A stretch of DNA of 64,000 bases from assembly GCA_002714185.1 (NCBI GenBank), contig PAWM01000003.1, forward strand, positions 1-64,000. Reading direction: 5' to 3'. The notes below the pieces were generated by a model, which was not told where the DNA came from, made no database searches, and saw only the letters and a list, made by a program, of their open reading frames with translations. The translations under genes and the position numbers were made by a program. Positions 1-64,000 of this stretch are shown in pieces (the first letter of the stretch is position 1; the number at the start of each line of letters is the position of its first letter). Source of the DNA: Flavobacteriales bacterium (lineage in GTDB: Bacteria; Bacteroidota; Bacteroidia; Flavobacteriales; TMED113).

Positions 1-10
1 CCCCCATTAG

Positions 11-84
11 TAGTCTCGGGCAGACTTGAACTGCCGACCTCTACATTATCAGTGTAGCGCTCTAACCAGCTGAGCTACGAGACT
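11..84 (-). tRNA. tRNA-Ile (anticodon GAT)
   Basis: Read on the minus strand, the sequence folds into a full cloverleaf. The acceptor stem pairs AGTCTCG with CGAGACT, the D arm is GCTC/GAGC, the anticodon stem CTACA/TGTAG encloses loop CTGATAA (anticodon GAT), and the T arm is GGCAG-TTCAAGT-CTGCC. The discriminator base is A and CCA is not encoded. The next bases toward the left edge read CTAATGGGGG, which would fit the start of a tRNA-Ala, but only five bases of it would lie in the window. No 16S rRNA lies upstream; a protein gene occupies that side. Confidence 0.96.
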
Positions 85-128
85 TTAATACTACACTACT
101 AAAATATTAAAGAGCTATAAATAGTCGC

Positions 129-159
129 CAAATATACAATCAAGTTTTATATTACACAA
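129..159 (-). promoter_or_regulatory. Bacteroidota-type promoter for tRNA-Ile
   Basis: On the minus strand a TTG (159-157) is followed after 20 bases by TATATTTG (136-129), matching the Bacteroidota consensus TTG-N19-21-TAnnTTTG. It ends about 45 bases before the 5' end of tRNA-Ile and starts just past the stop codon of the short-chain dehydrogenase gene. It therefore looks like an independent promoter for the tRNA. Confidence 0.6.
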
Positions 160-164
160 CTTAT

Positions 165-875
165 TTATGGAGTTGTCAATGAAACAGGTAAGATTTTTCC
201 ATTAAAATACTTTGAACCATTAATAAAAAAATGCTTTATATATGCACCCATTTCGTTTGCAGACACAGGTGCTTTATAACCAGGAAAAGCCTCATTTAAC
301 ATTTCAGTATTAACAGCACCCAGAGCTAAGCAATTGAATTTATAATTTTTCATCTTAAATTCTTCCGCTAAGCATTCCGTTAGTGTTATTAAAGCTGATT
401 TGCTAGAACTATATACAGATAAACCTGGGAATTTAACACTACCATACAAACCTCCCATACTACTAATAGATAATACATGAGCTCCATCATTAAAATATGG
501 ACTTAATTTTTGGGTTAATATAAACGGAGCGAAAAAATTCACTTGGAAAGATTGATGTAATTCTTTATCACTTATATCCTGAAAAGATTTGTTAATTAAT
601 AATCCAGCATTATGAATTACCCCATCTAATGAGCCCTTGAATTGTGTTGTAACAAATTCTACTATAGTCAGTATTGATTTTGATAATGCAATATCTAAAG
701 AAATTATATGTAAACTGAAATCCGTATTAATTAGAGAACATTCTCTTTTTAATTTTTTTAAACCAATAATATCTCTAGAAATAGCAAGAATATTAAAGTC
801 TGAATTTTGAGCAAATGACTTAACTATTTCGAAACCTATTCCTTTACTGCAACCAGTTATTATTAAATTTTTCAT
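165..875 (-). CDS. SDR family NAD(P)-dependent oxidoreductase (possible pterin reductase)
   Basis: This 236-residue protein is a classical short-chain dehydrogenase. The N-terminal TGxxxGIG nucleotide-binding motif is at residues 7-14, NAG is at 89-91, and the catalytic Ser (138/139), Tyr155 and Lys159 are present. The start codon overlaps the stop of the upstream aromatic amino acid hydroxylase gene (ATGA), so the two are translationally coupled and last in a pdhA-pdhC-phhA-SDR run. Aromatic hydroxylases need a reduced pterin, and sepiapterin and dihydropteridine reductases are SDRs of about this size. A role in making or recycling the pterin cofactor is therefore an attractive inference. 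The family alone does not fix the substrate. Confidence 0.85.
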   Translation of the reverse strand: MKNLIITGCSKGIGFEIVKSFAQNSDFNILAISRDIIGLKKLKRECSLINTDFSLHIISLDIALSKSILTIVEFVTTQFKGSLDGVIHNAGLLINKSFQDISDKELHQSFQVNFFAPFILTQKLSPYFNDGAHVLSISSMGGLYGSVKFPGLSVYSSSKSALITLTECLAEEFKMKNYKFNCLALGAVNTEMLNEAFPGYKAPVSANEMGAYIKHFFINGSKYFNGKILPVSLTTP

Positions 876-2596
876 TTTAATATTTTTAAACCATCTATTA
901 TTAATTGTTTATTTTCAGGATTTAAAGATAAATAGCTCATTAAATTTCTATATGATTTATCGTATATATTTATATTTTTATCTTTTGATAATTCACATAT
1001 TTCTAAAGAAAGTAACCAATCTTCTTTATACGAAGTAATTAATTCATTTAAGATATTTTGAACTTCTTCTTCTTTAAAAGTATTTTCTAATCGCATTTTT
1101 CTAATCTTTAAATATAACTTTTCTAAATTCTTGTGATCAGTTGTTGCTTCAACTTGTATAGTCTGACTAGTTAAATTAATTTTTTCCATAGGAAAGGATG
1201 CTCTATCAGCTGGAGAAGGATAGGCAGAAATAATTTGATGCCCAATGATTAAATCAAATATTCCCCAGGAAGGATCAAATAAAACTATAGGTTTTAAATC
1301 TTTTTGATATAACACTACTGAACAATGCTTCAAAGAAAGTAACATAATGTCTTGTCTATCATTTTCAATAAAATCAATCAACTTACCCTTAATTACTATG
1401 CCTGAATCATACTTTATTTCTAATTCTTCATTTAATTTTTGTTTATAAGAGTTAATATCTTTTATATTACTTATAACACCAATAGGTGCACCAAAACCAT
1501 CAGAATGATAGTGTATACCATGATTTCTAATTTCTTTGCCTTTATACGAAAGTGCTGTAGGGCCGTGAGTTTTAAGATAAACACCTTTTTTTTTCACTTT
1601 AATTAATTCATTAAAAATACCTGACACTTGAATACCTGAATTAAACTCACAGGTTGAAACACTTTTCGATCCAATAGCTAACTCAACAGCATAATCTCCA
1701 CCTTTCTTAAAAGCCATAGTCTCAGAAAAATCATCTAAAACCTTATTTAAATGATTAAAATCACTAGCTACAAATAATTGCGGTTGTTCCTTAGTTATAT
1801 CAAATACGATATCGGCTGCATTAATATCATAAGCTATTTTTTTTACTTTATTACTCAAACAATTAACACTTTCAGATATTGAGGATAAAAGACCAGCACC
1901 ATAGATTTTAGGATTAGTTAAGTCTCCAATTAAACCATATTCAACAGTCCACCAATGCAAATTTCTTATCCTTGCCATTTCTGATAAATTATTTATTGCT
2001 AATTGTAAATTCAGGACTCTATCTTCTGATTTTTTTATTGTGTTTTGATCAATACCAGGAGCTTCTTTTAAGATAGATAATTCTCTAATTGCATTAAAAA
2101 GCTCTAAATCTTTAGCAGAAGAAAATGCTTTTGAGCCTATTTCACCAAATTTTTTTAAATAATTAGAATATTTTTCATCTGCAATAATAGGTGCATGTCC
2201 GGCCGCTTCGTGTAAAATATCAGGTGCAGGTGTATAACCTATATGATCAATTTGACGAATATCAGCTGCAATTACTAGTACATTATGCGCTTGAAACTCC
2301 ATAAATACAGTTGGTGGTATAAAACCATCGACTGCAACTGCATACCAACCTATATCCTTCAAAATTCTAGTCATCCCATACATACTTGGAATTGAATCAA
2401 CTGACAAACCAGTTTTTTTTAGACCATCAATATAGGAACCGTGGCACACAGATGGAAGATAATTAATATTTTGACGCATAACATATCTCCATACTGCTTG
2501 ATCTATAGCTGTATAGTGCTTATAATTTTGATCAACAACATATTGCAAAAGATGTTTTGGTAAATGCGGAACATGTTTATTATATGATTTTTCCAT
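872..2596 (-). CDS. phhA: phenylalanine 4-monooxygenase (aromatic amino acid hydroxylase), long form
   Basis: This pterin-dependent non-heme iron hydroxylase is expected to convert phenylalanine to tyrosine. Counting residues from a TTG at 2605, the iron ligands are His132 and His137 (in ILHEAAGHAP) and Glu222 (in WTVEYG). The catalytic domain covers about the first 300 residues. The remaining 270 residues form a C-terminal extension absent from the classic bacterial enzyme of about 260-300 residues, but long forms like this are usual in flavobacteria. I chose the ATG at 2596 (574 residues) over the TTG at 2605 because it lies 12 bases past the pdhC stop and begins a normal N-terminus. The stop TGA overlaps the SDR start. 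Confidence 0.93.
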   Translation of the reverse strand: MEKSYNKHVPHLPKHLLQYVVDQNYKHYTAIDQAVWRYVMRQNINYLPSVCHGSYIDGLKKTGLSVDSIPSMYGMTRILKDIGWYAVAVDGFIPPTVFMEFQAHNVLVIAADIRQIDHIGYTPAPDILHEAAGHAPIIADEKYSNYLKKFGEIGSKAFSSAKDLELFNAIRELSILKEAPGIDQNTIKKSEDRVLNLQLAINNLSEMARIRNLHWWTVEYGLIGDLTNPKIYGAGLLSSISESVNCLSNKVKKIAYDINAADIVFDITKEQPQLFVASDFNHLNKVLDDFSETMAFKKGGDYAVELAIGSKSVSTCEFNSGIQVSGIFNELIKVKKKGVYLKTHGPTALSYKGKEIRNHGIHYHSDGFGAPIGVISNIKDINSYKQKLNEELEIKYDSGIVIKGKLIDFIENDRQDIMLLSLKHCSVVLYQKDLKPIVLFDPSWGIFDLIIGHQIISAYPSPADRASFPMEKINLTSQTIQVEATTDHKNLEKLYLKIRKMRLENTFKEEEVQNILNELITSYKEDWLLSLEICELSKDKNINIYDKSYRNLMSYLSLNPENKQLIIDGLKILK

Positions 2597-2608
2597 TAAA
2601 AACAATTT

Positions 2609-3841
2609 CTAACAAAACATCATTAAAGGTGATTCTAGCATATTTTTTAATGTTGATAAAAATTTTGCACCTTCTACTCCATCAACAACCCTATGATCAC
2701 ATGACAATGTAAGTCTAATTATATTAGCGGGTACAATTACACCATTTTCAACTACTGCTCTTTGTTTAATTGCACCTACAGCAAGAATACATGCATCATC
2801 TGGATTAATAATTGCCGTAAAATCATCAATTCCAAACATACCTAAATTAGAAATGGTAAATGTATTAGACTCCCAATCATCAGGTTGTAATTTATTATCT
2901 TGTGCTTTTTGAATTAAAGCACGAGTCTCAGTAGAAATATCTGTAAAGGATTTAAAATCTGCATTTTTTATAACTGGAACAATAAGTCCATTTTCAACTG
3001 AAACAGCAATACCAATATTAATATCTTTATGAAATTTAATATGAGTATCTAACCATGAAGAATTAATCACAGGGTGTTTTTTTATTGCCATTGAAACAGC
3101 TTTAACAATAATATCATTAAATGATATTTTTACATTATTCTTTTCGTTAATTATTTTTCTATTCTCAATCAAATTATCCACGTTTACTTCAATGTTTAAA
3201 TAAAAATGTGGTGCTTTAAATTTAGAATCTGATAATCGTTCAGCAATTTTTTTTCGCATTTGAGAAACAGGTATTTTTTTATCTTCCAGAGCATGACTTA
3301 ATACTTGTTCTGTTTCATTAATTGAATCAATCTTCTCTAGGTCTCTTTTCACTATACGACCACCTTCACCTGATCCTGAAATAATAGTTATATCAATATT
3401 TTTTTCTTGAGCGATTTTTTTTGCTAGGGGAGAAATCTTAATTCGATCAGCTGGTGAAGTATTTAAAATATCTTGACTTGATGTATGTGTCTCTAGCTTG
3501 GCTGTTAAATCTACACTAGGCTCAATTTGAGTAGTTGATTCATTATTGTTATTATGAACATCATTATTATTCTCTAAACTTAGTAGTTTATCAATATTTT
3601 CATCTTTATCTCCTAAAATAGCAAGAATTGAGTCTACTTTTGCTGTTTCATTCTGTTGTACACCAATATATAATAATGTTCCTTCTTGAAAGGATTCAAA
3701 TTCCATTGTAGCTTTATCAGTCTCAATATCTGCTAACAAATCTCCTTCCTGAATTTTGTCACCTATTTTTTTATGCCATTTTGCTACAACACCGTCAGTC
3801 ATAGTATCACTTAATCTTGGCATTTTAATTATTTCAGCCAT
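2609..3841 (-). CDS. pdhC: pyruvate dehydrogenase complex E2, dihydrolipoamide acetyltransferase
   Basis: This 410-residue acyltransferase moves acetyl groups from lipoyllysine to CoA in the pyruvate dehydrogenase complex. There is one lipoyl domain (about 1-76) with Lys43 in the ETDKATMEF motif. A linker rich in Asn, Ser and Glu follows, then a peripheral-subunit-binding domain (about 134-172) and a catalytic domain ending with SCDHRVVDG, which carries active-site His383 and Asp387. It lies six bases downstream of the E1 alpha gene. A single lipoyl domain and the presence of E1 alpha rather than a one-piece E1 fit flavobacterial pyruvate dehydrogenase. A branched-chain or acetoin dehydrogenase E2 is the alternative but less likely. 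Confidence 0.93.
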   Translation of the reverse strand: MAEIIKMPRLSDTMTDGVVAKWHKKIGDKIQEGDLLADIETDKATMEFESFQEGTLLYIGVQQNETAKVDSILAILGDKDENIDKLLSLENNNDVHNNNNESTTQIEPSVDLTAKLETHTSSQDILNTSPADRIKISPLAKKIAQEKNIDITIISGSGEGGRIVKRDLEKIDSINETEQVLSHALEDKKIPVSQMRKKIAERLSDSKFKAPHFYLNIEVNVDNLIENRKIINEKNNVKISFNDIIVKAVSMAIKKHPVINSSWLDTHIKFHKDINIGIAVSVENGLIVPVIKNADFKSFTDISTETRALIQKAQDNKLQPDDWESNTFTISNLGMFGIDDFTAIINPDDACILAVGAIKQRAVVENGVIVPANIIRLTLSCDHRVVDGVEGAKFLSTLKNMLESPLMMFC

Positions 3842-3847
3842 AATATA

Positions 3848-4840
3848 TTAATCTCTTATAAAATTATATGGTCCATCATAAATATCGTTAAAAAGATCTT
3901 CTGGACTAGGAAAGGGCGAAGATTCTGCAAAATCTATACATTCTTTCACTAAATCCTTGACTTTATCATTAATGGACTCTATTTCCTTTAAAGAAGCATA
4001 TTTTTTTGTTTTTATAATATCCAAAACATACATAATAGGATCTATTTTCTTATAATCTTCAACTTCTTCTTTTGTTCTATAATGTTGAGCATCAGACATA
4101 GAATGTCCTTTATATCTGTAAGTTTTAATTTCTAAGAAAGTAGGACCTTCTCCACGTCTTGCTCTTTGGACCGCAACATCCATAGCATCAGCTACTATCT
4201 CTGGCTTCATTCCATCAACTGGTGAGCACGGCATCTCATATGCTAAACCCAATTTCCAAATATCTGTATGATTAGCAGTTCGTTCAACTGATGTACCCAT
4301 CGCATATCCATTGTTTTCACAGACAAAAATAACGGGAAGATTCCAATTCATAGCCATATTAAAAGTTTCATGTAAAACACCTTGTCTCACAGCACCATCA
4401 CCCATAAAACACACGGTAACTGCATCTTTATTGTTATATTTATCTGCAAATGCAATTCCAGCACCTAAAGGAATTTGACCTCCGACAATACCATGTCCAC
4501 CATAGCAATTAAATTCTTTAGAAAACATATGCATAGAACCACCCTTACCTCTAGATGAACCAGTGGATTTACCTAATAATTCTGCCATAACAAATTTTGG
4601 ATGTAAACCCATTGCAACAGGCAAAACATGACATCGATATGCAGTAATAACTTTATCTTTTTTTACATCTATTGAGTTAATCATTCCAGATAGAATAGCT
4701 TCTTGTCCATTATATAAATGTAAAAAACCTCTTATTTTTTGCTGTATGTAGAGTGCTGCACATTTTTCTTCAAACTTTCTCCAAAGCAACATATCGTAAT
4801 AACTTTTCAGGTATGCTTTTTTATCAAATTTTTTCATCAT
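3848..4840 (-). CDS. pdhA: pyruvate dehydrogenase E1 component, alpha subunit
   Basis: This 330-residue thiamine-diphosphate-dependent subunit performs the decarboxylation step of pyruvate dehydrogenase together with a beta subunit. The diphosphate/Mg motif begins with GDG at 147-149 and ends with ENN at 175-177. The phosphorylation-loop-like segment YRYKGHSMSD is around residue 245. It is the first gene of pdhA-pdhC-phhA-SDR. The beta subunit gene is not in the window. Tandem ATG codons start the gene; the upstream one is used here. A TAGATTTG element lies 25 bases upstream. Confidence 0.95.
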   Translation of the reverse strand: MMKKFDKKAYLKSYYDMLLWRKFEEKCAALYIQQKIRGFLHLYNGQEAILSGMINSIDVKKDKVITAYRCHVLPVAMGLHPKFVMAELLGKSTGSSRGKGGSMHMFSKEFNCYGGHGIVGGQIPLGAGIAFADKYNNKDAVTVCFMGDGAVRQGVLHETFNMAMNWNLPVIFVCENNGYAMGTSVERTANHTDIWKLGLAYEMPCSPVDGMKPEIVADAMDVAVQRARRGEGPTFLEIKTYRYKGHSMSDAQHYRTKEEVEDYKKIDPIMYVLDIIKTKKYASLKEIESINDKVKDLVKECIDFAESSPFPSPEDLFNDIYDGPYNFIRD

Positions 4841-4864
4841 CTAACATAAATATAAAATGAAAAA

Positions 4865-4872
4865 CAAATCTA
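4865..4872 (-). promoter_or_regulatory. candidate -7 element for the pdhA operon
   Basis: The minus strand reads TAGATTTG, matching the Bacteroidota -7 consensus TAnnTTTG, 25 bases before the pdhA ATG and inside a 69-base intergenic gap after ispF. I see no clear -33 TTG at the right spacing, so this is only a half-match. Confidence 0.35.
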
Positions 4873-4909
4873 AAAAAAATAGAGTGAAATAACATTATTA
4901 AAATATAAT

Positions 4910-5392
4910 TTATATTTTTTCAATGATAGTAACTGCATAACATGCTACACCATGCTCCGTTCCAATAAAACCCATTCCTTCACTTGTAGTTGCCTTAACA
5001 TTAATATTACTAGAACCAATATTTAGATACTTATCTATAGATTTTTTAACATCTGGAAGAACAAATTGTAGTTTTGGCTTTTCTAAAACAATAGTAATAT
5101 CGACATTAATGATAATAAATGAAAGATCTTTTAATTTTTGTATTACGGAAGATAAAATAAGACTACTATCCATATTTTTATATTTCAAATCAGTATCAGG
5201 AAAAAAATGACCAATATCTCCTAAGCAAGCTGCACCTAGTAAAGCATCTGCTAATGCATGAAATAAAATATCACCATCAGAGTGTGCCTCTACTCCTTTA
5301 AAGTGGTCCAATCTAATACCCCCCAGGATAAAAGGTATATTATCTTTTAACCTATGAATATCATAACCCATCCCTACCCTTATATTAGTCAT
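4910..5392 (-). CDS. ispF: 2-C-methyl-D-erythritol 2,4-cyclodiphosphate synthase
   Basis: IspF cyclises 4-diphosphocytidyl-methylerythritol 2-phosphate in the non-mevalonate isoprenoid pathway. The protein has 160 residues, a normal length for the family. The metal ligands Asp11 and His13 (in GYDIHRL) and His45 (after SDGD) are visible, as are GHFFPD at 61-66 and the C-terminal TSEGMGFIG segment. It follows porV by 12 bases and is probably the last gene of a porU-porV-ispF transcript. Confidence 0.96.
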   Translation of the reverse strand: MTNIRVGMGYDIHRLKDNIPFILGGIRLDHFKGVEAHSDGDILFHALADALLGAACLGDIGHFFPDTDLKYKNMDSSLILSSVIQKLKDLSFIIINVDITIVLEKPKLQFVLPDVKKSIDKYLNIGSSNINVKATTSEGMGFIGTEHGVACYAVTIIEKI

Positions 5393-5404
5393 ATTTTGTA
5401 ATAT

Positions 5405-6622
5405 TTATTGTGTAGGTTGACCTGCTCCTTTATTTTTACCACTATCATTAAATGCAGAAGAAAATGCACCAATATCAAATATTAAACTAAATCTCATTGT
5501 ATTCTCTAAAGGACTCTTAACACCTTGATTTGCAGGAATTAAATAAGCAAAATCTAAAGTAAACACATTCATTTTTAAACCTGCACCTAAAGTAAAGTAT
5601 TTTCTATTTCCCTTTGTTTCATGCTCATGAAAATATCCTCCTCTTAAACCAAATTGATTTTGATACCAATACTCAAATCCCAAAGAATACATTAATTCTC
5701 TCCATTCTTCTTGTATACCTCCAGGTGCATCTCCAAAAGATTGAAATATAGCTTGTACAACTGAAATATCTGGATCTTGACCTGCAATAATACTATCTTG
5801 ACTCATTTGATCATACACAGGAGGAGTTGGTACTAATAATTTATTGATGTCTATAGCAACTGAAAAATTATTATACTCATCAATTTGCATGGAGTATCTT
5901 CCACCTATTTTTAAATTCATTGGTAAAAAATCTTTTTCTTCATTTTCAGTGTATGATATTTTAGTTCCAATATTAGAGATATTCACTCCAACTGCCCATT
6001 GATTATTTTCAGTAAAATCAGATTCATAATAAGTAGATAAATCAACGGCAAAGGCAGTCCCTGGTTCTGTTTCGTATTGACCTACATTTTGTCCACCGGT
6101 TAAATTTGAGTAAATATATCTCATGGCTAATCCACCTGAAAAATTGTTACTAAATTTCATTCCATAACCAAAATCAAAAGTATATTCATTCGGATTATAT
6201 GTTCCTAGATTTGCACCCGTTTCATCTGTAAATGTAATGTTTCCTAAAGAAAAATATCGCAATGCAGCAGACCAAGCACTATTATTATTTATTTTACTAT
6301 ATCCCGTTAAATATGATAATGCAATATCAGGGACTAGTTTACTTAACCAAGGTGTATATGAAATTCCAATTCCTGAATTATTTTTTAAAAAAGCAAGTTT
6401 TGCAGGATTCCAGTGAAGAGAGTGTATGTCAGGTGTTGTTGCTGCACCAACCTCCCCCATAGCTCCAGCTCTTGAGTCAGGAGTTATCGTTAGAAAAGGT
6501 ACTGCGGAAGTAATAGTATTTAGATTATTCAGATAGTCTGAATTATTAGTTGGAATATCCTGTGCAAAAATTAAATTCAATGAACTTGTTAGTACAAGTA
6601 TAAGAAAGAGTCGGAATATCAT
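5405..6622 (-). CDS. porV: type IX secretion system outer membrane protein PorV
   Basis: This 405-residue protein has a signal peptide (about 1-20, cleavage after IFA before Q) and FadL-like beta-barrel character. The family motif GAMGEVGAATTPD follows shortly after the mature N-terminus. In known type IX systems PorV binds the C-terminal signals of cargo leaving the SprA translocon and shuttles them to the PorU attachment complex. The direct porU-porV order supports the identity. A second PorV/PorQ-family gene lies at 24987-26045; this copy is the better PorV candidate because of its neighbour. Aromatic residues alternate through the strands as in outer membrane barrels. Confidence 0.93.
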   Translation of the reverse strand: MIFRLFLILVLTSSLNLIFAQDIPTNNSDYLNNLNTITSAVPFLTITPDSRAGAMGEVGAATTPDIHSLHWNPAKLAFLKNNSGIGISYTPWLSKLVPDIALSYLTGYSKINNNSAWSAALRYFSLGNITFTDETGANLGTYNPNEYTFDFGYGMKFSNNFSGGLAMRYIYSNLTGGQNVGQYETEPGTAFAVDLSTYYESDFTENNQWAVGVNISNIGTKISYTENEEKDFLPMNLKIGGRYSMQIDEYNNFSVAIDINKLLVPTPPVYDQMSQDSIIAGQDPDISVVQAIFQSFGDAPGGIQEEWRELMYSLGFEYWYQNQFGLRGGYFHEHETKGNRKYFTLGAGLKMNVFTLDFAYLIPANQGVKSPLENTMRFSLIFDIGAFSSAFNDSGKNKGAGQPTQ

Positions 6623-6662
6623 AATGTATTATTTTATTTTGTTCACAAAGCTAACGAAAAAA

Positions 6663-9600
6663 CTATCTTAGTATTATAAGTTTTTCTGTTTTTTGCGAAG
6701 TAGAACCATCATTTTTTGATTTGACTGATAATCTATAAATATAAATTCCTCTACTTATAGAATTATCAATACTCCAAGAGATGGAATTATCCCTGAAACC
6801 TGTAGCAACAACGGAACGAGATAAAGATTTTACCAAATCTCCATTTAATGAAAAAATATCTACAGAAATATCTAAAATATCTCCAGGACGGTTATGTTCA
6901 AAAACAAAATTTGTATAAGAAGATGACGGATTTGGAAAATTTAATAAATGTTCAATAGCTAGCTGGCTAGATGTGGTAACAAAAAAATTAATATCCATAA
7001 TACTTGAGTTATTATATACATCCCAAGCTTTAAAACTTAATGTATGTTCACCTTCGTTTAAATTAGAAAAGGGATATATAACCTGTCCTGATTGAAAACT
7101 ATTTAAATCGGATTCATAATAATCATTTAAAATATATTGACTCCAACTATCTTGATCTAAAATTGCTGTTAAATCGTGGCCAATTCCTGTTCCTATTGTA
7201 TTTATTCCTGATTTATCATATAACAATGCTAATAATTCAGGATCACCATTGGTATATCCTCCGGATACAAAATTTGTATCATTCATAAATAACTGAATAG
7301 TAGGCCCCTCTAAATCAATGGAAGCACAATCACTTATACCCCCAATAACAATATCTTGACTTAAACCACTTGCTTCTCCTAAAATACTATCTGTAGCATA
7401 ATAGCTTATCTTCCCTTCTCCATATTGATAACTAATATCTTTTGGAACAATAAACTCAAACGACCACTCACCATCAATAACATCCACTTTGCCATTATAT
7501 ATAATATTGTTTTGTAAATAATAATTAAAAGGGCTGGATAGAAAACCGTCATTATTTAATGTTGTATATAATTCTGGTTTATCAAAGACTGTCATAAATA
7601 ATGTGCCTGAATAATTACTTAATATATTATTTGTTTCTAAATCACCGCCTGCATCGTCATTTATAAATCCTGAAATTCTAACATAGCTTAAAGAATTAAT
7701 GGTGTCATTTAAATCTAAATCTTCGTTATGAACTTGACCAAGAGAGTCTAGAAGTTCAATACTTGAAGTATGGACATTAAATTTAGGGTATGCAAGACTT
7801 AAATGAGGGTCACCAAAAAAAGAAAATTTTCTTTTTGTAATATTTAAACCTGAAAGTGGATCATTTTTACATTCAACTAATACTTCCCCAAGACTATAGC
7901 CTAAATTCTGATTTAGAAGATAATTATACAAAGCATCGACTAAATAATATGTTTGTGATTCTGAGACAGTTCTTGAAGTACTATACAAAGCAATAGCTCC
8001 ACCATTATTATTTAATAATAGAAATTCACCTGCCGATACTCTTGTAGGGTCATCATATCTGGTAAATTCACATGTTGCTGTAATAAAAACAGGTAATCTA
8101 TTAATATTATCAAAACTATTAATATCAGCTAATTCTAAAATTCTTTCCGAAGCCCATCCAACTTCACCTCCGTGTCCAACATAATTTACAATAAGTACTC
8201 CGTCTTGAATTGTTTTAATAAGGTCTTCTTGAGCTTGTGGATAACGTTGAGATCCTAACGATAATGATTGTTGATAAGAGTCTAAATAAATTTTGTTTAT
8301 ATTAAAATGTGGATGTAACGAATCAACTTTCTCAGCTAATGCATCTGCATGAATAATCAAGCTTGATTCCCAGCCTGCATCAGCATCATCTGCAACAAAA
8401 CTTATTTTATTTTTCCATTCTCCTCTAGAGGATATAGAATTATAGTTAATAAGTTTATCAACATATGCCTCTGCATCATTTACATTTTGAACAGGGATTC
8501 GCCCCACTCCAATATCAATAGAATTTTGGCTGATTGTATTATTAAGTCCACCATTCCAACCACCCTCACCATCATCAAGCACAACAAAATAATCATCAGT
8601 ACAGTAAGAAGCTTCTATACTTGAAGAAACTGTAGATTGGTAAGTAGGAACATAGTTTGAAGATTCATATAACTGGTTTTTATAATCAAATGAAGCATCT
8701 CCAAATAATAGTAAATTTTTTGGTATTTGGTCTACCGTTTCTGATCTATCATAAAACATTTTCATCATATTTCTTATTGCACTCACATCCTGTGATCCAG
8801 TACTAAACTCATTATAAACCTGCTCAGTTGTTAATAATAAAACATTTTCATCATTATTATCTTTGTGAAAATTAGCTAAACGAGTTGCAGCATTAATAAA
8901 TTTAGGATGAGTGACAATAACATAGTCAGGAATAGATGAACCGTGAATATTTTGATTAGATACTGGACCATAAAAGGATGGTGTAAAGGCAATATTTGAA
9001 TTACCAAAAACTAAAAATTCTTTTAAAACAGAAGTATTTGTTTTGAAAGCACCATAAAGTTCATCCAAAGCTAATAATTGCTTTTTTACATTTAAAGGGT
9101 CTGTCACATCCCAGATAGTAAAATTCAAATTACTATTAATTCTGAAGAACTGAAAATCTGTCAATACACCGGATCCAACTGTCTTAGTATCACGGAATAA
9201 AAAATGTGATGATGAATTAATATTAAAATCATTACTTCTTCCTTGTAAGATAAAATAATCTAGCCAAGCTAAAGCTGAAGTATTACCATTATTATTAAAA
9301 CTAAATGAAATGTCAGAACTATTAGAGACTAGAAATTGATCTTCATATAAAATACTTTTATAATAATCAGATGAAGTTGGTGATACAGTTGGCATATTGA
9401 TTGAAGCAATATTTGTATTACCATTACTAATGTCAAATTGTGTTAAAATAGAAGATCTTGCCGCAAGGCTTACTGTTATAAGCAAACTATCTACACTCCA
9501 TGTTCCAATAGGGGTTTCGAAATCTTGACTATAATCAAAACTAAAAGACTCTCCAAACCACCTTCTTCCTGTATTCACTAAATTTACATTATCTTCCTCG

Positions 9601-10547
9601 TAAAAGAAATATTTATCATAGGTTTCTATTGGGCTATTATTCTCAGCATTTAGCACATAACTATGAGGTAAAGTTTCAATTCTCTTACCTTTATTATCGG
9701 TATTATATGATAAATAATAATATGTTGTATCCGTATATAAATTTTTAGTGTGCGAAAATTTATTTCCATCATAATCCCAAGTATGAGGACTTTGACCAAA
9801 AAATAAAATATAATCTTCTTGACCAAAAAAACTAGAATCATTACTGACAACCTGAATTGCTAACTCAGATAAATCATCTATTTCGATATCTCCTGACCCT
9901 GAAACAGGTAAAGCCTCTTTTAACATACCAGCTTTATTACCAAATATTTTTAAATAATCTGGATTAATACTATTAATGTCTAGACCAATAGAGTTTAAAA
10001 AATTGCCATCAATTTTATGCAAACCAGATTTTACGACCCCAAGCTTATACCATATGCCTGCTTCTAACACAGAGGAAGATTTCATATTATTAGAAGGAAC
10101 TCTTCTAGAATTAACATTGCTTTCAATAATTTGAATACTAAAATCTAAAACCTTTTCAACTAAACCACTTTGTTTTCTAAATGGGACCAAATAAAAAATT
10201 ACATAATTTTGTTTTTTTTCAGTAGTAACATAATAATTAAACCGCACCTCACTAGTCAATTCTTCTTTTTCAATCATATTTAAATCGGAATTGGAAACAA
10301 TTTCATAATTTAAATTTTTTAAAATTATTTCAACATTATTTGAGCATACTGGAATCTTTTCGACATAGATATTATTCAAACTTATTGATGTATCTTGAAT
10401 GGAATTTTTAAAATCTAATCTATTTAATAAAGAATCTGTCTCTGTACAAATATTGTGTTCTGACCAATAAATAGTTCTTGCTTCTTGAGAAAAACAAACA
10501 AAAAACAAACAAAAGAAAAAAACTAAACAATACAAATACTTACCCAT
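6663..10547 (-). CDS. porU: type IX secretion system sortase PorU
   Basis: This 1294-residue secreted protein is the gingipain-like (peptidase C25) component that removes C-terminal sorting domains from type IX cargo and attaches the cargo to the surface. The signal peptide covers about residues 1-20. The C25 domain spans about 541-915, with catalytic His792 (in YVGHGGE) and Cys826 (in TATCEF) both retained. Ig-like and beta-rich segments follow. A type A sorting domain ends the protein: FPNPSSS near 1205, then a Gly-rich IYIYRL strand and EKLIILR. Retention of its own sorting domain matches known PorU. It is divergent from the porP/gldJ genes and upstream of porV. Confidence 0.95.
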   Translation of the reverse strand: MGKYLYCLVFFFCLFFVCFSQEARTIYWSEHNICTETDSLLNRLDFKNSIQDTSISLNNIYVEKIPVCSNNVEIILKNLNYEIVSNSDLNMIEKEELTSEVRFNYYVTTEKKQNYVIFYLVPFRKQSGLVEKVLDFSIQIIESNVNSRRVPSNNMKSSSVLEAGIWYKLGVVKSGLHKIDGNFLNSIGLDINSINPDYLKIFGNKAGMLKEALPVSGSGDIEIDDLSELAIQVVSNDSSFFGQEDYILFFGQSPHTWDYDGNKFSHTKNLYTDTTYYYLSYNTDNKGKRIETLPHSYVLNAENNSPIETYDKYFFYEEDNVNLVNTGRRWFGESFSFDYSQDFETPIGTWSVDSLLITVSLAARSSILTQFDISNGNTNIASINMPTVSPTSSDYYKSILYEDQFLVSNSSDISFSFNNNGNTSALAWLDYFILQGRSNDFNINSSSHFLFRDTKTVGSGVLTDFQFFRINSNLNFTIWDVTDPLNVKKQLLALDELYGAFKTNTSVLKEFLVFGNSNIAFTPSFYGPVSNQNIHGSSIPDYVIVTHPKFINAATRLANFHKDNNDENVLLLTTEQVYNEFSTGSQDVSAIRNMMKMFYDRSETVDQIPKNLLLFGDASFDYKNQLYESSNYVPTYQSTVSSSIEASYCTDDYFVVLDDGEGGWNGGLNNTISQNSIDIGVGRIPVQNVNDAEAYVDKLINYNSISSRGEWKNKISFVADDADAGWESSLIIHADALAEKVDSLHPHFNINKIYLDSYQQSLSLGSQRYPQAQEDLIKTIQDGVLIVNYVGHGGEVGWASERILELADINSFDNINRLPVFITATCEFTRYDDPTRVSAGEFLLLNNNGGAIALYSTSRTVSESQTYYLVDALYNYLLNQNLGYSLGEVLVECKNDPLSGLNITKRKFSFFGDPHLSLAYPKFNVHTSSIELLDSLGQVHNEDLDLNDTINSLSYVRISGFINDDAGGDLETNNILSNYSGTLFMTVFDKPELYTTLNNDGFLSSPFNYYLQNNIIYNGKVDVIDGEWSFEFIVPKDISYQYGEGKISYYATDSILGEASGLSQDIVIGGISDCASIDLEGPTIQLFMNDTNFVSGGYTNGDPELLALLYDKSGINTIGTGIGHDLTAILDQDSWSQYILNDYYESDLNSFQSGQVIYPFSNLNEGEHTLSFKAWDVYNNSSIMDINFFVTTSSQLAIEHLLNFPNPSSSYTNFVFEHNRPGDILDISVDIFSLNGDLVKSLSRSVVATGFRDNSISWSIDNSISRGIYIYRLSVKSKNDGSTSQKTEKLIILR

Positions 10548-10701
10548 AGAATATAAAATTATATTAAATCTAATATAAATAACGAATCCTGAAGGGTTTA
10601 ATTATAAATAATATAATTAAACATCAAATATCAATATGTTATTTGTGCTTTTATAAAAAAATTATTGTATAATTGTTCGTTCTGTTGTACATTATAATAA
10701 T

Positions 10702-11733
10702 ATGAAATTCATCTTCAAATTCTTTTTTATTATTCTCCTGTTTATCTCCTCTTTGAGAGTAACTGCACAAGATCCTCATTTTTCTCAATTTTATGCAAAT
10801 CCTATGTATCTTAATCCTGCATATACAGGAATTAATTTTTGCCCGACCTGGGTAGTAAATTATCGTAATCAATGGCCAGCTCTTCCAGGCGATTATGTTA
10901 CGTATAATAGTTCTTTTGACTTTGGACTAAATGAAATCCATGGAGGTTTAGGCTTAATCGCATTACACGACAATGCTGGTAGTGGAGTTATGACAACTAA
11001 TAAAATTTCACTTCTTTATTCATATCATAGCAGATTATCTAGCACAACAGGACTTTATGCTGGATTTCAATTTACCTACTTTCAAAGAAAATTAAACACA
11101 AATCATTTCTTTGGCGACCAAATTGACGAATTATATGGCTTTATATATCCGACATTTGACCCACTTTCTGCTGAAGAATATTTTAATGTCAACTACACTG
11201 ATTTATCTGCTGGAATTTTATTAACTCAAGACAGATACTGGCTAGGCTTTGCAGCACACCATCTGACTGAACCTAATTATGCATTCTTAGACTCATATAA
11301 TGAAGGTAAATTGCCTATGAAGATCACAGTACACGGAGGTTCTAAAATTGTGGTGGAAGATTTAGGTTGGTTTAACAACACATTTCTTTCAAGATTTACC
11401 ACACTAACACCACATTTTGTTTTTCAAAAACAAGCAGAATCTGAGCAAATAAACATTGGAGGACTACTTTCAGGCGATCATTTAGGTGTAGGCCTTGGTT
11501 ACCGAAGAGGATTTAATAATTCAGATGCCTTGATAATATTATTAGGCTATGAAACAACTCAAAATTCTTCTACAGCTTTCTTTCAGGGTCTTAAAATTGG
11601 ATATAGTTATGATTTAACCATATCTAAACTTGGATTATCATCAGGGGGTGCTCATGAAATATCTTTACGAATGCAATTACCTTGTATTTATATATCTCCT
11701 TCACAAAATACCATTCCTTGTCCAAAATTTTAA
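10702..11733 (+). CDS. PorP/SprF family type IX secretion outer membrane protein
   Basis: This 343-residue beta-barrel protein has a signal peptide (cleavage about after VTA at 22). The family start DPHFSQFYANPMYLNPAYTG follows immediately. PorP/SprF proteins are type IX accessory barrels: PorP works in the core complex, and SprF paralogues work with particular surface adhesins such as SprB. The gene sits between divergent porU and gldJ, so a core or gliding role is likely, but sequence alone does not separate PorP from SprF. The C-terminal codons and stop are part of a small tandem duplication (11713-11769). Confidence 0.9.
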   Translation: MKFIFKFFFIILLFISSLRVTAQDPHFSQFYANPMYLNPAYTGINFCPTWVVNYRNQWPALPGDYVTYNSSFDFGLNEIHGGLGLIALHDNAGSGVMTTNKISLLYSYHSRLSSTTGLYAGFQFTYFQRKLNTNHFFGDQIDELYGFIYPTFDPLSAEEYFNVNYTDLSAGILLTQDRYWLGFAAHHLTEPNYAFLDSYNEGKLPMKITVHGGSKIVVEDLGWFNNTFLSRFTTLTPHFVFQKQAESEQINIGGLLSGDHLGVGLGYRRGFNNSDALIILLGYETTQNSSTAFFQGLKIGYSYDLTISKLGLSSGGAHEISLRMQLPCIYISPSQNTIPCPKF

Positions 11734-11769
11734 TATAAAATACTATTCCTTATCTAAAATTTTAATATA
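11713..11769 (+). repeat. two-copy tandem repeat across the end of the PorP/SprF-like gene
   Basis: The 25 bases at 11713-11737 recur at 11745-11769 with two differences (period 32). Both copies contain the ATTCCTT start and an AAAATTTTAATATA end. The first copy encodes the last residues and TAA stop; the second is in the intergenic gap before gldJ. It looks like a recent slippage or duplication event. Confidence 0.8.
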
Positions 11770-11838
11770 TTAGTTCAAAATTATTTAGAGCTACTATCGT
11801 TGTAGAATACTATAATCATATAAAATATCTTTAAAATT

Positions 11839-14052
11839 ATGAAGTTATTAACAAATTGGAAGGGACTCTTTTCTATATCTATCGCACTAACACTTATCAG
11901 TTCATGTGGAATGCCTGAAGCTGAAGATTTCTCAACAACTACAGGTTGGGCAATGAATTGGCAACAAAACGGAGGATTTGATGCTAAATTAAAAAATGGA
12001 TCATCAGAGGATTACAAATGGAACGGGACACAAATTCCATCTAATATGGTGTTTGTTCAGGGGGGAACATTTGTTATGGGTAGAACACAAGAAGATGTGA
12101 TGCAAGAAGGAAATAATTTACAAAAAGAAGCTACAGTTTCTTCTTTTTGGATGGATCAAACAGAAATAACAAATTTACAGTATAGAGAATACACCTATTG
12201 GATGAAACGAGTATTCTGGGAAGATGGTGAAGGTATCTATTCTTACCTATATACACATGCATTACCTGATAGTACAGTTTGGAGGTCAGAATTAAGCTAC
12301 AACGAACCAATGGTAAATCAATATTTTAGACATCCTGCATACCAAAACTACCCTGTCGTAGGAGTTAGCTGGCAGCAAGCAGTAGATTATTGTGACTGGA
12401 GAACTGATAGGGTAAACGAAAGAAGACTGATTGAATCTGGTGCACTAGGTAAGCCTGAAAAAGCATGGAAAAAATACAAAGAAGGATACTGGGATGAAGC
12501 TGAAGCAGTAGGATACTTTAATACATTAAAATACTTAAAGTATGATGAATATAAACTTGACAACTGGGATAAACCAGACGAATTAAAAAAAGGATTACCT
12601 GATTTAGGAGCAAGAGATGATGATGAACCAAGTTATAGAAAAAAGTTACGAAAGATAAAAATAGAGGATGGTATCTTCACATCACCTTATAGATTACCTA
12701 CTGAAGCAGAGTGGGAATTTGCTGCAGTTGCAGGTTATAACACGACTGTAAATTTGGATGGTAATCAACATGGTAAATTTTACCCTTGGAGAAGCTTTGA
12801 TGCAGATTATCACCAAGCCAATGGATCAAAATCAGGTAGAAATTCATTAAGACAACCTTATGATGGAAAAGATTTTGATATAAAGAGACAACAATACGGT
12901 TTACTAAGAGGAGATAATAAGCAAAATGCATTTATAAATGCTATCACAGATAATGCACAATTTACCGAGGGAAAAGAAACATTTGCCTCAAGAAGTCATA
13001 TAGGATATGATAATTATATGATGACTCCCGCATATAGAGATATAAGTTTTGAAGAAATGAGAACTGGACAATTTCTAGCAAACTTTAGACACGGAAGAGG
13101 TGACTATGCAGGTGTATCACCAGTTAATAATGACTTAGGCACAATGACTATGCCAGTTGGTTCTTTTCCTCCTAATGATTGGGGATTATATGACATGGCT
13201 GGTAATGTTAGTGAATGGGTTATGGATGTTTATAGACCATTAACACCTCTTGTTTCTAGTGATTTAAATCCTTTTAGAGGAAATTTATTTAAGGAAATTG
13301 CTAGAGGTGACGATGGTTATGTTAAAATGCTGGAAGATTTAGAAGATTCCGAAGCAATAAAAATGGGACTCATGGATGAAGAAACAAAAGATTACATCTT
13401 CCCAGCAAACCCAGGAACTATGGTGACTATAAATGAACAGCTTGATGGAAATGATGATCCACTAGGTGATAATGAAGGAGATAATTTTCCGCATGAAAAC
13501 CCACATGCAATTTACAAGGGTAGAGATTTAGGCATGAACGGAGAATATAATTATGAAAACCCAAACTCAACACATTCTGCAGAAAATTCAAATAACGATC
13601 GTCCATATGGAAGAGATGCATACGACTACTTAACACCTAAATCATCTAATCCTAGGACTAGCCCAAAAAGACAATACCAAAGAGCTAATAATATTGACTA
13701 CAGAGACGGAGAAGGACAAACAGCATTTGAAAATAGCGATCAACGATCAGTAAATTATAGTGGATGGGGATTATATGACTATGGAAGAACCACACTGGTT
13801 AATAATTATTCTAGAATCTACAAAGGGGGCTCATGGCAAGATGATGCTTATTGGTTAAGCCCTGGCACAAAAAGATATCTAAATGAGGACTTAGCAAAAA
13901 GTGACATTGGTTTTAGATGTGTAATTGATCATTTAGGACATGTGTCAGGTGGAATGTATGCCGGTTATGATAAAGGAAAAGCTAAAGATCAAGTTAATCC
14001 TACTCTTTGGAAATATAAGTATCATGATAATGATAATAAAAATATCGAGTAA
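11839..14052 (+). CDS. gldJ: gliding motility / type IX secretion lipoprotein GldJ
   Basis: This 737-residue outer-membrane lipoprotein has a lipobox ending at Cys23 (LISSC) and a formylglycine-generating-enzyme-like (SUMF1) fold. The fold is seen in MVFVQGGTFVMGR near residue 72, YPVVGVSWQQAVDYC near 173, SPYRLPTEAEWEFA near 280, DMAGNVSEWVMD near 453, and the C-terminal GGSWQDDAYW / DIGFRCV. GldJ is a non-enzymatic scaffold needed for gliding and type IX secretion and for stability of GldK. The protein is longer than characterised GldJ (about 560 residues), with the extra length mainly in an acidic, Asn-rich stretch at about 490-640. It is followed by a terminator and murF. Confidence 0.93.
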   Translation: MKLLTNWKGLFSISIALTLISSCGMPEAEDFSTTTGWAMNWQQNGGFDAKLKNGSSEDYKWNGTQIPSNMVFVQGGTFVMGRTQEDVMQEGNNLQKEATVSSFWMDQTEITNLQYREYTYWMKRVFWEDGEGIYSYLYTHALPDSTVWRSELSYNEPMVNQYFRHPAYQNYPVVGVSWQQAVDYCDWRTDRVNERRLIESGALGKPEKAWKKYKEGYWDEAEAVGYFNTLKYLKYDEYKLDNWDKPDELKKGLPDLGARDDDEPSYRKKLRKIKIEDGIFTSPYRLPTEAEWEFAAVAGYNTTVNLDGNQHGKFYPWRSFDADYHQANGSKSGRNSLRQPYDGKDFDIKRQQYGLLRGDNKQNAFINAITDNAQFTEGKETFASRSHIGYDNYMMTPAYRDISFEEMRTGQFLANFRHGRGDYAGVSPVNNDLGTMTMPVGSFPPNDWGLYDMAGNVSEWVMDVYRPLTPLVSSDLNPFRGNLFKEIARGDDGYVKMLEDLEDSEAIKMGLMDEETKDYIFPANPGTMVTINEQLDGNDDPLGDNEGDNFPHENPHAIYKGRDLGMNGEYNYENPNSTHSAENSNNDRPYGRDAYDYLTPKSSNPRTSPKRQYQRANNIDYRDGEGQTAFENSDQRSVNYSGWGLYDYGRTTLVNNYSRIYKGGSWQDDAYWLSPGTKRYLNEDLAKSDIGFRCVIDHLGHVSGGMYAGYDKGKAKDQVNPTLWKYKYHDNDNKNIE

Positions 14053-14080
14053 ATTACAAGTGAAATATGTATTAATTCAA

Positions 14081-14108
14081 AAAAAACCCAAGTAAAATTG
14101 GGTTTTTT
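14081..14108 (+). terminator. rho-independent terminator after gldJ
   Basis: An 11-base-pair stem (AAAAAACCCAA with TTGGGTTTTTT) encloses the loop GTAAAA and ends in a T run, 28 bases after the gldJ stop and before murF. The flanking A and T runs mean it could work in both directions. Confidence 0.85.
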
Positions 14109-14129
14109 TATATTTACAATTCAACAATA

Positions 14130-15458
14130 ATGAATTCTATAGAAATATATAAACTTTATTTAAAAAATAATTGTAAGATATGTATAGATACTAGATCTGA
14201 AAAAATAAAAGATTCTATTTTTTTTGCTATTAAAGGACAGAACTTCGACGGTAATGATTTTATACAAGAAGCAATCAATAAAGGTGCAAGTTATACTATC
14301 GTAGATAAAAATACTTCTCATCAACATAAATGTATAATAAAAGTTGAAAATAGTTTAAAAACGCTTCAGGAAATATCCAAGATACATCGAGAATACTATA
14401 ATATCCCGGTTATAGGAATTACTGGGTCTAATGGAAAAACTACTACAAAAAATATCTTAACTCATATACTATCATCAAAGTATAAAGTACTAAGTACTAA
14501 AGGTAATCTAAATAACCATATTGGTGTACCTATAACCTTATTATCTATTAAAAAAACTCATGAACTAGCTATAATAGAGATGGGAGCTAATCATACAGGC
14601 GAAATTAATCAACTTTGTAAAATTGCAAAACCAACTCACGGAATTATTACAAATATTGGTGATGCACACATAGGGGAATTTGGTAGTTTTAATAATATCA
14701 TACAAGCTAAAAGTGAACTATTTAATTATTTGAAAAATAACAAGGGCTACATTATATATAATGAAGATGATCACATCCTTAAAAATCTAGTAAATAATTA
14801 TTCTCTAGCATTAACATATAAAATTCCTTTTTTTGAAAAAGAAAAATTAAACAATAAAAATAATAACTATAAATATAATTGTAATCCATTTATAAATATC
14901 CATAATATCAAACTCATCAACACTGAGATGATTAAAACTAAAATAATTGGAAACTATAATATCAATAACATTATTGCATCTTTAACAATTGCTAATATCT
15001 TTAAAGTTTCAAATCAAAATATTCAAAAAGCTCTGCAAAGTATTGAATTAGATAACAATAGGTCACAATTTATTCAAACTAAAAAAAATGATATAATACT
15101 TGATGCTTACAATGCTAACCCAACTAGTATGACTAGTGGAATTCAAAACTTTATAGATGTATTTCAATTTTTTAGATACCAAAATAAATTATTAATACTA
15201 GGAGATATGCTTGAGTTAGGGGGAAATAAACTAAAATACCATCAAGAAATTATTGATTTTATTCAGTCAAAAAATATTACCAAATGCATACTAGTTGGTG
15301 AAATTTTTAACAGTACTAAAGCACACAACAATTATCTATATGTAAATTCAATCGAAGACTGCCTTATATTACTAAAAAAAATGAATATCAACAAACACTC
15401 CATATTTATAAAAGGGTCTAGGTCTTTAAAAATGGAAAAGACTTTAGAATACTTATAA
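14130..15458 (+). CDS. murF: UDP-N-acetylmuramoyl-tripeptide--D-alanyl-D-alanine ligase
   Basis: MurF adds D-Ala-D-Ala to the UDP-MurNAc tripeptide, the last cytoplasmic step of peptidoglycan precursor synthesis. In this 442-residue protein the ATP-binding loop GSNGKTT is at 99-105. Further Mur-ligase signatures are the EMGANHTGEI segment near 150, the NNIIASL segment near 274, and DAYNANPTSM near 324. The C-terminal domain carries GDMLELG. The length is normal. Its stop codon directly abuts the stop codon of secA on the other strand, with no bases between. The gldJ-murF order is also found in other gliding flavobacteria. Confidence 0.95.
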   Translation: MNSIEIYKLYLKNNCKICIDTRSEKIKDSIFFAIKGQNFDGNDFIQEAINKGASYTIVDKNTSHQHKCIIKVENSLKTLQEISKIHREYYNIPVIGITGSNGKTTTKNILTHILSSKYKVLSTKGNLNNHIGVPITLLSIKKTHELAIIEMGANHTGEINQLCKIAKPTHGIITNIGDAHIGEFGSFNNIIQAKSELFNYLKNNKGYIIYNEDDHILKNLVNNYSLALTYKIPFFEKEKLNNKNNNYKYNCNPFINIHNIKLINTEMIKTKIIGNYNINNIIASLTIANIFKVSNQNIQKALQSIELDNNRSQFIQTKKNDIILDAYNANPTSMTSGIQNFIDVFQFFRYQNKLLILGDMLELGGNKLKYHQEIIDFIQSKNITKCILVGEIFNSTKAHNNYLYVNSIEDCLILLKKMNINKHSIFIKGSRSLKMEKTLEYL

Positions 15459-18400
15459 TTAACCTCTTCTCATCTTTCTTTCTTGTGCTCTTCTTTGTCT
15501 TCTTGTAAGCTGTTGCTTATTTAATGATGCTTGATTAGCTCCCTGGCGGGAAGGCATCCTTTCTTCTTGACCCCTAGAAGCTTTTCCCTCTATTTGCTTT
15601 TTGGGAATATTTTTTAATTCTTTTGGATCTCTTTGCGGCAAATTAGCTTTAAATAAAAATGAAATAGAGTCTCTATTTATCTCCTCTAGCATTTTACTAA
15701 ATAAGTTGAAGGATTCAAATTTATATATTAATAACGGGTCCTTTTGTTCATAAACTGCACCTTGCACTGATTGTTTTAAATCATCCATTGCTTTAAGATG
15801 CTCCTTCCATGTTTTATCGATACAAGCTAAAATTATACCTTTCTCAAATGAATTAATAATAGATTGACCAGAGTCATTAATAGTGTCTTCTAAATTACAT
15901 ACTATATTAATAGTAGTAATACCGTCTGTGAAAGGAATTAGAATATTTTTATAATTATTATCTTCAGATTCATATATTCTTTGAATCACAGGTAGTGCTT
16001 GCTCCTTAATTCTTAATAATTTTTTCTCATAATTATCTTGAATTTCTTTACTCATTGTTAAAGCATATTCATCAAGTGAATCTCTTATTTTATTAATATC
16101 AACAGTATTAATTAATTTTTCATCAGAAAAAGTAATAATAATATCAGACTTTAAATCTTCAGAGTTTTGATCATCAATATGATTCTCTAAAATACTATAT
16201 ACTGTATCGAATATCATATTAGAAATATCTAAATGCAATCTTTCTCCCGATAAAGCATTTTTTCTTTTTTTATAAATGACTTCTCTTTGTGAATTCATTA
16301 CATCATCATATTCTAAAAGCCTCTTTCTAATTCCATAATTATTTTCTTCAATTTTCTTCTGTGCTCTTTCTATTGATTTTGTGACCATACTATGCTGAAT
16401 AACTTCACCCTCCTGCAATCCCATTCTATCCATAAGCTTCGCAATTCTATCTGACCCAAATAATCGCATAAGATTATCTTCTAAAGAAACAAAAAACTGT
16501 GAAGAACCAGCATCACCTTGCCTACCAGCACGACCACGGAGCTGCCTATCCACTCTTCTTGAGTCATGACGTTCAGTACCAATAATTGCTAAACCACCTG
16601 AATCAATTACTGATGGAGACAATTTTATATCTGTACCTCTACCTGCCATATTTGTAGCAATAGTTACAGTACCAGGAGCACCTGCTTCAGCCACAATATC
16701 TGCTTCCTTCTGATGAAGTTTTGCATTTAATATATTATGCTTAATTTTCACTGAACGAAGTAATCGGCTAACTAACTCCGAAATTTCTACTGAAGTTGTA
16801 CCAACTAGAACAGGTCTATTTTCTTTAGTCAGTGCCACAATCTCTTCAATGACAGCATTATATTTTTCTCTATTAGTTTTATAAACATAATCGTCTTTAT
16901 CATCCCTAACAACAGGTTTATTTGTAGGGACAGAAACAACATCTAACTTGTATATATCCCATAGTTCACCAGCCTCTGTTTCTGCTGTACCAGTCATACC
17001 AGATAATTTTTGATACATTCTAAAATAATTCTGCAAGGAAATCGATGCTAAAGTTTGAGTTGCATCCTCAATTTTACAGTTTTCTTTTGCTTCAATTGCT
17101 TGGTGCAAACCGTCTGAATATCTTCTTCCCTCCATAATTCTACCAGTTTGCTCATCCACAATCTTCACTTTATCATCAACAACTACATAGTCAACATCTT
17201 TTTCAAATAAGGTATATGCTTTCAATAATTGTGTGAGCGTGTGAATTCTTTCACTTTTAACTGAATAGTTTCTAATTATATCTTCTTTTTCAGAAACATT
17301 TTTTGCTTTTGATAATTCTTCTCCAATATCAGGTAAAATAAAGAATTTTGAATCACCTGAAATAGTTGACAACAATTCTAAACCTTTATCAGTGAGCTCA
17401 ATTGCTTTATTTTTTTCTTCAATTGTGAAAAATAATTCATCATCAATAATATGCATATTTTTACTTTGCTCTTGCATATAAAAATTTTCGGTTTTCTGAA
17501 GCAATGTTTTAATGCCGTCCTGACTTAAAAATTTTATTAATGATTTCGTCTTTGGCAAACCTCTATATGCACGAAATAATTTTACTCCTCCTTCTTTATC
17601 ATCATTTTCAGATATTTTTGATTTTGCTAATATTAATTCATTGTTCACAAAAGCTTTTTGTTGCTTAACTAAATTCTCTATAGTAGGCTTTAAATCTTTA
17701 AACTCTTGTTTTGTATCTCTGGGCACTGGACCCGAAATAATAAGAGGAGTTCTTGCATCATCAATTAAAACAGAATCTACTTCATCTATAATTGCAAAAT
17801 TATGTGGTCTTTGAACTAAATCAGTAATATTTTGAGCCATATTATCCCTTAGATAATCAAAACCAAATTCATTATTTGTACCATATGTGACATCACATTG
17901 ATATGCTGTTTTTCGTTCACTTGAATTTGGCTGATACTTATCTATACAATCTACACTTAAACCATGAAATTCAAATAAAGGCCCCATCCACTCTGCATCA
18001 CGTTTTGCAAGATAATTATTAACCGTAACAACATGTACTCCCAGACCAGTTAATGCATTTAAATAAATCGCTAATGTAGAAACAAGTGTTTTACCTTCTC
18101 CTGTTTGCATTTCTGCAATTTTTCCCTGATGTAAAACTAATCCACCTATTAATTGCACATCATAGTGAATCATATCCCATTTCTTCATCACACCACCTGA
18201 AACCCAACTTGTGTCCCATATAGCCTGATTATTTTCTATTTTAACATAATCAACATTACCATTAAGTTGATAATCAAGATTATTAGCTTTTACCTTTATT
18301 GATTTTTCATTATAAAATCTTGAAGCCGTTTCTTTAATTAATGCAAATGCTTCAACTTTAATCTGATCTAATCTTTTTTCTAATTTTTCGTACCTTATGT

Positions 18401-18680
18401 TTTGCAAATCATCAATCTCCTTATATATATTTTCTTGAACGTTTCTCTCCTTTTCATGTTTAACACTTTTCCTAAGTATTGTTATTTTATCATTATAATC
18501 TTTACTAATTAGATCTAAACTTGATTTAAAATCTATTGTTTTCTGGCGAAGATCATCATTAGACAAATTTTGAAAAGAAATTTGATGAGATAAAATTTCC
18601 TTTAAAATAGGATTTAACTCCTTTAAATCACGATCTGATTTTGTTCCAAAAAAATTCAAAATAGTTGAAAGGAAATTCAT
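15459..18680 (-). CDS. secA: preprotein translocase ATPase SecA
   Basis: SecA is the motor ATPase that drives unfolded preproteins through SecYEG; most exported proteins in this window depend on it. The protein has 1073 residues. The Walker A motif MQTGEGKT is at 191-198 and the DEVD box at 299-302. The GTSVEISELVS helicase region and the TNMAGRGTDI / GRAGRQGD motifs of the second nucleotide-binding fold are present. It exceeds the E. coli length because of insertions usual in Bacteroidota. The C-terminus ends in a basic RRQRRAQERKMRRG stretch and lacks the zinc-binding SEC-C motif. It converges on murF without a gap. Confidence 0.97.
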   Translation of the reverse strand: MNFLSTILNFFGTKSDRDLKELNPILKEILSHQISFQNLSNDDLRQKTIDFKSSLDLISKDYNDKITILRKSVKHEKERNVQENIYKEIDDLQNIRYEKLEKRLDQIKVEAFALIKETASRFYNEKSIKVKANNLDYQLNGNVDYVKIENNQAIWDTSWVSGGVMKKWDMIHYDVQLIGGLVLHQGKIAEMQTGEGKTLVSTLAIYLNALTGLGVHVVTVNNYLAKRDAEWMGPLFEFHGLSVDCIDKYQPNSSERKTAYQCDVTYGTNNEFGFDYLRDNMAQNITDLVQRPHNFAIIDEVDSVLIDDARTPLIISGPVPRDTKQEFKDLKPTIENLVKQQKAFVNNELILAKSKISENDDKEGGVKLFRAYRGLPKTKSLIKFLSQDGIKTLLQKTENFYMQEQSKNMHIIDDELFFTIEEKNKAIELTDKGLELLSTISGDSKFFILPDIGEELSKAKNVSEKEDIIRNYSVKSERIHTLTQLLKAYTLFEKDVDYVVVDDKVKIVDEQTGRIMEGRRYSDGLHQAIEAKENCKIEDATQTLASISLQNYFRMYQKLSGMTGTAETEAGELWDIYKLDVVSVPTNKPVVRDDKDDYVYKTNREKYNAVIEEIVALTKENRPVLVGTTSVEISELVSRLLRSVKIKHNILNAKLHQKEADIVAEAGAPGTVTIATNMAGRGTDIKLSPSVIDSGGLAIIGTERHDSRRVDRQLRGRAGRQGDAGSSQFFVSLEDNLMRLFGSDRIAKLMDRMGLQEGEVIQHSMVTKSIERAQKKIEENNYGIRKRLLEYDDVMNSQREVIYKKRKNALSGERLHLDISNMIFDTVYSILENHIDDQNSEDLKSDIIITFSDEKLINTVDINKIRDSLDEYALTMSKEIQDNYEKKLLRIKEQALPVIQRIYESEDNNYKNILIPFTDGITTINIVCNLEDTINDSGQSIINSFEKGIILACIDKTWKEHLKAMDDLKQSVQGAVYEQKDPLLIYKFESFNLFSKMLEEINRDSISFLFKANLPQRDPKELKNIPKKQIEGKASRGQEERMPSRQGANQASLNKQQLTRRQRRAQERKMRRG

Positions 18681-18719
18681 TACTAAAAATATTTATGTAA
18701 TAGTTTTTGTATAATCGGA

Positions 18720-18944
18720 CTAATACTCTTCCTCATTCCAAAGAAAATCATCTGAAGAAGGATAATCAGGCCAAACTTCTTCAATAGAATCATAAGATTC
18801 ACCTTCATCTTCTATTGACTGCAAATTCTCAACCACTTCCAAAGGAGCACCTGATCTAATTGCATAATCTATTAACTCGTCCTTAGAGGCTGGCCAAGGA
18901 GCATCACTGAGGTATGAAGCTAATTCTAAAGTCCAATATGACAT
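18720..18944 (-). CDS. DUF2795 domain protein
   Basis: This is a 74-residue acidic soluble protein of the small DUF2795 family, recognised from the LELASYLSDAPWPASKDEL start and the EDEGESYDSIEE-WPDYP continuation. The C-terminus is rich in Asp and Glu (FLWNEEEY). The family is widespread in Bacteroidota and of unknown function. It lies upstream of secA on the same strand (39-base gap) and could be co-transcribed with it. There are no membrane segments and no cysteines. Confidence 0.85.
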   Translation of the reverse strand: MSYWTLELASYLSDAPWPASKDELIDYAIRSGAPLEVVENLQSIEDEGESYDSIEEVWPDYPSSDDFLWNEEEY

Positions 18945-19012
18945 ATCTATAATATCTATTATTTTGCAAATATAAATTATTTAATTTTTTTTCCAAATCA
19001 CACAAAGAGATA

Positions 19013-19546
19013 CTACCCCTTCCATTTTATTTCATCTATCTTATTAATATGATTAATAAGACGAGCAATAACGAATAAATAATCGGATAACCTGTTGATA
19101 TATTTGATTATATTAACATCTATTTTTTCAAAAGTATTCAAATGAGTAATTCTTCTTTCAGCTCTCCTACAAACACTTCTTGAAATTTGACTATAACTAC
19201 TCCACATATCACCGCCAGGTAAAATAAATGATTTTAGTGGATTTAAAATTAATTCAATAGCATCAATTGAACTTTCTAATTTATCAATCTCGGTTGGCTC
19301 AATTTGATAAATATTATTTTTTGAAGCTAAAGATGCCCCTATTCGAAATAAACAATTTTGAATACTAACCAGCTCTTTTGAATATTTTTCAAATTCTTCA
19401 TAGGGACATGAAGATAATAAACCTATATGTGAATTTAATTCATCAATTGTTCCATAAGCTTCAATACGAATACTATGTTTATCAATATTATTACTACCGA
19501 TAATAGAAGTTTTTCCTAAGTCTCCTTTTTTTGTATATATTTTCAT
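19013..19546 (-). CDS. cob(I)alamin adenosyltransferase (PduO-type ATR)
   Basis: This 177-residue enzyme transfers the adenosyl group of ATP to cob(I)alamin to make adenosylcobalamin. The N-terminal ATP-binding motif is YTKKGDLGKTSIIGS (about 4-18). The helix motif RSVCRRAERR is near 125, and the C-terminal INRLSDYLFVIAR near 151. Five-helix-bundle PduO-type proteins have this length. No other cobalamin gene is nearby, so it may serve salvage of the vitamin for methylmalonyl-CoA mutase or similar enzymes outside the window. The downstream DUF2795 gene is 68 bases away. Confidence 0.93.
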   Translation of the reverse strand: MKIYTKKGDLGKTSIIGSNNIDKHSIRIEAYGTIDELNSHIGLLSSCPYEEFEKYSKELVSIQNCLFRIGASLASKNNIYQIEPTEIDKLESSIDAIELILNPLKSFILPGGDMWSSYSQISRSVCRRAERRITHLNTFEKIDVNIIKYINRLSDYLFVIARLINHINKIDEIKWKG

Positions 19547-19578
19547 AATAAATAATTTGATATTCTAAAAAGAATTGG

Positions 19579-19660
19579 TGCGGATAGAGGGAGTCGAACC
19601 CACACGCCTCTCGGCACTAGATCCTAAATCTAGCGTGTCTACCAATTCCACCATATCCGC
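19579..19660 (-). tRNA. tRNA-Leu (anticodon TAG)
   Basis: Read on the minus strand, GCGGATA and TATCCGC form the acceptor stem. The anticodon stem CTAGA/TCTAG encloses TTTAGGA (anticodon TAG). A long variable arm (TGCCGAGAGGCG) marks a class II tRNA, and the T arm is GTGGG-TTCGACT-CCCTC. The discriminator base is A and CCA is not encoded. The length is 82 bases. Confidence 0.96.
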
Positions 19661-19676
19661 ATCAATGTGATAAATA

Positions 19677-19684
19677 CAAATCTA
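19677..19684 (-). promoter_or_regulatory. candidate -7 element for tRNA-Leu
   Basis: The minus strand reads TAGATTTG, 16 bases upstream of the tRNA-Leu 5' end. It fits TAnnTTTG. No convincing -33 TTG is seen at about 20 bases. Confidence 0.4.
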
Positions 19685-19732
19685 TAATATATTTTAATTA
19701 ATCGAATACTCTTTCTGTAAAATATTTAATGC

Positions 19733-19740
19733 TAAATTTG
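19733..19740 (+). promoter_or_regulatory. candidate -7 element for the flavin reductase operon
   Basis: TAAATTTG matches TAnnTTTG, 26 bases before the ATG at 19767. The -33 region is not clear. Confidence 0.4.
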
Positions 19741-19766
19741 CAGTAATACTATAATTACTCAAAAAG

Positions 19767-20660
19767 ATGATGAAAATTGACCCCAATAATATAATTATCA
19801 AGGATTTACATAGTTATTTATTATCAATTATTGGACCGAGGCCAATTGCACTAGCAAGTACCATTAATCAAAGTGGTCTCAGTAATGTTAGTCCATTTAG
19901 TTTTTTTAATATTTTTAGTGCTAATCCCCCAATTGCTATTTTTTCTCCTGCTCGTAGGGTAAGAAATAATACAGAAAAAGATACACTTAATAATATAGAA
20001 AATACAAAAGAAGTTGTTATTAATATTGTTAACTACAATTTAGTAGAACAAGCATCCATTGCTAGTAATGAATATGCTAAAGAAATTGATGAATTTCACA
20101 AAGCTGGTTTAACAAAAATTAAATCTAAAAAAATAAAACCATATAGAGTAAAAGAATCTCCTGTTCAGATGGAATGTAAAGTAAATCAAATAATTAAGCT
20201 TGGAGAACAAGGAGGTGCAGGCAATCTGATAATTTGTGAAATACTCTTAATACATATATCTGAAGAAATTCTTGATTCTAAAAATAGAATCGACCCAAAT
20301 AAACTACAACTAGTAGGAAGAATGGGGGGGAATTGGTATTGTAAAGGTTTTAATGAATCTCTTTTTGAAATTCAAAAACCAACTAAAGATTTATGTATTG
20401 GATTTGATAAAATACCTACACATATAAAAAATAGTGATATTTTAGATAATCAAGATATAATTAAATTAGCATCTATTAATAGATTACCTGAAGCAAATGA
20501 AATCGAACAATTTACTCATACAATAAAATTAACAACCAATAATACTCGATTAGAATTACGAACCCAACTACACACTAAAGCAAAAGAAGAAATAAAAAAA
20601 AATAATATTGAATGTGCATGGAAATATTTATTAATTGATAAAATAAAAAAAGAAATATGA
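19767..20660 (+). CDS. flavin reductase family protein (FMN-binding split barrel)
   Basis: This 297-residue protein belongs to the flavin-reductase-like, FMN-binding split-barrel family. The segment GPRPIALASTINQSGLSNVSPFSFFN (about 23-48) is the family's flavin-binding start. SPARRVRNNTEKDTLNNI and NIVNYNLVEQAS follow. Such proteins bind FMN and may reduce flavin for a partner monooxygenase, but here the partner and substrate are unknown. About 90 C-terminal residues extend past the barrel. Its stop TGA overlaps the start of the broken DUF3127 gene (ATGA), and the fatty acid transporter gene follows. The three form one tight run. Confidence 0.87.
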   Translation: MMKIDPNNIIIKDLHSYLLSIIGPRPIALASTINQSGLSNVSPFSFFNIFSANPPIAIFSPARRVRNNTEKDTLNNIENTKEVVINIVNYNLVEQASIASNEYAKEIDEFHKAGLTKIKSKKIKPYRVKESPVQMECKVNQIIKLGEQGGAGNLIICEILLIHISEEILDSKNRIDPNKLQLVGRMGGNWYCKGFNESLFEIQKPTKDLCIGFDKIPTHIKNSDILDNQDIIKLASINRLPEANEIEQFTHTIKLTTNNTRLELRTQLHTKAKEEIKKNNIECAWKYLLIDKIKKEI

Positions 20661-21007
20661 AAACACTATCTATTGAAGGTCTGTTAATCCAAAAAAATAA
20701 TATTGAAAATATTGAGAATAAAGATGGAAAAAAATGGACTAAACAAACTTTTTTAATTGACACATGAGCAGAGTATAATAGCCGTATTTGTTTTCAATTA
20801 TTTGGTGAGGAAAAAGTAAAACTAATTGAACAATTTCAAATAGGTGATAATATAGAAGTTTTTTTCAATATTTCATCAAGAGAATATAATGGAAGATACT
20901 ATCACAATATAGATGCTTGGAAAATTAATACTATTGACTCTAATAAAGGTCAGGGAGCTCAAGAGAGCTCTACAAATGAAAGTTCAGAGGACAGCTTACC
21001 ATTCTAA
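20657..21007 (+). pseudogene. DUF3127 / SSB-like OB-fold gene interrupted by an in-frame TGA
   Basis: The ATG at 20657 overlaps the flavin reductase stop. The frame reads 36 codons, meets TGA at 20765-20767, then runs without another stop for 79 codons to TAA at 21005. Both halves look coding and belong to one small OB-fold protein of the DUF3127 type: KQTFLIDT before the TGA; AEYNSRICFQLFGEEKVK and SREYNGRYYHNIDAW after it. The tail EDSLPF resembles the SSB C-terminal tip. A single GGA-to-TGA change would explain the stop. TGA works as a real stop elsewhere in this window, so recoding is unlikely. There is no ATG soon after the TGA for re-initiation. It is a nonsense mutation, readthrough case or sequence error. 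Confidence 0.8.
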
Positions 21008-21012
21008 AAAAA

Positions 21013-22365
21013 ATGACTAAAAGCATAGAAAAAATAATGACCAGACTGTTACCAAGTCCATTTTCAATTGCAATAATATTAACTATTTTAATTATAATAA
21101 TTGCATTATTATTTACAGAAAATACATTAATGCATATAACTTCATACTGGGAACATGGTCTATGGAATCCTGGATTAATGAACTTTGCTATGCAAATGAT
21201 GCTAATGTTAGTTTTAGGCTATGTAATTGCTTTAAGTGAAAGTGCTGAGATAATTATAAATAAAATCACTTTTTTTTGCAAGAATAGTGCTAATGCTGCC
21301 CTTCTTGTATCACTATCAACAATTATTATGAGCTTAATTAATTGGGGATTAGGCTTAATATTTGGTGCAATACTAGCAAGAAAAGTCGGAGAACATGCAT
21401 TAGCAAAAAATATTAATTTAAATTATCCCTTAATTGGTGCTGCCGGGTATTCTGGTCTTATGGTATGGCATGGAGGTATTTCAGGATCTATTCCTTTAAA
21501 AGTAGCAGAAAAAAATCATTTTTCTGAATTTATTTCAAATGAAGAATTACTAAATAAGTTACCTGTTAATGGAATTAATTTTCAAGAAACTATTTTTTCT
21601 AATATGAATATCATAGCAAGCCTATTGCTTATAACAATAATACCTTGCATACTATTTTTTATTGGTAAACAACAAACAAAAAAAAATAAATTTCAATTTA
21701 AAAATACTGAAAGTGACAAAATAATAACAAAAAAAGCAGAAGGTGCAGAAAAAATTGATACTTCAATCTGGTTTTCAAAATTAATTGGCTTAAGTATTCT
21801 TGGGGTTGCATGTCAAAATGCAATATCTGCACAGTCTATTTCATTTATCAATCCTAATTTTGTCAACCTATCATTATTGGGACTTGCTATTCTTGTACAT
21901 AAAAATTTTAACACATTTTTATATTCAGTTAATAAAGCTATTACTAGTGCGAGTGGTATATTAATTCAATTTCCTTTATACTTTGGAATTATGGGAATTA
22001 TGAATTCTTCTGGGCTTGTAGATATATTTGCAAATATATTTGTAGAAATCTCTAATCAAAAAACTTACCCTATTCTTACAATGTTGAGTGGAGGAATAGT
22101 AAATATTTTTGTTCCTAGTGGTGGTGGACAATGGGCTGTGCAAGGTCCTATCGTACTGCAATCTGCTTTAGATTTAAATATACCTATTGAAAAAAGTATT
22201 ATGGCTTTAGCCTATGGAGATCAATTAACAAATATGCTACAACCATTTTGGGCTCTTCCACTTTTAGGAATAACACAATTAAAAGCTACAGAAATTCTAC
22301 CTTATACAATCTTAATTATGTTAATAGGTATATTAATTTTTTCAACATGCTTAATTGTTTTCTAA
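21013..22365 (+). CDS. short-chain fatty acid transporter (AtoE family)
   Basis: This 450-residue inner membrane protein has about 10-12 hydrophobic segments. Family signatures are the polar loop YPLIGAAGYSGLMVWHGGISGS (about 137-158) and NIFVPSGGGQWAVQGP near 360, followed by AYGDQLTNMLQPFWALPLLG. AtoE proteins carry short-chain fatty acids such as acetoacetate or butyrate. It starts six bases after the broken DUF3127 gene. Its last 15 bases overlap the end of the convergent oppC-like gene. The true substrate cannot be read from sequence. Confidence 0.9.
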   Translation: MTKSIEKIMTRLLPSPFSIAIILTILIIIIALLFTENTLMHITSYWEHGLWNPGLMNFAMQMMLMLVLGYVIALSESAEIIINKITFFCKNSANAALLVSLSTIIMSLINWGLGLIFGAILARKVGEHALAKNINLNYPLIGAAGYSGLMVWHGGISGSIPLKVAEKNHFSEFISNEELLNKLPVNGINFQETIFSNMNIIASLLLITIIPCILFFIGKQQTKKNKFQFKNTESDKIITKKAEGAEKIDTSIWFSKLIGLSILGVACQNAISAQSISFINPNFVNLSLLGLAILVHKNFNTFLYSVNKAITSASGILIQFPLYFGIMGIMNSSGLVDIFANIFVEISNQKTYPILTMLSGGIVNIFVPSGGGQWAVQGPIVLQSALDLNIPIEKSIMALAYGDQLTNMLQPFWALPLLGITQLKATEILPYTILIMLIGILIFSTCLIVF

Positions 22366-23442
22366 TTTATTATCTAATATATCTCTTAAGCTATTTGCTA
22401 AAATCATAAATGCTAATACTAAAAAAACTATACATAAACCAGGAACAAGAGAAAGATAGATTTTTTCCATCACTATAAAACCATAGTGATTTCTAATAAT
22501 CATTCCCCATGATGGAACGGGTGGCTGAACACCAATACCTAAGAAACTTAAACCTGATTCTAAAAGTACAGATGTTGCAAAATTAGCTGCAGAAATAATA
22601 ATAATTGGATTTATTATGTTAGGTAAGATATGCTTAAACATAATTTTAAAATCACTTAAACCAAAAGACTTTACAGATTCTATATAAGGTAACCTTGAAA
22701 CTTTCAAAACTTCACCTCTTGTCACCCTTGCAACTTCAACCCACATAGTGAGTCCAACAGCCACAAAAACCTGCCAGAAACCCTTTCCTAAAACTAGACT
22801 AATTGCAATTACCAGCATAAGTGTAGGGATAGACCATACTACATTAATTAACCAACAGATAAAAATATCGACTTTTCCTCGATAATAACCACTTAATAAA
22901 CCTAATATTAATCCAATAAATATTGATATAAAAACTGAAATAAAACCAACAGAAAACGACACTCTTGTTCCTAAAATAACTCTACTCAACAAATCTCTTC
23001 CGTACTTATCAGTCCCTAATAAAAATTTTCTTGTTTTTACATAACTTCCATCATTATTGCATTTCAAATTAGAAGTAGATATCGCCTTCTTCTCTAAAGG
23101 ATTACTATATAAATGATAGTATAATGTATCGTTTAATAATTTATAATCTTTAATTAATAACTCATCATATTTTTTTGTATTTCCTAAAAAAAAACTATTC
23201 TTCTTTATTCTCTTATACTTATTTAAGCTTTTCAACAAAATATAATCTACTTCAAAACATGGATTTTTTTTTGCAATTGACAACTCAATACTATTTGCAA
23301 ATGGTGTTTTGTCAGGTGTAATTTGGTAAGCAAAAATAGAGATAAAGAAAAAAAATATAATTACCAATAAGGCAAGGCACGCTAGCTTATTAGATAATAA
23401 TTTATTTAAAGCTATCTTATTAAGAGAATTATAATATTTCAT
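22351..23442 (-). CDS. ABC transporter permease, OppC/DppC type
   Basis: This 363-residue inner membrane permease belongs to the peptide/nickel importer family. After a first membrane segment (about 20-42) comes a long periplasmic stretch. The family motif LGTDKYGRDLLSR and five more membrane segments follow. The cytoplasmic EAA-type loop reads ESVKSFGLSDFKIMFKHILPN (about 250-270). The C-terminal motif is ESGLSFLGIGVQPPVPSWG. No cognate OppB, ATPase or binding-protein gene is adjacent, so partners must be encoded elsewhere. The peptide specificity is unknown. Confidence 0.9.
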   Translation of the reverse strand: MKYYNSLNKIALNKLLSNKLACLALLVIIFFFFISIFAYQITPDKTPFANSIELSIAKKNPCFEVDYILLKSLNKYKRIKKNSFFLGNTKKYDELLIKDYKLLNDTLYYHLYSNPLEKKAISTSNLKCNNDGSYVKTRKFLLGTDKYGRDLLSRVILGTRVSFSVGFISVFISIFIGLILGLLSGYYRGKVDIFICWLINVVWSIPTLMLVIAISLVLGKGFWQVFVAVGLTMWVEVARVTRGEVLKVSRLPYIESVKSFGLSDFKIMFKHILPNIINPIIIISAANFATSVLLESGLSFLGIGVQPPVPSWGMIIRNHYGFIVMEKIYLSLVPGLCIVFLVLAFMILANSLRDILDNKLENN

Positions 23443-23495
23443 TTATTCTATATATATAATAAAGATAGCACTCCTATTTATTATATTTATATAAA

Positions 23496-24044
23496 ATGAA
23501 AAAAGAAAAAATTATACTTGGTATAGACCCAGGAACAAATATTATGGGATATGGAGTTATTAAAAAATCCGCAACTAATATTGACTTTTTATACCTAGAT
23601 GTTATTATTCTTAACAAAACACAAGATCACCACATAAAACTTAAAAAAATATTTACAAAAACAACTGAACTTATAAAAAAATTTTCTCCAGACGAAGTAG
23701 CAATTGAAGCTCCTTTTTTTGGTAAAAACCCTCAATCTATGCTAAAACTTGGTCGAGCCCAAGGAGCCGCCATAATTGCAACAATGATGAAGAATTTGTC
23801 CATTACAGAGTATGCCCCAAAAAAAATTAAAATGTCAATTACAGGAAATGGTCAAGCATCTAAAGAACAAGTGGCAGGAATGTTAATTAATATGTTAAAA
23901 ATCGACAAAAAACCAAAATACCTTGATTCTACAGATGGTCTTGCAGCTGCAGTATGCCATGCACTTCAAAATCAATCTCTTAAAAATAATAAAAAACCAA
24001 GTTGGGAGCAATTTATAAAAAATAATCCAGGGAGGGTTAAATAA
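23496..24044 (+). CDS. ruvC: Holliday junction endodeoxyribonuclease RuvC
   Basis: RuvC cuts Holliday junctions after RuvAB branch migration. The protein has 182 residues, a normal length. The acidic catalytic residues Asp11 (in GIDPGTN), Glu71 (in AIEAPF), Asp144 and Asp147 (in YLDSTDGLAAA) are all present. The GRAQG motif is at 86-90. The 3' end overlaps the convergent HIT-family gene by eight bases, and the 5' end is divergent from the oppC-like gene. Confidence 0.96.
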   Translation: MKKEKIILGIDPGTNIMGYGVIKKSATNIDFLYLDVIILNKTQDHHIKLKKIFTKTTELIKKFSPDEVAIEAPFFGKNPQSMLKLGRAQGAAIIATMMKNLSITEYAPKKIKMSITGNGQASKEQVAGMLINMLKIDKKPKYLDSTDGLAAAVCHALQNQSLKNNKKPSWEQFIKNNPGRVK

Positions 24045-24441
24045 GAATACCCTGAAAATTATTAGCTATATCTTTAGCGATTTTTTTAATATTAACAGAG
24101 GAAATAGTTATTTTATTTGAGAAATTCATATCATGAATACTATTAATTGGGATTAAATGGATGTGAGCATGTGGTACTTCAAAACCAACAACACTAACGC
24201 CTATTCTACTACACGCAATTGTTTTTTTTATAGCAATTGATACTAGCTTAGCAAAGCTCCACAGTTCACGATAATTGTCACTGTCAAGGTCAAATAAATA
24301 ATCTACTTGAATTTTAGGAACTACTAATGTATGTCCTAATGCAATTGGATTAATATCTAAAAAAGCAATGGCATAATCATTTTCTGCAATTAAATGACAT
24401 GGAATCTGCTTATTAATTATTTGACTAAAAATACTTTTCAT
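24037..24441 (-). CDS. HIT family nucleotide-binding hydrolase
   Basis: This 134-residue histidine-triad protein has the triad HAHIHLIPI at 91-99. The N-terminal FSQIINKQIPCHLIAEND and the GHTLVVPK segment are typical of HINT-branch enzymes, which hydrolyse nucleoside phosphoramidates or dinucleotides. The gene is directly downstream of greA (10-base gap), an arrangement common in Bacteroidota, and overlaps the ruvC end by eight bases. Confidence 0.94.
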   Translation of the reverse strand: MKSIFSQIINKQIPCHLIAENDYAIAFLDINPIALGHTLVVPKIQVDYLFDLDSDNYRELWSFAKLVSIAIKKTIACSRIGVSVVGFEVPHAHIHLIPINSIHDMNFSNKITISSVNIKKIAKDIANNFQGILI

Positions 24442-24451
24442 ACATTTATTA

Positions 24452-24925
24452 TCACCGAGAAATACTTATAATTTCAAAATTAACACTTCCTGCTGGAATA
24501 TTAATTTTGACAACTTCTCCAACTTTTTTACCTAATAAGCCTTTACCAATTGGTGATGATATTGCTATTTTTTTTTCAACAATATTAGTTTCAGAATCGG
24601 GTACTAAAATATAATTTAAAATACCACCTGTTGTTAAATTTTTTATTTCAATTTTAGAATATAGTAATACTTTATCCGATGCTAATTTAGATGTGTCTAA
24701 AACACGAGCAGATGCAATTTGAGATTCTAATTTAGATATCTTCATCTCAAGTAAACCTTGTGCTTCTTTAGCTGCATCATATTCAGCATTTTCGGATAAA
24801 TCCCCTTTATCTCTTGCATCAGCAATTTGCTGAGAAATACTAATTCTTTCAACAGTTATTAAATGATTTAATTCAGACTTCAATTTTTCTAAATCGCTGA
24901 AACTATAATATATTATTTTTGACAT
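24452..24925 (-). CDS. greA: transcription elongation factor GreA
   Basis: GreA rescues backtracked RNA polymerase by stimulating transcript cleavage. The 157-residue protein has the N-terminal coiled coil with the acidic tip (GDLSENAEYDAAKEAQ, about 41-56). The C-terminal FKBP-like domain shows ISSPIGKGLLGKKVGEV near 125. The length and motifs are standard. It lies 61 bases after the porV-like gene, with the HIT gene immediately downstream. Confidence 0.96.
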   Translation of the reverse strand: MSKIIYYSFSDLEKLKSELNHLITVERISISQQIADARDKGDLSENAEYDAAKEAQGLLEMKISKLESQIASARVLDTSKLASDKVLLYSKIEIKNLTTGGILNYILVPDSETNIVEKKIAISSPIGKGLLGKKVGEVVKINIPAGSVNFEIISISR

Positions 24926-24986
24926 ATGTCTATAATATTATAAAAGTTGTTTAACAAATAATTCTAAATATTGTAATTAGGTTACA

Positions 24987-26045
24987 TTATAAAATAATTC
25001 TTGCACCAAAGGTGTGAACTGATTGAAGTGGATCTGCTGGTCTATACGAATAATCAAAACCAAAGGTAGTATCATCTGATAATGGCAACTCAACACTAAT
25101 ACCACCAGACATACCTGTAAACACAGAACTTCTACCAGAGTCAAAATCCTCAAAAATACCACTTTCATAACTATATCCTCCTCTTAGTGAAACCATTTCT
25201 TTCCATGACAGCTCAAGTCCAGTCAAGAATTGGTCTTTAGAAAAAGAATTTGATACAAATGTTTCTGAACATGTCAATCTTACAATTTGCTCTCCAGAAA
25301 CATTTTTGAAGAAAAAATCATACGATCCACCGATATTTAACAATGAAGGTAATTCAAATGCCGCAGATCTCAACTCAACTGTCATATCACTACCGTTTGG
25401 ACCTGTTAATGTAATATCATCTCCATCACCTTCAAAAGACATACGAGGACCTATGTTTTTTAATGTAATTCCAAATTTTGCTTGCCCATTTTCTCCTGTC
25501 TGATAATGAACTCCAGCATCAAGTGCTAAACCGTTAGCTGATAATTCTGCTGCACTTTCTGAAATCATTTTAATAGTGAAACCCGCAGACATACTATAAG
25601 TAAATTTTTTCGCATAAGATAATGCTATATTCATAAATTGTGGTGAAAAAGTACCAATTCCACCATCAGGGTTATCATAGGTTGTTCTCTCAATATCTCC
25701 AAAATCTAATGACATCACAGATAAACCCATAACACCGGAGTCACCTACCTTTTGTGCAAATCCGAACGCATTAATTGATATGTCTGCAAACCAAGATGCA
25801 TGGGAAAATGTTAATTCAGTTCCTTCAATTCCAGTTAAACCTGCAACATTAAGAAAAACACTTTCTAAACCCCTAACAGATGCTGTATTAGCTCCTGCCA
25901 TACCAGAGCTTTGAGCCCAGGGGTTAATTAACAATTCTGATGCACCAGCTTCACCAGTACGAGAATCACCTTCTTCTTGGCCAAAAGACAAAGAAATTAA
26001 TGCAAATAAGCAAAGGAATGATATTGTTTGTATACTAAATTTCAT
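24987..26045 (-). CDS. PorV/PorQ family outer membrane protein
   Basis: This 352-residue barrel protein has a signal peptide (cleavage about after SFG at 22). It carries the family segment LLINPWAQSSGMAGANTAS, equivalent to the RAGAMGEVGAA segment of PorV at 5405-6622. The C-terminus ends in a typical outer-membrane strand (TFGARIIL). PorV/PorQ proteins are carriers or accessory barrels of type IX secretion. The gene is the third member of a receptor / giant secreted protein / barrel cassette (31-base gap), so it may be a dedicated carrier for the 1479-residue protein. That role is inferred from position only. Confidence 0.88.
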   Translation of the reverse strand: MKFSIQTISFLCLFALISLSFGQEEGDSRTGEAGASELLINPWAQSSGMAGANTASVRGLESVFLNVAGLTGIEGTELTFSHASWFADISINAFGFAQKVGDSGVMGLSVMSLDFGDIERTTYDNPDGGIGTFSPQFMNIALSYAKKFTYSMSAGFTIKMISESAAELSANGLALDAGVHYQTGENGQAKFGITLKNIGPRMSFEGDGDDITLTGPNGSDMTVELRSAAFELPSLLNIGGSYDFFFKNVSGEQIVRLTCSETFVSNSFSKDQFLTGLELSWKEMVSLRGGYSYESGIFEDFDSGRSSVFTGMSGGISVELPLSDDTTFGFDYSYRPADPLQSVHTFGARIIL

Positions 26046-26076
26046 AAATAATACTTTATTAAATCATCTTTTAATT

Positions 26077-29000
26077 TTAAAAACTATCTAAATCAACTGG
26101 TCTTAAAGCACCAAACCACTTTAATACTTTTTCACCAATTTCTCCCGCATCAATATGTATAACATAAATACCTGATGCTATTGCAATATTATAGTTATTT
26201 TTCAAATCCCATTCCCAATAAGAAATGTCATTGTCTTTACTATATTGACGAACTAAATTTCCATTAATAGTATAAATAGAGATGGTACATGTTTGAGGTA
26301 AATTGGTAACCTTTACTTTAGTATCAACTTGACCCTCTTCATATCCAGATGTTCCATAATAAGGATTTGGCACAATATTCACATCTTTCAAGCCATCCTT
26401 TTTAGCTTGTTCATTGTCTAGTAAAGTAAGTATTTCTGAAGAATTAAACTTGTAATAGGGGTATCCACTATTTACTAAATTATCCTGACTTTCATTTTCA
26501 AGAACACTTAATTCTCTGTAACCATAACCTTGCTCTACACGAGCTCTTATTATTAATTCATTACTTAACCATTCCTGACTAGGATTTGGCGCCCAATTCC
26601 CTACCCACTGAATATGTGGTATAACTTGTTTTTTTCTTAAACTATTCCAAGCATTATTTTGACTACTACCAGTGAAAGCATCAAAATGTGGATTATCTTG
26701 CTGATTTTCTCCAGCATATTCAGTATCTAAGACAAATACGACATGACCTCCGTTTAAACTAAAGTTATTGACAACAGATAAATCAGAACCAGGACCAAGA
26801 TTATTAAAATCTAACTCATAATTAGGCTCAGGGTTAAATAACATATCAGCAGAAGAAGAAAGATTATTAGGAGAAGATGCTAAAGATGAATTCTCTGAAA
26901 ATATCATATTCAATCTTCGACCTGATAAAACATCTACAGCATAACCAGGGAACCACCCCCAACCATTTGCAGAATTAAAACCACTACCTGTACCATCTGG
27001 GTTACCATCCTTATCTACATTTGGATCTAACCTTAAATCCCACTTATTTTCACCATTTTCGCCAGTTCCTTCACCACTAATTTCCCAAACATCATCTGCA
27101 TCGGTATTGAATGGCCAAATATTTCCGGCAGCAGATTGGTAAAGAGGATCATTACCTAAACCTATCCATTCAATTGAATCTTCTGACATATCAATTATAG
27201 GACATCTAGTCCATAAATCTTTATCATCAGTTAATACAACATCGACATTATTTAAATTATCAAGGTTAGATTCAGTTTTCCAGTCATACCAAGCTAACCC
27301 TCCACCAATACCATCAATAAAATTGACAACATTAGTAGTTGTGGAAGCTCCAACTCTACCTCTGTAATCAGTACTTACTAGTTTATACGGAACTAGCCAT
27401 TGATTTTCATAAACTCCTGTAGGATCAAGAGGTGTTTGTTGACTAGTAGTACCGCCTGGATCTAATTGAGTACCATTCACTGAAACATCTCCATAATATT
27501 GGTAAGGAGATAAAACTTGATCATTTTGAGAGAATGCATTTGTTCCTGATCTCACCCAATCAAATGTTCTGAACTCAGTGACAAATTGCCAAACATCATC
27601 AATATCTGGAACTGGCTGAAGCCATACATTATCCATTGCATTATTCCATTCTGGACTTTGCATAACATCATTCATTTCTTGAGATGATAAATTTAAATTC
27701 CAATACAACTCGTCTAAAATTAGATTCGAAACTACCGGACGATCACATGACAAACAACCCAAATTATCTACTTGACCTGTTTCTAATGATGGAATCCCTC
27801 TAAATGTAACACCTAATCCCCAGTCAGGTAATACTTGTTGTGCTTGATCAATCATTGAGTTTGCAGATTGTATTGTTATACTATCACCATCTTCAATTTT
27901 TGTTAAAGCCCATTTTGCATTAGTAATTAAACCTAAATCACTACTTTGAACATCATAGACTTCAAAAACAAAATCTGCATCGGGAACTGATAAAGGATCA
28001 ATTACCTCAATATCAGCTGGGGACATATTTTGACGATAAAAAAGAGTATCAGCAAATAAATTCTCAGCAATTTCAATTCTACAATTAGATGTTAGCTCAA
28101 CAAAATTTCCTCCATTTCCTGAACCAGCCATTCCCAGCTGAGACGGGCGTGCACCATAAGCAGCAGTTGGTATATTTCCAAATGACTCTATTTTATGTGG
28201 AATAATTGTATAAGTTTTTATGTTTTTTCTTCCAGCTAAATAAGGTTGTTTCTGTCCCATATTACTTGGTTGATATGGATTTAAAGGATCTAATGACTGA
28301 AACGGAATTTCAGGTGTATATGGTATATATTCATTATATGCATATGCAACAGCCATAAAGTAATATGGTTTATTATTAATTAAATCAGTATTACCCGTTG
28401 CAAACTTATCTTCTGTTATTCTAAAAGAATGAGTAATCCCTGAATTAGATGCACCTAATGTCATATTCTGAGGTACATAAACATTTGGACCCACACTTTC
28501 GTCTAATTGATAATTAACTAAGTTACCTATTGGTACTGCCCCTTCTTCAGGTGAAAAAACAATTTGACCATCTACTGTTCTATAATTTTCAATATCACAT
28601 TGAAAAACCATAAAAGCTTTATCAGGATTATAAAGCTCAGTAGAAGAAACATACTGATCTTTTAGCTGAAAGACCTGATATCCTTCAAATTTATATCTCT
28701 TATCTATAGCAAGATTACCATCTTCGTATATAGGAGTTGGATTAACTAATACCTGTTCACCTTCTAAATTAATAATAGTATCATACTCAAAGCCGACAGT
28801 TGTTGTTGACAAAACATCTGATATAAACGGATCTTCTTCTGCATATTGAGTAGCATAATTATTAGAATTTTCCGCATTGGTTAAATTTATTATAATTTCT
28901 TTATCTAACTCTACAAAATTCACATCTGGTGCACTAGGTCCATCAATTACTTCAAAACAAATATCAAATAAAGTTTGTGCTTTAGTATCTGCTATTTTCA

Positions 29001-30516
29001 TAAGTTCTACAGAGGCAAAATTATTTCCCTCTGCCGCTCTTGCCCATACAACTCCAGTAGTTATATAGTTTACAGCTCCTGGCTCGAGAGTAAAGGGTCC
29101 CGCCGACTGTAAGAACCTCCTATCCGCTGGATCATTTCCAGCAGTAATCTCTGTCCATGGAGAACCAAAGCTTGGATCAGTATCATCAGGAAACATAAAA
29201 TTACATTCCGGATTTCCAGATTCCCATCCAGTACCACCATATGTCATTGGTTGACCATTTTTCCATATTCCTTTCAAATATCCGTAATAATGAGTTGCAT
29301 TTTCTGGATTACCATGATCTGAAAAATCATTGTTATAATAAACAAATTTTGACATAATAATCTGCTCTCCTGGTTCATCAATAGTACCATCTCTATCATT
29401 ATCGATACCGTCACCTGTATCAGCTAAAGGACCTCTAAAAAAATCTACCCCAATTGCTGGTGGTGGATCATCTGAATCATAGTTGTACCCAGCTGTACCA
29501 TCATCATCTGCATCACCATTATAGCAATATCCTAAACCTAAACCAACATCACATCCAACATAATCATCTTGATAATTACCTAAATCAGGGTCGACCCACT
29601 GACCAAAATAAGCTTCATTTAATACACTTGTAGATCTATTAAGTATCTTGTAACTATAAAAAGTCATATTATTTATCTCATCATTTGTCGTAAAACCAAA
29701 TGCTTGAGCTTGTATTTCAAGACCTATAGCAGACTCTGAACCAGTTTCAGTATGAATATTACCATTATCGTTAAACACCCACCATAAAGTTTGATCACCA
29801 AATAAAACATCGTCTGTTTTACAATCTTTTACACCTTCTAAATCATAACCCGGATAATCACCTGCTTCAGGAGTATATATTCCATCGCCATCTACATCCT
29901 CAAACGGAGCTAAATAATCATATGTACCATCTATTTCAGTACGATCTGCAGGCCAATCACTAATTGTAGAAGACATGCCTTGATAATTTGGATAAGATAA
30001 TGCCACATCGCAATTAGGATCGGCTAAACAATCATTGTAACCAACAAAATCTTCAACCTCTTGACGTGTAATCACAAAATGTTTGTCAAAGTCTGAACAA
30101 ACATCAGCACCAATAGTACCATAATCATCACTAGCAATATCTGCATTTAAAGGTCCAGGCCAAAAATCGTTACCGTCCTGTCTATATGTCATTCCAGCTA
30201 CCTTTAAATTTCCTTGATCATCAAGACCTCCAATCCATAATGCTCCAGCAAACATTGAATGCTTATCACTATCTTTAGGAATTTCATATTTTCCATTATC
30301 CAAATCCCACCACATATCACCACCTGCTAATATAGTAGTACGAACATTATTGATATTTAATTCTGTTTGAGCAGTAGCAGCTAAACAACCTGCCGCAATT
30401 ACTCTATAATTTTCATTATTATCTGAATTATTTTGATTTGGTATATTTTCTTTTGCATTTGAATTAAAAAATCCAATTAGCATTACAAATAGTGTTGAAC
30501 TTATATATTTTTTCAT
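26077..30516 (-). CDS. giant secreted protein, GGDMWW family, with C-terminal sorting-like domain
   Basis: This 1479-residue exported protein has a signal peptide (about 1-21). Residues 30-545 are clearly paralogous to the 706-residue protein at 38009-40129. Shared blocks are [75 protein letters not shown] and [16 protein letters not shown]. Several Asp-rich loops ([24 protein letters not shown]) suggest calcium binding. The last 90 residues (VPNPYYG, then TISIYTINGNLVRQY, then ASGIYVIHI) look like a type IX sorting or FlgD-like domain. The middle 800 residues match nothing I recognise. It lies four bases downstream of the TonB receptor gene. No catalytic motif is visible. Confidence 0.8.
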   Translation of the reverse strand: MKKYISSTLFVMLIGFFNSNAKENIPNQNNSDNNENYRVIAAGCLAATAQTELNINNVRTTILAGGDMWWDLDNGKYEIPKDSDKHSMFAGALWIGGLDDQGNLKVAGMTYRQDGNDFWPGPLNADIASDDYGTIGADVCSDFDKHFVITRQEVEDFVGYNDCLADPNCDVALSYPNYQGMSSTISDWPADRTEIDGTYDYLAPFEDVDGDGIYTPEAGDYPGYDLEGVKDCKTDDVLFGDQTLWWVFNDNGNIHTETGSESAIGLEIQAQAFGFTTNDEINNMTFYSYKILNRSTSVLNEAYFGQWVDPDLGNYQDDYVGCDVGLGLGYCYNGDADDDGTAGYNYDSDDPPPAIGVDFFRGPLADTGDGIDNDRDGTIDEPGEQIIMSKFVYYNNDFSDHGNPENATHYYGYLKGIWKNGQPMTYGGTGWESGNPECNFMFPDDTDPSFGSPWTEITAGNDPADRRFLQSAGPFTLEPGAVNYITTGVVWARAAEGNNFASVELMKIADTKAQTLFDICFEVIDGPSAPDVNFVELDKEIIINLTNAENSNNYATQYAEEDPFISDVLSTTTVGFEYDTIINLEGEQVLVNPTPIYEDGNLAIDKRYKFEGYQVFQLKDQYVSSTELYNPDKAFMVFQCDIENYRTVDGQIVFSPEEGAVPIGNLVNYQLDESVGPNVYVPQNMTLGASNSGITHSFRITEDKFATGNTDLINNKPYYFMAVAYAYNEYIPYTPEIPFQSLDPLNPYQPSNMGQKQPYLAGRKNIKTYTIIPHKIESFGNIPTAAYGARPSQLGMAGSGNGGNFVELTSNCRIEIAENLFADTLFYRQNMSPADIEVIDPLSVPDADFVFEVYDVQSSDLGLITNAKWALTKIEDGDSITIQSANSMIDQAQQVLPDWGLGVTFRGIPSLETGQVDNLGCLSCDRPVVSNLILDELYWNLNLSSQEMNDVMQSPEWNNAMDNVWLQPVPDIDDVWQFVTEFRTFDWVRSGTNAFSQNDQVLSPYQYYGDVSVNGTQLDPGGTTSQQTPLDPTGVYENQWLVPYKLVSTDYRGRVGASTTTNVVNFIDGIGGGLAWYDWKTESNLDNLNNVDVVLTDDKDLWTRCPIIDMSEDSIEWIGLGNDPLYQSAAGNIWPFNTDADDVWEISGEGTGENGENKWDLRLDPNVDKDGNPDGTGSGFNSANGWGWFPGYAVDVLSGRRLNMIFSENSSLASSPNNLSSSADMLFNPEPNYELDFNNLGPGSDLSVVNNFSLNGGHVVFVLDTEYAGENQQDNPHFDAFTGSSQNNAWNSLRKKQVIPHIQWVGNWAPNPSQEWLSNELIIRARVEQGYGYRELSVLENESQDNLVNSGYPYYKFNSSEILTLLDNEQAKKDGLKDVNIVPNPYYGTSGYEEGQVDTKVKVTNLPQTCTISIYTINGNLVRQYSKDNDISYWEWDLKNNYNIAIASGIYVIHIDAGEIGEKVLKWFGALRPVDLDSF

Positions 30517-30520
30517 TTAT

Positions 30521-33500
30521 CTAAAAATTTACTTGCATTCCTAGTTTAATTAACCTTGGTCTAACATAATTATCAGGATTATTAACCTTTAAAGTATACT
30601 GGTCATAAAAAGCCGAAGGATTGACCTGCTGCGAAACATACTGTTGACCCTCTGCAGACGATAAATAACCATCATCATCAGCATTACCTGTGTATCTATA
30701 TACATTCACAATATTATCAGCATTCAATAAGTTTTCAATCATCATATAAACATTCATACCTAAATTTCTCTGTTCTGATAGTTTAAATTTCACTTCTTTA
30801 TTTATTCGGAGATCAGTTCTAAAAGTCCAAGGTTCTCTAGCTCCATTTACACTACCTTCAAGAGTAGATCTAGTATTAACTCCAAATTGAGCAACTGCTA
30901 AAACATTAGACTGTTGACTGTATGGTCGACCCGATCCTGCTGAAATAACTAAGTTAGCACCAAAACCTTGTAAAATCTTTTTACCAAATAAAACAGGGCC
31001 ATTATAATTAATCCCTGAACTATAACGATAATCTATATTAGCTGTAATATTATGTCGCTGATCAAAATCCAACGGTAAAGTTGTTCTTAAATTAGGAAAA
31101 CCATCATTTACTAATTGTTGAGCAGTAGTAGAAGAAGAGCCTGTACCATCAGCAAATTGCAAAGTATAATTTGCTGTTAAAGACACATTATTTCTTCTTC
31201 TTAAATCATATCCAAATGAAAAACCTTTCACTGTACCAAAATCAATATTATCAAAATGAGTATATGGAAATGGATATGCTTCTGCAACACGAGTAGCTTG
31301 AATCATATCACTTAACTCTCTGTAAAATGCCGAAATAGTAATCGCTGAATAACTAGTAAGGGCTTGAGTAAAACCAACTTCATAATCAGTAGTCTTTTCT
31401 GGCAATAAATTTGGGTTAGATACTCCACCTGTATTTGCATCAATAAATAAGTAATTAAAAGGATTCATTATATTATCTGAAGGTGGGCGTTGTGTCAATA
31501 TATCATAATGAGCAAAGAACATAGCTTCATCAGAGATAGGGAAATTAAAAGATATCCTCGGCATAACTGCAATCTGAGGAGTATAATCTTCAAAAGCATC
31601 ACCTGTTAAACCTTTGTTTTCGTCAGCAATATGGTTAGGGTTTTGTAAAAATGGTATCACTCCACTACCCATGCTTAAAACAGATGGGTCAGTTACTGGA
31701 ACACCTTCTGCATTATACCAATCATCACCATCTCTATAACCAGTAATTATTGTTTGATCAGTAATAGAATTAGCATAAACAACAAAGTCACTACCTATGT
31801 TACCAGGATGTGATGGATTACTTGGATTAGAATTTGGATTTAATGATGGATCAACTTCTGAAGCTTTTAATGTAGGATAAAAAGAGTATTTATCTTTTAA
31901 AACTTCTTGATTTGCATCAAATCGATCAATACGAACACCTATATTAAAAACAATATCATCTAATGCAAACTTATCTTGAATATATGCTGCTGCATATAAA
32001 GGTTCAAAAGGAGATACTCTTCTTGTATAATCACCATTTGCATCTTTTTCATTTAAAAATGTATCAAAAGAAATTCGTTCATTTATTTCATTACCTGTGT
32101 GATCATACCCATAATAATAAAGATTTAAATAATCACCCTGCAAAATTTCATCTGCTGCAAACATATCTATGGAAAGCAAATTTGGGTCATATTGATCGAT
32201 GTATACCCATTCATTAACACTCAAACCTAACTCTTCTCTTAAATTTTGAGCGAAAGTAGAATAATTTTCATTATCCTCTGAAACATCATAAAATGTAGAA
32301 AATATTAATGGAACACCATCTCCGTTTGTTTCAGCAAACTGCCATTGCGTATAATCATCAACATAGTACTGAGGATTATTAAGATGTTGATTTGCTAATT
32401 GGCGAGCAATTGGCCATAAGTTAGGTGTGTAAACTCGATAATAACGCTCTCTCTTTTTTTCATATTCAAATCCAAATGAAACAGCATGATTACCTATATC
32501 AGCAGATGCAGAACCAGTAAATCGTTGTCTTTGATCAGTATAATCAAATGAAAAATAATTAGGATAACCTGTATTCCACCATAATCCATACACAGATGGA
32601 GGTTCATCACCATTCATTAAACCACCACCAAATTGAATGTGATTCATTGTAGGGTTTTGATTTGGAAGATAACTATGAAAAAAATCATAGTACTGTGATG
32701 TATAGTTTGCTAATAATGGATTTGCATTAGACGGCTCAAAATCATATGTTATATATTCCTGTAATAAAACTCCTGTTTGTGTTTCTTGTTCCCATAACAA
32801 ATTATCGTTTTCATCAACATCTTGTATTCCATCACTGTCTAAATCAATTGGAATACGATTACCATTTTGATCTAGAACATACACATCATATGCATCCCAA
32901 TTCCACCAGTCAGTAAAAGTAAATGTAGTGTCATCTTTAGAAGGAGTGAACTTTCCAACATAATTATATGCAAAGTAATCTGTACCATGACGTGGATTTT
33001 CAAGTTTAGAGTCGTATCTAGAATAATCAGCTTGTAAAGTATAAAACACATTTTTGACCGCAGCTGCAGCATCATCACCACTTAATCTATGCTGGAGTCT
33101 TGCATACATATTATAACTATCCCTAGTGTATTCTCTATTATTAGCTGAATTTAATAATTGTTTTCTCCACCATAAACTACTACCCTTATCAATATTATGC
33201 CTCATAGAGCCACCAATAATAAAGTCTATATCCTTTGATATACCTAACGTTAATTTTCCCTGTAACCTTAGATCTTGATCACTTAAATTTTGTTTAACAT
33301 CAGAAATATCCCAATCATCAGAAGTAAGATTTTCCGCTGCATTTTGTGCATAACTAGTTGTATAATCTCCATAAGAAGGTGTTCCAATAAATATTGATGG
33401 ATTTGTCTCTAGTTCAGATAAAATATTGTCTTTTAATTTAGGTACACCTATAGCTGAAGGATCTGGGTCCTCTTTATGATTATATTCAGCTGTAATTAAG

Positions 33501-34312
33501 TAACCAAGTATAGGAGTTCTATCAGCATCTTTTTTTCTCCAAATAGGTCCAGACAAGTTAAATGCTAATAAATTATGATTATATGGATCCGTTAAATTTG
33601 ATGAAGATAACTCGAAACCTCCTCGAGTAATTCTTGAAGGACCTTGAGTTGTAATACTAATAATCCCACCAGTAGCATCACCATATTGAGCAGGAAGACC
33701 ACCAGTAACAACAGTCATTTGATCAATAGCACTTTGGGGAAGGACATTGCTACTACCAACAATTTTTACTCCATCAACATAATAAGCAGTAGCATTACTT
33801 CTAGAACCTCTTACATTTAAAGAACCACCTGTATCTTCTTGATATACACCAGCAGTAGTAGCAGCTACATTCTGCACACTTCTTGTTGGTAAAGCCGTTA
33901 TTTGTTCTTTTGTTTTTGTAGAACCTGATTTATCTGCATCAATAAGTGGAACATCATATTCAATTACCTGCACTTCAGATAAAATAGATGATTCTGTAGA
34001 CATTTGATAATCAGAAAATGTAATTTTATTAGGAGAAATCAATACATTATTTTGAATAATGGTAGCATAGCCAATAAATGATATCTCTACAGTATATCGA
34101 CCTGGATTAATAGGTTTGATTGTAAAATTACCATCAAAATCGGTAGCACCACCCATAACAGTGACACCATCAGATTTAACTACAATATTAGCCATAGGAA
34201 TCGTCTCTCCTGTCATTGCATCACTAACCGTTCCTTTTAAAGTACCACTTTGAGCAAAACCAGCTAGGGATATGAAAAAAGTAATAACAAAGATTATAAT
34301 ATTTCTGTGCAT
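30521..34312 (-). CDS. TonB-dependent receptor with carboxypeptidase-regulatory-like domain
   Basis: This 1263-residue outer membrane protein has a signal peptide (about 1-20, GFAQ). A CarboxypepD-regulatory-like beta domain follows (about 22-110, with GTVSDAMTGETIPMANIVV). The plug domain spans about 125-235, with LNVRGSRSNATAYYVDG and PAQYGDATGGIISI. A 22-strand barrel ends in the terminal strand IKLGMQVNF, with the C-terminal Phe typical of BAM substrates. There is no SusD-like partner. Instead the giant secreted protein and a PorV-like barrel follow. Barrel loops are rich in Asn, Asp and Tyr. The ligand is unknown. A strong promoter lies at 34359-34390. Confidence 0.92.
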   Translation of the reverse strand: MHRNIIIFVITFFISLAGFAQSGTLKGTVSDAMTGETIPMANIVVKSDGVTVMGGATDFDGNFTIKPINPGRYTVEISFIGYATIIQNNVLISPNKITFSDYQMSTESSILSEVQVIEYDVPLIDADKSGSTKTKEQITALPTRSVQNVAATTAGVYQEDTGGSLNVRGSRSNATAYYVDGVKIVGSSNVLPQSAIDQMTVVTGGLPAQYGDATGGIISITTQGPSRITRGGFELSSSNLTDPYNHNLLAFNLSGPIWRKKDADRTPILGYLITAEYNHKEDPDPSAIGVPKLKDNILSELETNPSIFIGTPSYGDYTTSYAQNAAENLTSDDWDISDVKQNLSDQDLRLQGKLTLGISKDIDFIIGGSMRHNIDKGSSLWWRKQLLNSANNREYTRDSYNMYARLQHRLSGDDAAAAVKNVFYTLQADYSRYDSKLENPRHGTDYFAYNYVGKFTPSKDDTTFTFTDWWNWDAYDVYVLDQNGNRIPIDLDSDGIQDVDENDNLLWEQETQTGVLLQEYITYDFEPSNANPLLANYTSQYYDFFHSYLPNQNPTMNHIQFGGGLMNGDEPPSVYGLWWNTGYPNYFSFDYTDQRQRFTGSASADIGNHAVSFGFEYEKKRERYYRVYTPNLWPIARQLANQHLNNPQYYVDDYTQWQFAETNGDGVPLIFSTFYDVSEDNENYSTFAQNLREELGLSVNEWVYIDQYDPNLLSIDMFAADEILQGDYLNLYYYGYDHTGNEINERISFDTFLNEKDANGDYTRRVSPFEPLYAAAYIQDKFALDDIVFNIGVRIDRFDANQEVLKDKYSFYPTLKASEVDPSLNPNSNPSNPSHPGNIGSDFVVYANSITDQTIITGYRDGDDWYNAEGVPVTDPSVLSMGSGVIPFLQNPNHIADENKGLTGDAFEDYTPQIAVMPRISFNFPISDEAMFFAHYDILTQRPPSDNIMNPFNYLFIDANTGGVSNPNLLPEKTTDYEVGFTQALTSYSAITISAFYRELSDMIQATRVAEAYPFPYTHFDNIDFGTVKGFSFGYDLRRRNNVSLTANYTLQFADGTGSSSTTAQQLVNDGFPNLRTTLPLDFDQRHNITANIDYRYSSGINYNGPVLFGKKILQGFGANLVISAGSGRPYSQQSNVLAVAQFGVNTRSTLEGSVNGAREPWTFRTDLRINKEVKFKLSEQRNLGMNVYMMIENLLNADNIVNVYRYTGNADDDGYLSSAEGQQYVSQQVNPSAFYDQYTLKVNNPDNYVRPRLIKLGMQVNF

Positions 34313-34358
34313 ATCGTGTTATTTATAGATGTAAAAATTATTGTTATTTTTAATGGAT

Positions 34359-34390
34359 CAAATATAGGAGAAAATAAGATATATACCAAA
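34359..34390 (-). promoter_or_regulatory. promoter of the TonB receptor / giant protein / PorV-like operon
   Basis: On the minus strand TTTG (34390-34387) is followed after 20 bases by TATATTTG (34366-34359), a full match to the Bacteroidota vegetative promoter. It ends 46 bases before the receptor ATG at 34312, giving a plausible short leader. Confidence 0.65.
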
Positions 34391-34423
34391 ATTATAAATA
34401 CTATATTATATATTTGCTATACT

Positions 34424-34846
34424 ATGACAAATAACATAAATAAAATTCTTCTCTCAAGCTTGCTTATGATAATTAGCTGTACAGTTGAAGATAATTTTCC
34501 AAACATTTATGTGAACGAAACCATACCAATAACCATGCCCCAATACAACAATATTTATGGTAATTTATGGGGCTACGAATATATTAATGGAGGATTAGGA
34601 GGAATCATTATTGTTCAAGGCATGGATAATGAATTTTTAGCTTACGATAGAGCCTGTACAAATGAGTCTAATGAAAGCTGTATCATTTCTGGAGAATCTA
34701 CAAATGATCCTATTTTAACATGTGAAAATTGTTGCAATTCTCAATTCGTTATTATTGATGGATCGGTAGTTGAGGGCCCAGCAAACCAAGCATTGAAAAA
34801 ATACAATACATATTTTGATGGACAGATGTTATATATCACTAATTAA
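34424..34846 (+). CDS. small Cys-rich lipoprotein, degenerate Rieske-like
   Basis: The reading frame is open from 34307, but the ATG at 34424 gives a proper lipoprotein signal with lipobox IISC (Cys19) and a 140-residue product. The layout [10 protein letters not shown], then LTCENC near 98, then [19 protein letters not shown] recalls Rieske-type domains of Bacteroidota lipoproteins. However, the histidines of CxH and CxxH are missing; Cys78, Cys86, Cys100, Cys103 and Cys104 remain. A zinc or structural Cys site is more likely than a 2Fe-2S cluster. The 3' end overlaps sahH by four bases (convergent). Confidence 0.65.
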
Positions 34847-36153
34847 TATCTGTATGTATCTGATTTAAAAGGACCTGACTTTGGAACACTAATATAATTT
34901 GCTTGCTCATCAGTCAACTCCTCTAGTTCAACTCCAAGCTTCTCTAAGTGTAATTTAGCCACTAATTCATCTAAATTTTTAGGTAACACATATACTTTAT
35001 TATTATAATGATCAACATTAGTCCATAATTCAATTTGAGCTAACACTTGATTAGTAAAGGAATTTGACATTACAAATGAAGGATGACCAGTTGCACAACC
35101 TAAATTCACTAACCTACCCTCTGCTAAAAGAATAATTTGATTTCCATTTTTCATTGTATATAAATCTACCTGTGGTTTAATTTCTTCTTTTTCTGCATTA
35201 GAATTTAACCATGCAACATCTATTTCATTATCAAAATGACCAATATTACATACTATAGCTTTATCTTTCATTAATTTAAAGTGCTCCTCTGAAACAACAT
35301 TTTTATTTCCAGTTGCAGTAATAATGATATCACTTTCTTGAACTGCATTCATCATTTTTTTAACAGGAAAACCCTCCATAGATGCTTGCAGTGCACAAAT
35401 TGGGTCAATTTCTGTAACAATTACTCTAGCACCTGCACCAACTAATGATGCAACAGTACCTTTACCAACATCACCATACCCTGCGACTACTGCAACTTTA
35501 CCAGCTAACATAACATCTGTAGCTCTTCTTATCGCATCAACAGCGGACTCTCTGCAACCATATTTATTGTCAAACTTGGATTTTGTAACAGAGTCATTTA
35601 CATTGATAGCAGGCAATGACAATGTTCCGTTTTTTTCTCTTTCATACAATCTAAGTACTCCAGTTGTTGTTTCTTCAGTCAAACCATTTATATCTTTTAC
35701 TAGCTCGGGATAATTATCAAGCACCATATTTGTTAAATCTCCACCATCATCTAAAATCATATTTAATGGTTTATTATCTTTAAAAGCAAATAAGGTTTGC
35801 TCAATACACCAATCAAAATCTTCTTCACTCATTCCTTTCCATGCAAAAACTGGCACTCCAGATGCTGCTATAGCTGCTGCTGCATGATCCTGAGTAGAAA
35901 ATATATTACATGAAGACCACGAAACTTCTGCACCTAATTCAATTAATGTCTCAATTAGCACAGCAGTCTGAATTGTCATATGAAGACACCCTGCAATCCT
36001 AGCTCCAGACAAGGGCTTACTCTTACTATATTTTTTTCTAATCATCATTAGTCCAGGCATTTCAGCCTCTGCTAACTTAATCTCCTTCCTACCCCATTCT
36101 GATAGGTTAATATCGCATACCTTAAAATTCATATTTTTGATTTTAGTTTTCAT
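34843..36153 (-). CDS. ahcY: adenosylhomocysteinase (S-adenosylhomocysteine hydrolase)
   Basis: This enzyme splits S-adenosylhomocysteine to adenosine and homocysteine, clearing the product inhibitor of methyltransferases. In the 436-residue protein the NAD-binding motif GYGDVGKG is at 225-232, the substrate-site Lys191 in [12 protein letters not shown] is present, and the C-terminus [12 protein letters not shown] is canonical. metK, which makes the methyl donor, is also in this window at 45841-47100. An ATG at 36132 (residue 8) is an alternative start. Confidence 0.97.
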
Positions 36154-36180
36154 ATATTAATTTAATAAATATTTAAAACA

Positions 36181-36188
36181 CAAATTTA
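36181..36188 (-). promoter_or_regulatory. candidate -7 element for ahcY
   Basis: The minus strand reads TAAATTTG, 27 bases before the ahcY ATG. It fits TAnnTTTG; the -33 element is unclear. Confidence 0.4.
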
Positions 36189-36234
36189 ACACATATTATT
36201 TAACTTTAAACGATAAAAAACTGATATTTAAGCT

Positions 36235-36852
36235 ATGCCCTTCTTAAAAAGAAAAAAAACTAAAAACTACACATATGGTATTTGGAAAATAACAGAAAAT
36301 ATAGATTATTTATTAGAAAATTTGAATCCAAGTCATAAAGAATTAATACACATCAATCAAATAACTCATCCAAAAAGAAAAAAACAAAATATTAGTGCTA
36401 GATTAATTTTAAATATATTATCAAACAAAAAAACATACATTAATTATAATGTAAATGGTGCACCTAGCTGTGTTAATTATAATTATATTTCCATTAGCCA
36501 CTCTCATAATTATTGCATTGTCATAACCAGCAATCAACCTACAGGTGTTGATATACAATATCAAAAATCTAATATTCAAAAATTAAGCAAACGATTTATT
36601 AACTCTGATGAATTAATTCATAATTATCAATCAACTAATGAATTACATTTTATATGGTGTGCAAAAGAAGCTATTTATAAAACAATTAATACTTGTTCAA
36701 TTTCTTTAAAAGAAAATATTTATATTCAACCTGTTAATAAAAAAATGACAGCAACTGGATACTATAAAAATCAAGAAGTAATTATTGACTATCAAATTAA
36801 TTATAAACAATTTAAAAATTATTTTATTGCAATTGCTATAAAACTAGTATGA
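36235..36852 (+). CDS. 4'-phosphopantetheinyl transferase superfamily protein
   Basis: This 205-residue Sfp-like transferase attaches the phosphopantetheine arm of CoA to carrier proteins. The two family motifs are present: GVDIQ at 104-108, with the Mg-binding Asp106, and WCAKEAIYK at 141-149. The upstream ISISHSHNY (85-93) matches the substrate-binding SxSHS region. It is AT-rich and Lys/Asn-rich like its neighbours. Its stop overlaps the pnuC start (ATGA), so the two are co-translated, although the functions look unrelated. Confidence 0.9.
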   Translation: MPFLKRKKTKNYTYGIWKITENIDYLLENLNPSHKELIHINQITHPKRKKQNISARLILNILSNKKTYINYNVNGAPSCVNYNYISISHSHNYCIVITSNQPTGVDIQYQKSNIQKLSKRFINSDELIHNYQSTNELHFIWCAKEAIYKTINTCSISLKENIYIQPVNKKMTATGYYKNQEVIIDYQINYKQFKNYFIAIAIKLV

Positions 36853-37430
36853 CAGAGCTGTACCAATATATCATTGAAAATACTAACCAATTTCTTGGTG
36901 TATTATTTAGCATTATTTATGTTATTTTATCAATCCGAGAGAATATTTTTTGCTGGCATGCATTAATTATTGCCTCTATTTTTAATGCATTTGCCTTCTA
37001 TCAAATTCAATTAACACTTCAAATTATTATGCAATTCTTCTTTATATTTACAGGAATTTATGGTTGGTATAATTGGAAGAATGGCGACTCCTTAAGTACA
37101 CTTAAAATTTCAAGCTGGAGCACAAAAATACATCTTCAATATATAATGGCAGGTGTAATAATCACTTTGATTTTATGGCTACTATTGGTAGCACTTAAAA
37201 TAAAGAATACATCTCCTTTTCTTGATGCTCTAATGTTTACTTTCAATATAATTCCTATGTATATGATGGGGAAAAAGATTTTAGAATCTTGGATTTATTT
37301 TATTGCTATTGATATTATTAGTGGTTTTTTTTATCTGTCAACAGGTGAATATTTTTATTGCTTTCTTTTCTTTTGCTACTTAGGTTTCGCTACTAAAGGT
37401 TATATGACCTGGAAAAATAAAAAAATATGA
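36849..37430 (+). CDS. pnuC: nicotinamide riboside transporter PnuC
   Basis: This 193-residue inner membrane protein has about seven hydrophobic segments. PnuC/SWEET-like features include the FFIFTGIYGWYNWKNG stretch (about 63-78). The C-terminal WIYFIAIDIISGFFYLSTGEYFYC segment is typical of the family, which facilitates uptake of nicotinamide riboside. Its stop overlaps the start of the NadR-like kinase gene by four bases, a strong functional link: transport followed by phosphorylation traps the vitamin. A thiamine-specific PnuT is the alternative, but the kinase neighbour favours nicotinamide riboside. Confidence 0.92.
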   Translation: MTELYQYIIENTNQFLGVLFSIIYVILSIRENIFCWHALIIASIFNAFAFYQIQLTLQIIMQFFFIFTGIYGWYNWKNGDSLSTLKISSWSTKIHLQYIMAGVIITLILWLLLVALKIKNTSPFLDALMFTFNIIPMYMMGKKILESWIYFIAIDIISGFFYLSTGEYFYCFLFFCYLGFATKGYMTWKNKKI

Positions 37431-37933
37431 TAAAAATAGTATTCACTGGACCTGAGTGCTCCGGAAAAACCAGCCTAAGTAAAGCAATTGCAAAAAAATT
37501 TAATTTACCAATTGTACCTGAATTTGCTAGATTATACTTAAATAAATTAAATAGAAATTACAATTACTCTGATTTAATAAAAATTGCGAAAGGTCAACTA
37601 GATTTAGAAATAAAAACTGAAAAAAATTCTGATAAAAAAATTCTTATTTGTGACACAAATCTCCAAGTTATAAAACTTTGGAGTTTAATTAAGTACTCTA
37701 AATGTGATTCATTTATTATTAATCATGAGGACCATCAAGCACATTATATTCTGTGTTATCCTGATTTTAAATGGCAATATGACAAATTAAGAGAAAATAA
37801 ATACGACAGATTAGAGATTTTTGAAAAATACAAAGAAGATTTAGTCACATCCAATAGAAATTTTATAACTACTAATGGGCCTATAGCAGATAGGATTTCT
37901 CTTATTACCAACTACATTGAACAAATGATTTAA
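37427..37933 (+). CDS. NadR-like nicotinamide riboside kinase (AAA family ATPase)
   Basis: This 168-residue cytoplasmic P-loop protein matches the C-terminal kinase domain of NadR. The P-loop GPECSGKT is at 8-15, followed by the VPEFARLYL segment and a central DTNLQVIKLW stretch. It lacks the N-terminal nucleotidyltransferase part of full NadR. With the overlapping pnuC gene it should phosphorylate imported nicotinamide riboside to NMN for NAD synthesis. Confidence 0.87.
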   Translation: MIKIVFTGPECSGKTSLSKAIAKKFNLPIVPEFARLYLNKLNRNYNYSDLIKIAKGQLDLEIKTEKNSDKKILICDTNLQVIKLWSLIKYSKCDSFIINHEDHQAHYILCYPDFKWQYDKLRENKYDRLEIFEKYKEDLVTSNRNFITTNGPIADRISLITNYIEQMI

Positions 37934-38008
37934 CACTGTTTTTTTGAAACAACATTATTTCTCATTATATTTATATTATTACCTCATTATGATATAATTA
38001 ATTTTACT

Positions 38009-40129
38009 ATGAAAAAATATTTACCTTCTATCTTTCTATTGTGTTTACTAAATTTATCTGCTAAAGACAATACTTTATTAAACACAACCGAGACTAATCC
38101 AAACATAAATTTGATTAGCGGTGGTTGCCTAGACCCGACATCTGAAGCAGAGCTTGACATTGGAAATGTTAGGGCAAATATTTTAGGTGGGGGTGATATG
38201 TGGTGGAATCTCACTGATGCTAGGTATGAGGTTCCAAAAAATGAAGGTGTACATTCATTATTTGCTGGATCCTTATGGATAGGAGGTATGGATAATCAAA
38301 ATAATTTGAAAATAGCTGCAATGACATATCGTCAAACGGGTAGTGATTTTTACCCAGGACCACTAAATGCTGATACTGAAAGTGATAGCTATGGAACAAC
38401 AACAACTGACGACTGCAACACATATAATCAACACTGGGTGATTTCCAAAAATGATGTAGAATCATATGTTACATATATAAATTGTGTTAATGATTCTGAT
38501 TGTGATGCTAATTCAATATTTCCTGATTATCAAGTTCCTGATGTTATTACCAATTGGCCGGCAAGTCATTTTGATTTTGATGGAACAAATGAATATCTTG
38601 CTCCCTTTATTGATGTAGATGGAGATGGAGAATATAATAATCAAGATTACCCAGGCTATGATTTAAATGCTGAGGGAAATTGTACTGCAAACGATTATCT
38701 ATTTGGTGATCAAAGTATTTGGTGGGTCTTTAATGATGCTGGAAATTATCACGGTGAAACTGGAGGTACTGCTATTGGACTAGAAATTCAAGCACAAGCA
38801 TTTGCTTACAAAACAAATGATGAGTTATCCGATATGACATTTTATAGCTATAAAATCATAAATAGATCTAGTGAAACACTTAATGACACATATTTTGGAC
38901 AATGGGTTGACCCTGATGTAGGAAATTACCAAGATGATTATGTTGGATGTGATGTGGATTTGGGTTTAGGATATTGTTATAATGGTGATGATGAAGACGA
39001 AGGGTCACAAGGTGTCTCTGCTGGATATGGAATGAATCCCCCTGCTATAGGAGTTGATTTTTTCAGAGGACCACTTGCTGATGAAAATGATGGCATTGAT
39101 AATGACAGAGACGGAGAAATTGATGAAGACGGTGAGCAAATTATTATGTCGAAATTTGTGTATTATAATAATGCTGCTTGGGACACTGATATATACGACT
39201 GGAATAATGACCCAGCTTTAGATATGGATTATTATAATTATTTGAGAGGTGTCTGGACAAATGGACAACCGATGACATATGGTGGAAACGGAGGTGTTGC
39301 AACAAATCCTCAATGTGACTTTATGTTTCCAGGGAATACTGATCCAAATTTTGATGAAAACTGGGATGAAACAACTGCAGGAAATACACCATCTGACAGA
39401 AGATTTATACAATCTGCAGGCCCATTTACATTAGATCCTGGTGCCGTAAACTATATTACAGTAGGTGTAGTATGGGCAAGAGGTAATGATGGGCCATCAT
39501 CTTCAGTCGAAGCTTTAAAAGAAGCAGACATCATGGCACAAGACTTATTTGACAATTGTTTTGATATAAATTACTTCGTATATGGTTGCACTTGTCAATT
39601 AGCAAATAATTATGATGCAAATGCAAATGCTGACGATGGCTCATGCATATTTCCTGAGAATGTTTTTGTTGACTGCGATGGAGAATGTATTTATGGCGAC
39701 ACAGACGGTGATAGTTTTTGTGATGGAATTGACAACTGCCCTGACAACCCTAACTTAAGCCAATCTGATAGTGATGGAGATGGTGTAGGAAATTCTTGTG
39801 ACAATTGTGTATGGACAGCTAACCCTGACCAGCTTGACAGCGACGGAGATGGAGAAGGAGATGCCTGTGACTTTACTCCCTTATCAATTTCTGAAGATCA
39901 GGTTTTAATCAATATATTTCCAAATCCTGCAAGTAAATTTTTTAACTTAAGCTCTAATACTAATATTCAATTAATTGAAATAATTGATTATTCAGGTAAA
40001 ATTGTGTATTCCGAAATTAAAAATGATAAAACTTTGCAAATTAACACTAGTAAATTCAATTCAGGATCTTACATTGTTATATTAAAGACAAAAGAAGGTG
40101 AAGTGAAGAAAAATATTATGATTAAATAA
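38009..40129 (+). CDS. secreted GGDMWW-family protein with Cys-rich cassette, TSP3 repeats and type IX sorting domain
   Basis: This 706-residue exported protein has a signal peptide (about 1-18, LSAK). Residues 35-530 are paralogous to the N-terminal third of the 1479-residue protein at 26077-30516, with many identical blocks. Next comes a [21 protein letters not shown] cassette near 533-555. Thrombospondin type 3-like calcium repeats follow ([43 protein letters not shown]; about 560-630). A type A sorting domain ends the protein ([15 protein letters not shown], then [22 protein letters not shown]). It stands alone between a kinase gene and convergent ribF, without a receptor or barrel partner. 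No catalytic motif is seen. Confidence 0.85.
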
Positions 40130-40136
40130 TATATTA

Positions 40137-41060
40137 TTAATTTAAAATATTTAAAGATGCAATTTTATCAATAGATAATTGATACTTTAAGTCATCTACT
40201 GATTTAAATTTCTTTTCACTTCTAATTCTGCTTACAAATTCTATCGTAATTGATTCTCCATAAATATTTTGATTGAATTCAAAAATATTAACTTCAATTG
40301 AAAGAGTTTTGTTATCAAAAGTTGGATTTGTTCCAATATTTAACATTCCATTATATTTATGATTATTATAAAATATACTTACTGCATAAACACCTTGTTT
40401 TGGTAAAATTTTATTTTGATTATGTATTTTGATATTAGCTGTAGGGAAACCTAGTGTTCTACCTAAACCCTTACCTTTACTTACAATACCTGAAATATGA
40501 AACATATATCCTAAATAATCATTTGCTAAGCTGATATCTCCTAACTGAATAGCATTTCTTATTTTACTAGAACTTATTGAAATATTATTTATGTTGAGGG
40601 GGTTAATCTTATGTATATTAAACTCATATAACTCTGCATATTCTTTTAAATTTAAAAGAGAACCTTCTCTATTTCTTCCAAAATGATGATCAAAACCAAT
40701 AACCAAATCCTTCAAGCCAATTTTTTTAAATAAAAAATCTCGAATATATTCTAACGATGTTATTCTGGAAAACTCTTTATTGAAAGGTTGTAATACTAGA
40801 TGATCAATATTATATTTTTTATATAACTGAAGGTTTTCATTCATTGTATTTATTAGTTTCAATTCTTGATCCGGAAACAAAACTATTCTTGGATGAGGAA
40901 AAAAAGTGACAAGTACAGTCTCAGAATTCGTTGATTTACCAATATTAATTAATGAATTTAATATTTTCTTGTGACCTAAATGTACACCATCAAATGTCCC
41001 AGTAGTTACAACTGCTTTTGATAGTTTTTTAAAGGAATCGAACCCTTTATGAATTTTCAT
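40137..41060 (-). CDS. ribF: bifunctional riboflavin kinase / FAD synthetase
   Basis: RibF phosphorylates riboflavin to FMN and adenylates FMN to FAD. The 307-residue protein has the FAD synthetase nucleotide motif GTFDGVHLGH at 21-30 and GFDHHFGRNREG near 125. The C-terminal riboflavin kinase domain carries GKGLGRTLGFPTANI near 195 and a GVYAVSI strand. The length is normal. It is divergent from the ATP synthase genes and converges on the 706-residue protein gene with a seven-base gap. Confidence 0.96.
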   Translation of the reverse strand: MKIHKGFDSFKKLSKAVVTTGTFDGVHLGHKKILNSLINIGKSTNSETVLVTFFPHPRIVLFPDQELKLINTMNENLQLYKKYNIDHLVLQPFNKEFSRITSLEYIRDFLFKKIGLKDLVIGFDHHFGRNREGSLLNLKEYAELYEFNIHKINPLNINNISISSSKIRNAIQLGDISLANDYLGYMFHISGIVSKGKGLGRTLGFPTANIKIHNQNKILPKQGVYAVSIFYNNHKYNGMLNIGTNPTFDNKTLSIEVNIFEFNQNIYGESITIEFVSRIRSEKKFKSVDDLKYQLSIDKIASLNILN

Positions 41061-41148
41061 AATTTAATAAAATAATTATCCGTTTTAAGAGCACTCAAAA
41101 TTAGTAAAATAAATTATTAATTTTATCATACTTTTTAAATATAAATAG

Positions 41149-42732
<1,584 letters not shown>

Positions 42733-42743
42733 ATTTAGTAGAT

Positions 42744-42986
42744 ATGATCGTTGAAGTTCTAACATTAGAAGAAGTATTGTTTTCAGACGAAGTTAAATCA
42801 GTTACTGTACCAGGTAAAAGTGGAAGATTTGAAATACTTCATAATCATGCTCCAATCATTTCAATTTTAAATAGCGGAACAATCAAGCTTACTGACAATA
42901 ATAATAAAGAAACGTCTATTTTAATAGATGGTGGGAGTGTTGAAATGTCTAATAATAAAGTAACTATTCTTGCAGAAAAAGCATAA
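42744..42986 (+). CDS. atpC: F0F1 ATP synthase subunit epsilon (short form)
   Basis: This 80-residue protein covers only the N-terminal beta-sandwich domain of epsilon, with TVPGKSGRFEILHNHAPIIS at about 21-40. The C-terminal helical hairpin that inhibits hydrolysis is absent, as is usual in Bacteroidota. It is 11 bases downstream of atpD. Its 3' end overlaps the probable TTG start of the following YiiX-like gene. Confidence 0.93.
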   Translation: MIVEVLTLEEVLFSDEVKSVTVPGKSGRFEILHNHAPIISILNSGTIKLTDNNNKETSILIDGGSVEMSNNKVTILAEKA

Positions 42987-43647
42987 ATTGAAATTAGCAA
43001 TTTGGAGCATTCTGATGATTTTGATTGCTGTTATTATTGCATACATCCCTCAAAATCTTAATAAGACATTACCTTTTGAATTAAAAAATGGTGACTTATT
43101 ATTCCAAGATTTAGACTCGAGTCCACTTTGCGATGCAATTGAACAAGTTACATCTAGTATAGATAATTTAAACTTTTCTCATATTGGAATTGTAACTATT
43201 GTTAATGATAAAAAATTTGTTCTTGAGGCATATACAGATGGTGTCAATCTAACTGCTTTAGATGTTTTTTTAAATAGAAGCTTAAATGATAAAAAAAAAT
43301 CAAAAGTTATTGTAGGTAGATTAAAAGAAAAATATTCTTATTTAATTGCTGATGCACTTGATTATGGTTTATCATTAATTGGAATGCAATATGACAATGA
43401 ATTTTTAATTAATAATAACAAATACTATTGTTCAGAATTGATTTATGAAATGTTCTTACACTCTAACGATAGTGCATTTTTTCCATTATCTCCTATGACT
43501 TATAAACACAATGGGAAAACTCTCCAAATTTGGACAGAATATTTTAAAAAAATCAATATTTCAATTCCTGAAAATAAACCTGGCATTAATCCAGGAGGTA
43601 TTTCTTTATCAAAGAAAATAGATATTGTTCATAATTATATGAAATAA
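42970..43647 (+). CDS. YiiX/YebB-like permuted NlpC/P60 cysteine hydrolase
   Basis: This 225-residue exported or membrane-anchored protein has one N-terminal hydrophobic segment (about 9-26) after a Lys-rich start. The permuted papain-like fold shows LKNGDLLFQ (38-46), the catalytic-type His71 in FSHIGIV, and Cys154 in YYCSELIYE. Family members are thought to be amidases or peptidases of wall or lipid-linked substrates; the real substrate is unknown. I favour the TTG at 42970, overlapping atpC by 17 bases, because it supplies the positive charges before the hydrophobic segment. The first ATG (43015) would remove them. Confidence 0.8.
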   Translation: MQKKHKLKLAIWSILMILIAVIIAYIPQNLNKTLPFELKNGDLLFQDLDSSPLCDAIEQVTSSIDNLNFSHIGIVTIVNDKKFVLEAYTDGVNLTALDVFLNRSLNDKKKSKVIVGRLKEKYSYLIADALDYGLSLIGMQYDNEFLINNNKYYCSELIYEMFLHSNDSAFFPLSPMTYKHNGKTLQIWTEYFKKINISIPENKPGINPGGISLSKKIDIVHNYMK

Positions 43648-43653
43648 TTCAAT

Positions 43654-44091
43654 CTATTCTCTTACTTCTGTATCAACAATTATAGTCAATGGTCCAGAAT
43701 TAATTAATTTAATATCCATATCCTCACCAAATACACCAGATTGAATATTTAAATGTGTTTTTTTTTTAATTAAAGACATAAAATTTACATACATGTTTTT
43801 TGCATGAGCAGATTTAGCTGCTTTACTCCACGAAGGCTTAGTTCCCTTTTTTATACTTGCAAATAATGTAAACTGACTAACGATTAATATTTCACCATTT
43901 ACATCTTCTACAGATTTATTTTTTCTAAATAATTTCAAGTTTAGTATTTTATTTATAGCCCACTGATAATCATTTTCTTCATCAATGTGTGAAAACCCAA
44001 CTAAACACAATAAACCTTTACCAATTGAAGAATGAACTTTATCGTTGACACATACAGAAGCTTGTTTAACTCTTTGAATAACTAATCTCAT
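43654..44091 (-). CDS. dtd: D-aminoacyl-tRNA deacylase
   Basis: Dtd hydrolyses D-amino acids (and glycine) mischarged on tRNA. The protein has 145 residues, a normal length. The N-terminal MRLVIQRVKQASVCV, the SQFTLFA motif near 77 and the C-terminal GPLTI with the cis Gly-Pro are visible. Its start overlaps the stop of rsgA by four bases, so the two are translationally coupled. Confidence 0.96.
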   Translation of the reverse strand: MRLVIQRVKQASVCVNDKVHSSIGKGLLCLVGFSHIDEENDYQWAINKILNLKLFRKNKSVEDVNGEILIVSQFTLFASIKKGTKPSWSKAAKSAHAKNMYVNFMSLIKKKTHLNIQSGVFGEDMDIKLINSGPLTIIVDTEVRE

Positions 44092-45023
44092 AATTCATAA
44101 TTATTTTTTCGATAATTAGTATTCTTCTCCAACATAGATAAATAATTATCATATCTCGATTTAGCAATACGATTTTTCTGTACATTCATTAACACATTAC
44201 AGCCTGGCTCTTTAATATGTATACAATTATGAAATTTACAATTTTTACTTGCCTGAAGCATTTCAGGAAAATAACCACTTAACATATTTGTATCAATATC
44301 AACTAAACCTAAACCTCGTATTCCAGGGGTATCAATAATATATCCACCAAAACCTAAAGGAAACATCTCCGCATATGTTGTTGTATGGACACCTTGTTTA
44401 TGATAATTTGAAATACTCTGTGTTTTTAAATTTAAACTGTTGTCAACTAAGTTGATTAAACTACTTTTTCCAACACCAGAATGACCAGCAAACACACTTA
44501 CTTTGTTCTTAATTAATTTTTTAATCTTAAAAATACTTTTTGAATCATATATAGAGGTGGACAATGTTTCATAACCTATATCATTATATATGTTTTCATA
44601 TTCTACTTTCTTTTTTTCTAATTTTTTATTGAATAAATCTACTTTATTAAATAATAAAACTGACTCTATTCCATATGCCTCAGCTTGAACTAAAAATCTA
44701 TCTATAAAATTTAAAGATGTGACTGGATTATCAAGAGTAATTATCAATAATGCTAGATCAATATTAGAAGCAATAATTTGACTTTTATGCGATAAATTAA
44801 CTGACTTTCTAATTATATAATTTTTTCTATCATATATTTTTTCTATTAATCCTATATTATTTTTGAAATCAAAATTAAATTCCACATTATCACCTACAGA
44901 AACTGGATTTGTAAACTCGATACCCTCTAACCTTTTTTTTCCTTTTATTTTACAAGAGTAAGTTTTATTAGAGGATAAAACTTTACATAAACTACCTGTA
45001 GATTTTATAACAACACCTTTCAT
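44088..45023 (-). CDS. rsgA: ribosome small subunit-dependent GTPase A
   Basis: RsgA is a circularly permuted GTPase that checks late maturation of the 30S subunit. In the 311-residue protein an OB domain (about 1-70) is followed by NKVD (126-129), then the P-loop GHSGVGKSS (180-188) and DTPGIRG, in the permuted order. The C-terminal zinc site is C-(x)-H-(x)-C-(x)-H in CKFHNCIH, followed by EPGC. It is operonic with dtd and divergent from gldA. Confidence 0.96.
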   Translation of the reverse strand: MKGVVIKSTGSLCKVLSSNKTYSCKIKGKKRLEGIEFTNPVSVGDNVEFNFDFKNNIGLIEKIYDRKNYIIRKSVNLSHKSQIIASNIDLALLIITLDNPVTSLNFIDRFLVQAEAYGIESVLLFNKVDLFNKKLEKKKVEYENIYNDIGYETLSTSIYDSKSIFKIKKLIKNKVSVFAGHSGVGKSSLINLVDNSLNLKTQSISNYHKQGVHTTTYAEMFPLGFGGYIIDTPGIRGLGLVDIDTNMLSGYFPEMLQASKNCKFHNCIHIKEPGCNVLMNVQKNRIAKSRYDNYLSMLEKNTNYRKNNYEL

Positions 45024-45095
45024 AAAAAATAAAGTTAATCTTCATTAAGGATAAAAACTATTATAACGAATTAAAATTTATAAATTAGATGAATT

Positions 45096-45782
45096 ATGAG
45101 TATAGAAATTAACAATATATCAAAAAATTTTAATGAAAATAAAGCTTTAAATAAAATTAGCTTTAAAGCTTTTCCAGGTGATATTGTAGGTGTTCTTGGA
45201 CCAAATGGGGCAGGAAAATCAACAATGATGAAAATAATCACAGGGTATTATAAACAAGACGAAGGTGATGTTTTTGTTTGTAAAAAAAACACTTTAGAAA
45301 ATGAAATATATACAAAGAAAAAAATTGGATATCTTTCCGAAGAGAATCCGCTTTATCTTGATATGTATGTATTAGAATTTTTAGAATTTGTGTGTGACAT
45401 TCATAAAATTGAACACATCAATTGTAAAAAAATGATGAATCTTACAGAGTTAAATAAAGTAAAAAATAAAAAAATAAAAACACTATCAAAAGGTTTTCAG
45501 CAAAGAGTTGGTATTGCTCAGGCTTTGATTCACAATCCAGAGGTAATTATTTTAGATGAACCCACATCTGGACTTGACCCTAAACAGTTAATAGAAATTA
45601 GAGAAATAATTAAAAATATTGGAAAAGAAAAAACAATCTTATTATCTACACATATAATTCAAGAAGTAGAAGCGATGTGTAACAAAGTTATTATGCTAAA
45701 TGAAGGTAAAATAATTATTAATAAAAAAATAAATGATTTTGACAATAAAATTGAAAATGTTTTTCTAGAATTAATTAAATAA
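45096..45782 (+). CDS. gldA: ABC transporter ATP-binding protein, GldA-like
   Basis: This 228-residue ATPase matches GldA, the nucleotide-binding subunit of the gliding-associated GldA-GldFG transporter. The Walker A GPNGAGKS is at 35-42, the phrase SEENPLYLDMYVLEFL near 81 parallels the GldA EHNPLYLDLYVREYL region, the signature LSKGFQQR is at 130-137, and Walker B VIILDE at 150-155. It is shorter than typical GldA (about 300 residues). The C-terminal part after residue 210 is reduced to a short VFLELIK end. gldF and gldG are not adjacent. A generic ABC-2 type ATPase is the alternative. Confidence 0.78.
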   Translation: MSIEINNISKNFNENKALNKISFKAFPGDIVGVLGPNGAGKSTMMKIITGYYKQDEGDVFVCKKNTLENEIYTKKKIGYLSEENPLYLDMYVLEFLEFVCDIHKIEHINCKKMMNLTELNKVKNKKIKTLSKGFQQRVGIAQALIHNPEVIILDEPTSGLDPKQLIEIREIIKNIGKEKTILLSTHIIQEVEAMCNKVIMLNEGKIIINKKINDFDNKIENVFLELIK

Positions 45783-45807
45783 TCAATACTAAAAACTATC
45801 AAAATTG

Positions 45808-45815
45808 TATATTTG
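45808..45815 (+). promoter_or_regulatory. candidate -7 element for metK
   Basis: TATATTTG lies 25 bases before the metK ATG in the 58-base gap after gldA. It fits TAnnTTTG exactly; a -33 TTG is not obvious. Confidence 0.4.
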
Positions 45816-45840
45816 AGCTTCTTAAAAAAGAAAAAACAAA

Positions 45841-47100
45841 ATGTCATACTTATTTACTTCAGAATCTGTTTCAGAAGGCCACCCTGATAAAGTTGCCGAT
45901 CAAATTTCAGATGCTATTCTAGATGCTTATTTAGCTATTGACCCTAACTCAAAAGTTGCATGTGAAACTTTAGTTACAACAAATAGAGTAATTATTAGTG
46001 GAGAAATTAAATCTACAGCAAAACTCGACTTAATCAAAATCGCAAAAGATGTTATTATAAATATCGGATACATAAAAAAAGATTATTTATTTTGTGCAGA
46101 CACATGTAAAGTTGAGACATATATTGATGAACAATCACCAGATATTAATCAATGTGTAGAAATAGGTAAAGGATTACATAAAGAACAAGGAGCTGGAGAT
46201 CAAGGTATAATGTTTGGTTATGCCACAAATGAATCTGATGACTTTATGCCCCTGTCCTTAAGTTTATCTCATCTAATACTAGAAGAGTTGAGTGAAATTC
46301 GAAAAAATGAACCTGATTTAATTAATTACTTAAGACCAGACTCAAAATCACAAGTTACAGTTGAATACACAGAAAAAAATATTCCTAAAAAAATTGATAG
46401 TATTGTTATTTCAACACAACATGATGACTTTGATGAAGAAGAAAGAATGCTAAATAAAATTCGTGAAGACATGATTAATATTGTAATTCCACGAATTAAA
46501 AATCGTGTATCTATAGAAACACAAAAATTATTTTCTACTGACATCAAAATCCACATCAACCCAACTGGAAAGTTCGTGATTGGCGGACCACATGGAGATA
46601 CTGGACTAACTGGAAGAAAAATTATTGTAGATACATATGGAGGAAAAGGAGCACATGGAGGAGGTGCATTTTCAGGCAAAGACCCATCAAAAGTAGATAG
46701 GTCAGCTGCATATGCAACAAGATATGTAGCAAAAAATTTAGTAGCTGCTGGTGTTGCTGATGAAATTTTAGTTCAAATTGCATATGCTATCGGTGTTGCA
46801 GAACCAATAAGTATTTATGTTAATACATTTGGCACTTCTAATATTAAAATGAATGACTCTGAAATAAGTGATAAAATATCTCAGATTTTTAATTTAAAAC
46901 CTGCTGAAATAACTGAAAAATTCCAACTTAAAGACCCTATTTACACTCCAACTGCATCATATGGTCATATGGGAAGAGACCCTAAAAAATTTACATATAT
47001 ATTAGACAATTCTAATAACAGAATAACAAAAGAAGTGGAATTATTTCCTTGGGAAAAGCTGGATTTTATAGATCAAATTAAATCTGAATTTGGTATTTAA
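45841..47100 (+). CDS. metK: S-adenosylmethionine synthetase
   Basis: MetK makes S-adenosylmethionine from methionine and ATP. In the 419-residue protein the ATP/metal motif GHPDK is at 13-17, the GAGDQGIMFGYAT hexapeptide region at 117-129, and the FVIGGPHGDTGLTGRKI and GGGAFSGKDPSKVDRS loops follow. Length and motifs are normal. With ahcY at 34843-36153 it covers two steps of the methylation cycle. There is no room upstream for a large SAM riboswitch. Confidence 0.97.
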   Translation: MSYLFTSESVSEGHPDKVADQISDAILDAYLAIDPNSKVACETLVTTNRVIISGEIKSTAKLDLIKIAKDVIINIGYIKKDYLFCADTCKVETYIDEQSPDINQCVEIGKGLHKEQGAGDQGIMFGYATNESDDFMPLSLSLSHLILEELSEIRKNEPDLINYLRPDSKSQVTVEYTEKNIPKKIDSIVISTQHDDFDEEERMLNKIREDMINIVIPRIKNRVSIETQKLFSTDIKIHINPTGKFVIGGPHGDTGLTGRKIIVDTYGGKGAHGGGAFSGKDPSKVDRSAAYATRYVAKNLVAAGVADEILVQIAYAIGVAEPISIYVNTFGTSNIKMNDSEISDKISQIFNLKPAEITEKFQLKDPIYTPTASYGHMGRDPKKFTYILDNSNNRITKEVELFPWEKLDFIDQIKSEFGI

Positions 47101-47102
47101 TT

Positions 47103-48410
47103 TTATTTTTTTCTAAATATTAATTGTATTGGAACACCGGTAAAAGAATACTTAGATCTTATTTTATTCTCTAAAAACCTTTTATAACTTTCTTTAATAT
47201 ACTGAGGTAAATTACAGAAAAAAACAAAAGCTGGTTTTTTTGTTGGTAATTGAGTTATGTATTTTATTTTCACAAACTTACCTTTTGTAGATGGCGGGGG
47301 AGTTTGTTGAATTAAATCTAACAAATACCTATTGAGTTCCCCTGTTGAAATTCTTGAAGCAATTCTTTTTCGCACATTAATAGCTTCATCAACCACTTTT
47401 AGTATCCTTAACTTTTCAGTAGCTGAGATAAATAAAATATTAATATCTATAAATGGGGCTATTTTTTCTTTAATTTTTTCTGAAAATTCTTTAGTATTAA
47501 ACTTAGTTTTATCAATTAAATCCCATTTATTAATAGCTAAAACTACACCTTTTTTATTTTTAAGAATCAAATCAAATATTTTTTGATCTTGTGTTTCAAA
47601 TCCCCTGCTTGCATCAATCAATAAAATAACTACATCTGAATTTTCAATTGCTCTAATTGCTCTTAATACAGAGTAGTATTCAATATCCTCATTCACTTTA
47701 TTCTTTTTTCTTACCCCAGCTGTATCTACAATAATAAAATCGTGTCCGTATTTTGTATAACGAGAATCTATAGCATCTCTAGTAGTTCCAGCAATTTCAG
47801 TAACAATATTTTTATCTTCCCCCAAAAGGGAATTGATTAGCGATGATTTACCAACATTAGGTCTTCCCAAAACTGAGATACGAGGCAATTCTTCAGAATT
47901 ATCATCAGAATTATTAGAGTCTAAATGAGAAACTATATTATCTAACAAATCTCCTGTACCACTTCCACTAATAGACGAAATTGGGAAATAATCACCAAAA
48001 CCCAGTTTATAAAAAATAGATGCATCAGATAAGTGCAAGCCGTCATCGACTTTATTAACTGCTAAAACAACTTTTTTAGAAACTGATTTAAGCATTTTAG
48101 AAATATAAAAATCTAAATCTGTAATACCACTTTTAACATCAACTAAGAAAACAATTAAGCTAGCTTCCTCAATAGCTGAATTAACATGTCTTTTAATTTC
48201 TTTTTCAAAGGTATCATCAGAGGACTGAGTATAGCCACCTGTGTCCACTAACGAAAAATTAATACCATTCCAATCTGTTCTAGCATAGTGTCTATCACGA
48301 GTTACACCACTTTCATCATCAACAATAGCTTGTTTTTTTTGAATAAGTCTGTTAAAAAGTGTTGACTTACCAACATTTGGTCTTCCTACTATAACAACTA
48401 TATTACTCAT
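47103..48410 (-). CDS. der: ribosome biogenesis GTPase Der (EngA)
   Basis: Der is a double-GTPase needed for 50S subunit assembly. In the 435-residue protein two P-loops are visible, GRPNVGKST at 9-17 and GRPNVGKSS at 182-190, each with its own DTGG/DTAG and NKxD motifs (NKVD 119-122 and NKWD near 300). A C-terminal KH-like domain follows. It is five bases downstream of era and transcribed with it. Confidence 0.97.
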   Translation of the reverse strand: MSNIVVIVGRPNVGKSTLFNRLIQKKQAIVDDESGVTRDRHYARTDWNGINFSLVDTGGYTQSSDDTFEKEIKRHVNSAIEEASLIVFLVDVKSGITDLDFYISKMLKSVSKKVVLAVNKVDDGLHLSDASIFYKLGFGDYFPISSISGSGTGDLLDNIVSHLDSNNSDDNSEELPRISVLGRPNVGKSSLINSLLGEDKNIVTEIAGTTRDAIDSRYTKYGHDFIIVDTAGVRKKNKVNEDIEYYSVLRAIRAIENSDVVILLIDASRGFETQDQKIFDLILKNKKGVVLAINKWDLIDKTKFNTKEFSEKIKEKIAPFIDINILFISATEKLRILKVVDEAINVRKRIASRISTGELNRYLLDLIQQTPPPSTKGKFVKIKYITQLPTKKPAFVFFCNLPQYIKESYKRFLENKIRSKYSFTGVPIQLIFRKK

Positions 48411-48415
48411 TTTGA

Positions 48416-49291
48416 TTAATTATATCCAAACTTTTTTAATTGTGTTTTTTTACTTCTCCAATCTTTTGAAACTTTAACAAACAAACCTAAAAATATTTTC
48501 TTTTTGAAAAAATTCTGCATTGTTTTTCTCGCTGCAGTACCTACTGAATTTATTGCTACACCTTTTTTACCTAACACAATCCCCTTCTGGGATTCTCGTT
48601 CAACATAAATAGTTGCATCAATAACAATCACTTTTCCCTTGTCCTTAAATGAATTCACTACCACTTCAACAGAGTATGGAATTTCTTGCTTGTAGCGCTC
48701 TAGAATTTTTTCTCTTACAATTTCTGAAACAATAAACCTTTCTGACTTATCAGTAAGTGTGTCTTTGGAGAAATAAGGGGGAGATTCTGGTATAAGTTCT
48801 AATATCTTATTATTAAGACTCTCAATATTAAACTTTTTTAAAGCAGATAATGGTATTATTGTTGCATGTGGAAGATTTCTTGTCCAATAATCAATAAGAG
48901 AATTTGCTTCATCTTGATCTACAAGATCAATTTTATTAATAAGTAATACTATAGGGGTTTTAGATGCATTTATTTTTTTCAAAAACTTAACATCTTTTAA
49001 GTCCTCTTTACTACAATCCACCATATATAATATTACATCTGCCCCCTCTAAGGAAGTATCTACAAATTTCATCATAGCTTCATGTAAATCATGGTGCGGA
49101 TTAATAACTCCTGGAGTATCTGAAAAGATTATTTGATAATCGTCTTCACTAATAACCCCTAATATTCTATGCCTTGTTGTTTGAGCTTTCTGAGTAATAA
49201 TAGAAATTCTCTCTCCCACAAGCTCATTCATCAAAGTTGATTTCCCAACATTGGGATTTCCTAATATGGTGACAAATCCTGCCTTATGCAT
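48416..49291 (-). CDS. era: GTPase Era
   Basis: Era binds the 3' end of 16S rRNA and helps mature the 30S subunit. In the 291-residue protein the P-loop GNPNVGKST is at 11-19, DTPGV follows in the G3 region, and NKID gives the G4 motif. The C-terminal KH domain shows VLGKKGVAINSVG near 245. The length is normal. It is the first gene of an era-der pair; a TATATTTG lies 20 bases upstream. Confidence 0.96.
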   Translation of the reverse strand: MHKAGFVTILGNPNVGKSTLMNELVGERISIITQKAQTTRHRILGVISEDDYQIIFSDTPGVINPHHDLHEAMMKFVDTSLEGADVILYMVDCSKEDLKDVKFLKKINASKTPIVLLINKIDLVDQDEANSLIDYWTRNLPHATIIPLSALKKFNIESLNNKILELIPESPPYFSKDTLTDKSERFIVSEIVREKILERYKQEIPYSVEVVVNSFKDKGKVIVIDATIYVERESQKGIVLGKKGVAINSVGTAARKTMQNFFKKKIFLGLFVKVSKDWRSKKTQLKKFGYN

Positions 49292-49311
49292 ATGCTATTT
49301 ATTTATTAACA

Positions 49312-49319
49312 CAAATATA
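49312..49319 (-). promoter_or_regulatory. candidate -7 element for era-der
   Basis: The minus strand reads TATATTTG, 20 bases before the era ATG, back to back with the tRNA-fMet promoter. The -33 element is unclear. Confidence 0.4.
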
Positions 49320-49346
49320 GATAAAGAACTTTGATAGACACCTGAA

Positions 49347-49379
49347 TTTGTTTCATTAAAAAAATATATACTATATTTG
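49347..49379 (+). promoter_or_regulatory. promoter of tRNA-fMet
   Basis: TTTG (49347-49350), 21 bases, then TATATTTG (49372-49379): a full match to the Bacteroidota promoter. The -7 element ends only three bases before the first tRNA base, so the transcript may begin at or very near the mature 5' end. Confidence 0.6.
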
Positions 49380-49382
49380 CCC

Positions 49383-49455
<73 letters not shown>

Positions 49456-49464
49456 CTAAAAAAT

Positions 49465-49493
49465 AAAAGCCTCATTTGAGGCTTTTTCTTTTT
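49465..49493 (+). terminator. rho-independent terminator after tRNA-fMet
   Basis: The nine-pair stem AAAAGCCTC / GAGGCTTTT around loop ATTT is followed by T-rich sequence, ten bases after the tRNA. It could also end transcription coming from the minus-strand gene at 49540. Confidence 0.85.
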
Positions 49494-49539
49494 AAAAACA
49501 ATTAATTTTTTTGGAGTGTGAATATATTTACAGAGATCT

Positions 49540-50526
49540 TTATTTATTTAAGTTATATTTTTTTTCTATTGAACCATCATTATAAAGCTCTAAATAGAAA
49601 GTTTTATTATCATCATCTCGTCCAAGAATATCAAAAAATTTAATTATTGATCTACTCTCATTCTCTTCATGTAATAGGCTATTACTTGGACAATAATTTC
49701 CATCTGGTGCTATTTGCGGTATTTTATAATCCGGGTTTGTAATAATAGCATGCATTAAAACATCTGTCGATTCAAATTCTTCTGGAGTACATAGCTCCCA
49801 CTCATTATATATCCCCGAACATATCATATTATTATCAAGAAGTCCCATGTTTACTACAATACACCAATAAAGATACTCCATTGCCATACATTCATAATCA
49901 CAAGTCCAATCATCATAATGATACCAACCCTCTTCAGGATACTGGCTCGGAATACTTAAAAACTGTCCTCCCCTAGCTACATCCATAGCATCTGACATTT
50001 CAGAAGAGTTAGGAGAAAGACCAAACACATCTGGATATATTTCTACATGACTACAAGCATTAATAGTATGAAGGATTTCTTCTACACTAGCATCATTTCC
50101 CCAAAAGCCTGGTGATGATGGATCAATTTCATTATTATATAAAACTGCACCTGCACAAAAATTATTATTATCCACTAAGTCCTCAAAACTATCAAACAAT
50201 ATATCTTCTGCATTTGACTCTTCATATGCAAATAACGGTATAATAGTATACAAACTCATTAATGCATTTTTAACATTTTCATCATCAATAATACCATCTT
50301 CATTGTTGTCTAGTAATTCCGCTGCTACAGCTGCTGCATGCAAAACCTTTTCATCTGAAATAGACTCTTCAGCATAAATATGTATACATTCAAGTACATT
50401 AACATATTTTTGAAATACACCAAGGCCATTTATGTTTAAATTGGGATTTTCCTCTATTTCAAAGCAAACACTATTTTGTCCAATAAAATATAATGGAAAT
50501 AACAATAATAATATGAATCTTATCAT
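49540..50526 (-). CDS. secreted EF-hand-like protein of unknown function with short C-terminal tail
   Basis: This 328-residue exported protein has a signal peptide (about 1-16, YFIG). Visible features are a calcium-loop-like DNNEDGIIDDE at 73-83, an EEILHTINACSHVEIYP stretch at 149-165, AMDVARGGQF at 180-189 and a Cys-rich DWTCDYECMAMEYLYW at 207-222. I do not assign an enzyme: EEILH resembles a metallohydrolase helix but is not an HExxH. The last 32 residues (FFDILGR, then YLELYNDGSIEKKY) match tails on the trypsin and carboxypeptidase encoded nearby and probably act as a type IX sorting signal. It follows the small membrane protein gene by one base. Confidence 0.65.
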   Translation of the reverse strand: MIRFILLLLFPLYFIGQNSVCFEIEENPNLNINGLGVFQKYVNVLECIHIYAEESISDEKVLHAAAVAAELLDNNEDGIIDDENVKNALMSLYTIIPLFAYEESNAEDILFDSFEDLVDNNNFCAGAVLYNNEIDPSSPGFWGNDASVEEILHTINACSHVEIYPDVFGLSPNSSEMSDAMDVARGGQFLSIPSQYPEEGWYHYDDWTCDYECMAMEYLYWCIVVNMGLLDNNMICSGIYNEWELCTPEEFESTDVLMHAIITNPDYKIPQIAPDGNYCPSNSLLHEENESRSIIKFFDILGRDDDNKTFYLELYNDGSIEKKYNLNK

Positions 50527-50527
50527 A

Positions 50528-50917
50528 TTATTTATTTTGAGATCGATAGCTATCTAAAATACCAAAACTTACAAATAATATAACAATCGTAACTAAAGGT
50601 AATATCATCCACCAACTTGTATTTTCTCCTGCATTATAACCTCCAAGCAATGGAATAACAATACATATAGCAAACAAAGCCATAAGAAAAAATTGCTGCT
50701 TTCGCTCAACAACCTTTACTACCATATCAGCATTTTCAGATCTTACTAGTCTTTTTATTGCATCTTGCATATCCACACCATAAGCAGGATGCTTACTAAT
50801 ACTACCATCCACATCTTGAATGGTAATCATATATTTAAAATAGCCTGGATTAGACACTGATTCTTCAACTAATTTACAATCAATTGCTTTTCTTCTATTT
50901 TTTTTTGAAGATTCCAT
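50528..50917 (-). CDS. small membrane protein with two transmembrane segments
   Basis: This 129-residue protein has an N-terminal cytoplasmic-type domain of about 72 residues (KAIDCKLVEESVSNPGYFKYMI, VDMQDAIKRLVRSEN), then two hydrophobic segments (about 75-92 and 101-119) and a short basic tail. There is no signal peptide. I do not recognise the family. It is followed after one base by the EF-hand-like secreted protein gene, so the two are probably co-transcribed. A TATCTTTG at 50934-50941 on the minus strand could be its -7 element. Confidence 0.6.
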   Translation of the reverse strand: MESSKKNRRKAIDCKLVEESVSNPGYFKYMITIQDVDGSISKHPAYGVDMQDAIKRLVRSENADMVVKVVERKQQFFLMALFAICIVIPLLGGYNAGENTSWWMILPLVTIVILFVSFGILDSYRSQNK

Positions 50918-50948
50918 AATGATAATTTTAACACAAAGATATTAAAAA

Positions 50949-52223
50949 TTAAAATTGATATACTTGTTTTATCGTTCCGTCATTATAAATATAAAATAAT
51001 AGCTCTGATGCATTTTGATTACTGACTGTTCTACCATAAATATCAACTACTGAAATCAAATTACCATTATTCAGTAATTCGCTGATATCCAAACCATCAT
51101 CTAAATCACAAGCATCTCCTTCACCATCACCGTCCGTATCAATTTGATTAGGGTTATAAGTTGAATAGCAATTATCACATGCATTTCCTACACCATCATT
51201 ATCACTATCAGACTGACTAGTATTAGTATCATAAGGACAATTATCTTCTTCATCGCATAATGAGTCACTATCAGAATTATTTACACAATCTCCATCACAA
51301 TCAAATAATGGATTAAGTGCATAAATACAACCCGTATTAACTTCTGCAGAAGAATCATAGTTACATGCATCTTCATCTGTACACCCTGGATTTTCAATTG
51401 ATGAATCACATGCTGTACTTATATTAGCATCAATACAACCATCAGTATTATTATTAATCCAATTAATATAATTCGAAACTTTAGTATATACTCCTGGATA
51501 GCCTGGTTCTGCACATCCTTGACCCCAACTAGTAATTCCAATTAATAACCAGTGAGTATTCTCTATATTTCTAACTACAACAGGACCTCCACTATCTCCT
51601 TGACAGGAATCCATACCACCGTCAACAGCACCGGCTAAAAACATAGTATTAGAATTAATTCCATTATAATCTACATCTGGATCATTAATAGCTACAATAG
51701 GAACTTCTATATATTGTAAAGAAGTTGAGTTTGTTGTTCCTTCAGTATCACCCCAACCAGTAATAGTTGTAGTTACACCAATATCTTGTGCACCAGCTGA
51801 TACTTGATCAGAACATATAATTGAAATAGGCTGCACATTATCATCAAATATAATTGGTTGTTTTAATCTTAATAATGCAATATCATTACTCATACTCCAA
51901 TTAAAGCCATTATGAGAAATAACTTCTTCAACTTCATATTCCTCACCACCTGAACCAAACAAACCCGCATATGAACTACTGCTTCCAACACCTACTGTTA
52001 TATTTTCAGCATCAATAACCTGATTACCTTCTTCAACACAATGTGCCGCTGTTATAACCCAATATTGATGTATTACCGATGCACCACAAAGATATCCGTC
52101 AGCATATATTGCTGCTTGCCAGGGATATTCAGAAATATCACAATCTTCACCCCCAACAATTTCAGTTTGAGAGTATAATTGAATGGATAGTATAATTGTT
52201 ATACAGAATAATAAATTTTTCAT
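50949..52223 (-). CDS. secreted trypsin-like serine protease (S1A) with TSP3 repeats and short sorting tail
   Basis: With the ATG at 52223 the protein has 424 residues and a clean signal peptide (about 1-18). The mature protease would start at IVGG (22-25). The triad is His61 (TAAHC), Asp114 (DIALL) and Ser211 (GDSGGP), with Asp205 in the position that gives trypsin its Arg/Lys preference. The residue before IVGG is Glu, not Arg/Lys. After the protease domain comes [20 protein letters not shown], then thrombospondin type 3-like repeats ([26 protein letters not shown]). The last 35 residues (VVDIYGR, then [13 protein letters not shown]) match tails of the neighbouring genes. It should be exported by Sec and type IX secretion. 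Confidence 0.92.
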
Positions 52224-52273
52224 AGTTTTTATTTTTGCAAAGATACTGATAAAATCAGTAATCCTTATTTTTT

Positions 52274-52281
52274 TATATTTG
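52274..52281 (+). promoter_or_regulatory. candidate -7 element for the Rieske oxygenase gene
   Basis: TATATTTG lies 24 bases before the GTG start at 52306. The -33 TTG is not found at the usual spacing. Confidence 0.35.
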
Positions 52282-52305
52282 TGAAACAAAAATAATTCTT
52301 TATTT

Positions 52306-53394
52306 GTGTCTACAGTAAATCTAAATATAAATAAATCAAAAACTATTCCTTCTGAATATTATTATTCAAAAAAAAAATTTGAAATAATAAAAAATAGAAT
52401 TTTTAACACTCATTGGCAATTAATTTGCGATGAAAAACAATTACAAAACCATGGAGATGTTTTTCCATATATTTTTATGGACAATTTTATCGAAGAACCA
52501 CTCTTATTAATTAATAATAACAATAAGATATATTCGTTAACCAATGTCTGTACACATAGAGGAAATATTCTAGTAGAAAATAAATGTAATGTGAAGAATG
52601 GTATTAGATGTAGATACCATGGAAGAAAATTTAAATTGTGTGGTCAATTTCAATTTATGCCAAAATGTGAAGATATTGAGAATTTTCCATCTGAGTCTGA
52701 TAACTTAAAAAGTATTTCATGTGAAAAATGGAAACAATTTTATTTTACATCACTAAATCCAAAATTCAATTTTAGGCAACTAACACAAGACATGGATAAT
52801 CGAATTGGATGGATGCCAATTGAAAAATTTAGATTTTCAAAAAAACACTCAAAAGAATATACGGTGAATGCTAACTGGGCTTTATATTGTGATAATTATT
52901 TAGAAGGGTTTCATATTCCTTTTGTACATGAAGGACTTAGTGAAAATCTCAATTATGCAGAATACAATACTGAGTTATTTAAATACTCGAATCTTCAAAT
53001 CGGCATTGGCAAGAAAGATGATATATGCTTTGAAATACCAAAAAACTCTATTGATTATGGTAAGAAAATAGCAGCATATTATTTTTGGTTATTTCCAAAT
53101 ATGATGTTTAATTTTTATCCCTGGGGACTCTCTATTAATATTGTTATACCAATAAATCCTGAAAAAACAAAAGTTAAATTTTTAAGCTATATATGGGATG
53201 AATCTAAATTAAATACAGGTGCAGGTGCTGAAATTGATAAAGTAGAACAAGAAGATGAAGAAATTGTAGAGCAAGTGCAAAGAGGTGTGAAGTCAAGATT
53301 CTATGACAGAGGTCATTTTTCTCCTAGTATGGAAAAAGGTGTGCACCATTTCCATCTATTATTATCAAAATTTATAGATGCTAATTCTGAATAG
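52306..53394 (+). CDS. Rieske aromatic ring-hydroxylating oxygenase, alpha subunit type
   Basis: This 362-residue cytoplasmic oxygenase has Rieske 2Fe-2S ligands Cys82-x-His84 and Cys102-x2-His105. The catalytic iron site lies in [13 protein letters not shown], with His203 and His208. No reductase or ferredoxin gene is beside it, so electrons must come from a shared partner. Possible substrates for this branch include aromatic acids, choline-like quaternary amines or other small molecules; sequence alone does not decide. It starts with GTG, as no ATG precedes the Rieske domain. The 3' end overlaps the convergent lipoprotein gene by 14 bases. Confidence 0.88.
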
Positions 53395-54070
53395 CATAAC
53401 TTATAATAGTTGGCCATCCATCAAACATTTCAAGTTTAATCCAACCATATTTATTGTTTTTTTTAATACCTATATAAAAAATTCCATTTGCTCCATACCA
53501 ATTTCCGTATGGCATCGAAGCAGGGTTTTCATAAAACATTCTAATAAATGAATTGCTACCCGAATACCAATTAGTAGATCCATCTATTCCTTCATTAAAG
53601 TCTAGTCTACTCACAACATCTAAATTAGCTACAAAACCCATACCACCATAAAAAGTCTCAGTATAATACAAAACTTCAAAATTATTCAATGTAGTTACTG
53701 TACAATGATTGAAAATTAATGGATACTCATTTAGGTTTTCTTCATTATATCCACCTATATCAAACTTTATATCATTATTTCCATCTAAATCAATGTCTAT
53801 AGACCCTTCGCCTGAAAAATAAAGATTTTCAATATCCCAGACCATTTCTATTTCTAGGGGTAGGGGTAATTCATAATAAATAAATGTATCATCATAAACC
53901 CCTGCAAAAACTGAAACTATACATTCACACATTTCACAACTGTTTTCATCTAATACATAACCATTTTCACAATATAAAGTACATAGAACACCTTCACAAG
54001 GATCTTCATTTTCTGTATCACAAGAAAATAACCATAAAGAAATAAACGCTAATGTAAATATCTGTTTCAA
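53381..54070 (-). CDS. Cys-rich lipoprotein of unknown function
   Basis: This 229-residue protein has a lipobox ending FSC (Cys17). A Cys-rich segment follows at about 25-51 (CEGVLCTLYCENGYVLDENSCEMCEC), whose spacing recalls antistasin-like or EGF-like disulfide motifs. The rest is beta-rich and aromatic (GNWYGANGIFYIGIKKNNKYGWIKL). An antistasin-like fold would suggest protease inhibition, and the gene lies between a trypsin and a carboxypeptidase gene. That link is only suggestive. It begins two bases after the carboxypeptidase stop, so the two are co-transcribed. Confidence 0.6.
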   Translation of the reverse strand: MKQIFTLAFISLWLFSCDTENEDPCEGVLCTLYCENGYVLDENSCEMCECIVSVFAGVYDDTFIYYELPLPLEIEMVWDIENLYFSGEGSIDIDLDGNNDIKFDIGGYNEENLNEYPLIFNHCTVTTLNNFEVLYYTETFYGGMGFVANLDVVSRLDFNEGIDGSTNWYSGSNSFIRMFYENPASMPYGNWYGANGIFYIGIKKNNKYGWIKLEMFDGWPTIISYAIQN

Positions 54071-54072
54071 AA

Positions 54073-55659
54073 TTATTGTGTAAATATTTTTTCTACTGTT
54101 CCATCATTATAAATAATTATCGTAAAACCAGGAGACAAAGTTTCACGACCAAGAATATCTATTTTTTTACTAATAAATTTAGAATCCTGTGAAGATTCAA
54201 GCGACACTGGATATACACAAGAACCATCATCTATAAAACCAAGAGGCAAACTATATGATAATAAAGTATATGCACCATTACTTTGTGGGGGATTATAAAA
54301 ATCAACATTATAAAGACACCCCATATTTCCCTCTGGAGTATTACAATAGTAATTATCAGCCGATGGGTCTGAGCAACCTGTCATCAATTCACAATTATCA
54401 TAATATGCCCACTTAATCATTTCTAAAACACCATTATAAAACTCTTCACAAGTAGGTTCAATTTCCTCTTCATCGTTATTAAAAGCCTCTAAGCCATTAA
54501 AACTTGAGTCATAATAATATAAGCTCGCTGGTCTTAACTCATATAAAAAAGAAAGGGCAGGAAAAGAACTATATACCCAATCTACCATCCCTCCGCTTAT
54601 AAAATATAATAGATTATTAACACTACCAGTTCCAAATATATATGGATAATTATTTGTATTACTAACAGCTGACTGCATTTGTGTTCCTAAACAATAAATT
54701 TCATCATTATCATCCGTAATTTCATCAGAAGAAGACCATGGCCCTACAATTAATGAACTATAATTATGTACATCAATATGACTAACAAGATTAGGTATAG
54801 AAGATATGTATTGACTTAAGTGAAATGTCTCAGGTGCAGAAAAAGGAGAGTCTCCAACATACACATAACTACACGGATCTTCGCTTGTACTTTCATCCCC
54901 ATTCCAATCATAATCCCAATTTCTATTTAGGTCTGTACCAATACAATCATTACTCGAATTAATTTGTCTATTTTTTCTCCACCATCTATCTTTTTCCCAA
55001 GTATAAACATACCCATCAGGATTCACAACAGGCACTATCAATACATCGACATAATCTAAAAAAAGATTTATTTCATCATTTACTTCATATTCTTGTAAAA
55101 GTTTCTCAATCAAATAAACTGTAGCCATTGGTGTAATCCATTCGCGAGCATGCTGACAGCCATTGATCAGAATTGATGGTTTGTTATCTATATCATTATT
55201 AGAACTTATTTTAACTGCTGTAATATCCCTACCTTCATAAGATTGACCGATAATAATTTTTTCGGCAAGATAACTTTTGTTTACAAGATTATTTATTTTA
55301 TTCTCAATTTGAGAAAAATCTCTATAAGTAGTATACCAATCCACACTTCTTTCACTCTGTTTATTCTGAATTTTATTCATTTCAGATTCAATCATTAACT
55401 TAACATTATTATTGATAATAGAAAAGGAGATATCTTCCTCTTTCAACCAATTTAGTAAACTGTCATCAACAATTAATTCAGACTGTAACAAAGAACCCCT
55501 GCAAGAAAAGGGAACAATATTGAATTGCAACAAGGAATCTATGATTTGTTCATTTTGACTATTTATGCTAATAAGTTTCTTTCCAATATATGGATCACTA
55601 TTACATTGCGAATATAAAAGATGAGAAATAACAAAAAGTCCAAACAACAATTTTTTCAT
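54073..55659 (-). CDS. secreted M14 family zinc carboxypeptidase with short sorting tail
   Basis: With the ATG at 55659 the protein has 528 residues and a signal peptide (about 1-18). A propeptide-like region covers about 20-105. The M14 domain shows zinc ligands His170 and Glu173 (NGCQHAREWI) and His298 (DVHNYS), the substrate-binding TDLNRNW near 242-248, and catalytic Glu374 (FLYELRP). After the domain comes a GCSDPSADNYYC-type cassette ending DDGSCVYP. The last 32 residues (KIDILGR, then IIIYNDGTVEKIF) match the tails of the two other secreted proteins nearby. It should be a type IX-secreted exopeptidase. The upstream redoxin gene abuts it. Confidence 0.92.
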   Translation of the reverse strand: MKKLLFGLFVISHLLYSQCNSDPYIGKKLISINSQNEQIIDSLLQFNIVPFSCRGSLLQSELIVDDSLLNWLKEEDISFSIINNNVKLMIESEMNKIQNKQSERSVDWYTTYRDFSQIENKINNLVNKSYLAEKIIIGQSYEGRDITAVKISSNNDIDNKPSILINGCQHAREWITPMATVYLIEKLLQEYEVNDEINLFLDYVDVLIVPVVNPDGYVYTWEKDRWWRKNRQINSSNDCIGTDLNRNWDYDWNGDESTSEDPCSYVYVGDSPFSAPETFHLSQYISSIPNLVSHIDVHNYSSLIVGPWSSSDEITDDNDEIYCLGTQMQSAVSNTNNYPYIFGTGSVNNLLYFISGGMVDWVYSSFPALSFLYELRPASLYYYDSSFNGLEAFNNDEEEIEPTCEEFYNGVLEMIKWAYYDNCELMTGCSDPSADNYYCNTPEGNMGCLYNVDFYNPPQSNGAYTLLSYSLPLGFIDDGSCVYPVSLESSQDSKFISKKIDILGRETLSPGFTIIIYNDGTVEKIFTQ

Positions 55660-55660
55660 A

Positions 55661-56215
55661 TTATTTCCATTTAATATTACATCCAACTGACGGTTTTTGA
55701 AAGTTATTAATTTCCTTTCCAATAAGTAAATTATCTAAAACTAGTCTTAAATCTTGTCCGGTAACTGGAATTAAATTACCAGGTCGAGAATCATCCATTT
55801 GGCCACGATAAACACATTCCATATTTTTATTAAAAATACTAAAATCAGGTGTACATGCTGCTTTATAAGCTTTAGCTACATTCTGTGTTTCATCAAATAA
55901 ATAGGGAAATGGAATAACATTATCATTGACCAAATCAATCATTTTTTCAGGAGAATCATCAGGATAATTTATTTCATCATTAGAATTAATAGCAATTATA
56001 GAGACATTTTTAGCTAGATATTCATTAGACAATTGAATTAAACCATCCAATACATGAATCACATAAGGACAATGATTACACATAAAAATAATTAATGTTG
56101 CTTTATCAGACTTTAATTCATCTAATGATTGATTGATATTTAATACTGGATTAAATAACTTAAAAGATGGTGCTTTAAAGCCAAGAGGGATTTGTGTAGT
56201 CGGAGTTAATACCAT
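55661..56215 (-). CDS. thioredoxin-fold redoxin family protein
   Basis: This 184-residue protein belongs to the AhpC/TSA-redoxin-like group often labelled peroxiredoxin-like. The active-site pair Cys46 and Cys49 is in FMCNHCPYV. The flanking LGFKAPSFKL, INSNDEINYPDDSPEKM and YLFDETQNVAKAY are family hallmarks. There is no signal peptide, so it is cytoplasmic. The reductase partner and the natural substrate are unknown. It lies one base upstream of the carboxypeptidase ATG. Confidence 0.88.
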   Translation of the reverse strand: MVLTPTTQIPLGFKAPSFKLFNPVLNINQSLDELKSDKATLIIFMCNHCPYVIHVLDGLIQLSNEYLAKNVSIIAINSNDEINYPDDSPEKMIDLVNDNVIPFPYLFDETQNVAKAYKAACTPDFSIFNKNMECVYRGQMDDSRPGNLIPVTGQDLRLVLDNLLIGKEINNFQKPSVGCNIKWK

Positions 56216-56281
56216 ATCAATATTTTTTATTTAAGATAATTTATAATTTAAGTATATATTTTTATTTATTAAAATTTAGTT

Positions 56282-56296
56282 TGGCACAAGATTTGT
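56282..56296 (+). promoter_or_regulatory. candidate sigma-54 promoter for the Trp-rich protein pair
   Basis: TGGCACA-AGAT-TTGT closely follows the sigma-54 consensus TGGCACG-N4-TTGC, with the GG and the -12 G exactly ten bases apart. The deviations are A for G after CAC and T for C at -12. It lies about 50 bases before the ATG at 56346, and no TAnnTTTG element is present there. rpoN is encoded at the right edge of the window. Confidence 0.45.
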
Positions 56297-56345
56297 TTTA
56301 TACCACACATATTGAAAATTATTGTTTAATCAAAATTTATATAGT

Positions 56346-56684
56346 ATGAAAAATTTTAACCAAATCGTAGCTATAGGAATAATAGTACTATGCTCAATGT
56401 CTATCTCAAATGCACAAAATAAAGGACCAATTTTGGCTGAAAAATTAGAAGCACCTGAAGAAATTGTTAAACAAACTTTACAAAAAAGAGCACTTATTTG
56501 GATTGATGGGCAATGGAAAGTTGAAAATGGAAAATACATCTGGCTAAGTGGTCATTGGGAAAATAAAAAAATTGGATACGTTTTTATTGATGGTCAATGG
56601 ACTAAAAATTCGAAAGGATGGGTATGGAGTGAAGGTTATTGGAAAAAAATTGATATCAATAAATGGATTAATTTATATGCCTAA
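56346..56684 (+). CDS. small secreted protein with WxxGxW repeats
   Basis: From the ATG at 56346 the product has 112 residues with a signal peptide (about 1-23, SNAQ). The mature part contains repeated aromatic units: IDGQWKVENGKYIWLSGHW, IDGQWTKNSKGWVWSEGYW, each with Trp-x-x-Gly-x-Trp spacing. Such YxWxxGxW repeats occur in small periplasmic or outer membrane proteins of many phyla; their function is unknown. It is paired with a similar gene at 56709 and preceded by a sigma-54-like promoter. Confidence 0.75.
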   Translation: MKNFNQIVAIGIIVLCSMSISNAQNKGPILAEKLEAPEEIVKQTLQKRALIWIDGQWKVENGKYIWLSGHWENKKIGYVFIDGQWTKNSKGWVWSEGYWKKIDINKWINLYA

Positions 56685-56708
56685 AATACTAACTTTTAAA
56701 ATTATATT

Positions 56709-56987
56709 ATGAGAAATTATTACTTAATTATAGCTGTGTTTTTATTTTTAAACAATTGTGTATTTAGCCAATCTAATAAATATACTGACGATTCAAAGAA
56801 TTATTCAAAAAATAAAATTGTTCAAAAAATAAATACACCTACAAAATCTTGGATGAATGGATACTGGATGATTAATAACTATGGTGAGAGAGTTTGGAAA
56901 AAAGGTTATTGGCACATTGAGCAGAAAACATTCCAAGAAAAATCTAAACTTCTTATGAAGAAGTTAAATGAGAAAAATAAAGTTTAA
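56709..56987 (+). CDS. small secreted protein with WxxGxW motif (paralogue of upstream gene)
   Basis: This 92-residue product has a signal peptide (about 1-20, VFSQ). A single aromatic unit, SWMNGYWMINNYGERVWKKGYW at about 53-74, resembles the repeats of the preceding gene. A Lys-rich C-terminus follows. The gap to the upstream gene is 24 bases and a strong terminator follows, so the two form one short transcript. Confidence 0.7.
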   Translation: MRNYYLIIAVFLFLNNCVFSQSNKYTDDSKNYSKNKIVQKINTPTKSWMNGYWMINNYGERVWKKGYWHIEQKTFQEKSKLLMKKLNEKNKV

Positions 56988-57018
56988 TTTTTTTATGTTA
57001 ATTAACTTTCATTAAGTT

Positions 57019-57056
57019 ATTAAAAAAGCAAGTTAATATATACTTGCTTTTTTAAT
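57019..57056 (+). terminator. strong hairpin terminator after the Trp-rich pair
   Basis: A perfect 15-base-pair stem (57019-57033 with 57042-57056) around the loop TAATATAT has a GCAAGT/ACTTGC core and A/T runs on both sides. It lies between the second Trp-rich gene and the YwaF-like gene. Confidence 0.85.
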
Positions 57057-57075
57057 AATTTACTAACTTTATTTT

Positions 57076-57786
57076 ATGATAAAGCATGAAATTATTGAAC
57101 CTTTTTCTTCTGAATGGTGGCTTTACAATATAGTAACAATTCTAGTTATTCTTGGTATTATTTATGCTGGTAAGCTATTTTCTGACAAAAAGAAAAAACA
57201 TCTCTCAATAATACTCGCAGGTATCTTTATTTTTGAATTTATATTTATAGAATTTTACAATACATACAACGATATATGGACTATTCAAGATTCCTTACCT
57301 CTACATTTATGTTCTTTAATGTGGTTTGTGAGTATTTATTTTTTTATAACTAAAAGTCAATCTGCATTTGAAATGATGTTATTTATTGGAATGCCAGGCG
57401 GAGTTCACTCTCTTTTAACTCCTGAGCTAACACACGGAAATGCTTTATTACAAAAAATTGATTTTTTCATCGGGCATGGAGGATTAGTTTTAGTTCCATT
57501 TTATGCTATAATTGTGTTAAAAATGTGGCCTAGACAACATTCTTGGTGGAAATCATTCCTGAAACTACAAGTTTTAGTGCTAATTGCAGCTATTTTTAAT
57601 TATTTGTTTAAATCAAACTATATGTACCTAGCCCATCCTCCTATTGCTAGTAATCCATTAATTCCGCCAGATGAAGTAATAATGGGACAATGGCCATACT
57701 ATATTTTGATTTTTGAATCATTAGTGCTAATTCATGCCGCACTAATTTACATCCCATTTTTCTATAAGTCAAGAAGGGAAAATTAA
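57076..57786 (+). CDS. YwaF/TMEM164-like integral membrane protein (TIGR02206 type)
   Basis: This 236-residue membrane protein has about six or seven hydrophobic segments. Family features are the conserved HLCSL block (about 76-80) after a TIQDSLPL turn, MPGGVHSLLTPEL near 112, and the FFIGHGGLVLVP block near 130. The family is of unknown function; eukaryotic TMEM164 relatives act in lipid remodelling, which cannot be transferred here. The 3' end overlaps the convergent CDGSH gene by 18 bases. Confidence 0.8.
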   Translation: MIKHEIIEPFSSEWWLYNIVTILVILGIIYAGKLFSDKKKKHLSIILAGIFIFEFIFIEFYNTYNDIWTIQDSLPLHLCSLMWFVSIYFFITKSQSAFEMMLFIGMPGGVHSLLTPELTHGNALLQKIDFFIGHGGLVLVPFYAIIVLKMWPRQHSWWKSFLKLQVLVLIAAIFNYLFKSNYMYLAHPPIASNPLIPPDEVIMGQWPYYILIFESLVLIHAALIYIPFFYKSRREN

Positions 57787-57945
57787 ATTATTATCTTCAT
57801 CAAGAATTATTTTAATAGACCGATAATTTGTTTTATTTATTGAATTATATTCTCGATGAGCACCATCACAAAAAGGAAGTTTAGTGCTTTGATTACATGT
57901 ACATAGTGAATACTTCTTGTTCTTTTCCAAAATAATTTTTTTCAT
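57769..57945 (-). CDS. CDGSH-type 2Fe-2S protein (mitoNEET-like)
   Basis: This 58-residue gene is easily missed because of its length. The ligands are Cys15, Cys17 and Cys26 and His30 in the pattern CTC-x8-CDGAH, matching the CDGSH iron-sulfur domain that binds a labile 2Fe-2S cluster. There is no signal peptide or membrane anchor. It starts four bases after the stop of the upstream SH3-domain gene, and ends overlapping the convergent YwaF-like gene by 18 bases. Single-domain CDGSH proteins occur in Bacteroidota; their roles in redox sensing or cluster transfer are poorly defined. Confidence 0.85.
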   Translation of the reverse strand: MKKIILEKNKKYSLCTCNQSTKLPFCDGAHREYNSINKTNYRSIKIILDEDNNLIFPS

Positions 57946-57949
57946 AACA

Positions 57950-58780
57950 CTAATAATCTAAATTAGGGAGTTCTAACTGAGATTCCTTTAAAATTAAATT
58001 ACTTTTTTTCATTTTCCCATCAGTAGTGAGAACAACTAGATTAGATTCTTCTAATACTGATGAATAGATATTTTTAATGTTATAGCAATTTTCAAATCCT
58101 TTTCCATAACCAATTTCAAAACAAAGTTTTTGGACAAAATAATCATCTTCGTAATACATATAAATCATTGCATCAAGTGAATTACCTAATTTAAAGCAAC
58201 GTCTTGTTTCGATATAAAAATTATAATCATCTATTTTAAATAGATCATAATCTATGTGACTTACACTGACCATATGTTCTGCAATAGATTCTCTTATTTG
58301 ATTTTGGATTTTTGGCTTAACATAATCAATAATCAGCTGATAATACACTGGAGAAACACCATAATCCTGTAGTACTATTAAAACATACCGATCAAATAAA
58401 ATATTATTTATTTGAACTTTATTTAAATCATCAATAATTTCTTCATTAGCATCTTGATTAGCTTGGTCAGTAGCGAGTTTAATATCTTCTTGAATTTGAG
58501 CCAAATTCCAATTTGATTTTAATTCATCATTAAAGTTTACCTTTTTAGCTAATCTTTTATATATCCATCTAGTTTCTCCTGAGGGGAGCAATACACTGTA
58601 CCAATTATTATTCTCACCGTTCATTATATAAATTTCCTCAGCAAATGCATGTCCTACTATTGGTGAAGAGGTTGAGGGAAGCATTCTTATGTTTATATCA
58701 GGTTTAATTATTTGAATATATTCTTGCGAATATAAACTACATGATATAATTAATATTATTTGTAAAATGTAATTTTTCAT
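57950..58780 (-). CDS. secreted SH3-domain protein
   Basis: With the ATG at 58780 the protein has 276 residues and a signal peptide (about 1-19, CSLYSQ). A bacterial SH3 domain covers about 22-80 (INIRMLPSTSSPIVGHA, NNWYSVLLPSGETRWIYKRL). The remaining 190 residues are helical then beta-rich, with no family I recognise. SH3b domains often bind cell-wall peptides. It is followed by the CDGSH gene after four bases. A TATATTTG lies eight bases before the ATG. Confidence 0.75.
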   Translation of the reverse strand: MKNYILQIILIISCSLYSQEYIQIIKPDINIRMLPSTSSPIVGHAFAEEIYIMNGENNNWYSVLLPSGETRWIYKRLAKKVNFNDELKSNWNLAQIQEDIKLATDQANQDANEEIIDDLNKVQINNILFDRYVLIVLQDYGVSPVYYQLIIDYVKPKIQNQIRESIAEHMVSVSHIDYDLFKIDDYNFYIETRRCFKLGNSLDAMIYMYYEDDYFVQKLCFEIGYGKGFENCYNIKNIYSSVLEESNLVVLTTDGKMKKSNLILKESQLELPNLDY

Positions 58781-58787
58781 AATAAAC

Positions 58788-58795
58788 CAAATATA
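58788..58795 (-). promoter_or_regulatory. candidate -7 element for the SH3-protein gene
   Basis: The minus strand reads TATATTTG only eight bases before the ATG at 58780. A TTG lies 15 bases further upstream, shorter than usual spacing. Confidence 0.3.
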
Positions 58796-58899
58796 ATAAA
58801 ATTGAATTAACAATATTTCTAATCTTATTCATTGGGTATGCTACTATTCTAAAATTTAGGTTTTGGAATGATTGTTCTAATATTTAGAGAAAATAATTG

Positions 58900-58907
58900 T
58901 AAATTTG
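58900..58907 (+). promoter_or_regulatory. candidate -7 element for the lysyl-oxidase-like gene
   Basis: TAAATTTG fits TAnnTTTG, 83 bases before the ATG; the nearest TTG is 25 bases upstream. A weak sigma-54-like CAGCA-N6-TTGCTT at 58931-58946 lies closer to the gene, so the promoter type is uncertain. Confidence 0.3.
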
Positions 58908-58989
58908 CTTTCCCGTAAAATAATTATGCACAGCAAAAATTTTGCTTGTATAACTTTTTATTTATATATTTATACAAAAATCTATTACT

Positions 58990-61239
58990 ATGAAAATAAA
59001 TTTACACTTCCTTAGCTTTATAATAGCACTTCTGGTTATAAGTTCAAATCAGCTAATTGCCCAATGTACAATTAATGATGCTACTGACTGCGAATGCTTA
59101 GATCCTACACAAACTGACTGCGATTTACTTCCTGATATTCAACTTTCATGGTTCGGAATAATTGATGTTAGTGATGGGCCTACTGAGTACTCTCAAGATT
59201 ATAACGGTGCTGATGCTGGAAGACTTCGAATAAGTGCCTCTACTCCTAATGATGGAGCGGGTCCACTAACAGTGAGGGGTGTTGATGAAAATGGATGGGC
59301 ATATTTTGTATGTGGGAACGATACTATTATTGACACCGATCCATCATCTAATTTATCTTCATTTTATTGTGATAATGGGGAAGAAGCTAGACAAATAACA
59401 TGGCAGAGGATTTACCATAGAAACTCTGACGGAACTATGTCATATTATGATAGAATGGCCGGCAGCATGACTTATCACCCAACTCACGGACATAACCATA
59501 GTGATGATTGGGGGGTTTTTACATTAAGAAAACTAGACCCTAACGAACCTAATCCACTGAATTGGCCTATTGTAAGTGATGGTGCAAAAATGGGATTTTG
59601 TTTAATGGATTATGGAACATGTGGAACTGGAACAAATTCGACATATTATGGTCATTGCAGAGATGAAAATAGATACAGTCCTGACTACTTAGCATTATTC
59701 CCTGAATATGATGACGGCACAAATGGAGGAACTATAAAAGTAAATAGTGATTATCCAAATTTTGGTCTCGGAGGAGGACAATATGGATGTAGTCCTATTG
59801 AACAGGGAATATCAGCAGGCTGGCTAGATTTATATGGTGAATGGCTAGATGATCAATGGATTAACTTGGAGCCCGGGCTTTGTAATGGACTATATTGGAT
59901 TATTGGTGAAGTTGATAGAAATAATGATTACTTAGAGTCTAATGAAGACAACAACTGGACAGCTGTACAAGTTGAATTAACACAACAATTAGATGGTGAC
60001 GGATATAATATTGAAATTGTGACAGATCAAGACGGTAATCCTAATATCTGTGATGGTGAAGTTATTACTCTGAGTCCATCTTCCTTAACAGCTGACTCAT
60101 ATCTTTGGTCCACTGGTGAAACAACACCATCCATCGAAGTAGGTGAAAGTGGCCAATATAGCTTAAGTACAACTAGTGCATGCGGTGAGGGGGAATCTCA
60201 AATAGTAACAGTAACAGTAAATGATCCGATTGAAACACCAACTACAAATGATGTTACAATTGAAATGGGAGGTAGTGCAATTTTAAATGCATCCGGGACT
60301 GGTAACATAATTTGGCAAAATGCTAGCGGGGAAGTTCTTGCAGAGGGTAATGAATATATTTCAGAGCCATTATATGAAAACACGACCTACTATGTTGTAA
60401 ATGAAGATATATTAGTTGAAGCACCTGCTGAACTCTCCACCGGTGCTCCAAATCATGAAGGTGATAGTGAGTACAGTGGTGGTATTTACAATGGAGGATT
60501 ATTATTTAATGCAAATTCTACTTTTACACTAAATAGTGTAAAAGTATATACAGAATATGCTGGTCAAAGAACATTAGAGCTTCATAATGAAAATGGAGAT
60601 GTTGTAAACAGTCAAATAGTTTACATTCCAGATACTGGCGATAATGGTCAAGAAATAGAACTAAACTGGGAAATAATTGCTGGAAATAGTTACATCATAA
60701 CTACTAACTTTGATATGAATAATGAAAACTTTGGAAATAACAATCCAATGTTAAGAAGAACAACTGACGACCTACCTGATTTCCCATATACAATTGAAAA
60801 TATTGTAGAAATTACAGAGGGGATGTATGATGATGGTGACGGTCCAGGATTTTCAACTTCGTATTATTATTATTTTTATGACTGGAAAATAGATAATGAG
60901 TGGAATTTAGGTGGAACTTCTTGTTTGAGTGAACCTGTAGAAGTGAATGTTTTAATAGACAACAGTACTGAAATTACTGAAAATAATTCAACACTTTTAT
61001 CAATTTATCCAAATCCTGCATATGATAATTTAAATGTTATTTTTCATACAAATTTAAATATGTTAGAAGGCGGAATATATGACCACCTTGGGCAAAAGGT
61101 AAGCAATGTAAATGTTAATAACATACAAGAAAGCGAAAAATTAACAATTAATATTTCCAATTTGTCATCAGGCTTATACTTTATATCTTTTAGTAATGCA
61201 ACAAATAATATTAATAAACCATTTACTATAGGTAAATAG
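58990..61239 (+). CDS. secreted lysyl-oxidase-like protein with Ig-like and type IX sorting domains
   Basis: This 749-residue exported protein has a signal peptide (about 1-25). The lysyl-oxidase-like domain (about 45-330) shows the His-rich metal site THGHNHSDDW (His166, His168, His170, with His163 before). It also shows GFCLMDYGTC, GISAGWLDLYG, LCNGLYWIIGEVDRNNDYLESNEDNN. Two Ig-like stretches and a concanavalin-like region follow. The C-terminus is a type A sorting domain (LSIYPNPAYDNLNV, then SSGLYFISF). Bacterial lysyl oxidase homologues could oxidise amines, but activity on proteins is unproven. The following propeller gene starts two bases later. Confidence 0.82.
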   Translation: MKINLHFLSFIIALLVISSNQLIAQCTINDATDCECLDPTQTDCDLLPDIQLSWFGIIDVSDGPTEYSQDYNGADAGRLRISASTPNDGAGPLTVRGVDENGWAYFVCGNDTIIDTDPSSNLSSFYCDNGEEARQITWQRIYHRNSDGTMSYYDRMAGSMTYHPTHGHNHSDDWGVFTLRKLDPNEPNPLNWPIVSDGAKMGFCLMDYGTCGTGTNSTYYGHCRDENRYSPDYLALFPEYDDGTNGGTIKVNSDYPNFGLGGGQYGCSPIEQGISAGWLDLYGEWLDDQWINLEPGLCNGLYWIIGEVDRNNDYLESNEDNNWTAVQVELTQQLDGDGYNIEIVTDQDGNPNICDGEVITLSPSSLTADSYLWSTGETTPSIEVGESGQYSLSTTSACGEGESQIVTVTVNDPIETPTTNDVTIEMGGSAILNASGTGNIIWQNASGEVLAEGNEYISEPLYENTTYYVVNEDILVEAPAELSTGAPNHEGDSEYSGGIYNGGLLFNANSTFTLNSVKVYTEYAGQRTLELHNENGDVVNSQIVYIPDTGDNGQEIELNWEIIAGNSYIITTNFDMNNENFGNNNPMLRRTTDDLPDFPYTIENIVEITEGMYDDGDGPGFSTSYYYYFYDWKIDNEWNLGGTSCLSEPVEVNVLIDNSTEITENNSTLLSIYPNPAYDNLNVIFHTNLNMLEGGIYDHLGQKVSNVNVNNIQESEKLTINISNLSSGLYFISFSNATNNINKPFTIGK

Positions 61240-61240
61240 T

Positions 61241-62512
61241 ATGTATTATTTGAAACAGCTTAGTTGCTTGATATTTTTCTTAAGCAATGTAATGATTGCA
61301 CAAGAGCTAAATGAAATAATAACATATAATACTGATAACTCGGGACTTGCTTTTAATCAAATCAACTGTATTGAATTTGATGATGCAAACAGATTATGGG
61401 TTGGTACTGAAAATGGTTTAAGTGTATTCGAACCGAATAACAACACCTGGTTAAATCTTAATACAATCAATACACCTTGGATTAATTTTCCAACAAATCA
61501 AATAAAATCTATTGAATGGGCCGACGATTTATCAAGTATGTTAATTGGTACTTCAGATGGAATAGTAAAATATATAGATAATGATGGCGAATTAACTGAG
61601 AATAACAGTGAAAATATATGGATTCCGTCATTTGGCAATTCATGTTCGGCAAATAATTCAATTATAAATTGTTTACTTTATTATGAAGGTGTATGGTCTG
61701 GCTCTGCAGATGGTTTATGCATCCAATATTTAGGGCCGGAAGGAAATTGGCTTAATCTCAATGATTCAGAAAATTTATATTCAAATAACTTTACTAGTAT
61801 AAAAAAGAACCCCAATAATGATATAATAGGTATTGGTACAGTTAATGGAGGACTAATCATGTATGATGGTGAGTTTAATGTATATTATTCTGAAAATTCT
61901 GATATATTAGATAACTCTGTTTTAGATTTAGTATTTGATGATAATAATAATACTCTCATCACTACTCCTCAAGCTGGATTAGGTATTTTAACTTACGAAG
62001 GATCCTGGATATGGTTAAATACTGAAAATTCCGAAATATCAAGTAATAGTTTACAAAATATAACAGTAGATAATAATAATAATCTCTGGATAACGACATT
62101 AGAGAACGGTTTAATTAATTATAAAAACAATATTTTTTATAACTACTCTACTGAGAATTCTAATTTACCTGACAATAAAATTAATTGCTTAAAATTTGGT
62201 CCCAATAATAACCTATGGCTTGGCACAAACAACTCTGGACTTATTAAAATAACTAATCCTACACTAGGTATAGAATCTCAAAATAAAGAAAAGATATGTG
62301 TTTTTCCTACTATATTTAATTATGAAATTAATATTGAATTAAATAATTATGCAATTATTCAAATTATAAGTCAACAAGGAAAATTATTAAGAAAAATATC
62401 ACTAGAATCAGGAATTCACCAAATAAACACCATCCAACTTGAGTCTGGATTATACTATGTCTTAATTCAAACAGAAAATTATAATCTAGTAGAAAAAATT
62501 ATAAAATACTAA
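61241..62512 (+). CDS. secreted beta-propeller protein with type IX sorting domain
   Basis: This 423-residue exported protein has a signal peptide (about 1-22). Repeated blades carry the two-component-regulator-propeller pattern: INCIEFDDANRLWVGTENGLSVFE, IKSIEWADDLSSMLIGTSDGIVKY, LQNITVDNNNNLWITTLENGLINY, INCLKFGPNNNLWLGTNNSGLIKI. Unlike hybrid sensors there is no kinase or membrane segment. Instead a type A sorting domain ends the protein (VFPTIFNYEINIEL, then ESGLYYVLIQT). It is likely surface-attached and co-transcribed with the lysyl-oxidase-like gene. Confidence 0.8.
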   Translation: MYYLKQLSCLIFFLSNVMIAQELNEIITYNTDNSGLAFNQINCIEFDDANRLWVGTENGLSVFEPNNNTWLNLNTINTPWINFPTNQIKSIEWADDLSSMLIGTSDGIVKYIDNDGELTENNSENIWIPSFGNSCSANNSIINCLLYYEGVWSGSADGLCIQYLGPEGNWLNLNDSENLYSNNFTSIKKNPNNDIIGIGTVNGGLIMYDGEFNVYYSENSDILDNSVLDLVFDDNNNTLITTPQAGLGILTYEGSWIWLNTENSEISSNSLQNITVDNNNNLWITTLENGLINYKNNIFYNYSTENSNLPDNKINCLKFGPNNNLWLGTNNSGLIKITNPTLGIESQNKEKICVFPTIFNYEINIELNNYAIIQIISQQGKLLRKISLESGIHQINTIQLESGLYYVLIQTENYNLVEKIIKY

Positions 62513-62519
62513 TCTATAA

Positions 62520-62804
62520 TTACCTTGAATGGTATGCAATATTGACAATTTGTTTTACAGATTTATCGTGAATGGAATAAAAGGACTTTTTACCTTCTTT
62601 TTTAACTTTAATCACATTATTTTTTCTTAAAATACTTAGATGAAGTGAAATTATAGGCTGATCTATGGATAAATCATATATTATATCAGTTACTGTCATC
62701 GAAGTATTACGACTTAATGCAATTATAATTCGTAATCTTATTGGATGACCAAGAGACTTTAATAAAGAAGCTGTTTTAGAAATAGAATTTGACTGATTTA
62801 TCAT
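62520..62804 (-). CDS. ArsR-family winged-helix transcription regulator
   Basis: This 94-residue DNA-binding protein has the ArsR start LLKSLGHPIRLRIIIAL (about 14-30), the recognition helix QPIISLHLSILRKNNVI (about 49-65) and a wing KKEGKKSFYSI. No metal-binding cysteines are present, so it is not a metal sensor of the classic type. It lies 14 bases downstream of rpoN and is probably co-transcribed with it. Its targets are unknown. Confidence 0.87.
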   Translation of the reverse strand: MINQSNSISKTASLLKSLGHPIRLRIIIALSRNTSMTVTDIIYDLSIDQPIISLHLSILRKNNVIKVKKEGKKSFYSIHDKSVKQIVNIAYHSR

Positions 62805-62818
62805 AATAATTTACAGAA

Positions 62819-64000
62819 TTATAGTTTTTTTCTTAGCCTAGCTACAGGTATATTTAATTTTTCTCTATATTTAGCTACAGTTCGTCTTGCAATATTATAA
62901 CCTTTCTTATTTAGAAAATCAACAAGTGCTTGATCTGTTAACGGTTCTTCCATTGGCTCTGTTGATATTTTTTCTTTAATAATACTTTTTACTTCTTTAA
63001 CAGACACATTAACTCCATCCTTTTTAGACATTGACTCAGAAAAGTAATATTTAAGAGATTTTATTCCGTATGGTGTTTCAACATATTTACTATTGACCAC
63101 TCTTGAAACAGTAGAAATATCCATTTTAATATCTTCAGAAACATCTTTGAGAATCATAGGGGATAAATCCTTTTCATCTCCACTTAAGAAATAATTCTTT
63201 TGAATTTTAATTATACTAGTAATCGTTAAAATTAATGTTTGTTGTCTTTGCTGAATAGCATTAATAAACCATTTTGCAGAATCTAATTTTTGTTTAACAA
63301 ATAAAAAAGCCTGTTTTTTTTCTTTATTTAAGCCTTGACCTTGCTCTTTATATAGATTAAGCATATTCAAATAGTCTTTACTAATATTAAGAGATGGTGC
63401 ATTTCTAGAATTCAAAGTAAATTGTATTTCATCATTATTAATAGTGATTGAAAAATCTGGAATAATTTGTTGACTATACTTTGTATCTGTGGAATTGAGT
63501 GCTGGTTTAGGGTTTAGCTTTTCAATTTCTGCTATTGCAAGCTTTAATTTAGATTCATCAACCTTGAATTTATCACATATTTTTTTATAATGTTTATTTA
63601 CAAATTGTTTGAATTGCAAATTCATAATTTCAATTGCAAATAAAATGGATTCTGTTTTTTCTTTTCTTAGTAATTGAAGCAATAAACATTCTTGTAAATT
63701 TTGCGCACCTACACCTGGAGGGTCGAATCCTTTTACAATTGATAATATGTTTTCTACTTCAGCATACTTTGCTATCAGATTTTCCCTGAAAACTAAATCA
63801 TCAACAATTTCATAAGTTGTTCTTCGAATATAGCCATCGTCATCTATACACCCAATGATATAATTTGCAATTTTATATTCTTTCTCATCTAACTTGATTT
63901 CTCCAAGTTGAAGTTTTAAAATATCTAATGTTGTTTGACCACCAATAAGAACTGATTTAGATTGTGTCTCATCATCTGAAATATTATTACTATATAATTT
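62819..64000 (-). CDS. rpoN: RNA polymerase sigma-54 factor (5' end outside window)
   Basis: The reading frame is open from the right edge of the window (393 residues visible). Sigma-54 features in order are an ATLDIL-like core-binding region near the edge (QTTLDILKLQL), FDPPGVGAQNLQECLLLQL (about 89-107), the core-binding domain, the HTH region with DISTVSRVVNSKYVETPYGI (about 300-320), and the RpoN box ARRTVAKYRE near the C-terminus. The box differs from the canonical ARRTVTKYRE at one residue. The stop is at 62819. An apparent TTG start at 63682 is internal. Missing are the first 80-100 residues, including the activator-responsive region I. Confidence 0.96.
   Translation of the reverse strand, partial: KLYSNNISDDETQSKSVLIGGQTTLDILKLQLGEIKLDEKEYKIANYIIGCIDDDGYIRRTTYEIVDDLVFRENLIAKYAEVENILSIVKGFDPPGVGAQNLQECLLLQLLRKEKTESILFAIEIMNLQFKQFVNKHYKKICDKFKVDESKLKLAIAEIEKLNPKPALNSTDTKYSQQIIPDFSITINNDEIQFTLNSRNAPSLNISKDYLNMLNLYKEQGQGLNKEKKQAFLFVKQKLDSAKWFINAIQQRQQTLILTITSIIKIQKNYFLSGDEKDLSPMILKDVSEDIKMDISTVSRVVNSKYVETPYGIKSLKYYFSESMSKKDGVNVSVKEVKSIIKEKISTEPMEEPLTDQALVDFLNKKGYNIARRTVAKYREKLNIPVARLRKKL

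Follow-up and report, generated by a model that had tools for sequence, protein, structure and literature searches.

Organization of the locus

The window analyzed here, the first 64,000 nucleotides of contig PAWM01000003.1 of a Flavobacteriales bacterium (assembly GCA_002714185.1), contains three consecutive genes (hereinafter, the trio) that occupy positions 24987-34312 on the minus strand in the order receptor, giant secreted protein, barrel. The first gene (30521..34312) encodes a TonB-dependent receptor (TBDT) of 1263 aa with a signal peptide and with CarboxypepD_reg and Plug domains detected by Pfam. The second (26077..30516) encodes a secreted protein of 1479 aa, denoted the giant, whose signal peptide, as read from the sequence, lacks a lipobox. 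The third (24987..26045) encodes a 352-aa outer-membrane barrel of the PorV/PorQ family, the probable dedicated partner of the giant. The coordinates of the predicted open reading frames bear out the same-strand layout and the gaps of 4 and 31 nt described in an initial sequence-only reading of this DNA.

The same reading placed a full consensus promoter ahead of the first gene, and this claim stands only in part. Matches to the E. coli-type promoter consensus in this region are at chance level (70 compared to 67 in shuffles), and this pattern was dropped as evidence. A plausible candidate promoter is the Bacteroidetes-type sequence TTG-N20-TATATTTG (34359..34389, minus strand), the last base of which lies 47 nt ahead of the TBDT start codon. 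The whole window contains two occurrences of this pattern, where 0.36 would be expected, and 2 were reached in 7 of 100 shuffles; a sequence resembling it is found at the matching position in the sister species (L043), and a looser Bacteroidetes-type pattern precedes 14% of the trios versus 2% in shuffles.

Upstream of the TBDT gene and divergently oriented, there is a gene for a small putative lipoprotein (34307-34846, plus strand), for which Pfam gives nothing above the cut-off; such a gene is present at this position in 44 of 66 Bacteroidia trios. The protein family contains Cys/His motifs that recall a degenerate Rieske domain; those of some homologs, CPxH and CPCH, are lost in the window copy.

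Identity of the receptor and the barrel

A TonB-dependent receptor without a SusD partner and a barrel of the PorV/PorQ family were proposed for this locus from the sequence alone, and profile searches agree with these assignments. The TBDT contains an N-terminal CarboxypepD_reg-like domain (residues 25-116; 33965..34240; 57 bits, cut-off 32) and a plug domain (residues 124-217; 33662..33943; 46.8 bits, cut-off 23.9). Inspection of the sequence further reveals a TonB-box-like motif, LSEVQVI (residues 111-117; 33962..33982), followed by a conserved PLI, and homologs contain a similar EVVI..PLI; in one homolog, the beta-barrel model also scores above the cut-off. The SusC/RagA model TIGR04056 (cut-off 368 bits) is not among the NCBIfam matches of the window TBDT, and two trio receptors from other classes reach only 70 and 83 bits with this model. 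No SusD domain was detected among the window neighbors scanned with Pfam.

The barrel belongs to the PorV/PorQ family NF033709 (148.8 bits, cut-off 90), Pfam yielding only a weak match. Its scores with the models for the individual members of this family are far below the respective cut-offs: 65.6 bits vs. 250 for PorV (NF033710), 78.9 vs. 220 for PorQ (NF033711), and 61.1 vs. 325 for PorV2 (NF052325). In a tree of 89 barrels, all 68 trio barrels fall into one group that excludes PorV and PorQ; the 23 trio barrels from Bacteroidia form a single, fully supported clade. Taken together, the scores and the tree rule out the identity of the trio barrel with PorV, PorQ or PorV2. The canonical PorV is encoded elsewhere in the window (5405..6622, minus strand), beside PorU (6663-10547). 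No PorQ was detected in the present genome, which is incomplete; among the relatives, most of the trio genomes encode PorQ separately from the trio, which rules out the trio as a PorQ replacement. A third, weak member of the PorV family is also encoded in this genome (G000:C16:59837-60958; 33.8 bits).

Domains of the giant protein

The sequence-only reading attributed to the giant a sorting-like C-terminus and left most of the protein without a recognizable domain, and both observations hold. Pfam detects no domain above the cut-off, and the profile searches yield only a sub-threshold type IX tail. In the predicted model of the C-terminal half (mean pLDDT 75), the best fold match in the PDB is PorZ (5m11, E = 1.4e-5), followed by the C-terminal sorting domains (CTDs) in the type IX translocon complexes 8glk and 8gl8. 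The Ig-like sorting fold predicted for residues 1375-1479 (26080..26394), which is nearest to the CTD of PorZ, thus supports the giant being a type IX cargo. With the type A model TIGR04183 (cut-off 23 bits), the window giant scores 17.6 bits and one giant from another class 24.8 bits; the type B model TIGR04131 gives no match in the window giant. The PorZ model NF052228 (cut-off 260 bits) yields 30.2 bits, confined to the CTD, compared to 404.7 bits for the actual PorZ of this genome, so that the giant is not PorZ itself. PorZ is nevertheless the sole other protein in this genome with a CTD similar to that of the giant, and in most of the trio giants from other classes, the NCBIfam model to which the CTD aligns with the highest bit score is that of PorZ; for ordinary type A cargos, the type A model or PorU scores higher than PorZ.

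Beyond the last strand of the CTD, there are about 12 extra residues that form a conserved C-terminal tail, FGALRPVDLDSF (residues 1468-1479; 26080..26115), with the pattern KWFGxxRPxDLxxF strongly conserved in Bacteroidia. In the barrel tree, the partners of tail-bearing (39) and tail-less (29) giants occupy two separate parts. This agreement is compatible with the barrel recognizing the tail; it stems from a single evolutionary change and thus involves no independent co-variation and does not amount to proof of recognition.

The N-terminal module of the giant (residues ~45-525; 28942..30384) is highly conserved, with a predicted beta-rich fold, and shows 60% identity to a 706-aa protein encoded at 38009-40129 on the plus strand. 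The latter is a stand-alone, secreted protein in which thrombospondin-type repeats are combined with an ordinary type A CTD lacking the tail; its gene is located directly downstream of a PnuC/NadR-like pair (36849-37933). Similar thrombospondin-type repeats are found at the C-terminus of a trypsin-family protease encoded at 50949-52289 on the minus strand. A search of the N-terminal half of the giant against the sequences of solved structures produced no match, and the phage and defence family libraries gave nothing useful. The predicted model of the module (mean pLDDT 78) weakly resembles carbohydrate enzymes of the GH94/GH116 type (E about 1e-4 to 1e-5, TM-score about 0.2); judging from the families in common, the matched part is likely the beta-sandwich domain of these enzymes. 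This predicted fold hints at glycan binding by the giant. The giant additionally contains acidic, Ca-binding-like stretches, as apparent from the sequence. One of the giants from other classes (L168, 3484-7242, minus strand) contains a CHRD domain (Pfam PF07452, 53.5 bits), a clue to a possible variety in the ligands of these proteins.

Conservation in Bacteroidia

The giant is matched in 43 of 79 related genomes, and strong barrel matches (E < 1e-30) are found in 40, of which 39 also encode the giant. Accordingly, both proteins are present in 39 of the relatives and neither in 35, with only 5 discordant cases: the barrel alone in G045, on a fragment from a small contig; the giant alone in G004, G006, and G072, where it is fragmentary or at a contig edge, and in G063, where the match is weak. 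In neighborhoods taken from these relatives and from named metagenome-assembled genomes (Flavobacteriales, Bacteroidales, Cryomorphaceae, and Owenweeksia), the order receptor, giant, barrel is found in every case that is neither broken nor cut by a contig end. The trio of an Owenweeksia metagenome-assembled genome is that of L036. More broadly, a profile of the C-terminal half of the giant detects full-length giants (E < 1e-20), mostly in a single copy, in 272 of 346 sampled Bacteroidia genomes. The type IX translocon component SprA is present in 338 of these 346 genomes, including nearly all giant carriers, and also in the genome to which the window belongs. In 40 regions from many families, complete primary copies keep the same order; altogether, the gene order, the conservation of which the sequence-only reading proposed to check, is maintained on one strand in 75 of 75 complete Bacteroidia loci, with median gaps of 20 and 23 nt.

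Extra giants without an adjoining receptor and barrel exist as well (L108, L114, L124, L126, L129, L131, and L133) and mostly keep the C-terminal tail; these may share the single barrel of the respective genome. In L108 and L126, a further protein with the N-terminal module adjoins the extra giant. Three loci (L081 in G035:C9, L077 in G074:C1, and L125 in G133:C1) contain broken trios or giant copies with frame breaks, which reflect either decay or assembly errors.

The trio in Bacteroidia is part of a larger block that also includes the genes for GreA (62 of 66 loci), HIT (60 of 66), and RuvC (46 of 66). In the window, these genes map to 24037-24925 and 23496-24044, beside the trio, in what appears to be an unusually stable chromosome block across Bacteroidia. 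Synteny in Bacteroidia alone is no proof of a functional link, given that GreA and HIT show the same degree of conservation in this class; a slow-moving chromosome region could explain it, and it was rejected as stand-alone evidence.

Multiplication and joint evolution of the trio in other classes

In other classes of Bacteroidota, each genome encodes several to many large proteins that match the C-terminus of the giant. Across seven such genomes, 40 of 50 giant-type CTDs are encoded 64-321 nt before a PorV-family barrel; among the CTD matches above 60 bits in the same set, 29 of 31 directly precede such a barrel. Of the giant-barrel pairs in other classes, 45 of 48 have a TBDT directly upstream. 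Up to about ten trio copies per genome are found, at unrelated places, and GreA, HIT, and RuvC are absent from all 50 other-class loci. Given that the trio is repeated without the flanks characteristic of Bacteroidia, its genes remain linked and are multiplied as one unit.

The evolution of the three components also appears to be coupled. For 36 trios from other-class genomes, pairwise distances were compared between the components, and the partners were reshuffled within the same genome. The correlation of the distances is 0.89 for the giant and the TBDT, 0.86 for the TBDT and the barrel, and 0.84 for the giant and the barrel; the same-genome shuffles give mean values of 0.03-0.04, and none of 2000 is as high as observed. 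Independent occurrence of homologs, the outcome named in the sequence-only reading as contrary to its proposal of a receptor, an exported cargo, and a dedicated PorV-like carrier forming one unit, is not what is observed: the order is conserved, and the trio co-occurs and repeats as a whole. At the level of sequence comparison, this proposal is strongly supported by the constant gene order, by the shared presence or absence of the components, by the duplication of the trio as a whole, and by the separate barrel clade.

Relationship to known systems and predicted function

Each element of the trio is of a known kind; a search of the open-licence literature found no description of the trio, and the combination of the three components appears to be undescribed there. 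PorZ and PorU are type IX cargos with an uncleaved CTD that sit on PorQ and PorV, respectively (PMC5562754, PMC11285876), and it has been proposed in a review that cognate PorV-like barrels may shield such CTDs from cleavage (PMC10202324). The trio resembles these pairs of the Porphyromonas gingivalis attachment complex in that a PorV-family barrel would retain a secreted protein that bears a type IX CTD (PMC5562754, PMC11285876). Unlike PorZ and PorU, the trio giant shows no propeller or protease match and has an extra C-terminal tail; the trio barrel belongs to a separate clade, and the trio includes a TonB-dependent receptor. Another parallel is provided by type B cargos and their PorP-like barrel partners, the genes of which follow immediately downstream; the pairing sets the final location of the cargo (PMC12618676, PMC9143113). 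The features of these systems that the trio recalls are a cargo gene directly preceding the gene for its own barrel shuttle, specific pairing, several pairs per genome, and a shuttle used in common by orphan cargos (PMC12618676, PMC9143113). The trio differs from the PorP/SprF systems in that its barrel belongs to the PorV/PorQ family (NF033709), the CTD of the window giant is type A-like rather than type B, and the unit includes a receptor.

In the SusC-SusD and BtuB-BtuG systems, a TBDT is encoded beside a surface lipoprotein partner, with many copies per genome in some lineages. The trio is similar in that the TBDT is encoded beside a surface partner and the systems are multi-copy in some lineages. 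The differences are that the giant is not a lipoprotein and lacks a SusD domain; by its predicted fold, it is a type IX cargo that seems to be anchored by its own barrel.

From these comparisons, the following mechanism can be proposed, to which we assign a rough probability of 0.5. The trio would form a surface complex in which the giant, exported by the type IX system and retained uncleaved on the barrel, serves as a SusD-like partner of the TBDT, with the tail involved in recognition. The giant would reach the periplasm by Sec and then be passed across the outer membrane by the type IX translocon (SprA). The trio barrel would then take the CTD of the giant from SprA and keep it uncleaved, as PorQ does with PorZ and PorV with PorU, and the tail would be part of barrel recognition in the branch of the family to which this trio belongs. 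Held at the surface, the giant could capture a ligand, perhaps a glycan or glycoconjugate, or feed it to the adjacent TBDT, as SusD does for SusC. Retention of the CTD on the barrel, tail recognition, contact with the receptor, import, and the ligand are all what we infer from these data and parallels. By analogy with these pairs, the dedicated barrel most likely takes over the giant from SprA and holds it at the surface. The receptor is a constant member of the trio, which speaks for the giant working with it; SusD-like capture of a ligand for TonB-dependent import seems to be the most economical reading, the multi-copy trios resembling the multi-copy SusC-SusD systems.

Several alternatives have to be considered. 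One is that the trio is an export unit, in which the receptor assists in exporting or positioning the giant and the barrel acts as its acceptor, with no import involved. TBDTs can serve export as well: Oar of Myxococcus xanthus, a TBDT that exports the protease PopC, provides a precedent for a role of a TBDT with a TonB-box in protein export and resembles the trio in that a large TBDT is functionally tied to a secreted protein (PMC6434023). Unlike the trio, the published account of Oar and PopC includes no PorV-like barrel or type IX CTD (PMC6434023). The receptor and giant trees being the most similar of the three pairs also suits such a unit. However, the giant has a type IX CTD by its predicted fold and the genome encodes SprA, so that an export route is already there; furthermore, the extra giants without an adjoining receptor have retained this CTD and, in most cases, the tail. 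The type IX signal of the giant makes an Oar-like role of the receptor less necessary, and we consider export by the receptor unlikely.

Similarly improbable is a role as a module of the attachment machinery, whereby the giant and the barrel would be a PorZ-PorQ-like pair handling the anchors of type IX cargo, lipopolysaccharide or others, with a structural or sensory receptor. The affinity of the giant CTD with that of PorZ and the membership of the barrel in the PorV/PorQ family are compatible with such a role, but the genome has its own PorZ, a separate PorQ is present in most trio genomes among the relatives, and the giant lacks a propeller match; the presence of up to about ten trios in an other-class genome suits variable ligands better than a core part of the machinery.

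The giant might also be a passive surface-layer, adhesion or gliding protein shown by the barrel, with the receptor merely co-regulated. Such a function would parallel that of the type B adhesins displayed by the PorP-like barrels encoded beside them (PMC12618676, PMC9143113) and would accommodate the Ca-binding-like acidic stretches of the giant. It is nevertheless doubtful: nearly all trios include a receptor, the evolution of which parallels that of the giant, and a mere display pair would have no need of it. Finally, that the trio is kept together only through rare rearrangement of this chromosome region, as the unrelated housekeeping genes GreA and HIT beside it in Bacteroidia could suggest, is highly improbable in view of the many trios per genome found elsewhere, without these flanking genes, in other classes.

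In its broadest form, the proposed SusD-like uptake function would imply a phylum-wide mode of nutrient acquisition in Bacteroidota, parallel to SusC-SusD, in which the partner of the TBDT is a giant type IX cargo held on its own PorV-family barrel, nearly universal and single-copy in Bacteroidia and multi-copy elsewhere. We advance this generalization tentatively, at somewhat less than even odds. If it is true, one of the most common surface systems of Bacteroidota has escaped description, and TonB-dependent uptake and type IX secretion, two fields that have been studied apart, would be joined in a single system. The trios would, furthermore, provide many natural cargo-barrel pairs for studying the choice of shuttle by the CTD and its escape from cleavage, and giant proteins without a named domain would acquire a testable function.
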